This document shows, piece by piece, positions 1-64,000 of a stretch of 64,000 nucleotides of DNA. Positions within the stretch are counted from its first letter, which is position 1; every line of letters begins with the position of its first letter. The stretch is from Conyzicola nivalis (GTDB lineage Bacteria > Actinomycetota > Actinomycetes > Actinomycetales > Microbacteriaceae), in the NCBI RefSeq assembly GCF_014639655.1, contig NZ_BMGB01000001.1:682001-746000 (forward strand), in the 5' to 3' direction. The position numbers and the translations under genes were made by a program. Under the pieces are notes generated by a model. It was not told where the DNA came from, did no database searches, and saw only the letters and a program-made list of their open reading frames with translations.

Positions 1-997
1 CTTCTATCTCGGTGCCGTCGGCGATGAGGACGCGGGGCAGCGGGCGTGAGACGTCCACGCTGTCGATTCGGCATGGGGCATAGAGGTGCGCACCGAATTT
101 CATCGCCTGGACGGTGGCGAAGTTGGTCAGTTCGGTGCCGCTGAGACCATTGGGGAACCCGAGGTAGTTCTCGATGCGGGCACTTGCCGCTGCTTGCCCG
201 CCCGGGCTCACCGCATCGAGCAGCACCGTGGAGAGTCCCTCCGATGCTCCGTACACTGCGGCTGCCAAGCCGGCGGGTCCTGCGCCGACCACGGCGAGAT
301 CGACGGATCTGTCGCGCTTGCGGTACGCCAACCCCAATCGCTCGCTGAGCTGCCCGGGAGTGGCTCTGACGATCCTGCTTCCGGGGAGCAGGACGACAGG
401 GAGGTCCTCTTCGAGGATGGATGCCTCGGCCATCATCGCGAGTCCGGCGACCGAGTCGACTTCGAACCACGTGTGCGGGATGTCGAGCCTTTGCGCGTAG
501 GTCCGTAGCGCCAGAGAGGCGGCGGAGCTCCGGTTCCCCACGATCTCGACGGTGCGCGAGGCAATGGATTTCACGAGAGCTCGGCGGGCTTGGAACGCCG
601 CCAGGATTATTGCCGACAGCTCGTCGTCCTCTGTCATGAGGCGTCGGAGATTCGCCGGTGGGATCCGGTGGATCCGGCCACCGACCGCTACCCGCGCGCT
701 GAAGAACGCGACCTGCTCGTTGAGAAGGCTGAGCTCCCCGAGAAAACGCCCTGCGGTGTGCCGTGCAATTCTGACCTCGGGCGGGCCGCTGGCAACGATG
801 TCGATCGCACCGCTGTCCACGAGGATCAGGTCCGGGGCGGCGTCTCCGACGCCGTAAAGGACTTCACCCGCGTGTATCACCTGCTCTGTGCCGTATGCGC
901 GGAGCGCTTCGATTTGCTCATTCGACAGCGGCGGGTAGGCGACGCGGTCATCCGCGACGTTCCCGCCCGCCTCCCCGGTCTCATTCGTCACCGCCAT
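1..997 (-). CDS. cNMP-binding-domain / thioredoxin-reductase-like FAD oxidoreductase (3' end outside window)
   Basis: Translating the minus strand from an ATG at 997 gives about 332 residues, open at the window edge. Residues ~20-140 read as a cyclic-nucleotide (Crp-like) sensor domain (VIHAGEVLYGVGD, FLGELSLLNEQ). A linker follows, then a flavoprotein start with the dinucleotide motif VGAGPAGLAAAVYGASEG and the TrxR-type GGQAAASARIENYLGFP. This matches the known actinobacterial fusion of a cNMP domain to a thioredoxin-reductase-like enzyme; the redox CxxC would lie beyond the window. The start sits one base after the stop of the LysR gene, so the two are probably co-transcribed and the regulator may control it. 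Confidence 0.85.
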   Translation of the reverse strand, partial: MAVTNETGEAGGNVADDRVAYPPLSNEQIEALRAYGTEQVIHAGEVLYGVGDAAPDLILVDSGAIDIVASGPPEVRIARHTAGRFLGELSLLNEQVAFFSARVAVGGRIHRIPPANLRRLMTEDDELSAIILAAFQARRALVKSIASRTVEIVGNRSSAASLALRTYAQRLDIPHTWFEVDSVAGLAMMAEASILEEDLPVVLLPGSRIVRATPGQLSERLGLAYRKRDRSVDLAVVGAGPAGLAAAVYGASEGLSTVLLDAVSPGGQAAASARIENYLGFPNGLSGTELTNFATVQAMKFGAHLYAPCRIDSVDVSRPLPRVLIADGTEIE

Positions 998-998
998 G

Positions 999-1889
999 TC
1001 AGCCAGCCTTCAAATTCCCGCAGTGTCGAAGGGATAGCTCTACGAGATCCTCCAAGTACGGGCTGATGTTCAACGGCGAGTAGGCGAGGACCACGGAACT
1101 GGGAAGAACGCCCACGACCTCTCGGTAGGTGATGTCATCACGGGGATGCATGGCCGCAGCGGAACGGGGAATCACTACGATCCCGTGCTCGGCAGCGACA
1201 TGCTCGAGGACCTCGTCCATTGACGCTGTCGTGTACTTGCGTCCGCTGACATCACCCCGGGCATACTCGCGATACGCGCCTCTCGGATCATCCAGCTCCT
1301 GGACCCCGTCTGGCGGCTGGAGCAGACGGAATCGGTGGAGATCGCGAAGGGACACGTACTCCAGATGCGCGATGGGGTTGGTGCTGGGCAGCGCCACAAC
1401 GCGCGCCTCTTCGTAGAGGGGGACGATTTCGAGACCGTGTGCGACGAAGGGAAGGCGTGCAAAACAGACGTCGACCCGACCTGTCACGGTCGCCTGCGCC
1501 TGTTCGTCAGCGCTGATGCTCAGCAGGTCCACCTCGACAAGTCGGTGAGTGGCGGTGAAGTCTCGGACGATGGGCGCGATCGGGATTCCTTGGGCAAAAC
1601 CCATCGTCACCTTTTCGGTCATGCGTCTAACCAGGGCGAGTTGTCTCCGAAGCGAATCCGCCGCGTCCAGGAGCGCTGGCGCCTCTGCCAAGAGTCGACG
1701 GCCAGCCTCCGTCAAGTTGGCGCCTCGAAACGAACGGGTGAACAATTCGGCGTCCATTTCGCCTTCGAACGCCTTGATCTGGCGAGTGAGGGCCGGTTGC
1801 CCGATCCGAAGCACCTCCGCAGCTCGGCGGAATCCTCCATGTTCGGCAACTGCGACGAAGTAGCGCAGCTTTCGCAGATCGACGTCCAC
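999..1889 (-). CDS. LysR-family transcriptional regulator
   Basis: The protein has 296 aa, the normal LysR length. The N-terminal winged helix (residues ~4-65) has the family pattern LRYFVAVAEHGGFRRAAEVL, IGQPALTRQIKAFE and the TEAGRRLL wing. The rest is the periplasmic-binding-like effector domain. It lies immediately upstream of the cNMP/FAD oxidoreductase (1-nt gap) and downstream of a cupin gene on the same strand, so it probably regulates this redox group. The effector is unknown. Confidence 0.9.
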   Translation of the reverse strand: MDVDLRKLRYFVAVAEHGGFRRAAEVLRIGQPALTRQIKAFEGEMDAELFTRSFRGANLTEAGRRLLAEAPALLDAADSLRRQLALVRRMTEKVTMGFAQGIPIAPIVRDFTATHRLVEVDLLSISADEQAQATVTGRVDVCFARLPFVAHGLEIVPLYEEARVVALPSTNPIAHLEYVSLRDLHRFRLLQPPDGVQELDDPRGAYREYARGDVSGRKYTTASMDEVLEHVAAEHGIVVIPRSAAAMHPRDDITYREVVGVLPSSVVLAYSPLNISPYLEDLVELSLRHCGNLKAG

Positions 1890-2097
1890 CGTCTCACCCC
1901 CTGTCTGACTCGGCGGGGCGCGGACCCGGCAGTGCGGGCGATGCCTTCATGCCAACGGGATATGCCATCAGGTGAACTCCTCCTCTGACCGACGGGATGG
2001 TCACACGCTATGGCCGCCGGAACGCGCGCGTCCCCTGTCAAATTGCTTAACCGCGTCGTTCACCGAACGAGTTTCCCCGCTGCTGATTGCCGGCCTG

Positions 2098-2466
2098 TCA
2101 GTACGTCGTGACCAGCGGCTCCGTCCCCACGATGAAGTATGTGGACAGCATTTTTGTGGTCAGTGTCCCGACATTCACCGCATTGTGCACGACGCCCGGC
2201 GGGATGAGGAAGGGACTGCCGGCATGCAGTTCGAGCGGTTCGCCGTCGTCGAATTCCATGGAAACGTCGCCCTGAATGATGTATCCCACCTCGGGCCCGG
2301 GGTGAGTATGCCGTCCGGAAGCGACTCCTTCTGGTATCTCTACCAGGGTCTGTTCGATGAGCCAACCGTCGACGGGTGCGGCGGATTTTTGCAGCAGCGT
2401 TCGCTTGAAATCATGCTTCTGGTCGGTGGCGACTGGCACTGCGTTGTCCTGATTTTCCATGCTCAT
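2098..2466 (-). CDS. cupin-domain protein
   Basis: A small (122 aa) single-domain cupin. Both cupin motifs are visible: HTHPGPEVGYIIQGD with two His and one Glu metal ligands, and GSPFLIPPGVVHNAVN with the last His. The reading frame runs further upstream, but the start at 2466 is preceded by GGAGG five bases away and the extension has no domain. An ATG six bases further in is also possible. The substrate cannot be told; small cupins of this type are often metal-dependent isomerases, dioxygenases or sensors. It is divergent from the PNPOx-family gene. Confidence 0.8.
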   Translation of the reverse strand: MSMENQDNAVPVATDQKHDFKRTLLQKSAAPVDGWLIEQTLVEIPEGVASGRHTHPGPEVGYIIQGDVSMEFDDGEPLELHAGSPFLIPPGVVHNAVNVGTLTTKMLSTYFIVGTEPLVTTY

Positions 2467-2700
2467 GGGACCCTCCAAGGTCGGCTGGAACGCCAGCGTA
2501 GTACCGCCCGCACTGGTGTCGGGAGAATCCCGCGATGCCTGTTCCGCATCGCGGGAGTCTGTGGGGCGGAGCGGCTGCGTACGACCGGTCGGTCTGGCTG
2601 TGACGATGCCGAAACGGGATCGTCCGCCGATCTTCGACCGCCGTACGGTCGACAGACGACGGCGCCTCATGCGCCTTCACCACCATCGCCAAGGGGCAAC

Positions 2701-3480
2701 ATGAGTGAGCATTACGGCGCAATAGCCTTCACCCGGCAGGTCCGCGACGTGCAAAGGAGCTACGGCAGCGAGAAATTCTACGGCGGCCGGGCGGATCGAG
2801 CTGCGGGCACGCCCGGATCAGACGTACTGGGCGAGACGGAGAAAGAGTTCCTGCGCCATCAGGACGGTTTTTATCTCGCCTCGGTCAGTCAAACGGGATG
2901 GCCGTACGTCCAATATCGCGGAGGACCGTCAGGTTTTTTGAAAGTCGTAGACAGCCACACGATCGGCTGGGCGGACTTCAGGGGCAATCTCCAATACGTC
3001 AGTGTCGGCAACGTCGCAGGGTCCGATCGGGTTGCGATAATCGTCATGGACCATGCGCGGAGGCGGCGCTTGAAGATTTACGGGCATGCGAGTGTCCATG
3101 CCGCGGATCCCGACTCCCAGCACGATCACGCTCTAGAGGTTCCCGACTACGACGCCGAAGTCGAGAGGCATATCCTCGTCCGTGTCGAAGCCTTCGACTG
3201 GAACTGTCCTCAGCACATCACCGCGCGGTTCACCGCCAGCCAGGTCAGCAGCATCGTTGATCCTCTCCACGAACGGCTCGGGAAATCGGATGCCGAGGTG
3301 GCGCGGTTGATGTCAGCGCTGGCCGCCCGGGCCGGCACGGAAACAGCCGCGGACGTGGTCGTTGACCACGCCGATGGACTGCATCCAGGCGTAGACGCTG
3401 GTCGGGCCTATAAACCGAATCCCGCGAGCCTTCAGCACCTGCGTGAGCGCGGCGGCTTCGGGGCTCCGCGTTGGCACTGA
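2701..3480 (+). CDS. pyridoxamine-5'-phosphate-oxidase-family flavin-binding protein
   Basis: The start at 2701 has AAGGGG upstream; the in-frame stretch before it (from 1972) is antisense to the cupin gene and not coding. The body is a PNPOx-like split barrel: FYLASVSQTGWPYVQYRGGP, GWADFRGNLQYVSVGNV, RVAIIVMDHARRRRLKIYGHA, then FDWNCPQHITARFT near residue 180. Such proteins bind FMN or F420 and reduce small electrophiles, or are of unknown function. The family normally ends near residue 205. Here the frame continues about 55 residues across the 3' end of the convergent glycosylase gene with no recognisable domain, so the natural stop may have been lost. Confidence 0.8.
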   Translation: MSEHYGAIAFTRQVRDVQRSYGSEKFYGGRADRAAGTPGSDVLGETEKEFLRHQDGFYLASVSQTGWPYVQYRGGPSGFLKVVDSHTIGWADFRGNLQYVSVGNVAGSDRVAIIVMDHARRRRLKIYGHASVHAADPDSQHDHALEVPDYDAEVERHILVRVEAFDWNCPQHITARFTASQVSSIVDPLHERLGKSDAEVARLMSALAARAGTETAADVVVDHADGLHPGVDAGRAYKPNPASLQHLRERGGFGAPRWH

Positions 3481-3918
3481 CGCGCCGTCGGCCGGAGACA
3501 CGTGATCGGCCGGGACAAAGGCCCGGGCCAGAGCTGCCAGATCCAGCTCAGAGTCTCTGACGACCCTGGCGTTGTGGACTGTGGATTCGATCTTGGATCG
3601 ATTGCGGACGATTTTCGGGTTTCCCAGCATCTGAATCACGTCTTGGTCCGTGAACATAGCGACTGAGGCCGGGTCGAAGTCATGGAAGGCGGCCCTGAAC
3701 GCATCGCGCTTGTGGAAGACGGTGGTCCACCCGAGACCGGCTTGGAACACCCCGAGACTGAGCGCCTCGAACACTGCCGGCGGGTCGTCGATCGGCGTTG
3801 CCCATTCGTCGTCGTGATACTGGCGCAAAGCCGGGTCGGTGCTCCAGTCTCGAATCCAGTTGCACCGCGCGAGTCCGTCTTCTCCGACGGTCGTCGTTCC
3901 GAGCCTCCAGTCGGCCAC
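3313..3918 (-). CDS. tag: DNA-3-methyladenine glycosylase I (Tag family)
   Basis: Base-excision repair glycosylase of the Tag/HhH-GPD superfamily, removing 3-methyladenine. A GTG at 3918 is chosen because AGGAGG lies five bases before it and gives 201 aa, close to the family length; the longer frame to 4056 adds a basic, domain-less N-terminus. Zinc-snap ligands are all present: Cys in LARCNWI, His in QYHDDEW, and His and Cys in VNDHVRGCF. Aligned by eye with E. coli Tag, the base-contacting Glu38 (LEGQQAGLSW) is Gly here (LGVFQAGLGW), which could change specificity. Its 3' end overlaps the convergent PNPOx-family frame by 168 bases. Confidence 0.87.
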   Translation of the reverse strand: MADWRLGTTTVGEDGLARCNWIRDWSTDPALRQYHDDEWATPIDDPPAVFEALSLGVFQAGLGWTTVFHKRDAFRAAFHDFDPASVAMFTDQDVIQMLGNPKIVRNRSKIESTVHNARVVRDSELDLAALARAFVPADHVSPADGASVPTRSPEAAALTQVLKARGIRFIGPTSVYAWMQSIGVVNDHVRGCFRAGPGGQR

Positions 3919-4182
3919 AGCATCCTCCTCGATCGCGAACGTGCGCACTCCGCGGCCGAACGGCGCCGCCGTCGCCCTTCCTGAGTCTCGCTGGGTCGCG
4001 GTGGCGAACCGGATGCCGCTCGGGCATCGCCGCGTGCTGCGTCGTCGGACGAGCATTGGACCAAGCGGATCCAGTCCGGCATCAGCACCTTAAAGTGCAA
4101 TGTCCGCAGCATGGTCCGTGACCGGATGAACAGGGGCCGGCGGCGGATGCCGCGGACCTACAGCGAAGGGTGCGTACCGAAC

Positions 4183-5205
4183 ATGACACAGCCGAACGGC
4201 GCTACGAGGATCCCGCTGAACACGCTCGCTATCAGCTTCGGGACAGCAGGGCTGGCCAGCATGTGGACCAGTGCCGGAAAGGCCCTCGGCCTTCCCGATT
4301 GGCCGGCGGACACGGCGTGGGTCATCGCCGCTGTCGTATGGGTGTGGCTCATCGTGGCGCACACCGTGCGGGGCCGGGCCAGCGCCGATACCCTCGTCGG
4401 GCAGCTCCAGCATCCTGCGCAAGGACCGATCGCGGCGATAGTGCCCGTGGTCGGCATGATGCTCGGCGCGCATCTGTTCCTGTATTGGCCTGTCGGGGGC
4501 ATGGTTGTCGCCCTGACATCCATGGCGGTGACGGCGCTTTACGCGGGTTGGCTCCTCGCGTACTGGGTGACCGGCACGATCGAGATCGATTCTGTCCATG
4601 GGGCATTCTTCCTTCCTACGGTGGCCGGGACGCTTATCGCTGCCGCCGTCGCCGCTGACCTGGGCTTCGCGTCGCTGGCGATGGGTGCCTTCGCCGTCGG
4701 CGTGTTCTTCTGGGGAGTAATTTTCGCCCTCATCTTGGCGCGGTTGATCTTCCGCCCTGCACTGCCCGCGCCCTTGATCCCGACGTTGGCGATTTTGGTC
4801 GCGCCACCGGCGGTCGCGGGCAACGCCTGGTTCGCCATCGTCGGACACAGTATGGACGCCGTGCAGGACGCTTTCGCCGCATCCGCGGTTCTATTGGGCC
4901 TCATGCAGCTGGCGCTACTGCCGACATATATGCGGCTGAAGTTCTCTCTCGGATTCTGGTCCTTCACGTTTCCCGCGGCGGCCCTCGTCGGATACGCAGT
5001 CGGGTGGCTGGGCATAGTCCGGCCGTGGGGATGGCAGGTCATCGCTGCTGCCGCCCTCGCTCTCGCCACCGGGTTGATCGTGGCTATCGCGGTGGCCTCG
5101 GTCCGGCTCGCGATCGCGTCGGGGCGTGACCGTCGTAGGTCTGCTGCCGACGAACTGCGCGATGCGGACTCCGAGATCGAGTCGGACGCAGTCTGGACCT
5201 CCTGA
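4183..5205 (+). CDS. TDT-family transporter (TehA/SLAC1-like anion channel)
   Basis: The integral membrane protein has 340 aa and about ten hydrophobic segments. The first segment, PLNTLAISFGTAGLASMW, has the pattern of the tellurite-resistance/dicarboxylate transporter (TDT) family to which TehA and the plant SLAC1 channels belong. The chosen ATG at 4183 gives an N-terminus just before the first helix, with a weak GAAGGG 12 bases upstream; in-frame ATGs at 4111 and 4147 are less likely. The C-terminal ~30 residues are charged and cytoplasmic. Substrate could be tellurite, sulfite, malate or small anions. Confidence 0.8.
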   Translation: MTQPNGATRIPLNTLAISFGTAGLASMWTSAGKALGLPDWPADTAWVIAAVVWVWLIVAHTVRGRASADTLVGQLQHPAQGPIAAIVPVVGMMLGAHLFLYWPVGGMVVALTSMAVTALYAGWLLAYWVTGTIEIDSVHGAFFLPTVAGTLIAAAVAADLGFASLAMGAFAVGVFFWGVIFALILARLIFRPALPAPLIPTLAILVAPPAVAGNAWFAIVGHSMDAVQDAFAASAVLLGLMQLALLPTYMRLKFSLGFWSFTFPAAALVGYAVGWLGIVRPWGWQVIAAAALALATGLIVAIAVASVRLAIASGRDRRRSAADELRDADSEIESDAVWTS

Positions 5206-5233
5206 CAGCGCCGTGACGCTCCAGCCTGCGAGA

Positions 5234-6163
5234 TCAGTTCGGCTGGGACGCCATCTCACGAACCTCCATGATCGCGTCGACGAACGCTCCAGGAGCTTCC
5301 TGGGGAAGGTTGTGTCCGGCTCCGCGGACCTGGTGATGCGTCCTCGGACCGGTGAAGTGGTGGGCGGAGGCGGTCCCGTCGGTTGCGGGGAAGTTGCCAT
5401 CTGCCGTGCCGTCCAAAGTGACGGCGGGAACAGTGATCGGCGGTTGTGTCGCGAGGAGGTTCTCCAGAGCCGCGTAGTCCGGCTCGCCCGGGGCGTAGCC
5501 GAGCCGGTGTCGGTACGAGTGGATGACCACATCGACAAAGTCCGGGTTCTGGAATGCCATCGCAGCCCGTTCGAAAGTCGCATCGTCGAAATTCCAGTTC
5601 GGCGAATTGCGGATCCAGATGACTCGGGCGATGTCGTCGCGGTTGGCTGTGAGGCCGGCGCGCCCCCGTTCGGTGAGGAAGTAATAGAAGTACCAGAGGC
5701 CGGCTTCGAGTTCGGCCTTGATCGGCCTCCACGCTACCGAGATGTCTTGGATGAGGTAGCTGTTCACAGAGACCAATCCGGTGCACCGCTCGGGCCACGC
5801 CGCCGCCGCGACACACGCGGCCCGGCCGCCCCAGTCCCAGCCGGCGAGGATGGCGCGGTCGATGTCGAGGGCGTCCATGAGGTCGACTACGTCCTGGCCG
5901 ATCGCCGCCTGTTGCCCCGAGCGCGGCGTGTCCGGTCGGAGGAAGCGGGTCTGCCCGTGCCCGCGGAGGAAGGGCACAACGACCCTGAGTCCTTCGGCTG
6001 TCAGTCGGGGGATGACTTCGTGGAAGGTGTGGATGTCGTACGGGAATCCGTGTAGCAGGACCACGGTTTCGTCGCCCTGCCCGCCCGCTTCGTAGTACGA
6101 CATTTTCAGCGCGGGTGTCACCGCAACGTGAAGTGGGGCGAGAGACGGCAGATGGACGTTCAT
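5234..6163 (-). CDS. alpha/beta hydrolase (epoxide hydrolase / dehalogenase-like)
   Basis: The 309-aa hydrolase starts at an ATG with GGAG five bases upstream; the longer frame to 6712 is antisense to the esterase gene. Oxyanion segment HGFPYDIHTF, nucleophile elbow AGWDWGG and a catalytic His in GAGHNLPQEAPG are seen. The nucleophile is Asp, not Ser, as in epoxide hydrolases and haloalkane or haloacetate dehalogenases, so attack through an aspartyl ester is expected. It lies 218 bases downstream of a second hydrolase on the same strand. Confidence 0.85.
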   Translation of the reverse strand: MNVHLPSLAPLHVAVTPALKMSYYEAGGQGDETVVLLHGFPYDIHTFHEVIPRLTAEGLRVVVPFLRGHGQTRFLRPDTPRSGQQAAIGQDVVDLMDALDIDRAILAGWDWGGRAACVAAAAWPERCTGLVSVNSYLIQDISVAWRPIKAELEAGLWYFYYFLTERGRAGLTANRDDIARVIWIRNSPNWNFDDATFERAAMAFQNPDFVDVVIHSYRHRLGYAPGEPDYAALENLLATQPPITVPAVTLDGTADGNFPATDGTASAHHFTGPRTHHQVRGAGHNLPQEAPGAFVDAIMEVREMASQPN

Positions 6164-6381
6164 TTCAGCTCCAAGGTGTTCGGTGGTTTGGGGATTGCAC
6201 GGCTGCGGCGCGACTACCGGTTGAGGGAGGGCGGGCGCTCCGACGTGTCGAGAACGCCCACCGGGTCGTGTGCCCTCGTCGTATCGAACCCGACCGTTCG
6301 ACGCGTCCTTTGGATTGATGCTGGGTCTTGCGCGAGGCGACCCGTGTCGATCCGTCCTCGTCCCGCGCCGTCTTCGGGGGC

Positions 6382-7347
6382 CTACTCGGAAGCCGGCGGC
6401 GTCTGGCTGAATGCGATTTTCAGGTGGTCGATCGCCTGGGCGACGGCCGCGCGCGTGGCACGCGATTCGCTCAACGGGTTGAGGAGCATGAAGTCGTGAA
6501 TGGTGCCGTTGTAGCGCACCGCGGTGACCGGCACTCCCGCTTCGCGAAGCTTGGAGGCGTAAGCCTCGCCCTCGTCTCGCAACACATCGTTCTCGTCGAC
6601 GAGGAGGAGCGCTGAAGGCAGACCGCGCAGTTGATCGAGTGTCGCGCGCAGTGGCGACGCGGTGATTTCGGCGCGTTGGCTCGGATCGTCTGTGTAGGCG
6701 TCCCAGAACCACTTCATCGACTCGGCTCGGAGATACGGGCCCTCGGCGAACTCCGCGTAGCTGGCGGAGTTCTGAGCCGCATCGGTCACGGGATAAAACA
6801 TCGACTGTTGCACAAAGGTCACGTCACCGCGCTCCTTCGCCATGATCGCAAGGGCGGCCGTCATATTGCCGCCTACCGAGTCGCCCGCGACTGCGATCCG
6901 GCTGGTGTCGAATCCCTCCTCGGCTCCCGAGGCTGTAATCCATTGGGCCGCAGCGTACCCCTGCTCGATCGCTGTCGGGTACTTGGCCTCCGGCGACGGC
7001 GTGTACTCCGCGAACACGAGAGCCGCGCCGACCCCCACGCAGAGTTCCCTCACCAACCGATCGTGCGTTGCCGCGTTGCCGAGGATCCAGCCTCCGCCAT
7101 GCATATAGAGAATTACGGGCAGCACCCCGGTGGAACCGGCAGGAGTTACCACTCGCACCTCGACGTCGCCCACAGCCGCGGGCACTTTGACCCATCTCTC
7201 CTTCACGGGCAGCAGCTCGATTGGTGCGGCCTGCAGGTCGTTGAGAACCTTTCGCGCCGCCTCCGGTCCGATGTCGTATAGGTAGGGCGGGCTGGCCGTG
7301 GCATCGGCTATCGCTTTAGCCGCTGGTTCCAGAACATGTTTCGTCAT
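6382..7347 (-). CDS. alpha/beta hydrolase fold-3 esterase (HSL family)
   Basis: The esterase/lipase of the hormone-sensitive-lipase family has 321 aa, the usual length. It carries the oxyanion-hole motif YMHGGGWILG, the nucleophile motif AVAGDSVGGN (Ser nucleophile), an acid in LLLVDENDVLRDEG and the catalytic His in TIHDFMLL. It probably hydrolyses short-chain acyl esters in the cytoplasm. GGAGGG lies eight bases before the ATG. The gene is followed on the same strand by the epoxide-hydrolase-like gene. Confidence 0.9.
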   Translation of the reverse strand: MTKHVLEPAAKAIADATASPPYLYDIGPEAARKVLNDLQAAPIELLPVKERWVKVPAAVGDVEVRVVTPAGSTGVLPVILYMHGGGWILGNAATHDRLVRELCVGVGAALVFAEYTPSPEAKYPTAIEQGYAAAQWITASGAEEGFDTSRIAVAGDSVGGNMTAALAIMAKERGDVTFVQQSMFYPVTDAAQNSASYAEFAEGPYLRAESMKWFWDAYTDDPSQRAEITASPLRATLDQLRGLPSALLLVDENDVLRDEGEAYASKLREAGVPVTAVRYNGTIHDFMLLNPLSESRATRAAVAQAIDHLKIAFSQTPPASE

Positions 7348-7710
7348 GTCTCACACCCTCCGTCAGGGCAACACGCGCGTGCTGCGAGTTCCATGGTCCG
7401 TTGCGGAGCAGCCGGTGTTTATGCCGGATGAGCATCGGGTGTACTACGGCCGCATCCACGCTCGGTCGAACCCGCCCGCGGGCGGCCGACGGAAGCCGTG
7501 GCGAGTCTGGTTGAGCCGTCTCCCGCTCACTCTCGCTCAAGCGATTCCCGGTCCTATGCCCAAGAAGCATCGGTCGGAGCCTCGGGACGCCGGACGCTTT
7601 CTTCGAGGGGTGAAGTGCCCGGGCGGCTTACGCTCGCGGCGACCGACGGCCACGTCCGGCCGCGCCGGTCACCGGCGATCCCTCTCATCACCGCCAGTTG
7701 AGGAGCGACA
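7348..7710. other. 363-base divergent intergenic region
   Basis: This stretch separates the minus-strand esterase from the plus-strand FMN reductase. Frames crossing it are short or arginine-rich shadows with no domain. No convincing promoter, hairpin or repeat was seen apart from the ribosome sites at its two ends. It probably carries the two divergent promoters. Confidence 0.5.
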
Positions 7711-8277
7711 ATGCCCAGAATCATGATCGTCGTCGGGAGCGTTCGTCCGGGCCGCGTCGGGCTTCCTATCGCCCAGTGGGTGAAGGGAGCCGCAGAACTC
7801 GTCGAAGGATTCGACATCGATTTCGTCGACCTGGCGGAGCTTCACCTGCCGTTTATGGACGAACCGAATCATCCACGTCTCCGCCAATACACCAAGCAAC
7901 ACACTGTGGACTGGAGTGCGAGGGTGACAGCAGCCGAGGGATTTATCTTCGTGGCGCCGGAATACAACCACAGTTATGGACCCGCGCTCAAAAACGCACT
8001 CGATTATCTGGCAGCAGAATGGTGGCGCAAACCGGTGGGCATGGTGAGCTATGGCGGAATATCGGCCGGATCGCGCGGGGTGACGGCTCTCGAACCGGTG
8101 CTCGCAATGCTCGGCTTGATCCGAGCGGGTGCCGAGGTCGAGATTTCCCTCCTCCCGGACTCGCGGATAATCGACGGTGCTTTCGTTCCGAACGACAGGG
8201 AGACCGCTGTTCTCGGCAAGCTGTTCTCGGAACTGTCGATGCTTACCCAGAGCCTGCGATCTGCGCAGACGGACTAG
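7711..8277 (+). CDS. NADPH-dependent FMN reductase family protein
   Basis: The 188-aa flavodoxin-fold reductase shows the FMN phosphate-binding loop (IVVGSVRPGRVG), the family motif FVAPEYNHSYGPALKNALDYL and a SYGGISAGSRG segment that contacts flavin. It would reduce FMN, quinones or azo compounds with NAD(P)H in the cytoplasm. GAGGAG lies five bases before the ATG. It fits the surrounding redox genes but has no co-directional partner. Confidence 0.92.
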   Translation: MPRIMIVVGSVRPGRVGLPIAQWVKGAAELVEGFDIDFVDLAELHLPFMDEPNHPRLRQYTKQHTVDWSARVTAAEGFIFVAPEYNHSYGPALKNALDYLAAEWWRKPVGMVSYGGISAGSRGVTALEPVLAMLGLIRAGAEVEISLLPDSRIIDGAFVPNDRETAVLGKLFSELSMLTQSLRSAQTD

Positions 8278-8361
8278 TCCGCTGCGATGCGGGAGAGCGA
8301 CGCCCGACGGTGGTCGCCGGTCGGTTCGGATCTCTTTGTCCTTTGCGGTCCCCCGCCGTGC

Positions 8362-8679
8362 TCAGGATTCCCCGCCGACCGCCGGTTCTCCTACGAAAGC
8401 GTGGGACTCGCGAGCGAGCTCGGGCCATAGCTGCTGGTCGGCTACGCGTATCCAGTTGCGCGCCGGGTGGTGGTGCGAGGTAAATCTGGCGGCGACGCCT
8501 CGCTGCGCCAGGTCGTCGACGCGGGACTCGGAGAGCTCGACCACCAGATCGTCGTTGTCGAGGAACGCGAAGATGGTCCCGTCGACGTAGAGCTGATTCT
8601 CATTGACGACCACGCGGGCGTCGTCCTCGAACGAGAACGCGACGTCCTCGTATGCTGATGCGGCTTGGGAAGTTGTCAC
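8362..8679 (-). CDS. TfoX N-terminal-like / YjbR-like small protein
   Basis: The 105-aa protein has the line-up seen in TfoX/YjbR-like proteins: a beta hairpin (VDGTIFAFLDNDDLVVEL), SRVDDLAQRGVAARFT, then NWIRVADQQLWPELARESHAFV. The role is unknown outside gammaproteobacterial TfoX/Sxy; actinobacterial relatives are uncharacterised. The gene stands alone, divergent from the glycosyltransferase at 8745. Confidence 0.55.
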   Translation of the reverse strand: MTTSQAASAYEDVAFSFEDDARVVVNENQLYVDGTIFAFLDNDDLVVELSESRVDDLAQRGVAARFTSHHHPARNWIRVADQQLWPELARESHAFVGEPAVGGES

Positions 8680-8708
8680 GTTCTGCCCTTCGTCTGAGTC
8701 ACCTCAGT

Positions 8709-8738
8709 TTTACATCATGGGCGTTGGATGCGTACCGT
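8709..8738 (+). promoter_or_regulatory. candidate promoter of a leaderless glycosyltransferase mRNA
   Basis: TTTACA (8709-8714) and TACCGT (8733-8738) are 18 bases apart, and the ATG at 8745 is six bases after the -10 element. This spacing puts transcription start at or next to the A of ATG. The same geometry recurs at many genes of this window. Confidence 0.45.
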
Positions 8739-8744
8739 TCAGAA

Positions 8745-9962
8745 ATGGTCACGCGAGAAAGCCGCCCCGCCCGACGTTGGCTCGTGGCCACCACCGAGTA
8801 CGCGGGGCTCACGGCGTACACGGGCGGAATCGGCAGCCACTACGCGGCACTGCTTCCGGCGATCGTCGAGTCGGGTATCGCGGTCGACCTGATGGTCTTC
8901 GCCAGCGGTCCCCTCGCGCCCGACGCCGATCTGCGCGGCGTGAACCTCGTGCGCCACGTCGACCTCGGGCGGATGCCCCGCGTGCTGTCGCTTCCACTGC
9001 GCGCCCTGCTCGTTCGGGCGGCGGCGGCCCGCGCCGAGTACGACCGCATCTTCCTCGCCGAGTGGGGCGGCCTCGGTGCGGCACTCCCCCGGCGGGCTCC
9101 GCTCGTCACCAACCTCGCGACGAGCATGCGGCTCGCCAACGAAATCTCCGGCCTGACCCCCGCGATGCTCCCCCGCGCCACCCGCGCCGCCGTCGCGATT
9201 CAGAACGCGCTGGAAGACCGGCAGATCACCCGGTCTCAGGGAGTCGTGCCGATCTCGCGCGCCATGCTGCGCTGGGCCGAGCGCCAGTACCCCGACCTTC
9301 CGCCGTCGCGCATCGTGCGCAACTGCATCAGTGTGTCCGCCGTGGCCGAGGCGGCGTCGAGCGCCGCCCTCCCTGCGGGATGGCCGGAGGGAGACGATCC
9401 GGTTGTGCTCTTCCTCGGCCGCCTGGAGCGCCGGAAGGGCGTGACGGATGCCGTCGGTTCCTTTGCCGAGGTCGCGTCGCGTCACCCGGGCGCCCGGCTG
9501 GTGTTGGCCGGCGCGAGTGGCGACAGCCGCTTCGAGCCGACCAGGGAGGGTCTGCTCGACCTGTTGCCCGCTCCCGTTCGCGACCGGGTCTTCTGGCTCG
9601 GGCACGTCGCCGACGACTCGCTCTATCGCGGCATCCGCGAGGCTACCGTCGCCATCTGCCCGTCGCCGTGGGAGGGCTTCGGTAACGTCGCGCTCGAGAT
9701 CAAAGCGGCGGGCTGCCCGCTCGTGTGCACGACCGGCAGCGGCTTCGACGACTTCTGTGTCGACGGCGAGGACAGCCTGATGGTGCCGCCGGCCGACCCT
9801 AGGGCGTTAGCTCACGCGATCGACCGCCTGCTCGACGACGGCGCTCTGCGCGAGCGGCTCGCGCGCACCGCCGCGGAACGGGTCTCCTCGTTCGCACCCG
9901 GTCCCGTGGCCGCCGACCTCGTGGCCGCTACGGATCAGTTCTTCTCGAGCAGTCGCCGGTAG
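8745..9962 (+). CDS. glycosyltransferase family 1/4 (GT-B)
   Basis: The 405-aa retaining-type GT-B transferase has a C-terminal Rossmann half with VVLFLGRLERRKGVTDAV, LVLAGASGDSRFE and the nucleotide-sugar motif CPSPWEGFGNVALEIKAAGCPLV (E-x7-E type). The N-terminal half contains the acceptor side (AYTGGIGSHYAALLP). The frame extends upstream to 8652, but the ATG at 8745 fits domain start and promoter. It begins a cell-surface glycan cluster. Its last 28 bases overlap the convergent transferase gene. Confidence 0.9.
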   Translation: MVTRESRPARRWLVATTEYAGLTAYTGGIGSHYAALLPAIVESGIAVDLMVFASGPLAPDADLRGVNLVRHVDLGRMPRVLSLPLRALLVRAAAARAEYDRIFLAEWGGLGAALPRRAPLVTNLATSMRLANEISGLTPAMLPRATRAAVAIQNALEDRQITRSQGVVPISRAMLRWAERQYPDLPPSRIVRNCISVSAVAEAASSAALPAGWPEGDDPVVLFLGRLERRKGVTDAVGSFAEVASRHPGARLVLAGASGDSRFEPTREGLLDLLPAPVRDRVFWLGHVADDSLYRGIREATVAICPSPWEGFGNVALEIKAAGCPLVCTTGSGFDDFCVDGEDSLMVPPADPRALAHAIDRLLDDGALRERLARTAAERVSSFAPGPVAADLVAATDQFFSSSRR

Positions 9963-11074
9963 AGCTCGGCGTGCGCGGTCGCGACGGCGAGGTCGTCGAC
10001 CACGCGCTGCTCGTGCCGCTGCCTCAGCTGCTCGGCCCGCGCCCTGGTGCCCGCTCGGGTCGACCCCGGCGAGTCCGCGAGCTGGCCGAGAGTCGTTGCC
10101 AGCGCCTCGCCGCCCGCCCCGGCGGTGAAGGAGGCGACCGAGGGGTGTGCGTGTTGGTCGGCGTAGTAGCCCGTCGACGGCGCGGCCACGGGCACCCCGA
10201 GATCCCAGCACAGTTCGAGCCAGCCGGAGTGGGTTCCATAGCCGTACGGCAGCACACAGGCGTCGAGAGCGGCGAGAGCGGCGGCGAGGTCGTCATCGCC
10301 GAGGCGGTCGTGTTCGACGAGCGTGATGCGATCCGACCGCCGGCATAGCTCGCGCACGCGGTCGCGCACACGCGTGTCGCGCACCCTCCGGTGCATCCGG
10401 ACTTCGCCGACGGCGTCGAGTCCTCCGGCCGCGAGGCGATCGAGGGCGGCGTCCAGTGCGCCCACCATCTGCTCGGCGGCGATATTCGACCGCAGGTCTT
10501 TGAGGTGCATCCCGACGCGGAAAGCCTTGTCGCCCCGCGCCCGCCTGGGTGCCCGCGGCGGGGTGTCGAGGAGGGCGGGATGGGCGACGACCTCGGCGCG
10601 TCGATCCCAGCGCCGGGCGATCTCGACCGCGGCCCCCGGCGTCAGGGTGAGGAGAGCATCCGCGCCGGGCACGAGCACGTCGAGCTGGCGCTGGTACCCG
10701 TCCTGGTCGACCAGCTGGGGGTGGACGAGATCGTGGACGGTGAAGACGACGGGCCAGCCCGCGTCGTGCGCCGCGTCGATCGTGGCCTGAAGCCGCTCGG
10801 GCGTGAACGACTCTGTGCCGAAGTGGATGTGCAGGATGTCGGCGTCCGCCGCGTGAGCGTCGATCCAGTGCGGGTCGAGCGCGACGGGTGGCCACCACTG
10901 GCCGGCGGGGGCGCCCTCGGGACGGGGATCGCCGAGCACCTCGACCTCGGAGGAGGCGGACACGCTGCGGACGTAGGGATGCCCGGCCGGAATCGAGACC
11001 ACCCGAACTGTGCCGCGGGGCTCGTCCGAATCGGCAGCGCCCGCTGTCCACGCGGGCGCTATGAGCTGTGACAC
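9935..11074 (-). CDS. glycosyltransferase (GT-B, family 1-like)
   Basis: The 379-aa protein has a GT-B layout: an N-terminal Rossmann part with ADILHIHFGTESFTPERLQ and PVVFTVHDLVHPQ, and a C-terminal part with GVPVAAPSTGYYADQ where donor-binding loops lie. The GTG start at 11074 has GGAGG six bases upstream. It probably adds a sugar to a surface polymer or lipid carrier; donor and acceptor are unknown. It is read against the other transferases of the cluster and overlaps the first one tail to tail. Confidence 0.8.
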   Translation of the reverse strand: MSQLIAPAWTAGAADSDEPRGTVRVVSIPAGHPYVRSVSASSEVEVLGDPRPEGAPAGQWWPPVALDPHWIDAHAADADILHIHFGTESFTPERLQATIDAAHDAGWPVVFTVHDLVHPQLVDQDGYQRQLDVLVPGADALLTLTPGAAVEIARRWDRRAEVVAHPALLDTPPRAPRRARGDKAFRVGMHLKDLRSNIAAEQMVGALDAALDRLAAGGLDAVGEVRMHRRVRDTRVRDRVRELCRRSDRITLVEHDRLGDDDLAAALAALDACVLPYGYGTHSGWLELCWDLGVPVAAPSTGYYADQHAHPSVASFTAGAGGEALATTLGQLADSPGSTRAGTRARAEQLRQRHEQRVVDDLAVATAHAELYRRLLEKN

Positions 11075-11162
11075 GTCGTTCCTCCCGGAGCGGTGCGAAC
11101 TGCTCCACGCCTCCCGTCAACATACGCCGAACACGCCGATCGGCAGAACCGACGGTGTCGCC

Positions 11163-11191
11163 TTGACATCGGGCGCGCCGATAGTCAGCAT
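11163..11191 (+). promoter_or_regulatory. candidate promoter of the third glycosyltransferase gene
   Basis: A perfect -35 TTGACA (11163-11168) is followed 17 bases later by CAGCAT (11186-11191), which keeps the key A and T of the -10. The ATG at 11199 is seven bases further, again suggesting a leaderless transcript. Confidence 0.4.
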
Positions 11192-11198
11192 TGCCCAG

Positions 11199-12185
11199 AT
11201 GCCGACCCCAGAACAGCCGTACCTCCTCGTGGCCGGTCCAGCGGAACACGGCGTGCGCCGGTACGCCGCGGATCTCGCCGCCGCGATCGGCGGCGAATCC
11301 GGCCCGATGCCCGAAACCCCGCCCGCTCGAATGCACGCGCACGTGACCGACCGCATTTTCGGCTCGTCGCCCGAGGAGGCCGCCGATCGGGTCGAGGCCC
11401 TCGGCGCCTCGACCCGGCTCACCATCACCCTGCACGACGTGCCCCAGCAGTCCGACGGCACCAACCTCGGGCGCCGGAGCGACGCCTACCGCAGGTTCAT
11501 CGGGGCGGCGCGCGGGGTGGTCGTGAACAGCCGCCACGAGGCGATGCTGCTCGACGAGCACCTGGGGCGGGCCGAGGCCGACTCGCGCGTCATCCCGCTG
11601 GGTGCCAGGGCCCGCGGTCCCGCGGACCGGCCACGGGCTGGCGGGTTGCGACCGCGCACCGTGCTGATCAGCGGATTCGTCTACCCCGGCAAGGGCCACC
11701 TCGAGGCAATCCAGGCCGCGGCCGTAGCGGGTGCCCCCGCAGAGGCCGCACCCGCGACCGTCGTCGCTGTCGGGGCGCCCTCGGCCGGCCACGAACGGGA
11801 CGCGCACGAGCTCGCGCGCAGGGCCGCGGAGCTCGGCGTCGACTTCAGGGTGACGGGGTTCCTCGACGACCGCGACTACCGGAACGAACTGCTCTCCGAC
11901 GGCGTTCCCCTCGCGGCACACCAGCACGTGTCGGCGTCGCGTTCGATCCTCGACTGGGCCGAACTCGGGCGCCGCGCGCTCGTCATCGACTCGCGCTACG
12001 CGCGCGAGATGGAGGCGCTGCGGCCCGGCTCGATCTCCGTGTTCCGGCCGGACGAGCTGGCCGGAAAACTGGAGGCGGCATGGAACGACCCCGAGTCGAC
12101 CTGGCTCCCGCCGTCGACGGCCCTCTCGCCGACACTCGACGACGTGGCCGCCGAGTACCGCGCCTGGTGGCGGGACGTCGCATGA
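11199..12185 (+). CDS. glycosyltransferase (GT-B, family 4-like)
   Basis: The 328-aa protein opens with YLLVAGPAEHGVRRYAADLA, a typical GT4 acceptor-side start, followed by LTITLHDVPQ, GVVVNSRHEAMLL (the usual hidden-neighbour step) and RTVLISGFVYPGKGHLEAI in the donor half. The C-terminal donor motif is short. The ATG at 11199 fits a TTGACA-type promoter. It overlaps the next gene by four bases (ATGA), so the two transferases are translated together. Confidence 0.82.
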   Translation: MPTPEQPYLLVAGPAEHGVRRYAADLAAAIGGESGPMPETPPARMHAHVTDRIFGSSPEEAADRVEALGASTRLTITLHDVPQQSDGTNLGRRSDAYRRFIGAARGVVVNSRHEAMLLDEHLGRAEADSRVIPLGARARGPADRPRAGGLRPRTVLISGFVYPGKGHLEAIQAAAVAGAPAEAAPATVVAVGAPSAGHERDAHELARRAAELGVDFRVTGFLDDRDYRNELLSDGVPLAAHQHVSASRSILDWAELGRRALVIDSRYAREMEALRPGSISVFRPDELAGKLEAAWNDPESTWLPPSTALSPTLDDVAAEYRAWWRDVA

Positions 12186-13453
12186 GCCGGGCCAGCATCA
12201 GGGACGGCGGCTGGGCGCTCCCCCACAACCGGTGGGACCTCATCGCCGACGAGCAGCCCGCGGCTCTTCCCTCGGTCTCGGTCGTGATCGCGCATTACGC
12301 ACAGCCGATTGAGCTCGCCCGCACCCTGCTGGCACTGGAACGCCAGAACTATCCCCGCGACCTGGTCGAAATCGTCGTCGCCGACGACGGTTCGCCCGAG
12401 CCGCCGACGGTCGCCGGGAACGTGCGCGTGGTCAGCCAGCCCGACCGCGGATTCCGGGTCGCCGCGGCGCGCAACCGCGGGGTCGAGGTGACCGGCAACG
12501 ACGTGCTCGTGTTCCTCGACGCCGACACGTCTCCCGAGCCCGACTACCTGCGACACATCGTGCGGCTGCCGGCGCTGACCTGGGACGCGGTCACCGTCGG
12601 TCGCCGTCGCCACGCCGATCTGGCCTCCGTCGAAGCCACAGCGCCGATCGCCGAGGCGGGTCGCGCACACGAACTCGACGAGCCGGCATGGTTGCGCGAG
12701 GAGTACACCCGCACCCACGACCTCCTCGACGCGGACCACCGAAGCTACCGGTTCCTCATCGGAGCCGTCGTGGCGTGCACGCGACGGTTCTTCGACGAGG
12801 TCGGCGGGTTCGACGAGTCGTTCACCCGGTACGGCGGCGAGGACTGGGAGTGGGCCTACCGGGCCTGGCTCCGCGGTGCCGTGTTGGCACACGTGCCCGA
12901 GGCCACGGCCTGGCACGACGGACCCGACCGGGCGGTGCGCGAGCCCGGCGCTCTCGGCGCGAAGAACGCCGAGGTGTTGGCACTCTCGGGCCTGATCCCG
13001 GTCGAGGGCTCCCGCCCGCGGGCTCTCGCCGCCGCGAAGGCCGACATCGTCGTCACCGGGCCACGGGCGGGAGGCACCGATGGCCAGGAATTCGTCAGCA
13101 GGGACTCGGTGCTCGCGCAACTGCCGTCGGCCGAGCTGGTGCGACCCGGGTGGAGCGCGGAGGCCCGCTTCGACCGGGTGCGGATCCGGGTCGACCTCGA
13201 GCGCCCGGTGCGTGTCGCACCGGGAGGCCTCGACGCCGCGATGGAGGCCGTCGAGAGCGGCGCGTACGCCCGGGTCGCGCTGCGGCGGGCCGACGGCGCC
13301 GTGCTGCTGCGGCTCGTGAGCACGCGGGCCGAGGTGCGCCAGTCACGCTGGGGCGGCGAGCCGCTGTTGCCGGATCTCGACCTCGTGGCGCCCGGCGTCA
13401 TCGCGCTCGACGCCGAGGTCGACCTCGAGGGCTACCTCGGCGGCTGGGCCTGA
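12182..13453 (+). CDS. glycosyltransferase family 2 (GT-A) with C-terminal extension
   Basis: The 423-aa protein starts at the ATG of an ATGA overlap; the upstream in-frame stretch is a shadow of the previous gene. The GT2 fold is clear: VSVVIAHYAQPIELARTLLAL, EIVVADDGSPEPP, a DXD-type motif VFLDADTSPEP, and galactosyltransferase-like GGFDESFTRYGGEDWEWAYRAW. Residues beyond ~300 form an extra domain of unknown role. It probably elongates a surface polysaccharide with the coupled GT-B enzyme. Confidence 0.9.
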   Translation: MSRASIRDGGWALPHNRWDLIADEQPAALPSVSVVIAHYAQPIELARTLLALERQNYPRDLVEIVVADDGSPEPPTVAGNVRVVSQPDRGFRVAAARNRGVEVTGNDVLVFLDADTSPEPDYLRHIVRLPALTWDAVTVGRRRHADLASVEATAPIAEAGRAHELDEPAWLREEYTRTHDLLDADHRSYRFLIGAVVACTRRFFDEVGGFDESFTRYGGEDWEWAYRAWLRGAVLAHVPEATAWHDGPDRAVREPGALGAKNAEVLALSGLIPVEGSRPRALAAAKADIVVTGPRAGGTDGQEFVSRDSVLAQLPSAELVRPGWSAEARFDRVRIRVDLERPVRVAPGGLDAAMEAVESGAYARVALRRADGAVLLRLVSTRAEVRQSRWGGEPLLPDLDLVAPGVIALDAEVDLEGYLGGWA

Positions 13454-13456
13454 CGG

Positions 13457-14908
13457 TCAGTACGCCTTCGGCACCGTCCAGTGGCTGCCGAACTCGGTGT
13501 CGAAGGCGGCCGGCTCGAACGGACTGTATCCCCCGGCCGGATAGCTCGTGAGCTCGCCGAAGACGATCCGTCCCTCGAGCTGGTAGAGGTCGACCCGCAC
13601 GAAGTCGGTCTCCGCGCCCAGCGTCTCGGCCAGACGGATCATCTCGGCGAGCCCGCTCGGCGGCTCGTGCGGAGGATCGGCCCATGGCGGTCCGCCGCTG
13701 AGCGGCAGGTGGGTCCAGTCGGGCAGGAAGAAGTCCTGGGTGCGCCGGTCGAAGCGGCCGTCGTCGACCTGGATGTAGCGGCACACGCCGTGGAAGACGA
13801 ACAGCTTGTAGTCGTCGGGGATGCTGCCGTCGGGCCCGACGAGCAGTTCCTCGAGGATGATCTGCCGGGGCACCGTGCCGTAGGCCCATTCACGGTTGGG
13901 CCCCTGCCCGTAGAGCTGCTCGAGCCACCGCGCGCCCAGCCGGGCCATCGCGTGCCTGTCGGCGTGCGTGGGCAGCAGGTGCCGGTAGACCCAGCTCGCG
14001 TCCTCGGTCGGCAGCCGCGTGTCCGGCGCCGCGCGGTGCGACACGACGAACGCCGCGCCGCTGCCGTGGGTCGGCTTCATCACGAACTCGTCGGGCAGGT
14101 CGGCGCCGAGCACGACCGCGGGGTCGGGGCTGATCGCGTAGGCCCTCGGCAGATAGCCTTCGCCGATGCGCCGGGCGACGTACTCCCGCACACCCGCCTT
14201 GTCGGCGAAAGTCGTGATGAGGGGGCGGTGGTCGCGCAGCATCTTGTAGCGCACCTTCTCGGTGAACGTCACGGGACGGCGGGTGGTCCACAGTCGCCAC
14301 GCGCGCACCACGCGGCTGCGTTCGCGCATCTTCGCGCGGCCCGCACGCTGGCGACGCCGGTGGGCGACGAACGCGAATCGTCGACGCCATCGCCGCAGCG
14401 GGTTCACCTCCGCGAGAAGAGCGGCGACCCCGTGCCATCCGGAGCTCTCGCGGGGTTCGGAGGAATCCCCGCGCAGGCGCGGATCGAAACGGATGCGGCG
14501 TTCCGGGCCGAGATGGAGGGCGGCGGCGATCCCGAACCCGAGCCGGTGGCTGTCGCGCGCGACGAGTTCGCTGACCGACCGCCAGTCGGAGGCGCGTACC
14601 GCCCAGTTGGTCGAGGTGAGGGGCGGATGCGCCAGGACCGCGCCCAGAAGCGAGCGACGCGCGGCGTCGAGGATGCCGGCGAGCAGCCCGCGGCGCGCGG
14701 CCGGTCCCGTGATCGCCACCAGGTCGGGATCGAGCTGGAACGACCGGGCGACGTGCTCGGACCAGCGCGGACCCGGGCGCGCGCCGACGAAAGCGAGCAC
14801 ACCGTCGAGCGGAGTCGGGTAGTCGGTGCCTTCACCGACCACGACGACGGTCACCGCCGGCAGCGGCCTGGCCTCGATCGGGGGCGTGTCGAGTTCGCTG
14901 GAGGTCAC
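13457..14908 (-). CDS. TupA-like ATP-grasp ligase
   Basis: The 483-aa protein has an ATP-grasp domain of the TupA type from ~residue 210: FTEKVRYKMLRDHRPLITTF, ADKAGVREYVARRIGEGYLP, EFVMKPTHGSGA (phosphate loop), IILEELLV, IPDDYKLFVFHGVCRYIQVD and VRVDLYQLEGRIVFGELTSYPAGG. TupA makes teichuronopeptide, so an amide-ligating decoration of a surface polymer is likely. The first ~200 residues are a separate region resembling part of a glycosyltransferase but without its catalytic motifs. The GTG start at 14908 follows TAGCGT by six bases. It converges with the GT2 gene with a 3-base gap. Confidence 0.85.
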   Translation of the reverse strand: MTSSELDTPPIEARPLPAVTVVVVGEGTDYPTPLDGVLAFVGARPGPRWSEHVARSFQLDPDLVAITGPAARRGLLAGILDAARRSLLGAVLAHPPLTSTNWAVRASDWRSVSELVARDSHRLGFGIAAALHLGPERRIRFDPRLRGDSSEPRESSGWHGVAALLAEVNPLRRWRRRFAFVAHRRRQRAGRAKMRERSRVVRAWRLWTTRRPVTFTEKVRYKMLRDHRPLITTFADKAGVREYVARRIGEGYLPRAYAISPDPAVVLGADLPDEFVMKPTHGSGAAFVVSHRAAPDTRLPTEDASWVYRHLLPTHADRHAMARLGARWLEQLYGQGPNREWAYGTVPRQIILEELLVGPDGSIPDDYKLFVFHGVCRYIQVDDGRFDRRTQDFFLPDWTHLPLSGGPPWADPPHEPPSGLAEMIRLAETLGAETDFVRVDLYQLEGRIVFGELTSYPAGGYSPFEPAAFDTEFGSHWTVPKAY

Positions 14909-14948
14909 CGGGCAACGCTAGCCGGATTCCGACCGCGCCTGCGGCTGG

Positions 14949-14954
14949 TACGCT
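14949..14954 (+). promoter_or_regulatory. possible -10 element of a short transcript
   Basis: TACGCT fits the TANNNT -10 consensus, with TTCCGA 16 bases upstream as a weak -35. A start near 14961 would yield a ~75-nt RNA ending at the terminator at 15002-15035. Confidence 0.3.
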
Positions 14955-14967
14955 TGGGGTTCTGCAA

Positions 14968-15015
14968 ATGAGACAGCAGGACCCGGCAGTGTCGGGGCAA
15001 TATGACTCCGGGTGA
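14968..15015 (+). ncRNA. short transcript candidate with 15-codon ORF (MRQQDPAVSGQYDSG)
   Basis: An ATG at 14968 opens a 15-codon frame, with GGGG eight bases upstream, ending in a TGA inside the loop start of a 10-bp terminator hairpin. The layout is that of a leader peptide/attenuator or of a small RNA with an incidental ORF. The peptide is not rich in any one amino acid, so classical amino-acid attenuation is not indicated. The next gene on this strand is the Hsp70-like gene at 15163. Confidence 0.35.
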
Positions 15016-15035
15016 ATCATCCGGAGTCATTTTTG
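15002..15035 (+). terminator. intrinsic terminator hairpin
   Basis: Perfect 10-bp inverted repeat ATGACTCCGG / CCGGAGTCAT with a 9-base loop, followed directly by TTTTG. The T-tract follows on the plus strand, yet no plus-strand gene ends just upstream, which implies a short upstream transcript. Confidence 0.7.
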
Positions 15036-15117
15036 TATCCGAAGTCGCGCGTTTCGGGCCCTCCGGCGCCGGCGAATTGCGGCAAGGACCGGCCTAGCCG
15101 ACGGACCCTCAGAGTTC

Positions 15118-15123
15118 TATAGT
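15118..15123 (+). promoter_or_regulatory. -10 element upstream of the Hsp70-like gene
   Basis: TATAGT is a near-perfect -10 box about 40 bases before the GTG start at 15163. No clear -35 is seen at the right distance. Confidence 0.4.
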
Positions 15124-15162
15124 GGGGCGCGTAGATTCCTGTCGGGAACGATTGGTCAGTCA

Positions 15163-16620
15163 GTGAGCGAATCCGAATTCGTTCTAGCGATCGAAATCGG
15201 CAGCAGCCACATCGCCGTGGCCACTGCCCGTCTGACGCAGAGCGAGCAAGCCGAGGGCGCCCTTCACGAGGGCCCCCGTTCGCATCGGAGAGCGCCCGCG
15301 ATCGCCTACCTCGCCCACGACGACACGCTGCTGTTCGGCGAGGAGGCCGCTCGACGAGCCGCTGAAGAACCGGAACGAGCTGTGACCCGCTTCGGCCACC
15401 GTCTCGGCGACGACACCCCCTTTGTCATCGACGGGTACGCACTTTCCGCTGAATTCCTCTACGCCAAAGCCGTGTCATGGGCCATCGACTCTGTCACCGA
15501 GACCGAAGGGGCAGCCCCGGTCGCACTCACGCTCACCCACCCGGCGCACTGGGGCGAACACCGCCTCACGACTCTCCGGGACGAACTGAACCGGCAGGGC
15601 ATTGCCGAAGTCGCCCTCATCCCTGCCGCGAAAGCCGCGGCGATGCAGCTGGACGTGTCACACCCGATCGAGCCAGGTGAGACCGTCGCTGTCTACGATC
15701 TGGGAGCTGAGACGGTCGAGTGTGTCGTGCTGCGCAAGCGCCACGACGGCCGTTTCGACATTATTGGCGAGGCGGTGCACATCGACAACATCGGGGGCGC
15801 CGGATTTGACGATGCCGTTCTCGAACATGTGATCGCTGCCGCCGCGTCTGATCTGGCACGCTTCGCGCCTCACCGCGACGCGTCGCACCTCCGAGACACG
15901 GTGCGAGCGGCAAAGGAAGCGCTCTCGTCCCATCCTGATGCGACCATCACCATCCCCGTCGCCGCGACCAGCGTGCGCATCACCCGTGCCGAGTTCGAGG
16001 ACATGATCGTCGACGACGTCGACCGAAGTCTCGGAGCACTTACGCAGGCAGTCGAATCCGCCGCCATCACACCGGGCGCGCTCCGCGCAATCGTGCTCGC
16101 AGGTGGCTCAACACACATCCCATTAATTGCTCAACGACTGTCGGACCGATTCACCTGCCCCGCCGTGCTCGATGTCGCTCCGGAAGCTGCGGCGGTGCGG
16201 GGGGCCGCACGCACGAAGCTCGCTGAACTCCGCGCGCAACAGGTCTCCGTCACCGGAGCAGACAGCGAGGTCGACGAGTTCACCGACGACCCACGGTCGT
16301 TCTCCCCCGAACTGATCGACGCATCTCCGGCACCTGTGTCCGCTCTCAGGAGGGCCCTCTTCATCTTTTTCGCCATTGTCGCCACGGTGATGGCCGGCGC
16401 CATCGTGCTCGGGGGCGCCGCTGCGGTTGGCGGCACCCGTTCCGACCTATCCGGCGGAGCGACACGTTCGAGCGACGCTCTCACCCGCAATCCCACACCC
16501 ACCCCGTCAACATCGGCAATTACGCAACCCGCTTACCCGCCCCCGCCCCCAACACGCGACCCGACGCGGACCGAGCCAATACCCCCGGCTCAGGAGTTGT
16601 CGGGAGCGGATATGGACTGA
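15163..16620 (+). CDS. membrane-anchored Hsp70-like (actin-fold) ATPase
   Basis: The 485-aa protein begins with an Hsp70/DnaK-type actin-fold domain: phosphate-1 loop (LAIEIGSSHIAVATA), ALTLTHPAHWGEHR, phosphate-2 loop (VAVYDLGAETVECVV) and adenosine motif (IVLAGGSTHIPLIAQRLSDRF). There is no DnaK substrate-binding domain. Instead a single membrane helix (LFIFFAIVATVMAGAIVLGGAA, about residues 396-420) is followed by a ~60-residue Pro/Thr-rich tail, presumably outside. It is followed after 15 bases by the LuxR-type regulator. The role is probably ATP-dependent sensing or remodelling at the membrane for the iniBAC-like system; that is inference from context. Confidence 0.85.
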   Translation: MSESEFVLAIEIGSSHIAVATARLTQSEQAEGALHEGPRSHRRAPAIAYLAHDDTLLFGEEAARRAAEEPERAVTRFGHRLGDDTPFVIDGYALSAEFLYAKAVSWAIDSVTETEGAAPVALTLTHPAHWGEHRLTTLRDELNRQGIAEVALIPAAKAAAMQLDVSHPIEPGETVAVYDLGAETVECVVLRKRHDGRFDIIGEAVHIDNIGGAGFDDAVLEHVIAAAASDLARFAPHRDASHLRDTVRAAKEALSSHPDATITIPVAATSVRITRAEFEDMIVDDVDRSLGALTQAVESAAITPGALRAIVLAGGSTHIPLIAQRLSDRFTCPAVLDVAPEAAAVRGAARTKLAELRAQQVSVTGADSEVDEFTDDPRSFSPELIDASPAPVSALRRALFIFFAIVATVMAGAIVLGGAAAVGGTRSDLSGGATRSSDALTRNPTPTPSTSAITQPAYPPPPPTRDPTRTEPIPPAQELSGADMD

Positions 16621-16635
16621 CCCGAAGGATGCCCC

Positions 16636-19158
16636 ATGTCGCCGCTCACCGCGTTGCCGTTGCCAGCCACACGCCCACCCTTCGTATGGGAACGGCATAT
16701 CCGAACCGCACTCGATGCAGTTGCAGCCCCCACCACCCTCGCGCGAGCCTACGTGGTCGGCAACGCGGGCTCCGGCAAGTCATCCACACTCCGCCACCTC
16801 TACCAGCTCCTCCAGGCGCGCGAACGCGATGCGCATCTGATCGGAGATGACTCAACCGGGCTCGCAGGCATCCCGCCGTCACACGTCGTCCTCGTCGACG
16901 ACTTGCACCTCCTACATCCCGAACAGATCGCCGCCGTGCTCAAGCGCGCGGAACGAGCCGATGCAGGCCTCATCGTAGCCAGCCGGCCGTGGCCGACCTC
17001 CGCGACGATCGCGGCGATCGCACACCGCCTGGAACAGACGCGCCCCGCCGTTGTCTTGGGGCACCTCTCACCTTCCGACGTGCGTGACTACCTCGCCGAC
17101 AGCAACAAGCAGCTCTCGCAACCGTGCCTCGACCACATACTCGAAGCGACCGGCGGTGTTTCCTGGCTCGTCGCCGAGGCACTGCACGCCCACGATGACC
17201 GAGACTGCGCCGGCGACACCGCCCACACCGAACTGAGGCGACACCTTCAGGAGCACATCACGCACCGACTCGAGTCGGTGAACCTCCCCCTTCGCGACGC
17301 CATCGAGAAGCTCTCGATTGCCCCGCCGGGCCCGGCCAGCGCACTCGCCGACCGCGACACGATCATGCACGGCTACGCCGAAGGCCTTCTGCTGCGCAAC
17401 GGTCAACCGGTTCCGCTCGTCCGCTGGGCCGTTCACGCCACTATGCCGATTCCGAACCTGGTACACCACGCCAACGACCTCATCGAAGGGATCGCCGACT
17501 CCGTCGCCCGCGGTGAGACCGCCTACCGAGACTGGCTCGGCCCCGTGCAAGACAAGGCAATCGGCCACGTCCTCGCCACACACGCCCACCGCCTCCTCGA
17601 TAAAGATCCTGCGCAGGCGGCCAAGCTGCTGCAGTCGGCAGTCGAATCCGGCCTTGACCCCGCACCGCTGGCCGGGATGCGGGCCCAGGCCGCCTGGGCC
17701 ACCGGCGACCTCGACTCCGCGAGCCGCATCGTCGACGAGACGGCACCGCAGGAGCCTTCCGTCGAAAACGACCGTCTCATCGACACCGCAGCAGCCATCT
17801 GGTCCACCCGCGGCATGATGGAGCAGGCGGACAAGTTCTACCGCGTGAGGAAACCGGTCTCCGCCGAGTCGCAAACGCGTGCCGCAATTGCCGCGCTGGG
17901 GGTTGGTGACGGAAGCCAGCTCAGCGACTCCGTTACCGATGAATCCCTACCCCCATCGACGCTCCAAGTTGCCATGCAACTACTGCGTCGCGGCCTCGCC
18001 ACATCCGTGGCATCCGACCAGCCCGCGGGGGCCCTCGCCGACCTTGTGCGAGCCACCGATCTCTACACCCGAACTCGAACAACCGCGGCCATTCCAGAAC
18101 TACCGGCAGTAGTCGCCGCGATCGTCGCCCTCAACCTCGGCGGCCTCGCTACGGCAGCGACCATCATCAAGGAGGCCATTCGCGGCCAGCACGGCGGCCA
18201 ATGGGGACACCGGCGACTCCTGCTGTGGCGTGCCTGGATTGCCGTACAGCAGGCGCGGCCCGCCGAAGCACGTGCAGCCCTCGATCAAGCGCAGGAACGG
18301 ACAAGCGAAAAAAGCGCACGGGATGCCCTGCTTGCGAGCGCCATCGAAGTCGCCATCGCGCGGCGCTACGACGATGCTGCCGGCCTCGAAAAAGCGTGGC
18401 AACGCACTCGCGGCACAATCCTGCGCACCGACGTCGATCTCTACGTCCTGCACCCGCTGGCAGAACTCGTCTGCTCCGCGACGCGACTCGGCGACATCGA
18501 ATGGATCAGGCCCCATTTTCACCACGCTCTCGACCTCTGCACCCGCCTGCAGGAACCGCCGCTGTGGTCGGCGCATCTGCGCTGGGCGGGGGTGCAACAG
18601 GGAATTCTCGCCGGGCGGCCGGAGCTCCTCGCCCCCCATGCAAAAGCCCTGGTCACGGCGTCTGCTCACAGCCGCGTCGCCTCGGTCATGGCGAAAGCCG
18701 GACGGGTCTGGACCTCGGTACTCGCGGGCTCCGTCGATGCCGACGCGATCGAAGCCGCAGCAACTGACCTCGCCTCTATCGGACTCATCTGGGACGCTGC
18801 CCGCCTCGCCGGCCACGGCGCAGGTCGCACCGACGACCGCAAGATTGCGGCCAGACTACTCTCCTGCGCACGCGCACTTCACCCCACAGAGACCGGACAG
18901 CGAGTCACGCCTGCGCCAGACGAGAGCACGAGCGCTCACACCGCCGCCGAAGAGGTGCTGAGCGAACGCGAGATCGAGATAGCTCAGCTCGTTCTGCAGG
19001 GAAAGACCTACGCCGCGATCGGAGAAGCGATCTACATTTCGCCCCGGACCGTCGAGCACCACATCGCCCACATCCGCCGACGCCTGGGCGCCACCTCACG
19101 TTCTGACGTGCTCGCGAAACTCCGGATCCTGATCGAGGACCACGCGACGTCCACCTAA
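16636..19158 (+). CDS. large ATPase LuxR-type regulator (IniR-like architecture)
   Basis: The 840-aa protein has an N-terminal P-loop ATPase: Walker A YVVGNAGSGKSSTLRHLY (~residue 40) and Walker B VVLVDDLHLLHP (~90), then a long helical, TPR-like middle region. It ends in a LuxR/GerE helix-turn-helix, LSEREIEIAQLVLQGKTYAA...ISPRTVEHHIAHIRRRLGA (~residues 775-830). This is the LAL/MalT-like layout also found in IniR, the activator of mycobacterial iniBAC. GAAGGA stands six bases before the ATG. Its likely targets are the two iniB-like genes, each with a similar palindrome upstream. Confidence 0.88.
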   Translation: MSPLTALPLPATRPPFVWERHIRTALDAVAAPTTLARAYVVGNAGSGKSSTLRHLYQLLQARERDAHLIGDDSTGLAGIPPSHVVLVDDLHLLHPEQIAAVLKRAERADAGLIVASRPWPTSATIAAIAHRLEQTRPAVVLGHLSPSDVRDYLADSNKQLSQPCLDHILEATGGVSWLVAEALHAHDDRDCAGDTAHTELRRHLQEHITHRLESVNLPLRDAIEKLSIAPPGPASALADRDTIMHGYAEGLLLRNGQPVPLVRWAVHATMPIPNLVHHANDLIEGIADSVARGETAYRDWLGPVQDKAIGHVLATHAHRLLDKDPAQAAKLLQSAVESGLDPAPLAGMRAQAAWATGDLDSASRIVDETAPQEPSVENDRLIDTAAAIWSTRGMMEQADKFYRVRKPVSAESQTRAAIAALGVGDGSQLSDSVTDESLPPSTLQVAMQLLRRGLATSVASDQPAGALADLVRATDLYTRTRTTAAIPELPAVVAAIVALNLGGLATAATIIKEAIRGQHGGQWGHRRLLLWRAWIAVQQARPAEARAALDQAQERTSEKSARDALLASAIEVAIARRYDDAAGLEKAWQRTRGTILRTDVDLYVLHPLAELVCSATRLGDIEWIRPHFHHALDLCTRLQEPPLWSAHLRWAGVQQGILAGRPELLAPHAKALVTASAHSRVASVMAKAGRVWTSVLAGSVDADAIEAAATDLASIGLIWDAARLAGHGAGRTDDRKIAARLLSCARALHPTETGQRVTPAPDESTSAHTAAEEVLSEREIEIAQLVLQGKTYAAIGEAIYISPRTVEHHIAHIRRRLGATSRSDVLAKLRILIEDHATST

Positions 19159-19206
19159 GCGGCTTTCCCGGGGCGACGCGCGGAGACAGCCCCGTAGGCC
19201 CCCTCC

Positions 19207-19234
19207 CCAGCATCGGGGTCATCCCCGATGCTGG
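19207..19234. promoter_or_regulatory. 12-bp perfect palindrome: candidate regulator operator (site 1)
   Basis: CCAGCATCGGGG / CCCCGATGCTGG around TCAT, 101 bases before the iniB-like start at 19336. It could be a terminator for the LuxR gene, but it has no T-tract and its core resembles a site upstream of the (SDN)n gene. A TAGCAT -10 candidate lies at 19252-19257, which would put the palindrome centre near -44, the usual LuxR-activator position. Confidence 0.5.
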
Positions 19235-19335
19235 TGCGGGACCGCGAGCAATAGCATCCGACGTGAGACCCGGCCGCTGCGGAGCGACAGAGTTCCGATG
19301 CTTCGAACACCTTTATGGAAATGAGAAGTCACATA

Positions 19336-20160
19336 ATGAATTCACCCGTCGCTACCATCGCTGACGCACTGATTGCATTCATACTGAGTCTCCTGCGCGA
19401 CCCGGACGCCGCAGAAAAATTCACCAACGACCCCCAAGGCGCCATGGCAGAAAACGGCGTACAGGGCGCGAGCTTGGCCGACGTGCGCGACGTCAAACCG
19501 GTCATCTTCGACAACCCTCAGGTTGAACCGAAACCGCCCACCCCCTCGGCGCCGGCTTCCGCGGCGGAGCCCGATGAGGTGGTGGTCGAGATCGTGAGAA
19601 TCATGAACCAGTTCACGACCGTAGACGCGAACCACCTGACGACCGTCGACGCCCGATCGACTATCGTCGACCAGTCCGTGAACCAAAACATCTGGACGGA
19701 GGGTGGTGACGTCACCCAACTCTTCGATCAAGAAGCTGTCATCGCGGCCGGCGACGACGCCGTCGCAGCCGGAAACGACGCGAGCACGATCGATCAAGAC
19801 CTCGACCTGACAGTCGGCGACGTCACCGTCGGCAACGACACCTATAACGACAGCTTCACCGACGCTGACATCGCCGTCAGCGCTCCTCAGCCAGACGCGC
19901 CAGACGCCCCAGAACAGACAGACTCGCCAGAACAGACGGACGCCGTGCAACAAGCACCAGGCGCGGAGCCCGAGGCGCAGCCTGCGCCGGAAGCAGCCGA
20001 GCCGCCTGTACTCGAAGCGCCGCAGACGCCGGCATCTCTGCCAGAGCCAGCCGACAATCTGGAGTCCGATTTGACGACCGTTTCCGGCGACAGCTACGAC
20101 CCGGGCACCGCTACTCTTCCCGACGAACAGATCGCCATCGACGATCCTGTCGACGAGTAA
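19336..20160 (+). CDS. IniB N-terminal-domain protein
   Basis: The 274-aa protein begins ADALIAFILSLLRDPDAAEKF, close to the start of mycobacterial IniB, and continues with the acidic DPQGAMAENGVQGASLADV (domain ~residues 5-60). The middle holds DARSTIVDQSVNQNI and DDAVAAGNDAS, followed by VGDVTVGN, a module shared with the (SDN)n protein at 24563. The C-terminal ~95 residues are Pro/Ala/Glu/Gln-rich and disordered. There is no signal peptide. The ATG at 19336 is preferred because the domain starts right after it; ATGs at 19315 and 19321 are in frame. Function unknown: IniB-family proteins are induced by cell-wall stress in mycobacteria. Confidence 0.82.
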   Translation: MNSPVATIADALIAFILSLLRDPDAAEKFTNDPQGAMAENGVQGASLADVRDVKPVIFDNPQVEPKPPTPSAPASAAEPDEVVVEIVRIMNQFTTVDANHLTTVDARSTIVDQSVNQNIWTEGGDVTQLFDQEAVIAAGDDAVAAGNDASTIDQDLDLTVGDVTVGNDTYNDSFTDADIAVSAPQPDAPDAPEQTDSPEQTDAVQQAPGAEPEAQPAPEAAEPPVLEAPQTPASLPEPADNLESDLTTVSGDSYDPGTATLPDEQIAIDDPVDE

Positions 20161-20172
20161 CGCGCTGCGCCC

Positions 20173-20868
20173 GTGACCGAGACCTCGAGCGGAACGCCCG
20201 CTGTACCCGAGCCTGCCGGTGACGCGCTCACGAGAAGCGTGTCACCCGCAGTGTCCCGTGCCCGAACCGTGAGGTCGGCGGGAACGGCTGATCCGGAACC
20301 GACCCACGAGGCTCCCGCGCGACCCTCGCTGGTCAGCGATAACGCCCCGCCCGTGCTGGTCAAGAAGATCGCCCCCTTCTCCGTGCGGCTGAGTCAGTTC
20401 TTCTGGGTCGCCAGCATCGCGGTCGGGGTCTTCACCCTCGTCTACTACTTCGTCATCCGCGAAGATCTGTTGCCGCTGGTTGCTGATCGAGCGCGGCAGG
20501 TCAGTGCGGGTCGTCCCGACTCGGTCTACGACTCCGCGAGCGACATCATCTTCTGGACCACCTTCGCGGTGCTCGCCGGCACGGTGTTCCTCCAGATCGT
20601 ATTTCTCGTGTCGTTTATGAGTCGGCGCCCCCGAATCCGGTGGTGGCAGCTGGCGACACTCGCTCTGCTCGGCGCCGTCGTCGCACTAGCGCCGGAATGG
20701 ATTGCGCTCGGCGAACCGGGCGCGCCAATTCAACCGCTCCTTGCGGCGCAGGTGACGGCGGGGCTCGTTGCGCTGCTCCTCAGCGTCTGGCCCGGGGCTC
20801 TCCGATGGTCCGCTCGGCAACACGACGTCCGCCGGGGATCGGAGAGCACGGGCGGCTCCGATTTCTGA
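20173..20868 (+). CDS. four-helix membrane protein of the iniB-like locus
   Basis: The 231-aa protein has an N-terminal ~65-residue polar, Pro/Ala-rich stretch and about four membrane helices (near FFWVASIAVGVFTLVYYFVI, IIFWTTFAVLAGTVFLQIVF, LATLALLGAVVALAPEW and LAAQVTAGLVALLLSVW). It matches no family I recognise. It lies 12 bases after the iniB-like stop with no clear Shine-Dalgarno, so it is probably translated by reinitiation. The last 183 bases are antisense to the iniC-like 3' end. Confidence 0.65.
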   Translation: MTETSSGTPAVPEPAGDALTRSVSPAVSRARTVRSAGTADPEPTHEAPARPSLVSDNAPPVLVKKIAPFSVRLSQFFWVASIAVGVFTLVYYFVIREDLLPLVADRARQVSAGRPDSVYDSASDIIFWTTFAVLAGTVFLQIVFLVSFMSRRPRIRWWQLATLALLGAVVALAPEWIALGEPGAPIQPLLAAQVTAGLVALLLSVWPGALRWSARQHDVRRGSESTGGSDF

Positions 20869-22314
20869 CGCAATACCGTCGAGGCTTCGGATGACGACCT
20901 GGCAGATCATCCGTACCTCGCGGTCCGCCATCGGAGAAGCGGCCAAGCGCCGCCAGTGGGATAGCGCCTCGAATGTTCGCTCCCCCACCTCGTGCGCCTC
21001 TGCCTCCCCTGCAAGGCCGAGCCTCTTCTGAGGTGTGACCCCACCCGCGCCCAAGAGCATCTGCGCGGCGGCGGCATCTGCCGGGGACAATGGCAGCGCG
21101 TCTGCCCGGGCACGAGCGAGCAGCTCCAGCTCGCGAAACGCGTGCGCACGGCACACAATCGCTTCGATACCGCCGTGGATGCTGCGAGCTTCGGGCCGCG
21201 GACGATTGCGCAGCAACCACTCCAGCTGCACGACGATGCCCCGCGCCTTGAGGGCGGCCGAACGTAGAACGAACTGATCCCGCACGAAGTCCTCGAGATC
21301 GAGCAGCCCGCTCTGCTGGACAAGCGCAGTCGAGAGTTCGGAGGAGCTCGTCGCTCCACCGCGGACGAGTGCCGTCGCCAGACGGATACCGTACATGCCG
21401 AACCGGTCCAGCAGGGACGTCCGTATCGCCGCACTCACCGGCGTCAGACCGGTGGGCCTCATGAACCGGTCGGCTGAGAGGAGGAGACGCTCCCGTGCGA
21501 CGCGGTCGAGGCGGGCGAGTTCGCGGAGTGCGATGAATTCGCTTTCCCGCAGGGTGCGGGCGCCCTCGGCGACCAGCCCGGCAATGGGAATCACCCCCAG
21601 CACAAGTGAAGCGAGATCACCGTGGCGTTCGTAGCGTTGCGCCACCTTCCGCGCCGACAGGAGTGAGTCGATGCGACCCGACCCGATCTCATCGGCCCGC
21701 GATAGCACACCCACTGCCGAAACCGTCTGGGCTGCTCCGGGAGCGCTGTCTCGGAACGCTTCCAGAAATCGCACATCCGCCGCATGGAGGTGCCGCATGA
21801 GGTAGACGACGGCATCCGCTGCCGACGGCGACTCGTCAGGCGTGAGGTACCGAGCAGCGCGCGCTGACGTGCTCTCGGAGAGCGACGCGATGCCCGGCGT
21901 ATCGACGAGGGTCAGGGAACGCAGCGACTCCAAGGGCCACGCAACGTCGATCCACTCGATCTCCTCGGCCGACATGCCGCCCAGGGCGAAGACCAACCGA
22001 CCACCATCACGCCGGATCGGCATGCGCTGTGGTGCGCTGTCCCGGGGATGGATGGTGATTTCCGGCGTCGCCGAATAGCGGTACACGGTTACGACTCGTG
22101 TGCATTCCCCCGTGTCCGTCGGCGCGATCTGTTCACCCAGAAAGGCATTGAGCAATGTCGACTTGCCCGCCTTCACGATCCCCGCCACGGCGAGGCGCAA
22201 CGGCTCACGAAGCCGGGCCTCAAGCTGGTCGAGGAATGTTTCCGCGATCGGATCATCGGCGTACGCCGTGCGCGCCTGACTGAGCAGTTTTTCGGCATCA
22301 GCCACGAATGTCAC
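20686..22314 (-). CDS. IniC-like dynamin-family GTPase
   Basis: The 542-aa GTPase shows G1 AGIVKAGKSTLLNAFLGEQIA with the IniC-typical PTDTGECTRVVTVYRY (G2), G3 LVDTPGIASL and a G4-like SRAD in place of N/TKxD. The rest is helical. Its GTG start overlaps the stop of the iniA-like gene (GTGA), so the two GTPases are translationally coupled and probably work as a hetero-oligomer on membranes, as in mycobacterial IniA/IniC. The last ~61 residues are basic and overlap the convergent membrane-protein gene; IniC is shorter (~490 aa), so this tail may be extra. Confidence 0.87.
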   Translation of the reverse strand: MTFVADAEKLLSQARTAYADDPIAETFLDQLEARLREPLRLAVAGIVKAGKSTLLNAFLGEQIAPTDTGECTRVVTVYRYSATPEITIHPRDSAPQRMPIRRDGGRLVFALGGMSAEEIEWIDVAWPLESLRSLTLVDTPGIASLSESTSARAARYLTPDESPSAADAVVYLMRHLHAADVRFLEAFRDSAPGAAQTVSAVGVLSRADEIGSGRIDSLLSARKVAQRYERHGDLASLVLGVIPIAGLVAEGARTLRESEFIALRELARLDRVARERLLLSADRFMRPTGLTPVSAAIRTSLLDRFGMYGIRLATALVRGGATSSSELSTALVQQSGLLDLEDFVRDQFVLRSAALKARGIVVQLEWLLRNRPRPEARSIHGGIEAIVCRAHAFRELELLARARADALPLSPADAAAAQMLLGAGGVTPQKRLGLAGEAEAHEVGERTFEALSHWRRLAASPMADREVRMICQVVIRSLDGIASEIGAARALRSPADVVLPSGPSESPGPDAEEQRNEPRRHLRRKERLNWRARFAERNPFRR

Positions 22315-24266
22315 GACGCGCTCCGCACAGCAGGGGCTGAATCCACCATCGATTCGGATGCTGGTGCGGCTGTCAGCTCGGGGAGGGGCGGCACTGCCTC
22401 ACGCAACTTCTCGAGCTGCGCGAGCTTGGCACGCAGCTCCGCAACCCGCTCATCCCGCCGGGACGTGTACGAGCCTGCCGCCTGCTTCGCCGCCAGCAAC
22501 GCGTCCGACAGCGACCGGTGCAGTTCCTCTGCAATTCCGCCGAAGTGGTCGCGTGAGATCCGCTGCACCAACCGCAAACGATCCCTCAACTGCTTCCCTA
22601 CCTGGAAGATGACCTCGTCGATGTATCGGCGCACGTGGGTCTTTGCCTCCTGCTGCCGCCGATGGAGGCGCGTCTGCATGTCCTCCCGGTACGCGCGGCG
22701 GCCCACGAAGACCCCGGCGAGCAGCGACAGCGGATTGATCAGCGCCAGCCCGATGAGTCCGGTCGCGAGCCCCACCATGAGCACCCCGCCGTACGAGCCA
22801 CGGACCCCGATGAAGATCTTCTCCCCCGCACCCAGCCTCCCCGAATCCAGGTACGAAAGCTCCTCGACAGGGTCGAGCACCCCGTCGGTACTGCCCACGT
22901 GGATTGCGGGAATGCCGGTTTCCCCCTCGCTGAAAAGACCTGCGACCTCCTCCGACAGCCACCTCGATCGCTCATCCGTCCACACGAACGTCTCGGCCAC
23001 GGCCGCGGCGACGCGCTGCTCCAACCAGTCGGTAATCTGATCCCAGATCGGACCCGGGTCACCCTCGTCGATTGCTCGTTCCGCCTCCCGTTGTACCTTG
23101 CGCAATCGATCTCGGAGATCGTGCTCCATGTCGGCGATGAGATCAGCGATCCCGTCGGTCAGGTGCACCTGCCAGCGAGCTGAGCGCCCCCGGAACTCAT
23201 CTGCGCGGGCCTTCGCCTCCTCCAATTGCGCGATCATCCGGGGAGTATCCTCCGGGTTCTCCAGCGCGTTCAACTCGATGCGCAGCGACAACATCAGCTG
23301 CTCGACAACCGAGGTGAGATCGTGAACGGCGCTGCGTTCATGGATGACCTCGGCGCGACCCAACACCTCCCGCCGGAGGTGGGCGACAAGCGCTGGGAAT
23401 CCTGACTCGTCATTGAGTTCGTGATCCTGCAGGTCGGCGGCCAGCAACCTGAGGTCGCTGGAAACGGAGAAGAGCGGTACCTCGCCCACGTCAATGAGGT
23501 GGTTCCGGTCGATGCGTTCGACCTCACGCCACTGCGGGTACAGATCAGTTTTCGCCAGTACCGCCGCAACGTTCGGCGACAGTCGCATGGCGTGCCGTAG
23601 GAACTGGACTTCGGGTTCCGTGTATTCCTGAGATGCATCCGACACCAGCAAGACGGCGTGCGCGGAGGACAGAGCAGCAAGCGTAGCCAGTGAGTTGGTC
23701 GATTCGAGGCCACCGACACCGGGCGAATCCACGAGGTTCAAACCGCCACGCAGGATTTCCCGCGGGAGAAACACTTCCGCAGAGAGCACCTGCCGCTGGT
23801 TGTTCGGATTTCCGCGCTCCGACACATACGTCGAAACCTCGTCCAGCGGGATAGGACGCCGCGTGAAGCGAGGCGTGGATGTGGTCGAGTCGGGTGCCTC
23901 CACGGTTATCCACGCCGACGGCGTGTCGGCGTATCCGACCATCGTGGGCACGCTCGTGGCGACATCGTCATCGACGGGACACGCCGGCGCGTTGATCAGG
24001 GCATTGATGAGCTTGCTCTTGCCCTGCTTGAACTGCCCGACAACGATCACCCGCACACCCGGGTCGCGCAGGCGGACCGACGTCTCCTCCAGGCGCCGCG
24101 CAAGATCTGTGCGGCCGCTCACCTTCACGATCGCGTTGACGTCGTGCAGTGTCTTCACGAGTGAAACCGCGTCCCGCGAACGCTGCGTCGCCGACGCGGC
24201 TTCCCACAGCGGCGGCTGCCCGGCCAGAGCCATGTATGTCTCATCCGTACCTGCAGCTTCGTTCAC
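22311..24266 (-). CDS. IniA-like dynamin-family GTPase
   Basis: The 651-aa protein has a dynamin-type GTPase domain: G1 VVGQFKQGKSKLINALI, PVDDDVATSVPTMV, G3 LVDSPGVGGL and G4 AKTDLYP. A long helical stalk follows, with a hydrophobic hairpin near residues 490-520 (GVLMVGLATGLIGLALINP) that would insert in membrane, and a C-terminal coiled coil. Mycobacterial IniA has the same plan and causes membrane fission in vitro. The GTG start has GGGAG five bases upstream. It is coupled to the iniC-like gene, and both lie downstream of the (SDN)n gene. Confidence 0.9.
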   Translation of the reverse strand: MNEAAGTDETYMALAGQPPLWEAASATQRSRDAVSLVKTLHDVNAIVKVSGRTDLARRLEETSVRLRDPGVRVIVVGQFKQGKSKLINALINAPACPVDDDVATSVPTMVGYADTPSAWITVEAPDSTTSTPRFTRRPIPLDEVSTYVSERGNPNNQRQVLSAEVFLPREILRGGLNLVDSPGVGGLESTNSLATLAALSSAHAVLLVSDASQEYTEPEVQFLRHAMRLSPNVAAVLAKTDLYPQWREVERIDRNHLIDVGEVPLFSVSSDLRLLAADLQDHELNDESGFPALVAHLRREVLGRAEVIHERSAVHDLTSVVEQLMLSLRIELNALENPEDTPRMIAQLEEAKARADEFRGRSARWQVHLTDGIADLIADMEHDLRDRLRKVQREAERAIDEGDPGPIWDQITDWLEQRVAAAVAETFVWTDERSRWLSEEVAGLFSEGETGIPAIHVGSTDGVLDPVEELSYLDSGRLGAGEKIFIGVRGSYGGVLMVGLATGLIGLALINPLSLLAGVFVGRRAYREDMQTRLHRRQQEAKTHVRRYIDEVIFQVGKQLRDRLRLVQRISRDHFGGIAEELHRSLSDALLAAKQAAGSYTSRRDERVAELRAKLAQLEKLREAVPPLPELTAAPASESMVDSAPAVRSAS

Positions 24267-24277
24267 GTGAACTCCCG

Positions 24278-24478
24278 TCAGAGAAAAAGGTCGAGGCCGA
24301 GCGGTGCGGCCTCGAGACCCGGTTCGTTTGTCTCGTTGCCCCAGAGCACCGCGGTGTCAAGGTCCCATTCGGATGCATCGACGTTCGTGAGTTCGTCGGT
24401 GAACAGATTCACGTCGGACACGTCGGAGGCTCGGTCTGCGGGTGGGTCCGTCAGCCACCCTGGCCCGTCGCTTGTCAT
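24278..24478 (-). CDS. 66-aa acidic protein of the iniBAC-like operon
   Basis: The small acidic protein (TDELTNVDASEWDLDTAVLW, ending LGLDLFL) lies between the (SDN)n gene and the iniA-like gene. The ATG at 24478 has GGGGG eight bases upstream; a GTG at 24487 is in frame. It matches no family I know. Position and acidity suggest a small partner of the GTPases or repeat protein. Confidence 0.5.
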   Translation of the reverse strand: MTSDGPGWLTDPPADRASDVSDVNLFTDELTNVDASEWDLDTAVLWGNETNEPGLEAAPLGLDLFL

Positions 24479-24514
24479 GACCTTCACCCCCGTTGATTCT
24501 GTTCGACCCTATGT

Positions 24515-24551
24515 GTGTGCCCGGCCGCCCAGAATGGACGGCCGGGCACAC
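24515..24551 (-). terminator. 13-bp hairpin between the (SDN)n gene and the downstream operon
   Basis: Perfect arms GTGTGCCCGGCCG / CGGCCGGGCACAC with an 11-base loop, 11 bases after the stop of the (SDN)n gene. There is no T-tract on the minus strand, so it may be a partial terminator or mRNA stabiliser that lowers GTPase expression relative to the repeat protein. Confidence 0.6.
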
Positions 24552-24562
24552 GCGGATCCGAC

Positions 24563-25594
24563 CTAGAAGTCGAGATCGTTACCGCTGAGAGGGCTGGCCA
24601 CCTGCACGTCTTCGATGTCGACGTCCAAGCTGTGGTCGTCGATGGACCAGTTGTCGGAGAGGTCGTTCATCGAGTTGTCTTGGAACGAATCCGTCACCGT
24701 AAGGGTGTCGGAGAGATCGTTCGTGGAGTTGTCTTGGAACGAATCGGTCACACTCAGGTTCTCGGAGTAGTCGTTCATCGAGTGGTCGTCGATTGACCAG
24801 TTCTGGGAGTAGTCGTTGTTGAACGAGTCAGCGTACGACGTGTTCCCTACCGCGACATCTCCGACGTTGACGTTCGTGTTGACGGTGCTGAACGAGGCGT
24901 CGTTGCCCGCAGCGACCGCGCCGTCACCTGAGGCAGTCACGCTGCTCTGGTTGAAATGCTGGCTGACGTTTCCGCCGAGCACGCTTGCGCCGTCTGCCGT
25001 GCCACCTGCCGCAATGGCCGCTCCGCTGCCGCCCGCCGCAGTAGCGATGTTCTGGTTGACCGACTGGTCGTTCAGAGTCGATCTGGCGTCGATAGTCACA
25101 TCGCCGCCACCCGCACCACCTGCACCACCACCGGAGAGGTTGAGGTTGCCGAAACCGGCGCTGTACTGCCGGATGCCCACGTCGATCGAGTTGTCGTTCA
25201 GCGTCGTGTTTCCGGAGTCCGCAACCGAGTTGTCCTGGAACGAGTCGTTGATCGAGTCCTTGTAGTTGGAGTTGTCGGAGTTATCCGAGTTGTCGGAGTT
25301 GTCTGAGTTGTCGGAATTGTCCGAGTTGTCGGAGTTGTCGGAGTTGTCCGAATTGTCTGAGTTGTCGGAATTGTCCGAATTGTCCGAATTGTCCGAGTTG
25401 TCTGAGTTGTCGGAGTTATCCGAGTTGTCGGAATTGTCGGAATTGTCGGAGTTGTCGGTGTTATTCGACAGGAAATCGTTGTCCGAGTTGTCGCTGTTGT
25501 CTGAGTTGTCTGAGTTGTCCGAATTGTCGCTGTAATCGCTGTTGTCGGTGTTGGTTTGAACCCCCAAAAAGTTGAGGTTGTCTTCTGCAGCCAT
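24563..25594 (-). CDS. (Ser-Asp-Asn)n repeat protein sharing a module with the IniB-like protein
   Basis: The 343-aa protein has AGGGGA six bases before its ATG. Residues ~15-110 are almost only Ser-Asp-Asn triplets, with one interruption (DFLSNNT). It continues with DSINDSFQDNS, an Ala/Gly-rich part, then DARSTLNDQSVNQNI, DGAVAAGNDAS and VGDVAVGN, the same module as in the IniB-like protein at 19336. The end repeats DSFQDNS and NWSIDDHS. It has no signal peptide, membrane helix or IniB N-terminal domain. By position it replaces iniB before iniA and iniC. A self-assembling, metal-binding or scaffold role is possible, but unproven. Confidence 0.8.
   Translation of the reverse strand: MAAEDNLNFLGVQTNTDNSDYSDNSDNSDNSDNSDNSDNDFLSNNTDNSDNSDNSDNSDNSDNSDNSDNSDNSDNSDNSDNSDNSDNSDNSDNSDNSDNSDNSDNSDNSNYKDSINDSFQDNSVADSGNTTLNDNSIDVGIRQYSAGFGNLNLSGGGAGGAGGGDVTIDARSTLNDQSVNQNIATAAGGSGAAIAAGGTADGASVLGGNVSQHFNQSSVTASGDGAVAAGNDASFSTVNTNVNVGDVAVGNTSYADSFNNDYSQNWSIDDHSMNDYSENLSVTDSFQDNSTNDLSDTLTVTDSFQDNSMNDLSDNWSIDDHSLDVDIEDVQVASPLSGNDLDF
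25266..25555 (-). repeat. 9-bp tandem repeat encoding Ser-Asp-Asn
   Basis: Degenerate 9-base units (sense TCN-GAY-AAY) run through most of 290 bases and encode the Ser-Asp-Asn tract; a short non-repeat break near 25465-25485 splits them. Synonymous differences between units show protein-level conservation rather than a recent pure expansion. Confidence 0.9.
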
Positions 25595-25668
25595 GATGTG
25601 TCCCCTGCTCGTTGATGAGAGTGCCGAAAGTGGCGTTGCAACGAGTCTGAAACTTCGCCAGAGTCACG

Positions 25669-25690
25669 ACATCGGGGCATGGCCCGAGAC
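25669..25690. promoter_or_regulatory. candidate regulator operator (site 2), upstream of the (SDN)n gene
   Basis: In the sense of the downstream gene it reads GTCTCGGGCCATG CCCCGATGT, which aligns base for base with site 1 (TCGGG-N5-CCCCGATG, same 22-base span). It ends about 74 bases before the start at 25594. A weak -10-like CAGACT lies 33 bases from the palindrome centre, against 34 at site 1. Confidence 0.5.
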
Positions 25691-25830
25691 ATCCCGATTT
25701 TGAGGCGGGGATAAGCAGGAAACCCACCCGAGGACAGTAGGGGGTCGATCTCAGCCTGACCCGCGTAGTGAGCGCAGTGTGGATGCTGGTCGTCATCGTC
25801 GCAGCGGACGGATCTGCCGCGCCGAATTGT

Positions 25831-26214
25831 TCAGGGAATCGTCGCGACTGCCTCGATCTCGACGAGGGCGCCCGCCCGGGCCGGTGAAATCGCGAGCACG
25901 GTGACCGCCGTACGGGCGGTCCACACCGCACGGCTGGCGGCGTAGGCCGGATCCGGGTCCACGCCCGGGTCGAGGTAGATGGTGAGCTTGGCGGTGTGCG
26001 CGGCATCGGTGCCGGCCGCGGCGAGTACGGCCAGCACGTTGCGCAGCGCCTGCTCGGTCTGCGCCTCGAGTCCGTCGAGCAGAGTGCCGCTGGCATCGAG
26101 GCCGTTCTGGCCGCTCACGTACAGGGTGGGCGCCGCCGGCAGGATCATGCCCTGCGCGAAGGCCGGGTTGTCCGGCAGGTCGGGAGGGTCGACCGGCGTA
26201 GGGGTGGTGGTCAT
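25831..26214 (-). CDS. RidA/YjgF-family protein
   Basis: The 127-aa RidA-type protein shows the family pattern LYVSGQNGLDASG, the Gln-rich helix AQTEQALRNVLAVLAAAG, AKLTIYL and VEIEAVATIP at the end. RidA family members deaminate reactive enamine/imine intermediates; the catalytic Arg of RidA is not obvious here, so this may be a relative with another role. It is 16 bases downstream of the formylglycine-generating enzyme gene and may share its transcript. Confidence 0.8.
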   Translation of the reverse strand: MTTTPTPVDPPDLPDNPAFAQGMILPAAPTLYVSGQNGLDASGTLLDGLEAQTEQALRNVLAVLAAAGTDAAHTAKLTIYLDPGVDPDPAYAASRAVWTARTAVTVLAISPARAGALVEIEAVATIP

Positions 26215-26230
26215 CGTGGGTTCCTTTCGC

Positions 26231-27124
26231 TCACAGCGCCAGACGGAATCCGACGTGGCTCATTCCGGTGTCGACGGCCTGGCCGCGGCGGGCGGCGGGG
26301 CGGTAGCGCTGGCAGTAGCTGTCGGCGCACAGGAACGAGCCGCCCTTCACCACCCTGCGCGGCACGTCGAAGGGGCTGCCGGGTTCGACGCTCGAGACCT
26401 CCGGCACGCAGCATCCGGCCGCCTCCTCGTGCGGTGCGTACCAGTCCGACGTCCACTCCCAGACGTTGCCTGCCATGTCGTAGAGGCCGAAGTCGTTGGG
26501 CGGGAACGACCCGACCGGCGTCGTCCATCCGTAGCCCGGGCGGGCCCGCCACGGGAACTCGCCGTGCCAGAAGTTGGCGAGGTGGGCTCCGGCCGGTTCG
26601 GGGTCGTCGCCCCAGGTGAAGGATGCCGCGTGCCTGCCGCCGCGCGCCGCGAGCTCCCACTCCGCCTCCGTCGGCAACCGCCCGCCCGCCCACTCCGCGT
26701 AGGCGGCGGCGTCTTCGTGGGCGACGTGCACGACGGGGTGGTCGGCGCGGTCGGCGATCGTGGACCCGGGACCGAACGGGCGGCGCCAGTTCGCGCCGGG
26801 AACCCACGCCCACCACTGGCTGAGGTGACGCAGATCGACCGGTCCCGGCGTGCCGGTGAACACCATCGATCCGGGCTGCAGGTTCTCGGGCGGGGCGCCG
26901 GGGTAGCTCTCCGGGTCGAGCGGCCGCTCGGCGACGGTGCGGTAGCCCGTCGCCCGGGCGAATGCCGCGAACTCGCGGTTGGTGACCTGGGTGCGGCTCA
27001 TCCGGAAGCTCTCTACGTGCGCCCGATGCGCGGGTGCCTCCTCGGGGTAGTGGCGGTCGGAACCCATGGTGAATTCCGCGCCGTCGATCGCCACCAGCTC
27101 GGCAGCGGGCGCGATGACCCCCAC
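26231..27124 (-). CDS. formylglycine-generating enzyme (sulfatase activator)
   Basis: The 297-aa FGE-sulfatase family protein starts at a GTG overlapping the sulfatase stop by one base. It has VAIDGAEFTMGSD, SRTQVTNREFAAFARATGY, GRLPTEAEWELAARGG, YDMAGNVWEWTSDWY and GGSFLCADSYCQRYRPAARRG, the last holding the two catalytic Cys of FGE in the right spacing. It would oxidise the Cys of the CTAGR motif of the neighbour sulfatase to formylglycine, in the cytoplasm. Confidence 0.94.
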   Translation of the reverse strand: MGVIAPAAELVAIDGAEFTMGSDRHYPEEAPAHRAHVESFRMSRTQVTNREFAAFARATGYRTVAERPLDPESYPGAPPENLQPGSMVFTGTPGPVDLRHLSQWWAWVPGANWRRPFGPGSTIADRADHPVVHVAHEDAAAYAEWAGGRLPTEAEWELAARGGRHAASFTWGDDPEPAGAHLANFWHGEFPWRARPGYGWTTPVGSFPPNDFGLYDMAGNVWEWTSDWYAPHEEAAGCCVPEVSSVEPGSPFDVPRRVVKGGSFLCADSYCQRYRPAARRGQAVDTGMSHVGFRLAL

Positions 27125-28665
27125 TAGTCGCCGCCGGTGAGGAAGGACTGCAGCTTCTCGACCACCTGGGAGATGTTGAAGCTCGCTGCCTTCTGGCGGG
27201 GTGGGAACTCGTGGAAGGTGGCGAGGAACTCCGACATGAGGATCTGCGACGCGAAGACGAGGTAGGCGTTGTCGAGAAGCCAGTCGTAGTAGGTGTTCGA
27301 GGTGACGTCGGCGTGTTCGAACGGGTCGGTGCGCAGGTTGTACAGCTTCGGTACGCGCAGTTCGACGAAGGGCTCGGCCCAGATGGCGAGGGTCCCCCTC
27401 GTGCGCTGCTCCATAAAGACGACCTTCCAGTTGTCGAAGCGCAGGGCGAGCACATCGCCGTCGTCGGAGAAATACACCATGCCCTTCCGCGGACTCGTCG
27501 CCTCCTCCCCCGTCAGGTACGGCAGCAGGTTGTAGCCGTCGATGTGCGCCTTGAACTCCGTGTCGCCGACCATCGTCGACGCCTTGAGCCGCTCGACGAC
27601 GTCGGGGTCTCCGGCCGCGGCGAGGAGGGTGGGCAGCCAGTCGTGGTGCTGGACGATCTCGTTGGACACCACCCCGGCCTCGATGTGCCCCGGCCAGCGG
27701 ATCATCTCCGGCACCCGGAACGCGCCCTCCCAGTTGGTGTTCTTCTCACTGCGGAAGGGGGTCGTGCCGCCGTCGGGCCAGGTGTTCGAGTGCGGACCGT
27801 TGTCGGTGGAGTAGATGACTATGGTGTCCTCGGCGATACCGAGCTCGTCGAGCTGGGCCAGCAGCTCGCCGACCAGCAGGTCGTGGTCGATCATCGTGTC
27901 GTGGTACTCCGACTGCCAGCGGCCCGACTGGCCGACGTGTTCTGGCTTCGGGTGCGTGCGGAAGTGCATGTGGGTCGTGTTCATCCACACGAAGAACGGG
28001 GTCTGCGACTCGTTCGCGCGCGCGATGAAGTCTTTCGCCGCGCCGGCGAATTCGTCGTCGACGGTCTCCATGCGCTTCTTGGTGAGAGCCCCGGTGTCCT
28101 CGATGCGTTGCTTTCCCCTGCGGCCGAACCTGCCGTCTTCGGTGTCATCGTCGTCGTCTGTCGCCCAGGAGTGGATGACCCCGCGCGGGCGGGCGCGCTC
28201 GTTGAAGACGGGGAAGTCTTCGGGTGCGGGCCAGTTGGGCAGTTCCGGTTCTTCCTCGGCGTTCAAGTGGTACAGGTTGCCGTAGAACTCGTCGAAACCG
28301 TGCACCGTCGGCAGGAACTCGTTCTTGTCGCCGAGGTGGTTCTTGCCGAACTGTCCTGTCGTGTAGCCGAGCGGCTTGAGCAACTGGGCGATCGTAGGAT
28401 CCTCTGCCTGAAGCCCGATCGGTGAGCCGGGGATGCCGACCTTGCTGAGCCCGGTGCGGAACACACTCTGCCCGGTGATGAACGACGCCCGGCCCGCGGT
28501 GCAGCTCTGCTCGCCGTAGGAGTCGGTGAACCGCATGCCTTCTTCGGCGATGCGGTCGATGTTCGGGGTGCGATAGCCCATCAGGCCGTCGCTGTAGGCA
28601 CTCAGATTGGTGATGCCTATGTCGTCACCCCAGATGACGAGGATGTTCGGCTTTCCGTCCGGCAT
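27124..28665 (-). CDS. arylsulfatase (Cys-type, FGE-dependent)
   Basis: The 513-aa alkaline-phosphatase-superfamily sulfatase has N-terminal metal ligands (VIWGDDIGI), the Cys-type signature CTAGRAS at ~residue 55, GKNHLGDKNEF, and the C-terminal metal site IVIYSTDNGPH. AAGGAGG precedes the ATG. It has no signal peptide, so it probably acts in the cytoplasm or leaves by an unusual route. The adjacent FGE activates it, and the pair is followed by RidA and preceded by SHOCT, DUF6325 and HAD genes in the same direction. Substrate sulfate esters are unknown. Confidence 0.95.
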   Translation of the reverse strand: MPDGKPNILVIWGDDIGITNLSAYSDGLMGYRTPNIDRIAEEGMRFTDSYGEQSCTAGRASFITGQSVFRTGLSKVGIPGSPIGLQAEDPTIAQLLKPLGYTTGQFGKNHLGDKNEFLPTVHGFDEFYGNLYHLNAEEEPELPNWPAPEDFPVFNERARPRGVIHSWATDDDDDTEDGRFGRRGKQRIEDTGALTKKRMETVDDEFAGAAKDFIARANESQTPFFVWMNTTHMHFRTHPKPEHVGQSGRWQSEYHDTMIDHDLLVGELLAQLDELGIAEDTIVIYSTDNGPHSNTWPDGGTTPFRSEKNTNWEGAFRVPEMIRWPGHIEAGVVSNEIVQHHDWLPTLLAAAGDPDVVERLKASTMVGDTEFKAHIDGYNLLPYLTGEEATSPRKGMVYFSDDGDVLALRFDNWKVVFMEQRTRGTLAIWAEPFVELRVPKLYNLRTDPFEHADVTSNTYYDWLLDNAYLVFASQILMSEFLATFHEFPPRQKAASFNISQVVEKLQSFLTGGD

Positions 28666-28689
28666 GGTTCCTCCTTGGTCGGGTCAGCA

Positions 28690-28995
28690 TCAGATGCCGA
28701 GCAGTTTGGCTTTCGCCGCGGTGAACTCCGCGTCGTCGAGGAGTCCCGCTTGCCGCAACTCGCCGAGCTTGCCGAGCTGCGCGATGGTGTCGACGCCCGT
28801 GGAGACGGGCGCGGCGGGCGGTGGTGGTGCCGGCGGTGCGGCTGCGGGCGGTGCGGCCGCCGCAGCCGCCGCCTGCGCGCGCTCTTGCTGGTTGCGTTGG
28901 ATGCCACCCGAGACCGCGGTCGCCGTGCCCGCGATCACCGCGGTGCGTGCCATGGTTCCCAGCAGCCCTGGCCGGCCGGCTCTGCGACGGATCAT
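28690..28995 (-). CDS. SHOCT-domain protein
   Basis: The 101-aa protein has a short hydrophobic N-terminal stretch (LLGTMARTAVIAGTATAVSG), an Ala/Pro-rich linker and a C-terminal SHOCT domain (QLGKLGELRQAGLLDDAEFT, then AAKAKLLGI). SHOCT modules are short oligomerisation domains of unclear role. GGGAG is six bases before the ATG. The gene lies between the sulfatase and a DUF6325 gene, and the four genes look like one unit. Confidence 0.85.
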   Translation of the reverse strand: MIRRRAGRPGLLGTMARTAVIAGTATAVSGGIQRNQQERAQAAAAAAAPPAAAPPAPPPPAAPVSTGVDTIAQLGKLGELRQAGLLDDAEFTAAKAKLLGI

Positions 28996-29021
28996 CGTTG
29001 TCTCCCTAGGTGTAGGTCGGG

Positions 29022-29456
29022 CTAGTTGTCGAGTTCGGCCACCGCGGCGAGAACGTCGTCGACCACCCGTCCGGGTATGCGGACGCTGTCGAGCAACACC
29101 CCGCCCGAGCCGACGATCGCGTCGCGCAGCGGAAGCTGCCAGGTGTGTTCGAAGACGAGCACGGCGGCGGAACTGTTCGGCTCGAGCCCGGCCGCGATCT
29201 CCAGCACATCCTCCGCCGAGATCAGCTCGTCGAAACGGTCGACGAGCTCGCTGAGCGCCGCTGCCTCCTCGCCGACCCCGAGTTCGTCGAACTCGGTGTA
29301 GCCGATGTCGCCGTTCGGGTCGACGCCGACGAAGAGCCCGTCGATGATCGTGATGGTGCCGTCTTCGACGAGCTTCGCCAGCTCCGGCAGGATCTGTCCG
29401 TTGAACCGGTTGCCGGGGAACGCGAGGGTGAGGATCTCGATCTGGGCCAGTGGCAT
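29022..29456 (-). CDS. DUF6325-family protein
   Basis: The 144-aa protein starts PLAQIEILTLAFPGNRFNG and continues with ITIIDGLFVGVDPNGDI, AALSELVDRFDELISAEDV and AAVLVFEHTWQLPLRDAIV. It has the look of the actinobacterial DUF6325 proteins that sit beside SHOCT genes. The ATG at 29456 has GGAGG five bases upstream; the longer frame is not supported. Function unknown. Confidence 0.75.
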   Translation of the reverse strand: MPLAQIEILTLAFPGNRFNGQILPELAKLVEDGTITIIDGLFVGVDPNGDIGYTEFDELGVGEEAAALSELVDRFDELISAEDVLEIAAGLEPNSSAAVLVFEHTWQLPLRDAIVGSGGVLLDSVRIPGRVVDDVLAAVAELDN

Positions 29457-29544
29457 GGAAACCTCCAAGGTGTCGACTGCTTCACTCTCGGGTGCCGCAA
29501 CGCCCGGTGACAGACCCGAAACGGGCGAACCCCGCGTGAGCCGG

Positions 29545-30444
29545 TCAGGAAGGGAACACCGTGGCCCAGTCATCCCTGATGCTCACGACGGTGAAACCCT
29601 TCTCGGCCGCGGCCGCGAGGGCCGCCTCGGCGCCCTTGTCGTACGGTGCATCTCCACGTCCCGTGTCGTCGTCGTGGTGCACGAGCAGCCGCAGCCCGCT
29701 CGTGTAGTCCAGCATCTGCACGTCGCCGTTCGAATTTCCGCAGGCCAGAATCGGCCGCCGTCCGATGCGACTCCAGATGCGCACCGGTTTCTCCGGACCG
29801 TCGTCGAGGAAGGCGAGTTCGGCGCCGTAACGCACGGTCGCGTCATCCGTATATTTCAGTCCGAGGGCGGAACCGATCACCCGCTCCGGCGGGATTCCGT
29901 AGTACTCGGTCGTCATCGGGCGCATGAAGTCGCGCTCGCCGCCGGAGACGATATAACACGTGAAGCCGTTGGACTCGAGGTAGCGCAGCAGTTCGATCAT
30001 CGGCTGGTAGACGGCGCCGCTGTAAGGCTTCTTGAGGGTGAGATGCTGGGCCTTGGCGTAGAAGTCGGCGACGGATGCCTCGTAGTCTTCGACGCTCATG
30101 CCGTCGGTGGTGCGGACGATCGCCCGCACTATCGCGCCGAGGTCGGAGTCGTCGCCGGCGTAGTGCCTGTCGATGGCGGCGCCGAGCCAGGAGTAGTCGC
30201 CCGAGACGGCGGCGGCGTACGGCTGCTCGTCGGCCAGAGTGGGGTCGGCGCTCGCCGCGGCCGCCCACTGCTGCAGCAGGTAGTGCAACTGTGTCGGCAT
30301 CGGCTTCTCGGCCCAGAGGGTGCCGTCGTTGTCGAACACGGCCACCCGTTGCTCGGGTGGCACACCGCGCCCGTCCAGGTCGGACACGAACGTCTCGATT
30401 GCCTGTCTGGCCGACCCGTGATTCCACGAAGGGAGAACATTCAT
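29545..30444 (-). CDS. HAD-family phosphatase
   Basis: About 299 aa. HAD motifs are clear: motif I AVFDNDGTLW (DxDGT), motif II CYIVSGGERDF, the Lys in LTLKKPY and motif IV ACGNSNGDVQML. This is the phosphoserine-phosphatase-like branch. The ATG at 30444 is chosen; a GTG at 30474 is also in frame. It heads the minus-strand group DUF6325-SHOCT-sulfatase-FGE. Its substrate is unknown. Confidence 0.85.
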   Translation of the reverse strand: MNVLPSWNHGSARQAIETFVSDLDGRGVPPEQRVAVFDNDGTLWAEKPMPTQLHYLLQQWAAAASADPTLADEQPYAAAVSGDYSWLGAAIDRHYAGDDSDLGAIVRAIVRTTDGMSVEDYEASVADFYAKAQHLTLKKPYSGAVYQPMIELLRYLESNGFTCYIVSGGERDFMRPMTTEYYGIPPERVIGSALGLKYTDDATVRYGAELAFLDDGPEKPVRIWSRIGRRPILACGNSNGDVQMLDYTSGLRLLVHHDDDTGRGDAPYDKGAEAALAAAAEKGFTVVSIRDDWATVFPS

Positions 30445-30496
30445 GTCCCCACGGTGCGGTGCGGAGCGCCCCACCGCACCATCCCGATCGGGTGGG

Positions 30497-31180
30497 TTAG
30501 GCCGCCTGCTCCTTGGCGGTCGACGACGCGGTCACCAGGATCGGCAGGTGGTCGGATGCACCGATCGGAAGCGTCTCGACGTTGTCAATGACCATTCCGA
30601 CGCTCGTGACGAAGTCGAAGTGACCCGTGAAGATCTTGTAGCGCGTGTAGGTGCGGCGGTCGCTCAGCGAGAGATCGTAGCCGGTCTTGCCGATGCGCTT
30701 GCCGAGTCCCTTCTGGAACAGCGGGTAGTTGTAGTCGCCCACCATCACGTGGGGCAGGTCGCCCATGGCCTTGAGCGCCTCGTGCGCCGCCTTGATCTGG
30801 TTGCGGCGCAGCGAGTTGAGGGCGGTGAGCGGCGAGGCGTGGAACGACGCGGCGATGAACTCGTGGCCGGTCTCGTTGTCGAGGAACCGGGTGCCGATCA
30901 GTCGCTCGTGCGTCGGCGAAGCGATGATGTCGTGCAGCGACTTCTTGAGCTCGAAGGTCTTGGTCTCGAGCGGGGTGAAACGCTCGGTGCGGTAGTAGAT
31001 CGCGAGTCCGAGGCGGTTGAGCTTCGTGGCGTCCGCGAGCTTCATCGGGCCGACCTCTGCGGGAAGCAGCTTGGTGTCGCACTCCTGGAGGCACAGCAGG
31101 TCGAGATCGTAGGTGTCGATCAGCCCGGCCAGTTCGGCGCTCGCCATGTTTTTACGAAGGTTGTAGCTTGCGATTTTAAT
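30497..31180 (-). CDS. endonuclease/exonuclease/phosphatase-family hydrolase with ATT start
   Basis: EEP-fold protein: IKIASYNLRKN at the start, LLCLQECDTK (catalytic Glu), FIAASFHASPL, VMVGDYNYPLF, HFDFVTSVGM and IGASDHLPILVT (Asp-His pair). The first strand IKIASYN is needed for the active site, yet no ATG, GTG or TTG lies near it; the first ATG cuts it off. An ATT at 31180 preceded by AGCAGG gives MKIASYNLRKN, exactly the family start, and 227 aa. Proteins of this type hydrolyse phosphodiesters in DNA, RNA or lipids. Confidence 0.75.
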   Translation of the reverse strand: MKIASYNLRKNMASAELAGLIDTYDLDLLCLQECDTKLLPAEVGPMKLADATKLNRLGLAIYYRTERFTPLETKTFELKKSLHDIIASPTHERLIGTRFLDNETGHEFIAASFHASPLTALNSLRRNQIKAAHEALKAMGDLPHVMVGDYNYPLFQKGLGKRIGKTGYDLSLSDRRTYTRYKIFTGHFDFVTSVGMVIDNVETLPIGASDHLPILVTASSTAKEQAA

Positions 31181-31300
31181 GGTGACTACCTGCTCTGCCG
31201 GGTTCGATCTGCACGATTGACTCGCAAAGTCTACGACGGACGTCTGTACGCCCGGCTGAACGCGAGGTAAAGCGGCGTGGCGTCCCGCGACGGTTCGCGC

Positions 31301-31306
31301 TACCGT
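31301..31306 (+). promoter_or_regulatory. -10 element of a leaderless acylphosphatase gene
   Basis: TACCGT, identical to the -10 candidate of the gene at 8745, stands six bases before the ATG at 31313. Confidence 0.4.
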
Positions 31307-31312
31307 TTCGGC

Positions 31313-31588
31313 ATGGCTCAGCAGGTACGGCGACGGGTGATCGTCAGCGGTGTCGTTCAGGGGGTCGGCTTCCGGTGGAGCGCCCGATCGGTCGCCGAGT
31401 CGCTGAGCGTCACCGGCTTCGCGCGCAACAGGTCGGATGACACGGTGGAGGTCGAGGCGGAAGGTGACCCGGAGGCCGTCGACGGGTTCCTCGACTGGTT
31501 GCGCCACGGACCGCCGAGCGCCTCGGTATCAGGGGTCACCGTAACCGAACTGCCGACCGCCGGGTCGACGGGGTTCGAGGTGGGGTAG
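31313..31588 (+). CDS. acyP: acylphosphatase
   Basis: The 91-aa protein has the whole acylphosphatase signature: RRVIVSGVVQGVGFRWSARS (phosphate-binding loop with the catalytic Arg) and GFARNRSDDTVEVEAEGD (catalytic Asn). It hydrolyses acyl phosphates in the cytoplasm. The ATG at 31313 fits the family start; the 12 upstream codons are not needed. It converges with the J-domain gene. Confidence 0.94.
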   Translation: MAQQVRRRVIVSGVVQGVGFRWSARSVAESLSVTGFARNRSDDTVEVEAEGDPEAVDGFLDWLRHGPPSASVSGVTVTELPTAGSTGFEVG

Positions 31589-31602
31589 CTACCCGCCGCG
31601 GG

Positions 31603-32535
31603 TTACTCGACGAACCGGATGCCGGCGAGCAGCCGGGTGCGCACGTCGAAGACCTCGTTGCCGCCGCTGAGGGCGGAACCCGGCAGACCCTCGCGCAGCA
31701 GCGCGGGCAGGTAGGAGAGACGCACGACCGCGGCCGACGCGCCCTTGACCTTTCCCAGTTCGATGACCGGCTCGGCGAGGTCGTCGTCGGGGACCACGAT
31801 CACCAGGCCGGTGAACTTGAGACGCAGGCTGCGCTGCAGCGCCTTCGCGCGGTGCCCCAGCTCGTTCATCGGGCGGTCGCCGTCCACGGCCTCGCCGATG
31901 AGTTCGCCGCCCTTGACCCGCACGGCACCGCCGAAGTCTTCGGAGAGCACGGCGAAGAGTCCGGTGGCTCCGAGGACCACGTGGTCGATCTTCTCGTCGG
32001 GGTAGCCCGTGGCGACGTCGTGCCACACCGTGTACCCGATGCCGAGACTCGAGATGGTGCGGGCGGTCGCCTCCTCCGCGAGGGCGTCGGCGAGCAGGTG
32101 GCGGATCTCGCGCGGGGCGCTGCGCACGAGCGCGGGGTCGTACGGGTCGGGCAGCGGTGCGCCGAGGCCGACCCACTCGCGCATCAGACCGAGGAAGCGC
32201 TCGCGGCGCCAGCCGCCGGGGTGACCGTAGGCGCGGGCCGGAGGCCGGGTGTCTTGGGCCGGCGCGCGTCCGCTCGGGGCCGCCCAGCTCTCGTGCGGCT
32301 CGCTGAGGTTGGCGCGGGAACTCGGCCGCCCGCGGTCGTAGGCGGCGCGGTCCTCGGGGGTGCCGATGCGCTCCCAGGCCAGCTGCACGGCCACAAAACG
32401 GGCGGAGCTCCCGCCGGTGTCGGGGTGGGTCTCCCGCGCGAGCTTGCGGTAGGCGCGACGCAGTTCGTCGTGGCTGGCCGAGGAACTCACGCCGAGCACC
32501 TCGTAGGGCGTCGCTGAGATCGGGCTGTCGGGCAT
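31603..32535 (-). CDS. J-domain protein with NERD-like region
   Basis: The 310-aa protein starts with a J-domain (TPYEVLGVSSSASHDELRRA, HPD in ETHPDTGG, residues ~8-70), then a linker and a middle region with VWHDVATGYPDEKIDHVVLG and TGLFAVLSEDFGG that resembles a NERD nuclease-related domain. Combining J- and NERD-like domains suggests a DnaK co-chaperone linked to nucleic-acid metabolism. The longer frame (to 34506) is antisense to the helicase and not real. Confidence 0.75.
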   Translation of the reverse strand: MPDSPISATPYEVLGVSSSASHDELRRAYRKLARETHPDTGGSSARFVAVQLAWERIGTPEDRAAYDRGRPSSRANLSEPHESWAAPSGRAPAQDTRPPARAYGHPGGWRRERFLGLMREWVGLGAPLPDPYDPALVRSAPREIRHLLADALAEEATARTISSLGIGYTVWHDVATGYPDEKIDHVVLGATGLFAVLSEDFGGAVRVKGGELIGEAVDGDRPMNELGHRAKALQRSLRLKFTGLVIVVPDDDLAEPVIELGKVKGASAAVVRLSYLPALLREGLPGSALSGGNEVFDVRTRLLAGIRFVE

Positions 32536-32682
32536 CGGCTCGCTTTCGTGGAAACTGACTGTTCTAGAGACGATACCGAACGGATGCTGCGGGTCGGCTA
32601 GGCGTGTCCTCCACGGCTCCTGCGGGCGGCCGGGTTTTGCGAGTGCGCCGTCGGCGTCGGCGGCACCTGTCAGGCTGTACCG

Positions 32683-34806
32683 ATGACCGACACCGCAGCT
32701 CCGCTCACGAACACGCGCGAATCCGCCCTCACCGTGCTGCGCACACTCGTCGGCCGCGACGACGCCGACTTCCACGACGGCCAGTTCGAGGCGATCGCCG
32801 CGCTGGTCGACGACCGTCGCCGCGCGCTCGTCGTTCAGCGCACGGGCTGGGGCAAGTCGGCGGTCTACTTCGTCGCTACCCTGCTGCTGCGCCAACGCGG
32901 TTCGGGCCCGACCATCCTCGTGTCTCCCCTGCTCGCTCTCATGCGCGACCAGGTCGCGGCGGCGGCCCGCGCCGGGGTGCGCGCGGTGTCGATCAACTCG
33001 TCGAACGCCCACGAGTGGGCCGAGGTGCTGCAAAAGCTCCGCGACGACGAGGTCGACGTTCTGCTCGTCTCGCCCGAGCGCCTCAACAACCCGTCGTTCC
33101 GCGACGAGCAGCTGCCCGCGCTCGTGTCGCGCGCCGGCCTGCTCGTGGTCGACGAGGCGCACTGCATTTCCGACTGGGGGCACGACTTCCGGCCCGACTA
33201 CCGTCGCCTGCGCGACCTCATCGCCGAGCTGCCCGACGGCATCCCTGTGCTCGCCACCACCGCCACCGCCAACAGCCGTGTGGTCGCCGACGTCGCCGAG
33301 CAGCTCTCGGGGCACACGTCTGACGTCCTCACCATCCGAGGCCCGCTGGCCCGCGCATCGCTGCGCCTCGGCGTGCTGCGGCTGCCCACCGCCCAGGCGA
33401 GACTCGCCTGGCTGCTCAGCCACCTCGCCGAACTGCCCGGCAGCGGCATCATCTACGCCCTCACGGTCTCGGCGGCCGAAGACACCGCCCGCCTGCTGCG
33501 CGACGCCGGACACGAGGTGCACGCCTACACCGGCCGCACCGACACGGCCGAGCGCGAGCAGCTCGAGGGCCGGCTCAAGGCCAACGATCTCAAGGCGCTC
33601 GTCGCGACCAGCGCGCTCGGTATGGGCTTCGACAAGCCCGACCTCGGGTTCGTGCTGCACCTCGGCGCCCCCTCCTCCCCCGTCGCCTACTACCAGCAGG
33701 TCGGCCGCGCCGGCCGCGCCACCGACAACGCCGACGTGCTGCTGCTGCCCGGCAGCGAAGACGAGGCGATCTGGAACTACTTCGCCACCTCGTCGATGCC
33801 GAACAAGCACAAGGCGCTCGCGGTGATCGCCGAACTCGACTCCACGCCGCTGTCGACCCCCGCCCTCGAGGCGCGCGTCGACCTCAAGCGCACCCCGCTC
33901 GAACTGCTGCTCAAGGTGCTCGACGTCGACGGCGCCGTGCGCAAGGTGCAGGGCGGCTGGGTGTCGACCGGCGAACCGTGGGTCTACGACGCCGAGCGCT
34001 ACGAGCGCATCGCCGCCGCACGCGAGGCCGAACAGCAGTCGATGCTCGACTACGAGACCCTCCCCGCGGGCACCGAGGGCTGCCGCATGGAGTTCCTGCA
34101 GCGCGCTCTCGACGACGCGACCGCCGTTCCGTGCGGGCGCTGCGACAACTGCGCCGGGGTCTGGTACCCGACCGGCATCCAGACGGATGCTACGGCTGCC
34201 GCCGCCCAATCGCTCGAACGTGTCGGCGTCGCCGTCGAACCACGCGCCCAATGGCCGAACGGTATGGCGAACCTCGGCGTTCCGGTGAAGGGCAACATCG
34301 CCGTGGGCGAACGCCTCGAGTCGGGTCGCGCGCTCGCCCGGCTCACCGACCTCGGCTGGGGCGGCGCCCTGCGCGACGCCTTCGCCCCCGGGGCGGTCGA
34401 CGCGCCCGCCTCGCCCGCCATGATCGCCGCCTGCGTTCGCGTGCTCGCCGGCTGGGGCTGGGACGAACGCCCGGTCGCTATCGTCTCCGTGCCGAGCCGC
34501 CGGCATCCGCTGCTCGTCGACTCGGTCGCGCGTGGCCTGAGCGCCGCCGGCCGCCTGCCTTACCTGGGTGAACTCTCCGCCCAGAACGGCGGACCAAGCG
34601 GCGAGGCCGGCGGCAACAGCGCCTACCGGCTCGCGGGCGTCTGGGACCGGTTCGGCACGGCCTCACTCGACGTGCCCGTGGGCCAGCCTGTGCTGCTGGT
34701 CGACGATCTGGTCGACAGCCGCTGGACGATCACCGTCGCTGGACGTGCCCTGCGGCAGGCGGGTGCCTCGGCGGTGCTGCCGTTCGCCCTCGCCCTTCGT
34801 GGCTGA
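32683..34806 (+). CDS. RecQ-family helicase with C-terminal phosphoribosyltransferase-like domain
   Basis: The 707-aa protein has motif I QRTGWGKSAVYF, motif II VVDEAHCISDWGHDFRPDY, motif III LATTATAN and motif VI QVGRAGRA (helicase core residues ~25-350). Zinc-type cysteines lie in EGCRMEF, PCGRCDNC (~residue 475). From ~560 a different domain follows, ending in VLLVDDLVDSRWTITVAGRAL, a PRPP-binding loop of phosphoribosyltransferases. It is a DNA helicase that may also sense nucleotides. CAGGCT six bases before the ATG is a possible leaderless -10. Confidence 0.88.
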   Translation: MTDTAAPLTNTRESALTVLRTLVGRDDADFHDGQFEAIAALVDDRRRALVVQRTGWGKSAVYFVATLLLRQRGSGPTILVSPLLALMRDQVAAAARAGVRAVSINSSNAHEWAEVLQKLRDDEVDVLLVSPERLNNPSFRDEQLPALVSRAGLLVVDEAHCISDWGHDFRPDYRRLRDLIAELPDGIPVLATTATANSRVVADVAEQLSGHTSDVLTIRGPLARASLRLGVLRLPTAQARLAWLLSHLAELPGSGIIYALTVSAAEDTARLLRDAGHEVHAYTGRTDTAEREQLEGRLKANDLKALVATSALGMGFDKPDLGFVLHLGAPSSPVAYYQQVGRAGRATDNADVLLLPGSEDEAIWNYFATSSMPNKHKALAVIAELDSTPLSTPALEARVDLKRTPLELLLKVLDVDGAVRKVQGGWVSTGEPWVYDAERYERIAAAREAEQQSMLDYETLPAGTEGCRMEFLQRALDDATAVPCGRCDNCAGVWYPTGIQTDATAAAAQSLERVGVAVEPRAQWPNGMANLGVPVKGNIAVGERLESGRALARLTDLGWGGALRDAFAPGAVDAPASPAMIAACVRVLAGWGWDERPVAIVSVPSRRHPLLVDSVARGLSAAGRLPYLGELSAQNGGPSGEAGGNSAYRLAGVWDRFGTASLDVPVGQPVLLVDDLVDSRWTITVAGRALRQAGASAVLPFALALRG

Positions 34807-34854
34807 CACCGCGTGGCTGACACTGCGTGGCTGACACCGCGCGGCTGACGCTCA
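34799..34854 (+). repeat. four 14-bp tandem repeats at the helicase 3' end
   Basis: Units GTGGCTGACACCGC, GTGGCTGACACTGC, GTGGCTGACACCGC and the decayed GCGGCTGACGCTCA are adjacent. The first unit contains the helicase stop codon. They are likely due to slippage. Confidence 0.85.
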
Positions 34855-34867
34855 GGCCAACTAGGCG

Positions 34868-34873
34868 TATCGT
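34868..34873 (+). promoter_or_regulatory. -10 element of the glutathione-peroxidase gene
   Basis: TATCGT stands seven bases before the ATG at 34881; there is no Shine-Dalgarno, so a leaderless mRNA is likely. Confidence 0.4.
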
Positions 34874-34880
34874 CGCAACC

Positions 34881-35387
34881 ATGACGATCTCCGACACCCC
34901 GATTTCTGACATTCCGCTGACGACGATCCGCGGCGAGCAGACCTCGCTCGGCGAGTTCGACGACACGGTGTTGCTCATCGTGAACGTCGCCTCCCGCTGC
35001 GGTCTCGCGCCCCAGTACGAGAAGCTCGAGGAGCTGCAGAAGACCTATGGCGACCGCGGATTCTCGGTGCTCGGTTTTCCGAGCAACCAGTTCCTGCAGG
35101 AGCTCGGCACCGAAGAGAAGATCGCCGAGTACTGCTCGGCGACCTGGGGCGTGACCTTCCCGATGTTCGAGAAGATCCGGGTGAACGGCAAACAGCAGCA
35201 CCCGCTCTACGCCGAACTCACGAAGACCCCCGACGCCGACGGCAAGGCGGGCAAGGTCAGCTGGAACTTCGAGAAGTTCCTGATCACCCCCACCGGCGAG
35301 GTCCACAGGTTCCGCCCCCGCACCGAGCCGGACGCCCCCGAAATCGTCGGACTCATCGAGTCCTCGCTGCCGGGAGCATCCTCATGA
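34881..35387 (+). CDS. glutathione peroxidase-family (thiol) peroxidase
   Basis: The 168-aa Cys-type GPx has LIVNVASRCGLAPQYEKLEEL (peroxidatic Cys), VLGFPSNQF (Gln) and KVSWNFEKFLI (Trp/Asn), making up the usual tetrad. Cys-GPx enzymes use thioredoxin or similar donors to reduce lipid and hydrogen peroxide. It shares an ATGA overlap with the aldo/keto reductase gene. Confidence 0.93.
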   Translation: MTISDTPISDIPLTTIRGEQTSLGEFDDTVLLIVNVASRCGLAPQYEKLEELQKTYGDRGFSVLGFPSNQFLQELGTEEKIAEYCSATWGVTFPMFEKIRVNGKQQHPLYAELTKTPDADGKAGKVSWNFEKFLITPTGEVHRFRPRTEPDAPEIVGLIESSLPGASS

Positions 35388-36247
35388 CGACGTCGCTTCC
35401 CGCCCAGGCGTCCGGCACCTTCGCGATCGGCGGTGACCTGACGGTCAACCGTCTCGGTTACGGCACCATGCAGCTCACCGGCCCCGGAGTGTGGGGCGAG
35501 CCGCGCGATCCCGCCGGTGCCGCCGCCGTGCTGCGCCGCGCCGTCGAACTCGGCGTCACGTTCATCGACACGGCAGATTCGTACGGACCGTACGTGGCGG
35601 AGCCGCTGATTCACCGCGCAATCGCCCCCTACTCCGACGACCTCGTCATCGCGACCAAGGCCGGTTTCACCCGGCAGGGCCCCGGCCAGTGGACGCCCGT
35701 GGGGCGTCCCGAGTACCTGCGCCAGCAGACCGAGATGAGCCTCCGCATCCTCGGCGTCGAACGCATCGACCTGCAGCAGTTGCACCGCATCGACGCGACC
35801 GTGCCGCTGGAAGACCAGGTCGGCGAGCTCAAGGCGCTGCAGGACGAGGGCAAGATCCGCCACATCGGACTGAGTGAGGTAACCGTCGACGAGGTCGAGG
35901 CGGCGTCGAAGATCGCCACGATCGTCTCGGTGCAGAACCTCTTCAACCTCGCCCGCCGCGACGCCGAACCGCTGCTCGACTATGCCACCGCGAACGGCCT
36001 CGCGTTCATCCCGTGGTTCCCCCTCGCCACGGGCAAGCTCCTCGGTGACGGGGGTCCGCTCTCGGCGCTCGCGGCGAAGCACGACGCGAGCCCGTCGCAA
36101 CTGGCACTGGCCTGGCTGCTGAAGCGCTCGCCCGTGATGCTGCCGATCCCTGGCACGTCGTCGGTCGAGCACCTCGAAGACAACCTGCGGGCCGCCGAAC
36201 TCGAGCTCACCGACGAGGAGTTCGAAGAGCTCGGCGCGGCGGTCTGA
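35384..36247 (+). CDS. aldo/keto reductase
   Basis: The 287-aa AKR has VNRLGYGTMQL, FIDTADSYG (catalytic Asp and Tyr), IATKAGF (Lys) and LQQLHRID (His), with a C-terminal NADPH-binding part (LPIPGTSSVEHLEDNL). It starts at the ATG overlapping the GPx stop, so peroxide and aldehyde removal are coupled. Physiological substrate unknown. Confidence 0.93.
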   Translation: MTTSLPAQASGTFAIGGDLTVNRLGYGTMQLTGPGVWGEPRDPAGAAAVLRRAVELGVTFIDTADSYGPYVAEPLIHRAIAPYSDDLVIATKAGFTRQGPGQWTPVGRPEYLRQQTEMSLRILGVERIDLQQLHRIDATVPLEDQVGELKALQDEGKIRHIGLSEVTVDEVEAASKIATIVSVQNLFNLARRDAEPLLDYATANGLAFIPWFPLATGKLLGDGGPLSALAAKHDASPSQLALAWLLKRSPVMLPIPGTSSVEHLEDNLRAAELELTDEEFEELGAAV

Positions 36248-36283
36248 CTCGACGCTCTTCCTGTGCCGGCGGTCTAGGCGGCG

Positions 36284-36697
36284 CTACGTGTAGTCGTCGT
36301 CATCGAGTAGCCGCACGCCGTTGCGGTGGCTCAGAAGCACCGCCCGCAGGGTGACGCCGGCCACGCGGCATCCGTCGCTCAGCATCCGGGCCCACGCGCG
36401 GTCGGCGTCGGTCAGTCGCTCGGTCGCGTACCGTTCGATGACCACGATGACGTCGGCGCAATCGACCGCGGCCGTTGCGCCACGCAGCAGCTCGCTCCAG
36501 TTGTCGAGGTCGTCGTCTGGCGGCGCGACCGGGATGTCGGAGACGGGCAGAACCAGCGGCGACTGCACGTGGTCGCAGTCGAGGAAGAGCAGCCAGATCT
36601 GCCGGTTCTGCGCCCGACCGATGAGGGACCCGACCCGGCGCTCGATGAGGGTGTCGGTCGTGAGGGGTTCGAGGTCGGCTTCTTGGCGTTCGATCAT
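36284..36697 (-). CDS. hypothetical protein
   Basis: A 137-aa protein with a Rossmann-like pattern (QIWLLFLDCDHVQSPLVLP, ADVIVVIERYATERLTDAD, VTLRAVLLS). It matches no family I recognise. It is divergent from a small acidic-protein gene. Confidence 0.6.
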   Translation of the reverse strand: MIERQEADLEPLTTDTLIERRVGSLIGRAQNRQIWLLFLDCDHVQSPLVLPVSDIPVAPPDDDLDNWSELLRGATAAVDCADVIVVIERYATERLTDADRAWARMLSDGCRVAGVTLRAVLLSHRNGVRLLDDDDYT

Positions 36698-36840
36698 GTG
36701 TCGAGGGTGCCGCCGGCGGCACGCTCCCGCCCAGACCCGGCGCGATCTGTGGACAAACGGCGGGCGCGGGCCGTTGTGGAGAACAGGCGCCGGGTATTGA
36801 CTGGAGAGACGATCCGTCCGGACGAATGCAGGAGGAAACC

Positions 36841-37047
36841 ATGAGCAGCATGTATCCCGTCGGGCTTCCCTCGAGCGGCGACCCCTTCAGTGACATGCCG
36901 ATCGTCGACGAGCAGCTCATCACCGACCGCGACGAACTGGTCGACGACGATTTCGCGGGCGACGACGAGTTCGTCGACGATGCCGACAAACTCGACGACT
37001 CGCACATCGATGTCGCGCGGGGCGACGGTCCCGTGCTCGACGACTGA
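36841..37047 (+). CDS. small acidic hypothetical protein
   Basis: A 68-aa, Asp-rich protein (LVDDDFAGDDEFVDDADKLD). The ATG at 36841 has a strong AGGAGG five bases upstream, which supports it as a real gene. No family recognised. Confidence 0.6.
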   Translation: MSSMYPVGLPSSGDPFSDMPIVDEQLITDRDELVDDDFAGDDEFVDDADKLDDSHIDVARGDGPVLDD

Positions 37048-37085
37048 CCGCGCCCGATAACCGACGGGGTCTGCAACCGACCGGG

Positions 37086-37376
37086 TCAGCGCACCCTGAA
37101 CCAGCGCCCGCGGGCGCGCTCGGTGACCGTGAACGCCGGCACCTCTACCGAGTTACGCGTGGTCGCGACGACGTGCTCGGCGATCTGGGTCGCCAGCTCC
37201 GAATCATCCGACTCGAACCGGATCACGATGCGCGCGCTCCCCGCGACGATCGTCACATCGGCGGCCTCCACCATCGTGAGCTCGCCGGCGGCGGCCTTCG
37301 CGGCGGGCAGCACGTCCGCGGGTGAGACCCCCGGGCGGAGCGCGCCCATCGTCATGGTCACTCGGTAGTCGGGCAC
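37086..37376 (-). CDS. hypothetical protein
   Basis: A 96-aa protein with alternating strand-helix segments (RVTMTMGALRPGVSPADVL, VTIVAGSARIVIRFES), possibly a ferredoxin-like fold. The GTG start is nine bases after the stop of the ABC permease gene on the same strand, so it may be co-transcribed; TAACGT six bases upstream could alternatively be a -10. Function unknown. Confidence 0.55.
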   Translation of the reverse strand: MPDYRVTMTMGALRPGVSPADVLPAAKAAAGELTMVEAADVTIVAGSARIVIRFESDDSELATQIAEHVVATTRNSVEVPAFTVTERARGRWFRVR

Positions 37377-37385
37377 GCCCTCACG

Positions 37386-38237
37386 TTACCGGGTGCTCAC
37401 CTTGTCGAACTTGCGCACGGCGAGGGGCACGAAAATGACGAGCATCACGGCGATGCCGATGAGCACGGTGAGTTCGGGGTTCTGCAGGGTCCACACCTCG
37501 GGCTCCGGCGTGCCGGGCGGGGTATTGCCGAAAAGGTTGCGTGCGGCCTGCACGAGCGCCGACACCGGGTTGATCTCGGCGACGAACTGCAGGGGCGCCG
37601 GCAGGGTGTCGCTCGGCACGAACGCGTTCGAGATGAACGTGAGCGGGAACAGGATCAGGAACGAGACGTTGTTGATCACCTCGGGGCTGCGCACGCTCAT
37701 GCCCACGTATGCCAGCACCCAGGAGAGCGCGTAGGCGAAGAGCAGCAGCAGCGCCACTGCCGCGAAGGCCTCGAAGAAGCTCGAGCGGATGCGCCAGCCG
37801 ACGACGAATCCGGTGATCATCATCACCGTCATCGAGATCGCATTGATGAGCAGGTCGCCGTTCGTGCGCCCGATCAACACGGCCGACGGGCTCATCGGCA
37901 GGGTGCGGAAGCGGTCGATGATGCCGTCTTTGAGGTCTTGCGCCATCGCCGACCCCGAATAGGTCGAGCCGAACACCACGGTCTGCGCGAAGATGCCGGC
38001 CATGATGAACTCGGTGTAGGTGCTGCCGGGGATGTCGATGACGCCCGCGTAGACGTAGGTGAACAGCAGCACGAACATGATCGGCTGCAGCGTGGTGAAG
38101 ACGAGGATGTCGGGCACCCGCTTGATCTTGATCAGGTTGCGACGGGTGGTGATCCACCCGTCGGAAAACCAGTTCGCGATCGACGGCGCCCCGTCGGGTT
38201 CGCGGCGGGTGGTGGTTGTCGCTGCCGTCGCGGTCAT
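37386..38237 (-). CDS. ABC-2 type exporter permease (DrrB-like)
   Basis: The 283-aa permease has six hydrophobic segments and the ABC-2 signature around FVPSDTLPAPLQFVAEINPVSALVQAARNL. FRTLPMSPSAVLIGRTNGDLL is typical of DrrB-type drug exporters. It starts at the ATG of an ATGA overlap with the ATPase gene. The ATPase and this permease form an export pump; the substrate could be an antibiotic or lipid. Confidence 0.92.
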   Translation of the reverse strand: MTATAATTTTRREPDGAPSIANWFSDGWITTRRNLIKIKRVPDILVFTTLQPIMFVLLFTYVYAGVIDIPGSTYTEFIMAGIFAQTVVFGSTYSGSAMAQDLKDGIIDRFRTLPMSPSAVLIGRTNGDLLINAISMTVMMITGFVVGWRIRSSFFEAFAAVALLLLFAYALSWVLAYVGMSVRSPEVINNVSFLILFPLTFISNAFVPSDTLPAPLQFVAEINPVSALVQAARNLFGNTPPGTPEPEVWTLQNPELTVLIGIAVMLVIFVPLAVRKFDKVSTR

Positions 38238-39238
38238 GAGACCTTCTCCTTCGCCTGGCGGTGCTCCTTCGCATCGTCCTGGTCTTCGGATGCCACGTGG
38301 CCGGTGAGCCTGAGGAAGACCTCGTCGAGGGTGGGTCGCCGCATACCCGCGTCGTAGAGCCGCACGTCGAGCCCGGCCAGTTCGGCGAGGATGCGTTGCA
38401 GTGCCGCGGGACCGTCGTCGGCACTCACCGTGAGCGCCCGCCCGTCGTCGGACACCGTGGGGTCGGCGCTGCCGAACCGCCGCAGCACCTCGAGGGCGCG
38501 CTGGCTGTCGAGGTCGGAGACAAGGTTCACCTCCACCCGCTGGCCGCCGCTCGACGCCTTGAGCTCGTCCGACGTACCGCGCGCGATCACCTTGCCGAAG
38601 TCGATCACCGAGATGCTGTCGGCGAGTTGGTCGGCCTCCTCGAGATACTGCGTGGTCAGCAGCACGGTGGTGCCCTCGCCGACGAGGGAGCCGATGATGT
38701 CCCACATGCCGAGTCGGCTCCGCGGGTCGAGCCCGGTGGTCGGCTCGTCGAGGAAGAGCACCTCGGGCCGGGTGACGAGGGCCCCCGCGAGGTCGATGCG
38801 CCGGCGCATGCCGCCGGAGAACCCCTTGACCGGCCGGTTCTGCGCCTCGGTGAGGTCGAACAGGTCGATCAGCTCTTTCGCCCGGACGCGGGACTGCTTC
38901 GCGCCCAGGTGGTAGAGCCGACCGACCATGTCGAGGTTCTCGAAGCCGGTGAGGTTCTCGTCGACCGCCGCGTACTGGCCGGAGACACCGATGCTCGGCC
39001 GGATGCGTTCCGGGTGCTTCAGCACGTCGACTCCCCCGATCGTCGCGCTGCCCGAGTCGGGCCGGATGAGCGTGGTGAGCACCTTGACCGCGGTGGTCTT
39101 TCCCGCACCGTTCGGTCCGAGCAGCGCCGTGACGGTGCCCCGCGGAACGCCGAGGTCGAGGCCGTCCAGTGCGTGCACCGGGCTGGCGTTCTTGGGCGAG
39201 TACGTCTTGGTCAGACCGGTCGCTTCGATGAAATTCAC
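38234..39238 (-). CDS. ABC transporter ATP-binding protein (DrrA-like)
   Basis: The 334-aa ATPase has Walker A LLGPNGAGKTTAVKVLTTL, signature KGFSGGMRRRIDLAGALV, Walker B VLFLDEPTTGLDP and the DrrA-type C-terminal RRPTLDEVFLRLTGH. The GTG at 39238 is chosen because AAGGGA stands six bases upstream. Further upstream a TACAGT element sits inside TTGTG-N9-CACAA, a possible operator. It precedes the permease. Confidence 0.93.
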   Translation of the reverse strand: MNFIEATGLTKTYSPKNASPVHALDGLDLGVPRGTVTALLGPNGAGKTTAVKVLTTLIRPDSGSATIGGVDVLKHPERIRPSIGVSGQYAAVDENLTGFENLDMVGRLYHLGAKQSRVRAKELIDLFDLTEAQNRPVKGFSGGMRRRIDLAGALVTRPEVLFLDEPTTGLDPRSRLGMWDIIGSLVGEGTTVLLTTQYLEEADQLADSISVIDFGKVIARGTSDELKASSGGQRVEVNLVSDLDSQRALEVLRRFGSADPTVSDDGRALTVSADDGPAALQRILAELAGLDVRLYDAGMRRPTLDEVFLRLTGHVASEDQDDAKEHRQAKEKVS

Positions 39239-39339
39239 GCGCTGTCCCTTCGTCTCTCCCCGGGTTGTGGACACTGTACACAATGCCCGGAGGTCGCACC
39301 AGAGGTCTTGCGGTCGGGTGTCGTTTTCCATGCACCGGG

Positions 39340-40773
39340 TCAGGCGTCGACCTGGTCGAGCATCGCCTCGGCCCGCTCGGCGTTACCCTCGGCCAGGCCG
39401 CGATCGATGGCGGAGCGGGAGCCGAGCCACATCACCACGCCGATCAGGAACACGGCGACCTCGGTGATCGTCAGCGACCAGATGATGCCGGTGAGACCGA
39501 ACCACAGGTTGCCGAGGAGCACGACAGGTATGAAGATCACGCCCTGCGACACCGACATCACGATCGCCGGCACCGCCCGACCGGTCGCCTGGAACAGCGA
39601 GGTGAGGAGCCCGGCGAAGCCGTTCACGATCATGGCCACCAGTTGGGCGGTGAGGATCGTGACGCCGATAGCCAGCACGGAACGATCGTCGGAGAAGGCG
39701 GTGATCACCTGCTCGCGGAAGGCGAACACGGTCGTCGCCGAGATCAGCGTGACGGCGCCCACCGTCAGGGCGGACACCCGGACGGCCGACATCAGCCGTG
39801 GCCTGTCGCCCTTTCCGTAGGAGTAGGCGAGCAGCGGCAGCACCCCGAGGGTGACGCCCATCACGAGGAACTCGGGCACCTGCGCGATGCGGACGGCGAC
39901 GCCCATCGCCGCGAGAGCCGTGTCTCCGTAGGCCGCCGCGAGATTGTTGAGCACGAGCGAGGTGATGATGAGAAATGACGACTGCAGCAGCTCGCTGACC
40001 CCCACGCCGAACACGGGCTTCAGCACGGCGGGCGACAGGGTGAACCAGCGGGGCGAGACGCTGATGTGTTCGCTGTGCCGCTGCAGCCAGACGACGAAGT
40101 AGATCACGACGCCGAGGTTCGACAAGCCCATCGCGAGGGCCGCGCCGGCGACGCCCCAGTGCAGCACCAGGATGAAGAGGATGTCGAACACGACATTCGC
40201 GACGGTCGACGCGATGAGTCCGACCATCACCTGCCGCGCAGCGCCCTCGGCCCGCACGAGCTGTTCGAGACAGAAGGCCGCGGCGAGAACCGGTACGAAC
40301 GCGAGCAGCACGGCCACAAACGCGCCGGTCGCCGGTGCTGCTGCCGCATCCGCCCCCAACACCATGACGAGGGGATCCAGCGCGAGCAGTCCGATGCCGC
40401 CCAGCACCGTCCCCACGATCACGGCGCCCCAGACGGCGAACGACGAGACGTGTTTGATCTCGGCGGCCTTCGACGGCTCCTTCTCGGCCGCGCCGAGCAG
40501 GCGCGAGATGAGCGCGCCGCCGCCGACGCCGAACACCCCGCCGACGGCCATGACCAGGCCGAGCAGAGGTGCGCCGAGGGTGACCGCGGCGAGCAGCGTG
40601 GCGTCGTGCAGCGAGCCGATGAATCCGGCGTTGATCACGTTGTAGACGGCGCCGACGATCATCGCGGCGGCCAAGGGAATGCAGAGGTGGACGAGGGCGC
40701 GGACGATCGGCGCCGACGAGAGATACCAGCGGTTGCTGCCGACAGTGGTTTCGGGGGTGGTTGGGGTGGTCAT
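39340..40773 (-). CDS. MATE-family multidrug efflux transporter
   Basis: The 477-aa, twelve-helix protein has two matched halves beginning IVRALVHLCIPLAAAMIVGA and VLKPVFGVGVSELLQSSFLI. MATE pumps export cationic drugs against Na+ or H+. AAGGAG is upstream of the ATG. The MarR gene precedes it on the same strand (136 bases), a common autoregulated efflux unit. Confidence 0.92.
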   Translation of the reverse strand: MTTPTTPETTVGSNRWYLSSAPIVRALVHLCIPLAAAMIVGAVYNVINAGFIGSLHDATLLAAVTLGAPLLGLVMAVGGVFGVGGGALISRLLGAAEKEPSKAAEIKHVSSFAVWGAVIVGTVLGGIGLLALDPLVMVLGADAAAAPATGAFVAVLLAFVPVLAAAFCLEQLVRAEGAARQVMVGLIASTVANVVFDILFILVLHWGVAGAALAMGLSNLGVVIYFVVWLQRHSEHISVSPRWFTLSPAVLKPVFGVGVSELLQSSFLIITSLVLNNLAAAYGDTALAAMGVAVRIAQVPEFLVMGVTLGVLPLLAYSYGKGDRPRLMSAVRVSALTVGAVTLISATTVFAFREQVITAFSDDRSVLAIGVTILTAQLVAMIVNGFAGLLTSLFQATGRAVPAIVMSVSQGVIFIPVVLLGNLWFGLTGIIWSLTITEVAVFLIGVVMWLGSRSAIDRGLAEGNAERAEAMLDQVDA

Positions 40774-40909
40774 GGCGTGCTCCTTCTGGGCAGGCGTGGG
40801 CGCGCGCCGACGGACGCCGGCACGGCGATGGGGGGATCGACAAAAAGAGGTCGATAAGGAGAGGCGGATGCGCGGACTGGCCGCGCGGCACCGGTGGGAA
40901 GCGCGCCCG

Positions 40910-41356
40910 CTACGAGCGCGTCGGCTGGGGCAGGTGCGCGGTCACCTTCGACAGGAGCGCGTGCAGGGCGGCCCGCTCGTCAGGGTCGAGGGGGGCCAGG
41001 ATCGTGTCGTCGGCGGCGGCCATCGCGGCCGCGAAGCCGTCGATCAGCTCGACTCCGGCGGGGGTGGCGAAGACGCGCTTGACCCGCTCGTTGCCCTCCT
41101 CCGAGCGGCGCTCGATGAGGCCGCGTCGCTCGAGCCCCTGCAGGAGGCTCGAGACGCTCGCGGCGCTCGTGCGAGAGACGGCGGCGATGTCGCGTTGGAT
41201 GGCGCCCGGGTTCTGCACCAGGTAGCCGAGCACGAAGCTTTGCGGGTGGCTGAGCTCGCGCTCCCTGATCCATTCCTCCCCGGCCTTCATCTGCGCCCAA
41301 CCGATCCAGCGCACGAGTTCGAGGCTGGTGGTGAGCGGCGGTGCGTGTTCGTCCAT
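40910..41356 (-). CDS. MarR-family regulator
   Basis: The 148-aa winged-helix regulator shows SFVLGYLVQNPGAIQRDIAA, VSRTSAASVSSLLQGLERRGLI (recognition helix) and RRSEEGNERVKRVFATPAG (wing). The ATG at 41356 is set by a complete promoter just upstream. It probably represses itself and the MATE gene. Confidence 0.92.
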   Translation of the reverse strand: MDEHAPPLTTSLELVRWIGWAQMKAGEEWIRERELSHPQSFVLGYLVQNPGAIQRDIAAVSRTSAASVSSLLQGLERRGLIERRSEEGNERVKRVFATPAGVELIDGFAAAMAAADDTILAPLDPDERAALHALLSKVTAHLPQPTRS

Positions 41357-41363
41357 AGTCAGA

Positions 41364-41392
41364 ACACTAACCGTTCGAGTTCTAACTGTCAA
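41364..41392 (-). promoter_or_regulatory. marR promoter
   Basis: TTGACA, 17-base spacer, TAGTGT, then seven bases to the ATG at 41356: a textbook, probably leaderless, promoter. Two TCGAAC-G-TT motifs (about 20 bases apart) overlap it and may be the MarR binding sites. Confidence 0.65.
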
Positions 41393-41421
41393 CGTTCGAA
41401 CTGATCGAATAGGGTGAGGGC

Positions 41422-43089
41422 ATGACCGAATCCCTCGTTGTGATCGTCGTCGCCCTCGTGGCCATCGCCGCGGCCACCGTCGTCGCCCCGCGAATCGGCA
41501 TCGCGGCCCCCTTGGTGCTCGTGACGATCGGGGTGGTGGCGAGCTTCCTGCCGGTCTTCGAGTCGGTGTACATCGAGCCGGAATGGATTCTCGCCGGTAT
41601 TCTCCCTCCCCTGCTCTACTCTTCCGCGGTGTCGATGCCGGCGATGAACTTCCGGCGCGAGTTCGGCGCGATCAGCGGCCTCTCCGTGGTGCTCGTCGTC
41701 GGCAGCGCCCTGCTGCTCGGCCTCTTCTTTATGCTCGCCCTGCCGGGGCTCGGGTTCGCCTGGGGAGTCGCGCTCGGCGCGATCGTCAGCCCGACGGACG
41801 CCGTGGCGACCTCGATCATCAAGCGCACCACGGTGTCGAAACGCGTCGTCGCTATCCTCGACGGCGAGAGTCTGCTCAACGACGCGACCGCGCTCGTGCT
41901 GCTGCGCACCGCGATAGTGGCGGCCGCGGCATCCTTCTCCTTCTGGGGCGCGGTCGGCACCTTCGCCTACTCGGTCGCGGTGGCAGCGGTCATCGGCGGG
42001 CTCGTCGCGCGGCTGAACCTCGAGGTGCGCAAGCGGGTGACCGACTCCACGGTGAACACCGTCATCTCGTTCACGGTGCCCTTCCTCGCGGCGGTGCCCG
42101 CAGAACTGCTCGGTGCCTCGGGGCTCGTGGCGGCGGTCGTCGCGGGCCTGATCACGGGAATCCTCGCACCCCGCCAGCTCTCGGCACAGAATCGACTGTC
42201 GGACACCCAGAACTGGCGCACCGTCGAACTCGTGCTCGAGGGGGCGGTGTTCCTCACGATGGGACTGCAGATCAAGTCGATCGTGACGAACGTCGAGGAG
42301 GCGCACGCCGGCACCGGGCCGGCCGTGCTCATCGCGGTCGGTGCGCTCCTGCTGACGATTCTGGTCCGGGCCGCCTATGTCGGGCCCCTGCTCGCCGTGC
42401 TGAAGAGCCGGTCGCGGCACGCCGAGAAGCTGCAGGTGCAGTTGCAGGGCATGCAGGAGAAGTTCGCCGTTCCCGAGGGTACGCAGGAGGCCTTCGGTGA
42501 CGTGAACCGGCGGGGCCGGCAGCCGTCCGAACGTGACCTGCAACGATTCGCGGTGCGGGTGACGCGCGGGCTCGCCGACATCGAGTACTTCCGCCGCCAG
42601 CCCCTCGGCTGGCGCGAGGGCACCGTCGTCGTGTGGGCGGGCATGCGCGGCGCGGTCACCGTGGCCGCCGCGCAGTCGCTGCCCGAGGACACCCCGCAGC
42701 GGTCGGTGCTCGTGCTCATCGCCTTCACCGTCGCCGCCCTGTCACTGCTCGTCCAGGGCGGTACCGTCGGCCCGCTCGTGCGCCGCCTCACACCACCGAC
42801 GGGCGCCGCAGCAACGGGCGGCCAGGAGAACGACGAACGTGCCCGGATCATCGCCATCATGAGGGCCAGCGCGGACTCGGTCGGCGAGCTGCGGCGCCCC
42901 GAAGGCGAACCCACGCCGGCCGACCTGCGCGAGTCGCAGGCCCACCTGCTGACCGTGCTGGCCGCTCAACGGACCGCGCTGCTCGACGCCCGCGACAACG
43001 GCACTTTCGACGCCGACGTGCTCGCGAACGCGCTCGCCAATCTCGACGCCTCGCAGATCGCGATCGAGATGCGCGGCGGCCCGCACTAG
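41422..43089 (+). CDS. CPA1-type Na+/H+ antiporter
   Basis: The 555-aa antiporter has about eleven helices, the ion-binding pattern ALGAIVSPTDAVATSIIKR, LLNDATALVLLRTA and VWAGMRGAVTVAAAQSLP. The C-terminal ~140 residues are cytoplasmic. It would export Na+ for pH or salt balance. TAGGGT six bases before the ATG, in the region shared with marR, is its probable -10. It meets SbcC tail to tail with stop codons sharing CTAG. Confidence 0.93.
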   Translation: MTESLVVIVVALVAIAAATVVAPRIGIAAPLVLVTIGVVASFLPVFESVYIEPEWILAGILPPLLYSSAVSMPAMNFRREFGAISGLSVVLVVGSALLLGLFFMLALPGLGFAWGVALGAIVSPTDAVATSIIKRTTVSKRVVAILDGESLLNDATALVLLRTAIVAAAASFSFWGAVGTFAYSVAVAAVIGGLVARLNLEVRKRVTDSTVNTVISFTVPFLAAVPAELLGASGLVAAVVAGLITGILAPRQLSAQNRLSDTQNWRTVELVLEGAVFLTMGLQIKSIVTNVEEAHAGTGPAVLIAVGALLLTILVRAAYVGPLLAVLKSRSRHAEKLQVQLQGMQEKFAVPEGTQEAFGDVNRRGRQPSERDLQRFAVRVTRGLADIEYFRRQPLGWREGTVVVWAGMRGAVTVAAAQSLPEDTPQRSVLVLIAFTVAALSLLVQGGTVGPLVRRLTPPTGAAATGGQENDERARIIAIMRASADSVGELRRPEGEPTPADLRESQAHLLTVLAAQRTALLDARDNGTFDADVLANALANLDASQIAIEMRGGPH

Positions 43090-46013
43090 CCCGCTTCGTA
43101 GCTCTCGGCGATCGAACTGTCACCCGTCGGCGACACCGTGATGCGGAGTTTCGCGGGGATCTGTTCCTTCATGGCCTCGACGTGGCTGATCAGGCCGATG
43201 GTGCGTCCGCCCTCGCGCAGCCCGTCGAGCGTGGACATGGCGATCTCGAGGGTCTCGCCGTCGAGCGAGCCGAAGCCCTCGTCGATGAACAGGGTGTCGA
43301 GCGTGATCGCGCCGGTCTGATTCGTGACGACCTCGGCCAGGCCGAGTGCGAGGGCGAGGGAGGCGAGGAACGTCTCGCCGCCGGAGAGGGAGTGCGTCGC
43401 CCGCGTGCGTCCGGTGTGCTCGTCGCGGATGGCAAGACCGAGCCCCGACTTGGTGTTGCGATACTGCAGCGCGTCGTCGTGCTCGAGCGTGTACCGGCCG
43501 GCGCTCATGGTGCGCAGGCGCGAGTTCGCGGCCGTGACGATCTGCTCGAGTTGTGCGGCGAGCACGTAGGTCTCGAGTCGCATCCGGCGCGTGTTGGGTT
43601 CTTCGCCGCGCACCACGCTCGCGAGCTGGCGCAACTGCTCGAACTCGAGGCGGCGTTGCGCCGTGGCGTCGCGTTGAGCGCTCACCGCGACGACGAGCTG
43701 TTCGAACTGCGTCACCCGTCTGCTCAGCACGGCGGTCGTGTCGCGGGCCCGGTCGCGTGCCTCGAACGCCGCCTCCTTCGCCGCACGCGCGGGGTCGACG
43801 GCGACCGGCCCGTCGGGCGCCGCCGCGATTCCGGGTTCGTCGAGGGTGGCCTGCGCTGTCGCTCGGGCCTCGTCATGCTCGCGGATGCGCGTCTCGAGCC
43901 GTGCGATCTCGGCCGGATCGCGCCGTGCCTCGTTGGCCGCGTCGACACCGTCGAACGCCTGCTCCTCGAGTTGTGCGGCGAGGGCAGCGCTCGCGTGTTC
44001 CAGTGCCTCGGCCTTGTTCGCCGCGTCGGCCTCGGCGGCGAGCAGGGCCCGGGCGGCCGCCAGCCGTGTCTCGAGCTCGGCGACGCGAGCCGACACCGAT
44101 TCGGCGTCGCCCCGGTGCTTGGTCGTGCGCGCGAGGATGGCGTCGCGTCTGCTCGTCGTCTCGGTGAGCGACGAGGCGACGGCGCGCTGATTCTCACGCA
44201 GGTGGTCGAGCTGGGCGTCGAGCGCCTCGATCTCGCCGCGCACCCGCGTGCGTTCGGCCTCGATGGCGGCGAGCTCGTCGACGGCGGAACGAGCGCCCCG
44301 TAGCGCTTCGGATGCCGCGGCGAGTGCCTCGTCGAGCTCGTCGACGTTCCTGCCGTCTGCCCGGGCCCGCGCGTCGGTCAGGCGCGACGCCGTCTCGTTC
44401 GCGGTGGAGTGCGCGTCGTCCATGGCGGTGCGGGCGGCCGCGAGCCGGTCGCGGGCCGCATCGATATCGTCGGCGGTGACCGGAGTCTCGCTGTGCTCGG
44501 CCGGCCGCGGGTGACTCGTCGAGCCGCACACCGCACAGGGCTCTCCGGCGACGAGGTTCTCGGCGAGTTCGCCGGCGAACCCGCCGAGGCGGCGTTCGAG
44601 CAGATCGTCGAGGTCGACGGCGGCGCGGGTGTGCGCGGAACTCGCCTCTCGTTCGGCGAGCCTGTGCAGCTCGAGCAGCGGCTCCAGTTCGGCCGCCTGC
44701 TGTGCAGATTTGAGCGCCGTCGTCGTTCGCGAGACGGTGTCGGCGGCGTCGGCGGAACGCGCCGCTCTGCTCGCGGCGTGCGTCGCCCTCTGCCCGAGCT
44801 CGTCGAGCTCGGCGGGGAGCGCGGCGGAGCGTTCGATCGCGGCCGCGAGGGCGACGGCGGCCGTGTCGCTCGAGGCGGCGAGCTCGGAGATGCGGCCGTC
44901 GAGGGCCGGCAGGGTGTTCTCTTCGGCAAGCACGTCGGCGAGCGTGCCGAGGGTCGCGGCATACGCCTCGACCGCCTCGTCGAGCGGAGTGCCGTCGGGC
45001 TCGTACACGGCGCGAGCCCGCGACGCCCGGTCGGTCGCGCGGTCGAGCGCGGTCTGCGCCCGGTCGCGCGCGTCGATAAGCGGGGCGACCGGGGCGGCGC
45101 GGCGTGCGGCGTCGAGTTCGAGCCGGTGGCCGGCCACCTCGGTCGCTCCGTCGTCGAGGGCCGCGATCGTCGTGGCGGCCGTGTCCCGCCGCCGCTGCAG
45201 CGCGGCGAGGTCGAGTAGAGCGCGGTGTTCGAGGTCGGCGACCGCGAACTGCTCGTCGGCGGCGTCGGATTCGCGGGTCGCGGCGACGAGGCGCACGGCC
45301 AGATCGGCGAGGGCTCCGGCGAACCACTCTGAGTCGGGGGCCGTCGGTGCTTCGTCGAGCTCGAGCAGGCGTACGGCGTGTTCGACCTGCTGGTCGAGGG
45401 CTCCGTCTGCGGTGGCCAGCTCGGCCTGGACGGTCTTGCGTCGTTCGTCGAGCGCGACCTCGATCTTCTCGAACCGCTCGGAACCGAAGAGCGTACGCAG
45501 CACCGACTGGCGGTCGTCGTTCTTGGCGAGCAGAAACTGCTGGAACCGGTTCTGGGCGAGCAGCACGACCTGCAGGAACTGGTCTTTGGTCAGCGAAACG
45601 ATCTCGGCCAGCTCGTGGGCCACATCGACGGGCTTGGCCGCGATGACCTCGCCGGCCCGGCTGAGCGAGGCGTCGTGGGCCTGCTTGGTGGTGCCCGAGC
45701 CGTTCTTCTTGGGGCGCAGGTATTCGGGCACGCGCCGCACCGTGTAGTCGACCCCGCCGACCGTGAACTCCAGCTCGACGAAGCTCGGGTCTTCGGGCTC
45801 GCAATGGTCGCTGCGCAACTGTGCCTGGGTGCCGTCGAAGCGGGGAATGCTGCCGTAGAGCGCAAAACAGATGGCGTCGAGGATGCTGGACTTGCCCGCG
45901 CCGGTCTTGCCGGTAATGAGGAAGAGCCCCGCGTCGTCGAAGTGGGTGAAGTCGACCCGCTGTTCGTGCCGGTATGGCCCGAAGCCGGCGAGGGTCAGCG
46001 CGCGGATCTTCAT
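43086..46013 (-). CDS. sbcC: SbcC-family nuclease subunit (SMC/Rad50-like)
   Basis: The 975-aa protein has an N-terminal Walker A (LITGKTGAGKSSILDAICFALYG), a long coiled coil broken by a zinc hook (PCAVCGSTSHP, ~residue 500), and a C-terminal signature and Walker B (HSLSGGETFLASLALALGLA, FIDEGFGSLDGE). With SbcD it forms an ATP-dependent nuclease that cuts hairpins and protein-blocked DNA ends. ATGA overlap with sbcD. Confidence 0.95.
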   Translation of the reverse strand: MKIRALTLAGFGPYRHEQRVDFTHFDDAGLFLITGKTGAGKSSILDAICFALYGSIPRFDGTQAQLRSDHCEPEDPSFVELEFTVGGVDYTVRRVPEYLRPKKNGSGTTKQAHDASLSRAGEVIAAKPVDVAHELAEIVSLTKDQFLQVVLLAQNRFQQFLLAKNDDRQSVLRTLFGSERFEKIEVALDERRKTVQAELATADGALDQQVEHAVRLLELDEAPTAPDSEWFAGALADLAVRLVAATRESDAADEQFAVADLEHRALLDLAALQRRRDTAATTIAALDDGATEVAGHRLELDAARRAAPVAPLIDARDRAQTALDRATDRASRARAVYEPDGTPLDEAVEAYAATLGTLADVLAEENTLPALDGRISELAASSDTAAVALAAAIERSAALPAELDELGQRATHAASRAARSADAADTVSRTTTALKSAQQAAELEPLLELHRLAEREASSAHTRAAVDLDDLLERRLGGFAGELAENLVAGEPCAVCGSTSHPRPAEHSETPVTADDIDAARDRLAAARTAMDDAHSTANETASRLTDARARADGRNVDELDEALAAASEALRGARSAVDELAAIEAERTRVRGEIEALDAQLDHLRENQRAVASSLTETTSRRDAILARTTKHRGDAESVSARVAELETRLAAARALLAAEADAANKAEALEHASAALAAQLEEQAFDGVDAANEARRDPAEIARLETRIREHDEARATAQATLDEPGIAAAPDGPVAVDPARAAKEAAFEARDRARDTTAVLSRRVTQFEQLVVAVSAQRDATAQRRLEFEQLRQLASVVRGEEPNTRRMRLETYVLAAQLEQIVTAANSRLRTMSAGRYTLEHDDALQYRNTKSGLGLAIRDEHTGRTRATHSLSGGETFLASLALALGLAEVVTNQTGAITLDTLFIDEGFGSLDGETLEIAMSTLDGLREGGRTIGLISHVEAMKEQIPAKLRITVSPTGDSSIAESYEAG

Positions 46014-47173
46014 GCCGACGCCTCTTTTGCGGCCTGCTCGGCGATCACTTCGGCGACGAGCGCCGCCTCGAAGTCGGTCGGGCCGACCCCGTTGCGCACG
46101 AGTTCGAGAAACCCCGCGACGATCTGGTCGTCGGTCTTCTTCTCGATGCGCTCACGGTAGGTGGCCGCGCCGGCCTCCGCCACTACGGCGGGACGGTATT
46201 CGAGCATGGCCGCGAAGGGGAACCGGTCTTGCAGGCGCCGCATCGCGTCCATCGGACGGACGCGGTCGGTGAGGACGGCGGCGACCCAGTCGTTCTCGAA
46301 CTCGCCGTACCGTTCGGAGCCGACCAGCTCGTCGAGATCGCCCGTGAGCACTGTGAGGCGGCGGGGAACGGGCAGGTCGAGCCACTCGACGGTGTCTACT
46401 CCCCCGGCGTCGAGCTCGACGAGCCAGCCGCCGCGCGGCTTGTTCGCCTCGCCGAACGAGTAGTGCAGCGGCGCGCCGGAGTAGCGCACGCGGTCGGTGA
46501 TGACCGAACGGCCGTGGATGTGCCCGAGCGCCACGTAGTCGGGGCCGTCGAACACGGACGCGGGCACCAGGTTCAGCCCGCCCGAGGTGATGTCGCGCTC
46601 GACGTCGGTGGCCTCGTTCGACGCTGCGACGCCCGAGGCGAAGCAGTGGGACAGCACCACCGAACGGACCTGCCGAGCCGCGACATCCGACCGCACCTGA
46701 TTCATCACGAAACCGAGCACCTGCTCGTGCGTCCGCAGGTCTTCGCCCGGGTGCCGAGTTCTGAAGATCGACGGCTCGAGGTACGGGATGCCGTAGAACG
46801 CGACCGGACCGTATTCGTCGTCGATGAGCACCGGTTCGAGGTGCTGCTCGGGACGGGTGATGATGTGGATTCCGGACAGGGTGGCCCATTCGCTCTGGAA
46901 CCCCAGTCGTGTCGCGGAGTCGTGGTTGCCGCTCGTCATGACAACCTGGACCCCGGCGCCGCGCAGGTCGCGCAGCGCGCCGGAGAGCACGGCGAACGCC
47001 TCTGCCGACGGCATGGACGAATCGAAGATGTCGCCCGCCACGACGACCACGTCGATGCCCCGCTCGCGCACCTCGGCGACCATGGCGGCGAGCACCACGC
47101 GCAGGTGCTCGAGCGTCGAGTGCCCGTGGAAGGTGCGCCCGATGTGCCAGTCGGAGGTGTGCAGGATCTTCAT
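46010..47173 (-). CDS. sbcD: SbcD nuclease (Mre11-like)
   Basis: The 387-aa metallophosphoesterase has ILHTSDWHIGRTFHG, VVVVAGDIFDSS, VVMTSGNHDSATRLGF, LSHCFASG and VALGHIHGRSVI, all metal ligands. TAGCCT six bases before the ATG is a likely leaderless -10. It is followed by sbcC. Confidence 0.95.
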   Translation of the reverse strand: MKILHTSDWHIGRTFHGHSTLEHLRVVLAAMVAEVRERGIDVVVVAGDIFDSSMPSAEAFAVLSGALRDLRGAGVQVVMTSGNHDSATRLGFQSEWATLSGIHIITRPEQHLEPVLIDDEYGPVAFYGIPYLEPSIFRTRHPGEDLRTHEQVLGFVMNQVRSDVAARQVRSVVLSHCFASGVAASNEATDVERDITSGGLNLVPASVFDGPDYVALGHIHGRSVITDRVRYSGAPLHYSFGEANKPRGGWLVELDAGGVDTVEWLDLPVPRRLTVLTGDLDELVGSERYGEFENDWVAAVLTDRVRPMDAMRRLQDRFPFAAMLEYRPAVVAEAGAATYRERIEKKTDDQIVAGFLELVRNGVGPTDFEAALVAEVIAEQAAKEASA

Positions 47174-47254
47174 GCTCGCAGGCTACCCGCGACCCCCGAC
47201 GGTGGCCCTGAGCACACGCCCCGGCGACCGTAAGCCGCCTAGGCTGGAAGGATC

Positions 47255-47926
47255 ATGCGCCTCATTCTCATCCGCCACGGCCAGACGCCCGCCAACGTCC
47301 TCGGACAACTCGACACCGCCCACCCCGGACCGGGATTGACCGAACGCGGACTCGAACAGGCCGCCAAGATTCCGGATGCGCTGCGCGCCGAGCCGATCGA
47401 CGCGATCTTCGCGTCCACCCTGGTGCGCACCCAGCTGACCGCCGCCCCTCTCGCGGCCGACCGCGGTCTTGCCGTCACCATCCTCGGGGGAATCCACGAG
47501 ATCGAGGCGGGCGACCTCGAGGGCAAGAGCGACCGCGAGTCGGTGCGCGCCTACCTCGAGACCGTTTTCGCCTGGGGGCTCGGCGACCTCGACGTGACGA
47601 TGCCCGGCGGGCCGGACGGCCACAACTTCTTCGGACGCTACAACGCCGACCTCGCCGAGTTAGTGGAGTCGGGCCTGGAGACGGCCGTCGTCGTCAGCCA
47701 CGGCGCCGCGATCCGGGTCTGGGTCGCCGGCAACGCGAGCAACATCACCCCGCAGTTCGTGGGCGACCACGAGCTGATGAACACCGGAATCGTCATCCTG
47801 GAGGGATCCTTCGACGAGGGCTGGACCCTCCTCGAGTGGGAGAGCACCCCCGTCGGCGGCGCGCTGACGGCCGACGAAGTGGCGGCGGACCCCACCGGCG
47901 AGACTCTGGAAGAGGCTCGCGAATAG
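47255..47926 (+). CDS. histidine phosphatase family protein
   Basis: The 223-aa protein starts RLILIRHGQTPANV, with the phosphorylated His in RHG and a second His in VVSHGAAIR. GGAAGGA is close upstream of the ATG. It resembles the phosphoglycerate-mutase-like phosphatases; the substrate is unknown. Confidence 0.92.
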   Translation: MRLILIRHGQTPANVLGQLDTAHPGPGLTERGLEQAAKIPDALRAEPIDAIFASTLVRTQLTAAPLAADRGLAVTILGGIHEIEAGDLEGKSDRESVRAYLETVFAWGLGDLDVTMPGGPDGHNFFGRYNADLAELVESGLETAVVVSHGAAIRVWVAGNASNITPQFVGDHELMNTGIVILEGSFDEGWTLLEWESTPVGGALTADEVAADPTGETLEEARE

Positions 47927-47975
47927 CGGCCACACCGTCGTAGCATCGAGCCACCACCACACGGGAGGGCCTCTG

Positions 47976-48539
47976 ATGCGTCGCGTCACCTACACGATGG
48001 GCGTCTCGCTCGACGGCTACGTCGCCGGAGCGGACGGGAGCCTCGACTGGGGCACGTTCGACGAAGAGCTCTCCCGCATCGTCGTCGACGAGATCCGCGA
48101 GGTCGGCGTGCACCTGATGGGCCGACGGCTCTACGAGTCGATGCTCGTCTGGGAGACCGCCGATCAGGATCCGTCGCTCGACGAGGCGATGCGCGAGTGG
48201 TCGGGCATCTGGAAGCCGCTGCCGAAGGTGGTGTTCTCGCGGACGCTGACCGGCGTCGAGGGCAACGCGCGACTAGCGACGCGCAGTCTCGCCGAGGAGA
48301 TCGAGCGGTTGAAGGCCGAACCGGGCGGGGGCACGATCGCCATCGGCGGCGCGACCCTCGCCGCCGAAGCGGCCGAGCTCGGCCTCATCGACGAGTACAC
48401 GATGCGCGTGAGCCCGGTGTTGATCGGCGGCGGCATCCCGTACTTCTCCCACGACAAACGCCGGACGGACCTCGAGCTCGTCGCGAACCGCACCCTCGAT
48501 TCGGGTCTCGTCTACCTCCGCTACCGGGTGCCCCGCTAG
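47976..48539 (+). CDS. dihydrofolate reductase / RibD-C family protein
   Basis: The 187-aa reductase has YTMGVSLDGYVAGADGSLDW, LMGRRLYESM, IAIGGATLAAEAAELGLIDEY and SPVLIGGGIPYF, all typical of RibD-C type proteins. GGAGGG stands six bases before the ATG. The stop shares CTAG with the convergent LLM gene. Confidence 0.92.
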   Translation: MRRVTYTMGVSLDGYVAGADGSLDWGTFDEELSRIVVDEIREVGVHLMGRRLYESMLVWETADQDPSLDEAMREWSGIWKPLPKVVFSRTLTGVEGNARLATRSLAEEIERLKAEPGGGTIAIGGATLAAEAAELGLIDEYTMRVSPVLIGGGIPYFSHDKRRTDLELVANRTLDSGLVYLRYRVPR

Positions 48540-49558
48540 CGCCAGCCGGCCGCCGGTGCCACGTACTTTACGATGCTCTCGAGCAGCGCGGCGTTGTACT
48601 CGACTCCGAGTTGGTTGGGCACGGTGACCAACACCGTGTCGGCCGCCTGCACCGCGACATCCTGAGCCAGCTCGGCCGCGATCACATCGGGTTCTCCGAT
48701 GTAGCTGCGCCCGAAGCGGGCGAGTCCGCCATCGAGGTGTCCGACCTGGTCCTTGCCCTCCACCTGGCCGCGCAGCCCGAAGTAGTTGCGGTCGGCCTCG
48801 GAGACGAGCGGGATGATGCTGCGGCTCACCGAGACGCGCGGGGTGAAGTCGTGGCCGTGTTCCTTCCACTCGTCGCGGTAGATCTGGATCTGCTCGGCCT
48901 GCAGCTCGTCGAACGGCACCCCGGTGTCTTCGGTGAGCAGTGTGGAGCTCATCAGGTTCATGCCCTGCTCGGCCGCCCACTTGGCGGTCGCGCGCGTGCC
49001 GCTCCCCCACCAGATGCGCTCGCTCAGCCCGGGCGACTGCGGTTCGATCGCGAGCGCGCCGCCCATGCCGCGGTTCATCTGCGGGTTGGCTTCGGCGACA
49101 GCAGCACCGTCGATCGCGGCCCGGAAGATGGCGGTGTGCCTGCGGGCCTGATCGGCGTCGGTCTCGCCCTCCGCGGGCCCGTAGCCGAACGACTCGTAGC
49201 CGCGCAGCGCGGTCTCGGGCGAACCCCGGCTCAGTCCCAGCTGCAGGCGACGGTTGCTGATCAGGTCGGTGATGGCGGCTTCCTCGGCCATGTACAGCGG
49301 GTTCTCGTAGCGCATGTCGATGACGCCGGTGCCCAACTCGATGGTCGAGGTACGCGCGGCCATGGCGGCGAGCAGCGGGTAGGGCGAGGCGAACTGCGGG
49401 GCGAAATGATGCACCCGCACGTAGGCCCCGTCGACGCCGACCTCCTCGGCGGCGACCGCGAGCTCGACCGTCTGCAGCAGCGAGTCCTGCGCGGTGTGCA
49501 CCAAAGAACCGGGAACGTCTTGGTAGTGGCCGAAAGAGAGGAATCCGATGCGCTTCAT
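48536..49558 (-). CDS. LLM-class flavin-dependent oxidoreductase
   Basis: The 340-aa luciferase-like monooxygenase has IGFLSFGHYQDVPGS, YVRVHHFAPQFASPYPLLAA, IELGTGVIDMRYENPLYMAE and LQLGLSRGSPETALRGYESF. It needs reduced flavin (FMN or F420). The ATG lacks a Shine-Dalgarno; TACGCT lies nine bases upstream. Confidence 0.9.
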   Translation of the reverse strand: MKRIGFLSFGHYQDVPGSLVHTAQDSLLQTVELAVAAEEVGVDGAYVRVHHFAPQFASPYPLLAAMAARTSTIELGTGVIDMRYENPLYMAEEAAITDLISNRRLQLGLSRGSPETALRGYESFGYGPAEGETDADQARRHTAIFRAAIDGAAVAEANPQMNRGMGGALAIEPQSPGLSERIWWGSGTRATAKWAAEQGMNLMSSTLLTEDTGVPFDELQAEQIQIYRDEWKEHGHDFTPRVSVSRSIIPLVSEADRNYFGLRGQVEGKDQVGHLDGGLARFGRSYIGEPDVIAAELAQDVAVQAADTVLVTVPNQLGVEYNAALLESIVKYVAPAAGWR

Positions 49559-49646
49559 GATGGATGAAGCGTACCGAGAGTCACGCGTATTCCCGATGTG
49601 TTTGCATGGACCGGCCGCAGGGCGCGAAAAGTTCTAGGCTCGATTC

Positions 49647-49931
49647 GTGACGAAAACCTTCGCGAACGAAACGGACGCGCGGCGCTATGCCCTGCGAGAC
49701 GGCGACGAGCTGCTCGCCGTTCTCGACTACGCAAGCAACGGGCAGGCGATCTCGCTCACCCGCGCATTCACCTCCCCCGCCCACCGCGGACGCGGTCTCG
49801 CAGCCGAGATCGTCGAATACGCCGTGAACGACATCGAGAAGACCGGCACGCTGCGGATCGTTCCGATGTGCTGGTACGTGGGCGAGTGGTTCGACAAGCA
49901 CCCCGAGCGCTCGGCTCTGCTCACCAGGTAG
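49647..49931 (+). CDS. small GNAT-like acetyltransferase (YjdJ type)
   Basis: A 94-aa protein with the short CoA-binding motif AFTSPAHRGRGLAAEIVEYAV and PMCWYVGEWFDKHPER at the end, as in YjdJ-type GNAT domains. The GTG start has TAGGCT six bases upstream. Substrate unknown. It runs into the phosphoribosyltransferase gene (6-nt gap). Confidence 0.88.
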   Translation: MTKTFANETDARRYALRDGDELLAVLDYASNGQAISLTRAFTSPAHRGRGLAAEIVEYAVNDIEKTGTLRIVPMCWYVGEWFDKHPERSALLTR

Positions 49932-49937
49932 CCACCC

Positions 49938-50585
49938 ATGGCCGGGATCTTCGAGAATCGGGCGGACGCGGGCCGGCGGCTCGGAGAAGCGGTGCGCCGC
50001 TCGCTGGGAGATTCGGATGCGCCTCGCGAAACGGTCGTTCTGGGCCTGCCGCGCGGCGGTGTCCCCGTGGCGAGACTCGTGGCCGACATCATCGGGGCGC
50101 CGCTCGACGTGCTCGCCGTGCGCAAATTGGGCGGGCCGCGACATCCGGAATTCGCGGTCGGGGCCATCGCCGAGGGCGGCGTGCGACTCGTCGACGATGA
50201 CGCCGTGCGGCACACGCACCTGCCAGCGAGCGACCTCGAGCGGGTCGAAGCGGCCGCGCGGGTCGATCTCGCGCGTCTTCTGAGCCTCTACCGCGGCGGT
50301 CGCCCCGCGCGCGCGATCGCGGGCAGACGGGCGATCATCGTCGACGACGGCGTCGCGACCGGGGCGACGGCGATCGTCGCCTGCCGCGCCGCCCGCCTGC
50401 TCGGTGCCGGCGAGATCGTGCTCGCGGTACCGGTGGCTCCGCTCGGCTGGGAGCGCAAACTCGCCGACGAGGCGGACGCGTTCGTGGTCGTCTCGACCCC
50501 TCGCGACCTGTGGGCCGTCGGTCGCTGGTACGTCGACTTCGCGCAGACGAGCGACGACGAGGTCATCGCCGCGCTCGACCGATAG
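49938..50585 (+). CDS. phosphoribosyltransferase family protein
   Basis: The 215-aa PRTase has LGLPRGGVPVARLVAD, LAVRKLGGPRHPEFAVGAIA and the PRPP loop AIIVDDGVATGATAIVACRAA. Proteins of this type are often annotated as erythromycin-esterase-linked PRTases of unknown substrate. It lies six bases after the GNAT gene. Confidence 0.9.
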   Translation: MAGIFENRADAGRRLGEAVRRSLGDSDAPRETVVLGLPRGGVPVARLVADIIGAPLDVLAVRKLGGPRHPEFAVGAIAEGGVRLVDDDAVRHTHLPASDLERVEAAARVDLARLLSLYRGGRPARAIAGRRAIIVDDGVATGATAIVACRAARLLGAGEIVLAVPVAPLGWERKLADEADAFVVVSTPRDLWAVGRWYVDFAQTSDDEVIAALDR

Positions 50586-50663
50586 GGGCGTCTGCAACAC
50601 TGGGGTATCGATACCTTCACCTTCTCCAGCCTGTTCGAACGCTCCGCTCCCCTCGACGTCTCC

Positions 50664-51320
50664 ATGCCCGTGCTCGTGGGGGTCGTCGCCGTCGCGGCGC
50701 TGCTCAGCATCCCCCGTCTCACCTGGCAGTGGTTCGGCCTGTTCGCGACCCTCGTGCACGAACTCGGGCACGCCATCGCCGCCATCCTGAGTGGGCGGGT
50801 CGTGCACGGCATCCGCATCAGGCGCAACCACTCGGGCGACGCCATGAGCTCGGGGCGACCCGGTTTCGGCACCGTGCTCAGCGGAGTCTTCGGCTACCCG
50901 GCCCCCGCGATAGTGGGGGCCGCGCTGTTGTGGAGTGTCTTCAACGGGTATACCGCGATCGCGTTGTTCGTTGGTGGCGTCATCCTGATTCTCACCCTGC
51001 TCGTCATCCGCAACCTGTTCGGCGTGCTCGTTGTGCTCGCCTCGGCCGGCGTCGCGGCGCTGCTCTGGTTCTACGGCTCCCCGGAGGTGCGCGGATACGC
51101 GCTGCTCGTGCTCGGTGTCGCGCTCCTCGTCGGTGCCGTGCGCGGCCTCGTGACCGTGATCGGCGTGCACACGTCGCGGCGCTCGCAGTTGCAGACCTCC
51201 GACGCCTACCTGCTCTACAAAAGCACGGGTGTGCCCTCGCCCGTCTGGCTGCTGCTGTTCGCGGTGCTCATCGGCGCAAGCCTCACCTTCGCAATAGGGA
51301 CTTACGCGGCCAACGGTTAG
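50664..51320 (+). CDS. M50-like metallopeptidase, membrane
   Basis: The 218-aa protein has about six helices and the zinc motif LVHELGHAIAAILSG (HExxH) in its first membrane segment, as in M50B peptidases. The ATG at 50664 has no Shine-Dalgarno. The frame is open upstream for ~20 credible codons (IDTFTFSSLFERSAPLDVS) but has only non-standard start codons there, so the real start may be earlier. Function unknown. Confidence 0.75.
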   Translation: MPVLVGVVAVAALLSIPRLTWQWFGLFATLVHELGHAIAAILSGRVVHGIRIRRNHSGDAMSSGRPGFGTVLSGVFGYPAPAIVGAALLWSVFNGYTAIALFVGGVILILTLLVIRNLFGVLVVLASAGVAALLWFYGSPEVRGYALLVLGVALLVGAVRGLVTVIGVHTSRRSQLQTSDAYLLYKSTGVPSPVWLLLFAVLIGASLTFAIGTYAANG

Positions 51321-51323
51321 CGT
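51318..51323 (+). promoter_or_regulatory. possible -10 of the FAD oxidoreductase gene
   Basis: TAGCGT six bases before the ATG at 51330. It includes the stop codon of the peptidase gene, so coincidence is possible. Confidence 0.3.
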
Positions 51324-51329
51324 GAGAGC

Positions 51330-52796
51330 ATGACCGACTACGACGCCATCATTGTGGGCTCCGGCCCGAACGGGTTGTCCGCGGCGGTCACCCTCGCCCG
51401 CGCCGGGCTGAAAGTGATCGTGTACGAGCGCAACCCGACGATCGGCGGCGGCGCTCGCACGGCCGAACTCACCCTGCCGGGTTTCCTGCACGACGTGTGC
51501 TCGGCCGTGCACCCGATGGCACTCGCTTCGGGGTTTTTCCGCAGGTTCGGGCTCGATCAGCGCATCGACCTGCGCGTGCCCGAGGTGTCGTATGGGCACC
51601 CCCTCGACGACGGACGCGCGGGCATCGCGTGGCGTGACCTCGATCGCACCGCCGACGGGCTCGGCGTCGACGGGGCGGCGTGGAAGAGCCTGATGGGGCC
51701 GCTCGTGGCCAACGCCGGCCGGGTGGCGCAGTTCACCGGCTCCCAGTTGCTGCAGCTTCCGAGACATCCGCTCACCGCCGCCCTTTTCGGCCTGCGCTCT
51801 CTCGAACAGGGCTCGCCGGCCTGGAACCTGCGCTTCCGCGAAGATGTCGCGCCCGCGATGCTCAGCGGCGTCGGCGCGCACTCCATCCGTCCCATGCCGA
51901 GCCTCGCCACGGCGGGCGCGGCCCTCTCCCTCGGCACCTACGCGCACGCGCACGGCTGGCCCATCCCCATCGGCGGAAGCCAGTCGATCGTGAACGCGCT
52001 CGCCGACGATCTCCGCGCCCACGGCGGTGAGATCGTCACCGACACCGAGATCTTCTCGCTCGACGAACTGCCGTCATCGAAGGCCGTTCTGCTCGACGTG
52101 AGCGCGAAGTCGATGCTGCGCCTCGCCACCCTGCCCGAGGCCTACCGTCGCCGGGTCGAGCGCTTCCGCTACGGAGGGGCCGTCGCCAAGGTCGACTTCG
52201 CGCTCTCCGGGCCGGTGCCGTGGACGAACCTCGACCTGCGCCGGGCGGGCACGCTGCACGTGGGCGGGACCCGCGCCGAGATCGCGGCGGCCGAGGCGGA
52301 TGTCGCGGCCGGACGTCACAGCGAAAAGCCCTACGTCCTCGTGGCACAGCCCTCGATCGCCGACCCCACGCGCGCGCCTGAGGGTGGTCACGTACTCTGG
52401 GCCTACACCCACGTACCGCACGACTCGTCTCTCGACCAGACCGAGGCCATCACCCGGCAGATCGAACGGTTCGCGCCCGGTTTCCGCGACCTCGTGCTTG
52501 CCCGCTCGAGCATGACGGCGCGCGACATGGAGAACTACAACCCCAACTACGTCGGCGGCGACATCGCCTCGGGCGGCGCGAGTTTTGCCCAGTTGCTCGC
52601 GCGTCCGGTGCTCTCGCCCGAGCCTTGGCGCACGCCCGCCCCCGGCGTCTACCTCTGCTCGTCGTCGACGCCCCCCGGACCCGGAGTGCACGGCCTGCCC
52701 GGCTACTACGCCGCCCGCAGCGCTCTCCGGCACGAATTCGGCATCACCGCCGCCCCGAACCTCGCCCCGTCCCCCGCCACAACGTCTGCGCCGTAA
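51330..52796 (+). CDS. NAD(P)/FAD-dependent oxidoreductase (phytoene-desaturase-like)
   Basis: The 488-aa flavoprotein has an N-terminal Rossmann motif IIVGSGPNGLSAAVTLARAG, GGGARTAELTLPGFLHDVCSAVHP and a C-terminal FAD motif (GVYLCSSSTPPGPGVHGLPG). It is of the CrtI/amine-oxidase branch, cytoplasmic or membrane-associated; the substrate is not known. It is followed eight bases later by an SRPBCC gene. Confidence 0.9.
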   Translation: MTDYDAIIVGSGPNGLSAAVTLARAGLKVIVYERNPTIGGGARTAELTLPGFLHDVCSAVHPMALASGFFRRFGLDQRIDLRVPEVSYGHPLDDGRAGIAWRDLDRTADGLGVDGAAWKSLMGPLVANAGRVAQFTGSQLLQLPRHPLTAALFGLRSLEQGSPAWNLRFREDVAPAMLSGVGAHSIRPMPSLATAGAALSLGTYAHAHGWPIPIGGSQSIVNALADDLRAHGGEIVTDTEIFSLDELPSSKAVLLDVSAKSMLRLATLPEAYRRRVERFRYGGAVAKVDFALSGPVPWTNLDLRRAGTLHVGGTRAEIAAAEADVAAGRHSEKPYVLVAQPSIADPTRAPEGGHVLWAYTHVPHDSSLDQTEAITRQIERFAPGFRDLVLARSSMTARDMENYNPNYVGGDIASGGASFAQLLARPVLSPEPWRTPAPGVYLCSSSTPPGPGVHGLPGYYAARSALRHEFGITAAPNLAPSPATTSAP

Positions 52797-52803
52797 GGAT
52801 CAC

Positions 52804-53253
52804 ATGTCAGTCAACGTCCGCACCATGAACTGTTCCCCCGAGGCGGTCTTCGCCGTTCTCGCCGACGGGTGGATCTTCCCGACCTGGGTTGTCGGGGCGT
52901 CCAGGATGCGAGACGTGGATGACGCGTGGCCCGCCGTGGGCTCGAAGCTGCAGCACTCGTTTGGGGTGTGGCCCGCGCTGATCAACGACGAGACGACCGT
53001 ACTCGAGTGGGATCCGCCACGGCGGATGGTGATCCAGCCCAAGGGCTGGCCGATCGGTGAGGCCCGGGTGACGCTCGACGTGAAGCCTCGCGGGCACGGC
53101 TGCGTCGTGCGCATCACCGAGGGCGCAGTGAAGGGCCCGGGCTCCCTCGTTCCCGACTTCCTGCTCGACCCGCCGCTCTATCTCCGCAACATCGAGACGC
53201 TGCGCCGCCTGGCCTACATCGCCGAGGGCAAGAGCTCGAACGGCGACGCGTAG
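52804..53253 (+). CDS. SRPBCC-family protein
   Basis: The 149-aa START/Bet v 1-like protein has a strand-helix start (VNVRTMNCSPEAVFAVLADGW), then GSKLQHSFGVWPALINDETT. It binds a hydrophobic ligand in a cavity. The ATG has AAGGA five bases upstream. Following the oxidoreductase gene, it may bind its substrate or product. Confidence 0.85.
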   Translation: MSVNVRTMNCSPEAVFAVLADGWIFPTWVVGASRMRDVDDAWPAVGSKLQHSFGVWPALINDETTVLEWDPPRRMVIQPKGWPIGEARVTLDVKPRGHGCVVRITEGAVKGPGSLVPDFLLDPPLYLRNIETLRRLAYIAEGKSSNGDA

Positions 53254-53271
53254 CGCCGTTCGGCCCCCCGG

Positions 53272-54306
53272 TTACTTCTTCTTCGCCACCACGGTGGCGA
53301 TTGCGCCGCCGAGCGCAGCTGCCGTCGCCGCGGCGAGACCCCAGCTGAGCCCGCGGTTGCGGATGGCCCACACCTGCGGCGACCCGTTGTGGGCCTGGTC
53401 GCTGAAGATACCCGTGGCGCCCTGGTCGCCGGGTACCGGCGCGTACAGGTTGTTCGGCAGCATCGGCTCGGTCTTCTCGGGAGCCTGCTGGCCGTCGTAG
53501 CCGCTCTTGGCCAGGTACCAGTCCATAAAGCCGGCGGCGAAACGGTTGCCGAGCACGGTACCGACTGTCGGCTCCCCCACCCAAGTGCGGCGGCGCGGCT
53601 TCTCTGCGACGGCCACGATCGCGCGGGCCCCGACCTCGGGCTCGAAGATCGGTGCGACGGGCATCGGGTGATGCGGCAGATCGGTCTTCACCCAGTTGAA
53701 CTGGATGGTGTTGAGCGCGGGCATGTCGACGGTGGAGATCTTCACGGCGCTGCCGTTGTGAATCAGCTCGGTGGTCACCGACTCGGTGAAGCCTTGCACG
53801 GCGTGCTTGGCGGCGCAGTAGGCGGCCTGCAGCGGGATCCCGCGGTGGGCGAGCGCCGACCCGACCTGGATCACGTGGCCGTGGTTGCGCGGGACCATGC
53901 GGCTGAGAGCGGCACGGGTTCCGTTGACGAAGCCGAAGTAGTTCACCTGGGTGGCGCGCTCGAAGTCGGCGGGGTCGGTCGAGAGGAACTCGCCGAACAC
54001 CCCCACCATGGCGCCGTTCACCCAGAGGTCGATGCGGCCGAGTTCGGCCTCGGTGCGGTCGGCCGCGCGTTCGACGGCTTCTCGGTCCGAGACATCCGTG
54101 GAGATTCCGATGGCGCGCTGTCCGAGTGCTTCGACGTCGCCGACCGCGCCGGCAAGACCGTCTTCGCCGCGTGCGAGCACGGCGACGTCCCAGCCGGCGG
54201 CGGCGAGCTGTCGCACGACGGCGCGGCCGAGACCGGCGGAGCCTCCCGTGACGACGGCGACCCTGCTCTTCGTGGATCCTGCTGTTTCGTGCTCTGCGGC
54301 GGACAT
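53272..54306 (-). CDS. SDR-family oxidoreductase with C-terminal membrane helix
   Basis: The 344-aa short-chain dehydrogenase has VTGGSAGLGRAVVRQLAAAG, VNGAMVGVFGEF (N-x-A-x), VIQVGSALAHRG (Ser) and AAYCAAKHAV (Tyr-x3-Lys). A single hydrophobic stretch near the end (LAAATAAALGGAIATVVAKKK) suggests a membrane anchor. GAGGAG stands six bases before the ATG. Confidence 0.92.
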   Translation of the reverse strand: MSAAEHETAGSTKSRVAVVTGGSAGLGRAVVRQLAAAGWDVAVLARGEDGLAGAVGDVEALGQRAIGISTDVSDREAVERAADRTEAELGRIDLWVNGAMVGVFGEFLSTDPADFERATQVNYFGFVNGTRAALSRMVPRNHGHVIQVGSALAHRGIPLQAAYCAAKHAVQGFTESVTTELIHNGSAVKISTVDMPALNTIQFNWVKTDLPHHPMPVAPIFEPEVGARAIVAVAEKPRRRTWVGEPTVGTVLGNRFAAGFMDWYLAKSGYDGQQAPEKTEPMLPNNLYAPVPGDQGATGIFSDQAHNGSPQVWAIRNRGLSWGLAAATAAALGGAIATVVAKKK

Positions 54307-54515
54307 CGGGCGCTCCTCAACGTGTGACGGACTTCCACCCTACGAAGCGCCGCGCCATTCGCCGCCTCCGTGGCTGGGCCTTGACCGGCGGTGCGCGACC
54401 TGTAGTCTCCCGCCGGCGTCAGCGCGCCGCCCGCACCCTTTCCTCCCCAGCCGATCGGCCGTGCCGCGAGCCCACTGTTCGTCGGTCCCGGCGCCCTGCC
54501 CCGCCCGGCGGAATC

Positions 54516-54521
54516 TACGGT
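54516..54521 (+). promoter_or_regulatory. -10 element of the Tyr/Gly-repeat gene
   Basis: TACGGT seven bases before the ATG at 54529, in a divergent intergenic region. No Shine-Dalgarno is seen. Confidence 0.35.
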
Positions 54522-54528
54522 TCCAGTC

Positions 54529-55515
54529 ATGATCATCGAATCCGGAATCGACGTGCTCCAGGCGCTCTGCGGCAGCGTGAGCAGCGACAACCCCGACGGG
54601 CTGTGGATCGTGGCGATGGACGAGAATCTCCGCCTGCTCTACGTCGAACCGGTGGTCCGGCAGCTGTCCGGCCCGGTCGAGCAACATCTCGACGACATCG
54701 CGGAATACCTCGGCAGCGCGCGGGACATCGCCTACTTCGCGCTCGGGTGGACCAGTGCGGTCGAGGTCGACAGCGAGTCAACGTGGTTGGCCGACGTCGA
54801 CCGGCGGCTGCACGAGGATCCCGGCGTCGCGGTATCCCGACTGCTCGGCATCATCGTGTTCGACCGCTCGTCGCTCTACTCGAGCCTCCCCCACTGCGAG
54901 TTCAGCATCGAGCGGGGTTTTCAGGACCTGCCACGCGCGATGATGGTGGCCGGGCCGCACGGGTTGGACTGCTCGTGTCCGCCCTGTGCCGCCGAGCGTC
55001 GCGCCTTCGATCAGTCGACGGACGACTCGTACGGTGACGGCCTCTACGGCGACGACCCGTACGGCGAAGACCCCTACGGTGGCGGTGCATATGGCGAGGG
55101 TGCATATGGCGACGGCGCGTACGGCGGCGGCGCATATGACAGCGGCGGCTCGTACGGTGACGACGGCTACACCCCGTATGCCGACGAGCGGTTTGCCGAC
55201 GGGCCGTACGTTCCGACCCCCGGTCGGCGCCGGTCGCGTCGTCGGCGGCGCCCGCGCCTCTACGACCCCGACTACGAGCCGCCGATGGCGCTCGACGGAC
55301 TGCAGTTCGACCGGTTCACCAACCGCTGGCACCCGCCTCCCGCCCGTGCCGGCAAACGCTGGACACGCGACGAAGAGCAGACCATCGCGCTGTCCCACGA
55401 GCAGGGGCTCAGTTGTTTCGACATCTCGCTGCTGGTGCAGCGGCAACCGAAAGCCGTGGCAAAGCGCCTGAACAAGCTGGGCCTGTCATCGTCGACGATG
55501 GTGCCGTCGTTCTAG
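54529..55515 (+). CDS. Tyr/Gly-repeat protein with Myb/SANT-like C-terminus
   Basis: The 328-aa protein has an N-terminal alpha/beta domain (residues ~1-150: GLWIVAMDENLRLLYVEPVV, LLGIIVFDRSSLYSSLPHCEF), possibly JAB-like, ending with a CSCPPCAAER cysteine cluster. A Tyr-Gly-Asp/Glu repeat follows (DDPYGEDPYGGGAYGEGAYG, ~165-210), then an Arg-rich patch (RRRSRRRRRPR). The end (RWTRDEEQTIALSHEQGLS, AVAKRLNKLGL) has the layout of a Myb/SANT-type DNA-binding helix-turn-helix. Unknown function; DNA binding with phase-separating low-complexity linker is a guess. Confidence 0.75.
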   Translation: MIIESGIDVLQALCGSVSSDNPDGLWIVAMDENLRLLYVEPVVRQLSGPVEQHLDDIAEYLGSARDIAYFALGWTSAVEVDSESTWLADVDRRLHEDPGVAVSRLLGIIVFDRSSLYSSLPHCEFSIERGFQDLPRAMMVAGPHGLDCSCPPCAAERRAFDQSTDDSYGDGLYGDDPYGEDPYGGGAYGEGAYGDGAYGGGAYDSGGSYGDDGYTPYADERFADGPYVPTPGRRRSRRRRRPRLYDPDYEPPMALDGLQFDRFTNRWHPPPARAGKRWTRDEEQTIALSHEQGLSCFDISLLVQRQPKAVAKRLNKLGLSSSTMVPSF

Positions 55516-56051
55516 TCGGGCAGTTCGCTCTCGACCCGGTCGCGCAGCGCGGCGTTCATCGCGTGGAACGACGGCGCCGTCTCCCCGTGCAGCATCCCGG
55601 TGACGAAGAGCACGGCGACGCCGCGGAACTGCTCGTTCTGGGTCAGCCGGGTGCGCCCGTCCGGCAGTGCCTCCAGCGTGAAGCTGTGTTCGCCGTCGAA
55701 AATGCCGACGACGCCCAGGTGTCCTTCCCAGCGCAGTTCGCGGTTGCGTTCCACGTCGCGAACCGTGGGGGTGAAGGTCATGCCGTCGGTCTCGAACGTC
55801 AGCCGCGCGCCCTCTTTCACCTCACCGCGCATGCCCGTCAGGGTCGGGTTCCACTCCGGGTACGCGTCGAAATCGGTGAGGGCCGTCCACACTCGCTCGG
55901 GTGGCGCGTCGATGTCGACGCTGGTCTGGATCGAATACGGATGCGCCCGCTGCCACAGCGCGAGAATCAGCACGATCGCGAGCATCGTCACGGCGCCGAT
56001 GCCTGCTCGGCGCCAGTCGAACCGTCGCTTGGCGCCCGGCATCCCGGTCAT
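55512..56051 (-). CDS. SRPBCC-family protein with N-terminal membrane helix
   Basis: The 179-aa protein has a short N-terminal hydrophobic helix (AGIGAVTMLAIVLILALW), then SIQTSVDIDAPPERVWTALT and FDAYPEWNPTL, a START-like ligand-binding fold. It starts at the ATG of an ATGA overlap with the TetR gene. The stop shares CTAG with the convergent Tyr/Gly-repeat gene. Ligand unknown. Confidence 0.85.
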   Translation of the reverse strand: MTGMPGAKRRFDWRRAGIGAVTMLAIVLILALWQRAHPYSIQTSVDIDAPPERVWTALTDFDAYPEWNPTLTGMRGEVKEGARLTFETDGMTFTPTVRDVERNRELRWEGHLGVVGIFDGEHSFTLEALPDGRTRLTQNEQFRGVAVLFVTGMLHGETAPSFHAMNAALRDRVESELPD

Positions 56052-56617
56052 CGCGCGCCAGCCAGCACGGTTCGCACGAGCGCCCGCGCGTACGCGTCGT
56101 CGAGGGACCCGCCCGTGATCAGCACGCGGTAGTAGACCGCTCCCGCCAGTTCGTCCGTCACAACCTCCGGGTCGAGGTCTCGACGCAGCGCGCCGCCCGC
56201 GATCCCGCGCTCGAGCACCGCGGCGGTCGCCGCCCGACGGTCGGACCACAACCGGTCGACGGCCGAGCCGAGATCGTCGTCGCGCATCCGGGCGGCCGCG
56301 AGCTCCGCAACGAGCCGACGTATCGGCGCGGGATCGAGCACGTGACACATGCCGCCGGCGATCGTGGTGAGGTCGTTCGCGATGTCGTCTGCCTCGTCGC
56401 CGGTGTTCGGAACGTCCACCACGCCCTGCCAGCCGGCGACGACGCTCACGACCAGATGGTTCTTCGTGGGCCAACGGCGGTACACCGTCGTCTTCGCCAC
56501 ACCGACACTGCGGGCGATCTCGTCGACGACGAGCCCGTCGTAGCCGTCCTGCAGCAGGGCTTCGGCCGCGGCGGCGAGGATGAGCGCGTCGGACTCGGTG
56601 TTACGCGGTCGCGCCAT
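56048..56617 (-). CDS. TetR-family regulator
   Basis: The 189-aa regulator has an N-terminal HTH (ILAAAAEALLQDGYDGLVVD, EIARSVGVAKTTVYRRWPTK). GAGGGGG lies four bases before the ATG. A palindrome sits upstream. It probably represses itself and the coupled SRPBCC gene. Confidence 0.92.
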   Translation of the reverse strand: MARPRNTESDALILAAAAEALLQDGYDGLVVDEIARSVGVAKTTVYRRWPTKNHLVVSVVAGWQGVVDVPNTGDEADDIANDLTTIAGGMCHVLDPAPIRRLVAELAAARMRDDDLGSAVDRLWSDRRAATAAVLERGIAGGALRRDLDPEVVTDELAGAVYYRVLITGGSLDDAYARALVRTVLAGAR

Positions 56618-56637
56618 TCTGCCCCCTCGAGATAAGA

Positions 56638-56649
56638 CTACCGAGGTAG
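56638..56649. promoter_or_regulatory. candidate TetR operator
   Basis: CTACC-GA-GGTAG inverted repeat 21-32 bases upstream of the TetR start, in the presumed promoter. Confidence 0.4.
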
Positions 56650-56679
56650 CGTAACACGGGACGGGGACGGCAGCCGGGC

Positions 56680-59600
56680 CTAGGCCTCTACCAGCCCGAT
56701 GAAGGCGCTCAGCTGGGCCAGCGCCACCGGGTTGGTCGGCAGGTACTCGACGAGCGCCGGCGAGTAGAGCAGGTAGGCGGCCCACTGCGCCCGCGAGATG
56801 GCCACGTTGAGCCGGTTGGCCAGCAGCAGGAACTCGAGTCCGCGCGGCACCTCGTCGGCCGACGACGCCGCGAGCGACACGATCGCGATCGCGGCCTCCC
56901 GGCCCTGGAACTTGTCGACCGTGCCCACGGGAACGCCATCGAGACCGGCTGCGGCGAGCTGCTCGCCGATCAGTTCTACCTGCGCGTTGTATGGCGCCAC
57001 GACTATAACGTCGTCCTGCTCGAGCGGGCGGGTCGTGCCGCCCTCCGTCCACGCCCTGCCGAGTGCGTCGCGCACCAGCTCGACGACGCGCGCCGCCTCC
57101 TCGGGCGAGGAGGTCGAGTTGAGGTGGTGATATACGGGGATCGGATGGAGTCCGGGCTCGAGCCCCACGAGCATCCGGTCTTCTGCCTTCGATTCCAATT
57201 TGCCCTCGTACGACAGTCTCGACACCGGCGCGCACACGTCAGGGTGCATGCGCCAGCTCTTCGCGAGGAAGTAGCCGAACTCGGGCGGCAGGACGTCGTG
57301 ACCGTCGCTGAGCCAGCCGAGCGCCGAGACGTCGACGGGTTCCGGATGCGACCCCTGGCTCACCTGGGGAAGCTGTTGGGGGTCGCCGAGCAGTAACAAG
57401 CGCTGCGCCGACACGGCCGCGGCGATCGTCGAGGCGAGGGAGAACTGTCCGGCCTCGTCGACCACGAGCAGGTCGAGAGACTCGCGGGGAATCGTGCCGG
57501 CGTTTGCGAACGTCCAGGCCGTGCCGCCGATGACCCAGCCGTCGTCTTGCCCGGTGAAGTCGGAGATGTGGGCGGGCGTGCTGAGCGTGACCCACGGGTG
57601 GTCGTCGATGTCGCCCTTCTTCGGCTTCTTGCCGATGCGCTCGGGGTCGAGGCCGGCGGCGGCGATCGCGCGCAGCATGTTCTTCACGGTTTCGTGCGAC
57701 TGGGCAACGATGCCCACGCGCCAGCCGTGGTTCTTCACCAGGTCGGCGATTACCCGCGATCCCGTGTAGGTCTTGCCCGTTCCGGGCGGGCCTTGCACTG
57801 CGAGGTAGGAGTGGTCGAGCGTCATCAGGCTGTCGCGGATGGCTGCAACGGTGTCGTCGCCGGCGGGCGCCAGCGTCGCGCGCGGCGGCACGCGGCGAAG
57901 CACGTCGAGCGCCGCGTTCGGGAGCATGTCGGGCAGCGCGCCGAGCACTCGGGCGCCCCACTCCTCGATGGCCTCCGGCTGAGGGGTCGCTCGGGGCGGC
58001 GCGGGCGGGGTGAGCGCCGCGGGGAGCTCGTCGAACTGGTCGGCCCCCGTCTCGAGCAGCTCCTGGATGACGTAGGTGACGTGCCCCGCCTCCTCGATGA
58101 TGTCGATGATCTCGCCCTCACTCGAGGCGCGAGCGCCCGGTGAGCGTCTGGCCGAGATCGGCGGCTGCGGGTCTTCGTAGACGAGGTAGGGGTTCTGCTC
58201 GGCCTTGAACGAGCTGCCGGGCGACACCGTGCCCGACACCTCGATGATGCGGCGGTCCTTCTTCTGCCGGCCCTCGCGGAACCACGGTTTCACAACCTCC
58301 GCGTGTTCGATCACGAGCACGTTGCGCGTGTCCGACCATTCGTCGAGCGGCGAGACCAGCCGGTCGAAGTGGTCCTGCCAGAACTTCTTGCCCTCGCGAC
58401 GGTGGTAGTCGATCGCCGCGGACGCCAAGGCGATAGCCGTGTCATCCGGCGTTCGCTCCCCTGGCTGCACGTCGGCGACGTGCTGCGACAGTGCGAGGTA
58501 TACGGGGCTCGGCTCGCGCACGATCGGAAGGTCGAGCTCGAGGTCGCGGGCGGGCGTCGGCGAGATGCCGTTCTCGGACGCGCGCGCGCGCAGCCAGTCG
58601 CGCAGCCGCAGCGTCGACACGCAGTCGTACTCGTTGTAGCTGGCGATGGCGTCGAGCTTGGCCTGACCGGCCGCGATATCGCCGTCGCGCATGAGCTGAC
58701 GGGCGTCGGCGTACTCCGTCACGGAATCGGCCGCGTTGGCCACGCCGCTGCGCTCGCTCGGCATGTAGAGCGGCTCGAGCTTCTTGATGGAGTAGCTGTG
58801 CGAGCCGACCCGCACGCTCTTCTTGACGAGCGGATACAGGTCGACAAGCACGTCGTCGCGCAGCAGGTCGTCGACGGCGTCTTCACCGACGCCGTGACGC
58901 GCCGCGAGGGAGAGCAGGTGCGTGCGTTCGTAGGCGGCGTAGTGGTAGATGTGCATGCCCGGATGCTTCGCCCGACGTTCGGCGACGTAGGCCAAGAACT
59001 GCTCGAGGGCCACCCGTTCCTGGGCATAGTCGTGGGCCCAGAAGGTGCGGAACGTGTCATCCGGCTCGACGAGTCCGAAGAGATAGTCGAGGCCCCACTC
59101 GACGGCCGTCGCCCCAGCGCTCGACGGGGCGGCGCTCGACGGGGCGGCGATTGACCCGGCCGTACCCGACTCGGAGTAGAGCGGATCGCCTTCGAAGTCG
59201 AAGAAGATGTCTCCGGCGTCGGGAAGCGGCAGCGCTGCGAGGGCCTGGGGGTTGTACACGTCGTACGCCGGCGCGTCGCCGTCGTGGGGTGCCGTCTGGA
59301 TGCGCGCCTGCGAGCGGAGCCCGGCGAGCGTCGAGGCACTCAGCCCCTCCACCGACGGTCGACCGTCTAGCTGGTCGGGAACCTCAGCGAGCTGCTCGAT
59401 CGTCGTGATCCCGGCGGCGTTGAGCTTGCGACGCTGGGTGAGCCGCATTCCGGCGACGAGCAGCACGTCGCGATGAAGCTCGACCTGCTGCGTACACGCG
59501 GCGCAGCGACCGCAGATCGAGTACCGCGGGTCGCCCCACGGTGTCGCGGCGTCATCCGCGATGCGGTCGTCGAGCATGGTCTGCAGGCGTTCGCGGCGCT

Positions 59601-60156
59601 TGCGGTAGACCGGAAGAATGTCGCGCAGGGCGTGGGTGCTCGTGCGGCCGTCGCCGAGGATGAGGTGCACGTTGTCGCCGACCTCCACCCCGAGGGCCAT
59701 CACCTGATCGCTATAAGCGGCGAGCTGCAGCAGGGCGGTGATCTTGGCGCTGCGGGCGAGCTTGGTGTCGTAGACCTCGTACACGCCGTCGTCGTTCAGC
59801 ATGATGAAGTCGGCGAATCCGAGCAGGCGGCCGTCGAAGAATGTCGCCTGGAACAGCACGTCGGCACCGTCACGCAAAGCCTGCGCCGTGATCGCGGCCG
59901 CTTCGCCATACTGGTCGAAGTCGGGGTGGTCGAACTCGACGACCTGCCGCGTCTTTTTCAGCGTCTCGAGCACGCGCAGCTCGTGGGCCGTTCCGAGCAG
60001 GCCGGCTCGCACGAGCATGTCGTCTTCGATGTCGTCGACCCGCTCGACCCGGCCGAGTTTCGCGTCGAGCTTGCGCATCAATGCCCACTCGCACTTCGCG
60101 GCGGCGGTGAGGTCGCTCGCCGAATAGATGACTGTCGTCGGGTCGATCAGAATCAC
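56680..60156 (-). CDS. TM0106-type RecB-like nuclease fused to a superfamily 1 helicase
   Basis: The 1158-aa protein begins with a RecB-like nuclease (SASDLTAAAKCEWALMRKLD, GFADFIMLND, YEVYDTKLARSAKI) including cysteines SICGRCAACTQQ. A RNase H-like TM0106 middle (DIFFDFEGDPLY, ASYNEYDCVSTLRLRDWL) follows. From ~780 a Dna2/Upf1-type helicase occurs: VQGPPGTGKTYTGSRVIADL, VVDEAGQFSLA, LLGDPQQLPQV, AISRAQWAAYLL. Probably DNA repair or defence against foreign DNA; no other defence gene adjoins it. Confidence 0.9.
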   Translation of the reverse strand: MILIDPTTVIYSASDLTAAAKCEWALMRKLDAKLGRVERVDDIEDDMLVRAGLLGTAHELRVLETLKKTRQVVEFDHPDFDQYGEAAAITAQALRDGADVLFQATFFDGRLLGFADFIMLNDDGVYEVYDTKLARSAKITALLQLAAYSDQVMALGVEVGDNVHLILGDGRTSTHALRDILPVYRKRRERLQTMLDDRIADDAATPWGDPRYSICGRCAACTQQVELHRDVLLVAGMRLTQRRKLNAAGITTIEQLAEVPDQLDGRPSVEGLSASTLAGLRSQARIQTAPHDGDAPAYDVYNPQALAALPLPDAGDIFFDFEGDPLYSESGTAGSIAAPSSAAPSSAGATAVEWGLDYLFGLVEPDDTFRTFWAHDYAQERVALEQFLAYVAERRAKHPGMHIYHYAAYERTHLLSLAARHGVGEDAVDDLLRDDVLVDLYPLVKKSVRVGSHSYSIKKLEPLYMPSERSGVANAADSVTEYADARQLMRDGDIAAGQAKLDAIASYNEYDCVSTLRLRDWLRARASENGISPTPARDLELDLPIVREPSPVYLALSQHVADVQPGERTPDDTAIALASAAIDYHRREGKKFWQDHFDRLVSPLDEWSDTRNVLVIEHAEVVKPWFREGRQKKDRRIIEVSGTVSPGSSFKAEQNPYLVYEDPQPPISARRSPGARASSEGEIIDIIEEAGHVTYVIQELLETGADQFDELPAALTPPAPPRATPQPEAIEEWGARVLGALPDMLPNAALDVLRRVPPRATLAPAGDDTVAAIRDSLMTLDHSYLAVQGPPGTGKTYTGSRVIADLVKNHGWRVGIVAQSHETVKNMLRAIAAAGLDPERIGKKPKKGDIDDHPWVTLSTPAHISDFTGQDDGWVIGGTAWTFANAGTIPRESLDLLVVDEAGQFSLASTIAAAVSAQRLLLLGDPQQLPQVSQGSHPEPVDVSALGWLSDGHDVLPPEFGYFLAKSWRMHPDVCAPVSRLSYEGKLESKAEDRMLVGLEPGLHPIPVYHHLNSTSSPEEAARVVELVRDALGRAWTEGGTTRPLEQDDVIVVAPYNAQVELIGEQLAAAGLDGVPVGTVDKFQGREAAIAIVSLAASSADEVPRGLEFLLLANRLNVAISRAQWAAYLLYSPALVEYLPTNPVALAQLSAFIGLVEA

Positions 60157-60214
60157 GGGGCTCCTCGGAACTGGCTCTCGTCAGGCTAGCGCGCACGACC
60201 GACCTCGGGATGAC

Positions 60215-61735
60215 CTAGAACGGCATGGTTCCCTCCCCCGGGTACTCGGTGGATTCCCACGCGCTCGATGCGCCGATGTCGGAACCCTGCCGCGGGTCGG
60301 GTTTGAGTGCTTCTACGAAGGCGGGCGACAGGCGCCGGATTGGCGTCACCCGTCGGATGCGCCCGCAGGGTGAGATCCACTGCTTGTCGCCGTTAGCAAG
60401 CTTGTTCATAGTCCAGCGGGTGTTGTGAACGAGGCGATGGTCGGGTTTGCAGAGCAACGCGGAGTTGTCGAGCGACGTGTCGCGCGATTTTTGCCACTCG
60501 TTCGGATGGTGTCCGTCGCTCTCCTGCGGTGTGGCATCGCACCAGGGCCCGGTGCAGGTGCCGTCGACGAGTCGTACCGCCCGCCGGAGCGAGGCGGGCA
60601 GAAATCGGAACGTATCGTCGAAGGCCACGACCGATCCGGTGACGGGGTCGGTGAGGAGACGGAAGAACCCGGGCGCATCGGCCACCAGTTTTCGAGCCGT
60701 CGCCGGGTCGATCGGCACTTTGCCCTCGAGCGTCGCTGGGGCGGTGTCGAGCCCGAGCAGGGTGAGCACCGGTACCTCGATGTGCACGTTCGCGACGATG
60801 CCGTGACCGAGACGTTTGCCGTCGGAGGCCATGGGGTCGGCATCATCGTCGAGCGCGGCACACAGGTCACCCTTGATAAGGATCTCGGTCGCGACATCCG
60901 CCCGTCTCTGCGCCAGTGTGCGCGGATCGTCTTTGACCTTCACCAACGCGATGTCGGTGACGCGGTTGTAGATGGCGGCGATGACCTCGTTGGAATCGCG
61001 CAGGGTGAGGTACCCGGTGCCGTCTTCACCCAGCTCGATGGAGACGTTGCGGAAGGCGGCGGCCCGCTCGTGCCGCTCCTGCATGGTCTCGGAGTGGATG
61101 CGCTCACGCGTCGACACCACCCGGGCACGGAACGCGCTCAGAATCAGAGTCGAGGCGAGCGGAACGAGTTCTGCCTCGAACTCCGCGCGGGACTGTTGTG
61201 GGAGGGTCCAGGCGGTCGACGCGATGACCCTGGCGTGCTCGTAACGGATGGCGCCGTCGCCAAGAGCCCCGAGCGTCAGAGGCAGGTCGGCCACGAGGGT
61301 CTCGCTCTCGGCCAGCAGGGTTCTCGCGGCGTTCTTCGACAGGTTGAAGGCCGTTGCGAGTTCGGTGGCGAGTTCGGTCTTTGCGCGGTTCTCGATCGAC
61401 CAGCCCGAATCGGCGCCGCCTGCGGCTCGCAGATGGGATGGCCGGGACTCGTCTTCGGTGCTCTCGTCGGCGGCGATCGTTACGGATACCCGCCGTAGCT
61501 CGTCGATGCGGCGGGCTCGCTCGGCCATGGTGATCGAGAGCTGTCGATCGGTGATCTCTGCCCGATCGAGAAACTCGGCGAAAAGCGCGCGGCGCTGCGC
61601 GTGTCGCGACGCGGCGTATGGGTTCACCGAACCCGGAAACCTCCCGGGCTCGGCCACCTCGGGCGGTGGTTCGGTGGGCGGGTAGAGACCCGGCGGCACC
61701 CCGCCCGGGTCTTCGAATTGCTCGTCTGTTCTCAT
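60215..61735 (-). CDS. DUF222 / HNH endonuclease-type protein
   Basis: The 506-aa protein has a DUF222 region (AKTELATELATAFNLSKNAA, LIKGDLCAALDDD) and a C-terminal HNH motif (CTGPWCDATPQESDGHH, then DNSALLCKPDHRLVHN). This family is multi-copy in actinobacteria, with unknown role; the HNH is close to consensus. Confidence 0.88.
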   Translation of the reverse strand: MRTDEQFEDPGGVPPGLYPPTEPPPEVAEPGRFPGSVNPYAASRHAQRRALFAEFLDRAEITDRQLSITMAERARRIDELRRVSVTIAADESTEDESRPSHLRAAGGADSGWSIENRAKTELATELATAFNLSKNAARTLLAESETLVADLPLTLGALGDGAIRYEHARVIASTAWTLPQQSRAEFEAELVPLASTLILSAFRARVVSTRERIHSETMQERHERAAAFRNVSIELGEDGTGYLTLRDSNEVIAAIYNRVTDIALVKVKDDPRTLAQRRADVATEILIKGDLCAALDDDADPMASDGKRLGHGIVANVHIEVPVLTLLGLDTAPATLEGKVPIDPATARKLVADAPGFFRLLTDPVTGSVVAFDDTFRFLPASLRRAVRLVDGTCTGPWCDATPQESDGHHPNEWQKSRDTSLDNSALLCKPDHRLVHNTRWTMNKLANGDKQWISPCGRIRRVTPIRRLSPAFVEALKPDPRQGSDIGASSAWESTEYPGEGTMPF

Positions 61736-61883
61736 GCGTTAATTCGAAATCAACCCACCGACATTGCGAGGGCATTCGAGGCGAAAAAGGGCCCGTTTCG
61801 GGCGGCCTGTGGAAAAGGTTTCGAAAATCAGTGGACTGGCGCGAGCGGGCGCCGATACTTCAGCATCGTTGCACGCTATCCCC

Positions 61884-61889
61884 TACCCT
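61884..61889 (+). promoter_or_regulatory. -10 element of the GNAT gene
   Basis: TACCCT seven bases before the ATG at 61897; divergent intergenic region, no Shine-Dalgarno. Confidence 0.35.
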
Positions 61890-61896
61890 CGACTTC

Positions 61897-62484
61897 ATGA
61901 TCGCGATCCGTTCCGCGTCCGAGGTCCCCTGGGCCGACCTCGAGCGAGTCTTCGATACGCCGGGCGATCCGCGCACCTGCTGGTGCCAGTACTTCAAGGT
62001 CACCGGCGCCGAGTGGGAGGCCACCGCCGCGAAGGCCCTCGCGCCCAGGCTGCGCGAGCAGACCCGCCGCGGTGATCCGACCCCGGGCCTCATCGCGTAC
62101 GTCGACGACGAGCCGGCCGGATGGGTCGCCGTCGAGCCGCGCGGCAACTATCCGCGATTGCAACGCAGCCGCATCGTCACGACCGGTTCCGCGCAGGCGT
62201 GGGGCGACGCATCCGTCTGGTCCGTCGTCTGTTTTGTGGTGAGGCGCGACTTCCGGCGCCGAGGTGTGAGTTCGCGGTTGCTCGACGCGGCCGTCGAACA
62301 CGCGAAGGCCGGGGGCGCGCGGGTGGTGGAGGGCTATCCGGTCGATCTCGCCGGGATCACCGGCTCCCCTGCCGGCTCGCTCTATCACGGCACCGTTTCG
62401 ATGTTCGAGGCCGCGGGGTTCGAGGAGATCGCCGTCCCCGACCCGGCGCGACGAGTGATGGCTCGAGTACTCGCCGACCGCTAG
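61897..62484 (+). CDS. GNAT-family N-acetyltransferase
   Basis: The 195-aa GNAT has SVVCFVVRRDFRRRGVSSRLLD (acetyl-CoA loop R/Q-x-x-G-x-G/A-type) and YHGTVSMFEAAGFEEIA. The ATG at 61897 sets a domain start (IAIRSASEVPWADLERVF). Substrate unknown. Confidence 0.88.
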   Translation: MIAIRSASEVPWADLERVFDTPGDPRTCWCQYFKVTGAEWEATAAKALAPRLREQTRRGDPTPGLIAYVDDEPAGWVAVEPRGNYPRLQRSRIVTTGSAQAWGDASVWSVVCFVVRRDFRRRGVSSRLLDAAVEHAKAGGARVVEGYPVDLAGITGSPAGSLYHGTVSMFEAAGFEEIAVPDPARRVMARVLADR

Positions 62485-62520
62485 CTAACGCAGTCGCATG
62501 ACTCAAGCGTCAGCCATGCG

Positions 62521-63219
62521 CTACAAGGCGTCGTCTGTCTCGAGTTCGCGCGCCGCGTCGAGTTCGGGTTGCAGCGTCGCTCTGTCGTCCGCGGACAACG
62601 GCGTCTCCCGCACCTCGGCCAGGGTCGCGCGTGCCGCCTCCGCCTCGCCAATGCGAAGCTGTAACTCGGCGAGGTATACCAGCGCGGGCACTCGTTCGAC
62701 CGGCCCGGCGTCGGAGTATCGGGCGAGTCCGGCATCCAGAATTGCGATCGCGGCCCGCTCGTCGCCGCGAGAATCTCCCTGTCTCGCTGCGTTCTCGAGC
62801 ACGCGCGCCATGCCCTTCGGCGTCTCGTGCTGTTCGGGTTCGCCGGCTCGAACGACCCGGAGCCAGTTGCCGCCCGGGTCGATGACGCTGAACCCCCCGG
62901 ATGTGCCCTGCTTCTTGCGCGGACGAGTGATGCGCGGGATGCCGGTAAAGGGCAACCTGCCGAGTCCGGTCCGGAGGCCCGCCGCGAACGCTTCGAACAG
63001 CACGTCGGTGTCGGGTGTGACGATGAGAACGCTCGCATACGAGCTCGCCGGGTCGAACCCGGCCATCTCGAACAGGTGGATCCCGATATTGCCCCGTTCC
63101 ACCACCGCGGTCGCGTAGGGACGCTGCTGACGGTACGTGCACTCGAACCCGAGCAGCCGGTAGAACTCGACCGACTCGTCGACCGAACGACACGGGAGGA
63201 GCGGTACCGTCCGTTCCAC
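62521..63219 (-). CDS. VOC-superfamily protein with helical C-terminal extension
   Basis: About 232 aa. The N-terminal ~130 residues are a glyoxalase/bleomycin-resistance fold (TVPLLPCRSVDESVEFYRLL, YATAVVERGNIGIHLFEM, FSVIDPGGNWLRVVR). The C-terminal ~90 residues are helical, TPR-like (ALVYLAELQLRIGEAEAARA). GTG at 63219 is one base after the stop of the vsr remnant, so translation may be coupled to it. Such proteins often sequester drugs; substrate unknown. Confidence 0.8.
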   Translation of the reverse strand: MERTVPLLPCRSVDESVEFYRLLGFECTYRQQRPYATAVVERGNIGIHLFEMAGFDPASSYASVLIVTPDTDVLFEAFAAGLRTGLGRLPFTGIPRITRPRKKQGTSGGFSVIDPGGNWLRVVRAGEPEQHETPKGMARVLENAARQGDSRGDERAAIAILDAGLARYSDAGPVERVPALVYLAELQLRIGEAEAARATLAEVRETPLSADDRATLQPELDAARELETDDAL

Positions 63220-63220
63220 G

Positions 63221-63355
63221 CTATCCAGCTTCCTCGATGCGGTAGCGGAAGCCTCGAGCGTGGAGCGCCCGCCGCACCAGCAGCTCGGGCTTGGTATCGC
63301 GGCCGCGGTTGCCCAGCATCGAGGTGCGCGTCGCCGCGTTCGTCGCCCAAGACAT
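63221..63355 (-). pseudogene. vsr: truncated vsr (very-short-patch repair endonuclease) remnant
   Basis: A 44-codon ORF reads MSWATNAATRTSMLGNRGR followed by DTKPELLVRRALHARGFRYRI. This is the N-terminal part of Vsr-type T:G mismatch endonucleases, which continue for ~100 residues with the catalytic site. Here a stop follows and the VOC gene begins one base later, so the nuclease is lost. The start has TAGCGT six bases upstream, so a promoter may survive and drive VOC. Confidence 0.75.
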
Positions 63356-63364
63356 GCGACAACG

Positions 63365-64000
63365 CTAGCGCCGGCGGCGCGCTGCCTCCAGCCAGTAATT
63401 CGTGAATCCCGCGTCATCCGGGTTCAGGTTCGTTCCGGGCGGCACGATCTGGTCGATGCGGTCGAGCGTCTCGGTGGTGAGCTCGAGCGAGGCGGCGTCG
63501 AGCTGGGACTCCAGCTGCTCCATCGTGCGCGGGCCGATGATGGCGCTCGTGACACCCGGGTGGCGCAGCACGAAGGCGAGAGCGAGGTGCACGAGCGGCA
63601 CACCGAGGTCGTCGGCCAGTTCGCCGAGCGCCGACGCCGCGTCGAACTTCGCGGCAATGCCCGGCTTCGAGAGATCGTACCGGCCGGGATCGCGATCGCT
63701 GCGGTGAGTCGTCGGCAGGTCCTGCCCGGCACGGAACTTTCCGCTCAGCCAGCCCCCGGCGAGTGGGCTCCAGACCAGCGTGCCCACGCCGTGCCGCAGG
63801 GTCGTCGGCAGCAGGTCTGCCTCGATGCCGCGGGCCAGCATCGAGTAGGGCGGCTGCTCGGTGACGAAGCGGGCGGTGTGATTCTGGCGGGCACTCCACT
63901 GTGCTTCCACGACCTGCGAGGGCTGGAAGGTCGACGAACCGATGTAGCGCACCTTGCCCTGCGTCACGAGGTCGCTCAGTGCGCCGAGGCTCTCGTCGAT
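63365..64000 (-). CDS. aldo/keto reductase (5' end outside window)
   Basis: The C-terminal 200+ residues of an AKR; the frame is open to the window end. It shows TQGKVRYIGSSTFQPSQVVEA, FVTEQPPYSMLARGIEADLL, VWSPLAGGWLSGKF and the NADPH part SAIIGPRTMEQLESQL. The stop codon overlaps the possible -10 of the vsr remnant. Confidence 0.9.
   Translation of the reverse strand: MDESLGALSDLVTQGKVRYIGSSTFQPSQVVEAQWSARQNHTARFVTEQPPYSMLARGIEADLLPTTLRHGVGTLVWSPLAGGWLSGKFRAGQDLPTTHRSDRDPGRYDLSKPGIAAKFDAASALGELADDLGVPLVHLALAFVLRHPGVTSAIIGPRTMEQLESQLDAASLELTTETLDRIDQIVPPGTNLNPDDAGFTNYWLEAARRRR

Follow-up and report, generated by a model that had tools for sequence, protein, structure and literature searches.

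A predicted iniBAC-type locus, rearranged into two convergent blocks, in Conyzicola nivalis

Results

A locus of eight open reading frames (ORFs) in Conyzicola nivalis (Microbacteriaceae; NZ_BMGB01000001.1), at positions 15163-25594 of the 64,000-nucleotide stretch of DNA analysed here (the window), is judged by sequence comparison to be a rearranged iniBAC-type system, and we regard an IniR-controlled envelope-stress function of the iniBAC type as somewhat probable. By the same comparison, the eight genes collapse to five families, and the core set is Hsp70-like, IniR, IniB, IniA and IniC. All eight ORFs of the original prediction were found where it had placed them, and its two convergent blocks were confirmed. 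The forward strand carries the Hsp70-like gene (15163-16620), the IniR-family regulator gene (16636-19158), the IniB-family gene (19315-20160, with a second ATG at 19336) and a gene for a membrane protein with four predicted helices (TM4; 20173-20868). The reverse strand carries the (Ser-Asp-Asn)n, or (SDN)n, protein gene (24563-25594), a gene for a 66-aa protein (24278-24478, its start ATG internal to a listed ORF) and the IniA-like (22311-24266) and IniC-like (20686-22314) genes, which are tandem and overlapping; the 3' ends of the TM4 and IniC-like genes share 183 bp (20686-20868). The single-strand order iniB-iniA-iniC is absent in the window, where iniB and iniA/iniC belong to opposite blocks, but is kept by relatives with layout B. 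The window's own arrangement, layout A, forms one clade; L114, identical in sequence to L094, was omitted from the tree.

Profile and structure comparisons bore out the predicted IniA- and IniC-like dynamins and IniB-domain protein. Dynamin_N was detected in both GTPases, and residues 37-617 of the IniA-like protein align with M. smegmatis IniA (6j72) at 438 bits. Where an f19 locus has both IniA and IniR, a relative of the IniC-like protein (approximately 1e-87 to 1e-109) lies beside them. M. smegmatis IniA (6j72/6j73) is reported to carry out membrane fission in vitro, a result measured for that protein only (Wang 2019); from this work and the IniA match it follows that the present locus would remodel membranes. 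The IniB-family protein contains the N-terminal domain of IniB, at 59.1 bits against a cut-off of 40, and a module shared with the (SDN)n protein, a paralogue without that domain whose gene includes 29 copies of a 9-bp tandem repeat (25268-25529). The 66-aa protein is homologous to the C-terminal tail of the second-copy (SDN)n-type proteins of relatives, and both it and the (SDN)n protein are pieces of the IniB family. A self-assembling part had also been proposed, which the (SDN)n structure model does not support (mean pLDDT 42; 314 of 343 residues below 50); no self-assembling or solenoid fold is claimed from so poor a model. The TM4 model is weak as well (mean pLDDT 54).

The regulator has an N-terminal ATPase domain with a P-loop, a weak TPR-like middle and a C-terminal LuxR HTH (9.5e-14), and it matches the IniR model NF038181 (NCBIfam) at 9.6e-104 over nearly its whole length (profile positions 5-825 of 827), in agreement with the ATPase-LuxR, IniR-like regulator first proposed. 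The score of 348.4 bits lies below the equivalog cut-off of 750 bits, which is passed by two of the f19 loci mentioned above, L049 (1402.4 bits) and L065 (1277.6 bits). Comparison of the HTH lends weak support, because LuxR-type HTH domains are generally conserved.

The predicted Hsp70-like ATPase held up in its Hsp70-like domain (1e-24, 87.2 bits; cut-off 20.6), which also matches DnaK 2v7y (1.8e-22), and in its membrane anchor, a single predicted transmembrane helix that follows the nucleotide-binding domain and precedes a 69-aa Pro/Thr-rich tail. The substrate-binding domain was not matched, the family match stopping at profile position 369 of 599. The ATPase label is doubtful, because the residues aligned with the catalytic Asp8, Lys70 and Glu171 of DnaK are Glu, Gly and Ala; with the substrate domain unmatched and the catalytic site decayed, the chaperone-like role originally suggested is unlikely. 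Most Hsp70-like proteins have such a helix and a Pro/Thr-rich tail; of 59 rows scored (L114 omitted; four cut or unmatched rows unscored), 52 show the membrane helix downstream of the nucleotide domain.

The genes of the core set recur together. Among 38 IniR-bearing loci from genomes other than that of the window, DynA and DynC were each present in 36, and the Hsp70-like and IniB-like genes each in 35, so that the separation of these genes in relatives, which would have spoken against the original prediction, did not occur. In 26 of the 35 loci with an Hsp70-like gene, and in 13/13 of the family set, this gene lies immediately 5' of IniR in the same orientation; some loci have a second Hsp70-like gene on the other side of IniR, and none was found near IniR in L057, L061 and L072, the last with IniR at the contig start. 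The expected co-occurrence of all eight genes was true only of the five-family core. By phmmer, TM4 relatives turned up only in family f1 and at two f6 loci, and layout A alone had (SDN)n and 66-aa proteins encoded as separate genes; the eight genes as a fixed unit were therefore rejected. IniA was found in 16 of 249 genomes of the family, and IniR in all 16 of these, beside IniA or on a split contig; one IniR sequence, used as the query against named genomes, gave seven loci, where an alignment might have found more.

The surroundings of the locus were also inspected. The ten flanking ORFs include two glycosyltransferases and ATP-grasp, RidA-type, sulfatase, endonuclease/phosphatase-type and J-domain proteins, and three gave no Pfam match at 1e-5. 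The J-domain ORF (31603-34506), which is probably mis-started, was rejected as a partner of the Hsp70-like protein, since neither the protein nor its J-domain matched an ORF in other loci at 1e-3. No clean empty site was found: G001 retains the sulfatase gene (82% identity), but in DNA that is not colinear with the window flanks. Carriage on plasmids was rejected: two records reached 1e-20 with the IniA-like protein, and each is of megabase size.

The claim that the locus is regulated gained support from a promoter element shared by iniB and, in part, by the (SDN)n gene. The element before iniB (19211-19230, forward strand) is a perfect palindrome whose arms are 8 nt long, and it lies 21 nt upstream of a -10-like TAGCAT. 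The site before the (SDN)n gene (25670-25689, reverse strand; exact core 25670-25687), likewise a candidate IniR operator, lies outside the span originally given, which covers the iniB element, and only the right half of the composite element is present there. The exact core pattern occurs at two sites in the 3.34-Mb genome, both within this locus; allowing one mismatch gave 34 further matches. The composite element, a rule defined after the sequences had been inspected and scored on rows many of which are close kin, is upstream of 59 of 69 iniB/iniB* genes: 20 of 25 f1/f6 iniB promoters (a set with L114 in place of L094 and without L097, a near copy of L096) and, in other actinomycetes, 39 of 44 iniB/iniB* promoters. 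It matched none of 11 first-copy and none of three second-copy (SDN)n promoters. As a control, 269 non-overlapping long ORFs (L114 and L097 omitted) gave five matches, all five being iniB itself by position; this replaced an earlier control (18/1399) drawn from all long frames, many of them surely spurious. A matrix built from 35 f1/f6 sites (24 from iniB, L108 having given no chosen site, and 11 from first-copy (SDN)n genes, with the three second copies tallied separately) reached p <= 0.05 in 12 of the 44 promoters of other taxa; at least two of the 12 (L062 and L063) had their site elsewhere than expected. On this evidence, the composite element is a candidate IniR operator. Both it and the Hsp70-like gene recur next to these genes in actinobacteria distant from the window's host.

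Discussion

The cytoplasmic cue for this system in mycobacteria is given in the literature as trehalose or ATP, and whether IniR binds a cue directly was left as an open question by Boot 2017. In the reading favored here, envelope damage would alter such a cue, and the IniR-family protein, with its MalT-like ATPase and LuxR domain, would act on CCCCTA / CCCCGAT half-sites before iniB and the (SDN)n gene and switch on both convergent blocks. IniA and IniC would jointly cut or patch damaged plasma membrane, and the IniB-family proteins, whose N-terminal domain is hydrophobic and whose tails are rich in Asp, Asn and Ser, would be structural or adaptor partners. The Hsp70-like protein may be a membrane-anchored nucleotide-binding partner of IniR rather than a chaperone; in the weakest step of the scheme, its tail, presumably outside, might signal the state of the envelope to IniR. 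Because the Microbacteriaceae are, to our knowledge, without mycolic acids, a trehalose-lipid cue may not be applicable to them. A wider proposal, which we hold to be possible but doubtful, is an envelope-damage circuit general to the actinobacteria: an outward-tailed, membrane-anchored pseudo-Hsp70, its catalysis repeatedly lost, would gate the STAND activator IniR, disordered Asp/Asn/Ser-rich IniB-family proteins would be scaffold or cargo for IniA/IniC, and one conserved half-site operator would drive all.

Other functions for the locus as a whole were weighed. It is highly improbable that the dynamins serve an anti-phage or abortive-infection system: both GTPases match the LeoA/LeoBC models of PADLOC (best 1.9e-13), the distribution within the family is patchy, and DNA similarity to the nearest relative stops near the ends of the locus, but these matches are weak, the best reaching 48 bits against 438 for IniA, the remaining five scanned proteins yielded weak domain hits or no defence match at all, and no recognised defence gene is among the ten flanking ORFs; no defence model was matched strongly together with its partner genes. 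DynA and DynB of Streptomyces serve routine growth, cell division or the closing of septal membranes, and such a role in place of a stress response is quite unlikely here. Bacterial dynamins are commonly tandem, according to PMC4159319; however, the present locus was not found in most relatives, with no IniR at 1e-20 in any of five further genomes from the genus (completeness no more than 63% and 82% for two of these), and a dedicated regulator and promoter element are coupled to it.

Two alternatives concern single parts of the envelope-stress reading. A genuine membrane-tethered chaperone, folding or remodelling the dynamins or IniB-family proteins at the expense of ATP, is unlikely: the HSP70 domain is matched and several lineages retain canonical catalytic motifs (e.g., L040, L041, L044-L048 and L101-L106), but the match ends before a predicted helix and Pro/Thr-rich tail, and the window copy, those of the window's nearest relatives (L039 and L094-L097) and every f19 copy compared (f19 taken to include Mycobacterium) have changed Lys70- and Glu171-type residues, with at least seven switches between canonical and changed states, as labelled here, on the IniA tree. 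There is a somewhat better, though still small, chance that the conserved CCCGAT element is bound by a regulator other than IniR or belongs to a sigma-factor promoter. Its right half sits at about -35, and HpoR is another protein that binds the iniBAC promoter of mycobacteria, but the HpoR motif differs from the element; moreover, in several families, loci with IniR have the element ahead of both iniB* and iniB, and an IniR ChIP peak lies immediately upstream of iniBAC in M. tuberculosis (Boot 2017).

A literature search found no account of the window's layout, and to that extent the locus is undescribed in this form, as first supposed; the core system itself had been described before, and a dnaK-like gene had been placed "directly downstream of iniR" in M. 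smegmatis by Boot 2017, in one sentence and for one species. What is new here is the IniB-family origin of the (SDN)n and 66-aa proteins, the variable catalytic residues of the Hsp70-like protein, the layout clade and the candidate operator. Work on iniBAC has treated it as a response of mycobacteria to drugs that act on the cell wall; because the same core genes and the same kind of promoter element are found in a family not known to make mycolic acids, the ancestral cue is suggested not to be mycolate-specific. The candidate operator and Hsp70-like partner make the question of the cue directly testable, an Hsp70 domain that is linked to a regulator and has repeatedly lost its catalytic residues would have been put to unusual use, and the locus may help to explain how bacteria sense and repair envelope damage.

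Among known systems, the LeoABC dynamins of E. coli are also tandem, with a weak profile match far below the similarity to IniA; we know of no IniR, IniB or Hsp70-like partners for them. The E. coli STAND activator MalT has the ATPase, helical-repeat middle and LuxR HTH of the IniR-like protein. MalT operators are repeated G-rich half-sites akin to the candidate operator, although the half-site and the partner genes differ. IniR itself was noted to resemble MalT by Boot 2017, and the dnaK-like gene of M. smegmatis adjoins iniR as in the window, where, as in most of the loci compared, the Hsp70-like gene instead directly precedes iniR on the same strand. The closest likeness is to mycobacterial iniBAC with IniR (Rv0339c) and iniB* (Rv0340 family), which shares the IniR-family regulator, the IniB-domain proteins, tandem IniA/IniC and, before iniB/iniB*, the same kind of promoter element. 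The window differs in its non-mycobacterial host, in a regulator that scores under the IniR equivalog cut-off, in the addition of TM4, and in the placing of IniA/IniC in a separate convergent block with the (SDN)n IniB paralogue and the 66-aa tail protein.

Gene content of the locus

The original prediction had placed eight genes at 15163-25594 of the window, and all eight were confirmed at their claimed positions in this genome of 3.34 Mb in three contigs: genes for an Hsp70-like protein, an IniR-like regulator, an IniB-domain protein and a four-helix membrane protein (TM4) on the plus strand, and for IniC-like, IniA-like, 66-aa and (Ser-Asp-Asn)n, or (SDN)n, proteins on the minus strand. The IniA-like protein aligned over residues 37-617 with M. 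smegmatis IniA (6j72; 438 bits); for the IniC-like protein, dynamin-type matches to solved structures were confined to the GTPase region, and its relatives sit in tandem with IniA in other loci. The regulator matched the IniR model from position 5 to 825 with 348 bits, below the cut-off of 750; among named relatives, its gene is closest to that of a Salinibacterium MAG (78% identity in the best segment), followed by Microbacterium at 50-52%. An IniB N-terminal domain was detected in the third gene (59.1 bits; cut-off 40), and the (SDN)n array comprises 29 copies of a 9-bp tandem repeat.

Judged by their sequences, the eight genes reduce to five families. A module common to IniB and the (SDN)n protein is identical in 45 of 94 columns (E 8e-18, single comparison), and the IniB proteins of the second gene order described below (layout B) carry C-terminal DSFND / SDN repeats. 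A profile built from six stand-alone 66-aa proteins recovered its own kind, including one outside the profile (locus L096), and also matched second (SDN)n-type proteins (L040, 6e-6; L041, 9e-4; L102, 2e-7, at residues 228-266 of a 272-residue ORF); the 66-aa protein therefore looks like the detached tail of an (SDN)n-type protein. By eye, L101 shows the same ending. In L040, L041 and L101, two (SDN)n-type genes lie in tandem, and a WD.DAD.IWG-like tail is present on the second only.

Co-occurrence with IniR

IniR was detected at 1e-20 in at least 38 of 394 genomes of the class, a lower bound since two candidates were scored per genome, and in two of 40 near relatives, the window's genome being counted in both cases. 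The genes might have failed to co-occur, or have had other neighbours, and this is not what was found. Among 38 IniR loci other than the window's (37 from class genomes and one from genome G011; stretches of at most 20 kb; phmmer, E ≤0.01), IniA- and IniC-type dynamins (DynA, DynC) were each called in 36 and Hsp70-like and IniB-like genes each in 35; TM4 was called in eight, (SDN)n in five and the 66-aa gene in two. Both dynamins were missed in L070 and L072, which are close to contig ends; no Hsp70-like gene was found in L057, L061 or L072, and no IniB-like gene in L053, L072 or L075. In 26 of 35 loci the Hsp70-like gene shares the strand of IniR and lies immediately 5' of it; family f28 loci have it elsewhere. 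For M. smegmatis, Boot 2017 mentions a dnaK-like gene immediately downstream of iniR. Conversely, IniA was found at 1e-30 in 16 of 249 family genomes, and IniR was present in all 16 (on another contig where contigs split), as checked in two sets of stretches, the second comprising 15 stretches from 13 genomes.

Group f19/g49 is taken as Mycobacterium because the two IniR proteins of the genus that were scanned (L049 and L065) score 1402 and 1278 bits against the IniR model and a protein of the Rv0340 family is encoded in L065. Five f19 loci (L050, L051, L055, L056 and L059) have a second Hsp70-like gene across iniR. Outside Actinomycetes, short contigs of two Acidimicrobiales MAGs (L099, L100) carry IniR together with IniC- and IniA-like genes, and no Hsp70-like gene was seen on them.

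Gene order and flanking regions

Two gene orders were distinguished: layout A, that of the window, has Hsp70-IniR-IniB-TM4 facing IniC-IniA-(66-aa)-(SDN)n, and layout B has Hsp70-IniR-IniB-IniA-IniC facing TM4. On an IniA tree of 56 rows (quick method, midpoint root), one change of layout suffices for the labelled rows, and the layout A clade (13 rows including L107; SH-aLRT 100) is nested in layout B at forks of 88 and 94. Because of this nesting, and because the B-A-C order occurs elsewhere, we infer that layout A is derived. In both layouts TM4 and IniC converge with a 3' overlap of 56-261 bp (23 of 27 rows, of which L094 and L114 are one sequence; 183 bp at 20686-20868 in the window), which could couple them by antisense.

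In the nearest relative, represented by the two contigs L094 and L107 (treated as one genome because L094 is identical to L114 of G633), the blastn match spans 15106-25745 of the window and ends close to both locus ends, although another ~4 kb and ~8 kb of sequence were available for comparison. IniR was not found at 1e-20 in five other genomes of the genus, two of them 63% and 82% complete. The stop of the DNA match near the locus ends and the five congeners without IniR together suggest that the locus moved as a block; no empty site for it was found. Genes for glycosyltransferases and for an ATP-grasp protein of the TupA type lie in the left flank (8652-14908), which may be a surface polysaccharide cluster; the ATP-grasp gene was not found in five congeners at 1e-30. 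At 31603-34506 lies a 967-aa ORF with a J-domain close to its C-terminus; the real gene there is probably much shorter.

The Hsp70-like protein

In the window's Hsp70-like protein, the match is limited to the nucleotide domain; beyond it come a predicted membrane helix and then a tail of 69 aa (19% Pro, 14% Thr), and f19 tails reach 51% Thr. Of 59 scored rows, 52 have a called helix C-terminal to the nucleotide domain (hydropathy >1.6); of the other seven, L042 clearly has none, the stretch taken truncates L045 and L063, and L046, L053, L104 and L105 fall barely below the threshold. At the catalytic positions (Asp8, Lys70 and Glu171 in DnaK numbering), motifs are canonical in the five f28 loci, L075, eight of 13 layout B loci, and L040, L041, L043, L101 and L102, and changed in the window, L039, L042, L094-L097 and every f19 copy compared. 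With our own labels, this state switches at least seven times on the IniA tree, a count that is blind to loss versus gain and leaves six rows unlabelled (L057, L061, L098, L099, L100 and L107). Since the canonical state is that of DnaK, the motifs were presumably lost rather than gained.

A candidate IniR operator

Upstream of 25 iniB genes of families f1 and f6, CCGATGC occurred in 13 regions (~1 expected) and CCCCGAT in 12 (1.7 expected), against a maximum of 10 for any 7-mer over 100 shuffles; CCCCGAT also occurred in 10 of 11 first-copy (SDN)n regions (0.8 expected; shuffle best 7). Candidate elements in the window lie at 19211-19230 and 25670-25689. A composite rule (GGG, 5-9 nt, [AC]CCG[AT][TC], 17-25 nt, TANNN[TG]) matched 20 of the 25 f1/f6 iniB promoters and 39 of 44 iniB/iniB* promoters of other actinomycetes (iniB* being the Rv0340 family); it should be noted that the rule was devised post hoc from the same sequences and that, with many closely related rows, the matches cannot be counted as independent. 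None of 11 first-copy and three second-copy (SDN)n promoters matched: they deviate either in the left GGG or in the -10 box TA. By eye, most of them keep [TC]ANNNT with equal spacing.

A first control with all long frames gave 18 matches in 1399, and a cleaner one, with 269 non-overlapping long ORFs, gave five (L052, L061, L064, L065 and L069), all between iniB* and iniA and, by position, iniB itself; without them no match occurred in 264. In the other actinomycetes, a promoter held CCCCTA 2.23 times on average, against 0.08 times in the 269-ORF control, the five iniB counted. When a matrix trained on 35 f1/f6 sites was run on 44 promoters of other taxa, 12 reached p ≤0.05 (six of six in f28, six of 38 in the rest), and the matches in L062 and L063 were off the expected place; as judged from these promoters, the element has drifted in mycobacteria.

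The exact core TCGGG-N5-CCCCGATG has two sites in the window's genome, both inside the locus, and 34 further matches with one mismatch. Identity to the window's IniR is 52-91% in the DNA-binding domain versus 21-79% in the remainder of the protein, and the domain is the more similar part in every row, though HTH domains are conserved in general. We infer a link of the element to IniR as its candidate operator. In M. tuberculosis, Boot 2017 shows an IniR ChIP peak immediately upstream of iniBAC.

Proposed mechanism and comparison with iniBAC

Among the titles and abstracts found, none described the window's layout, the element, or an Hsp70-like gene as a regular component; Alland 2000, a study of the iniBAC promoter, fell outside this coverage, so it is unproven that the element is new for mycobacteria. 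In the mechanism proposed here, IniR of the window would act on both gene blocks, the Hsp70-like protein would gate IniR, and IniB-family proteins would serve the dynamins. For the known system, published work reports membrane fission by IniA in vitro (Wang 2019), iniBAC induction tied to ATP level (PMC6104191) and trehalose as an iniBAC cue (Boot 2017).
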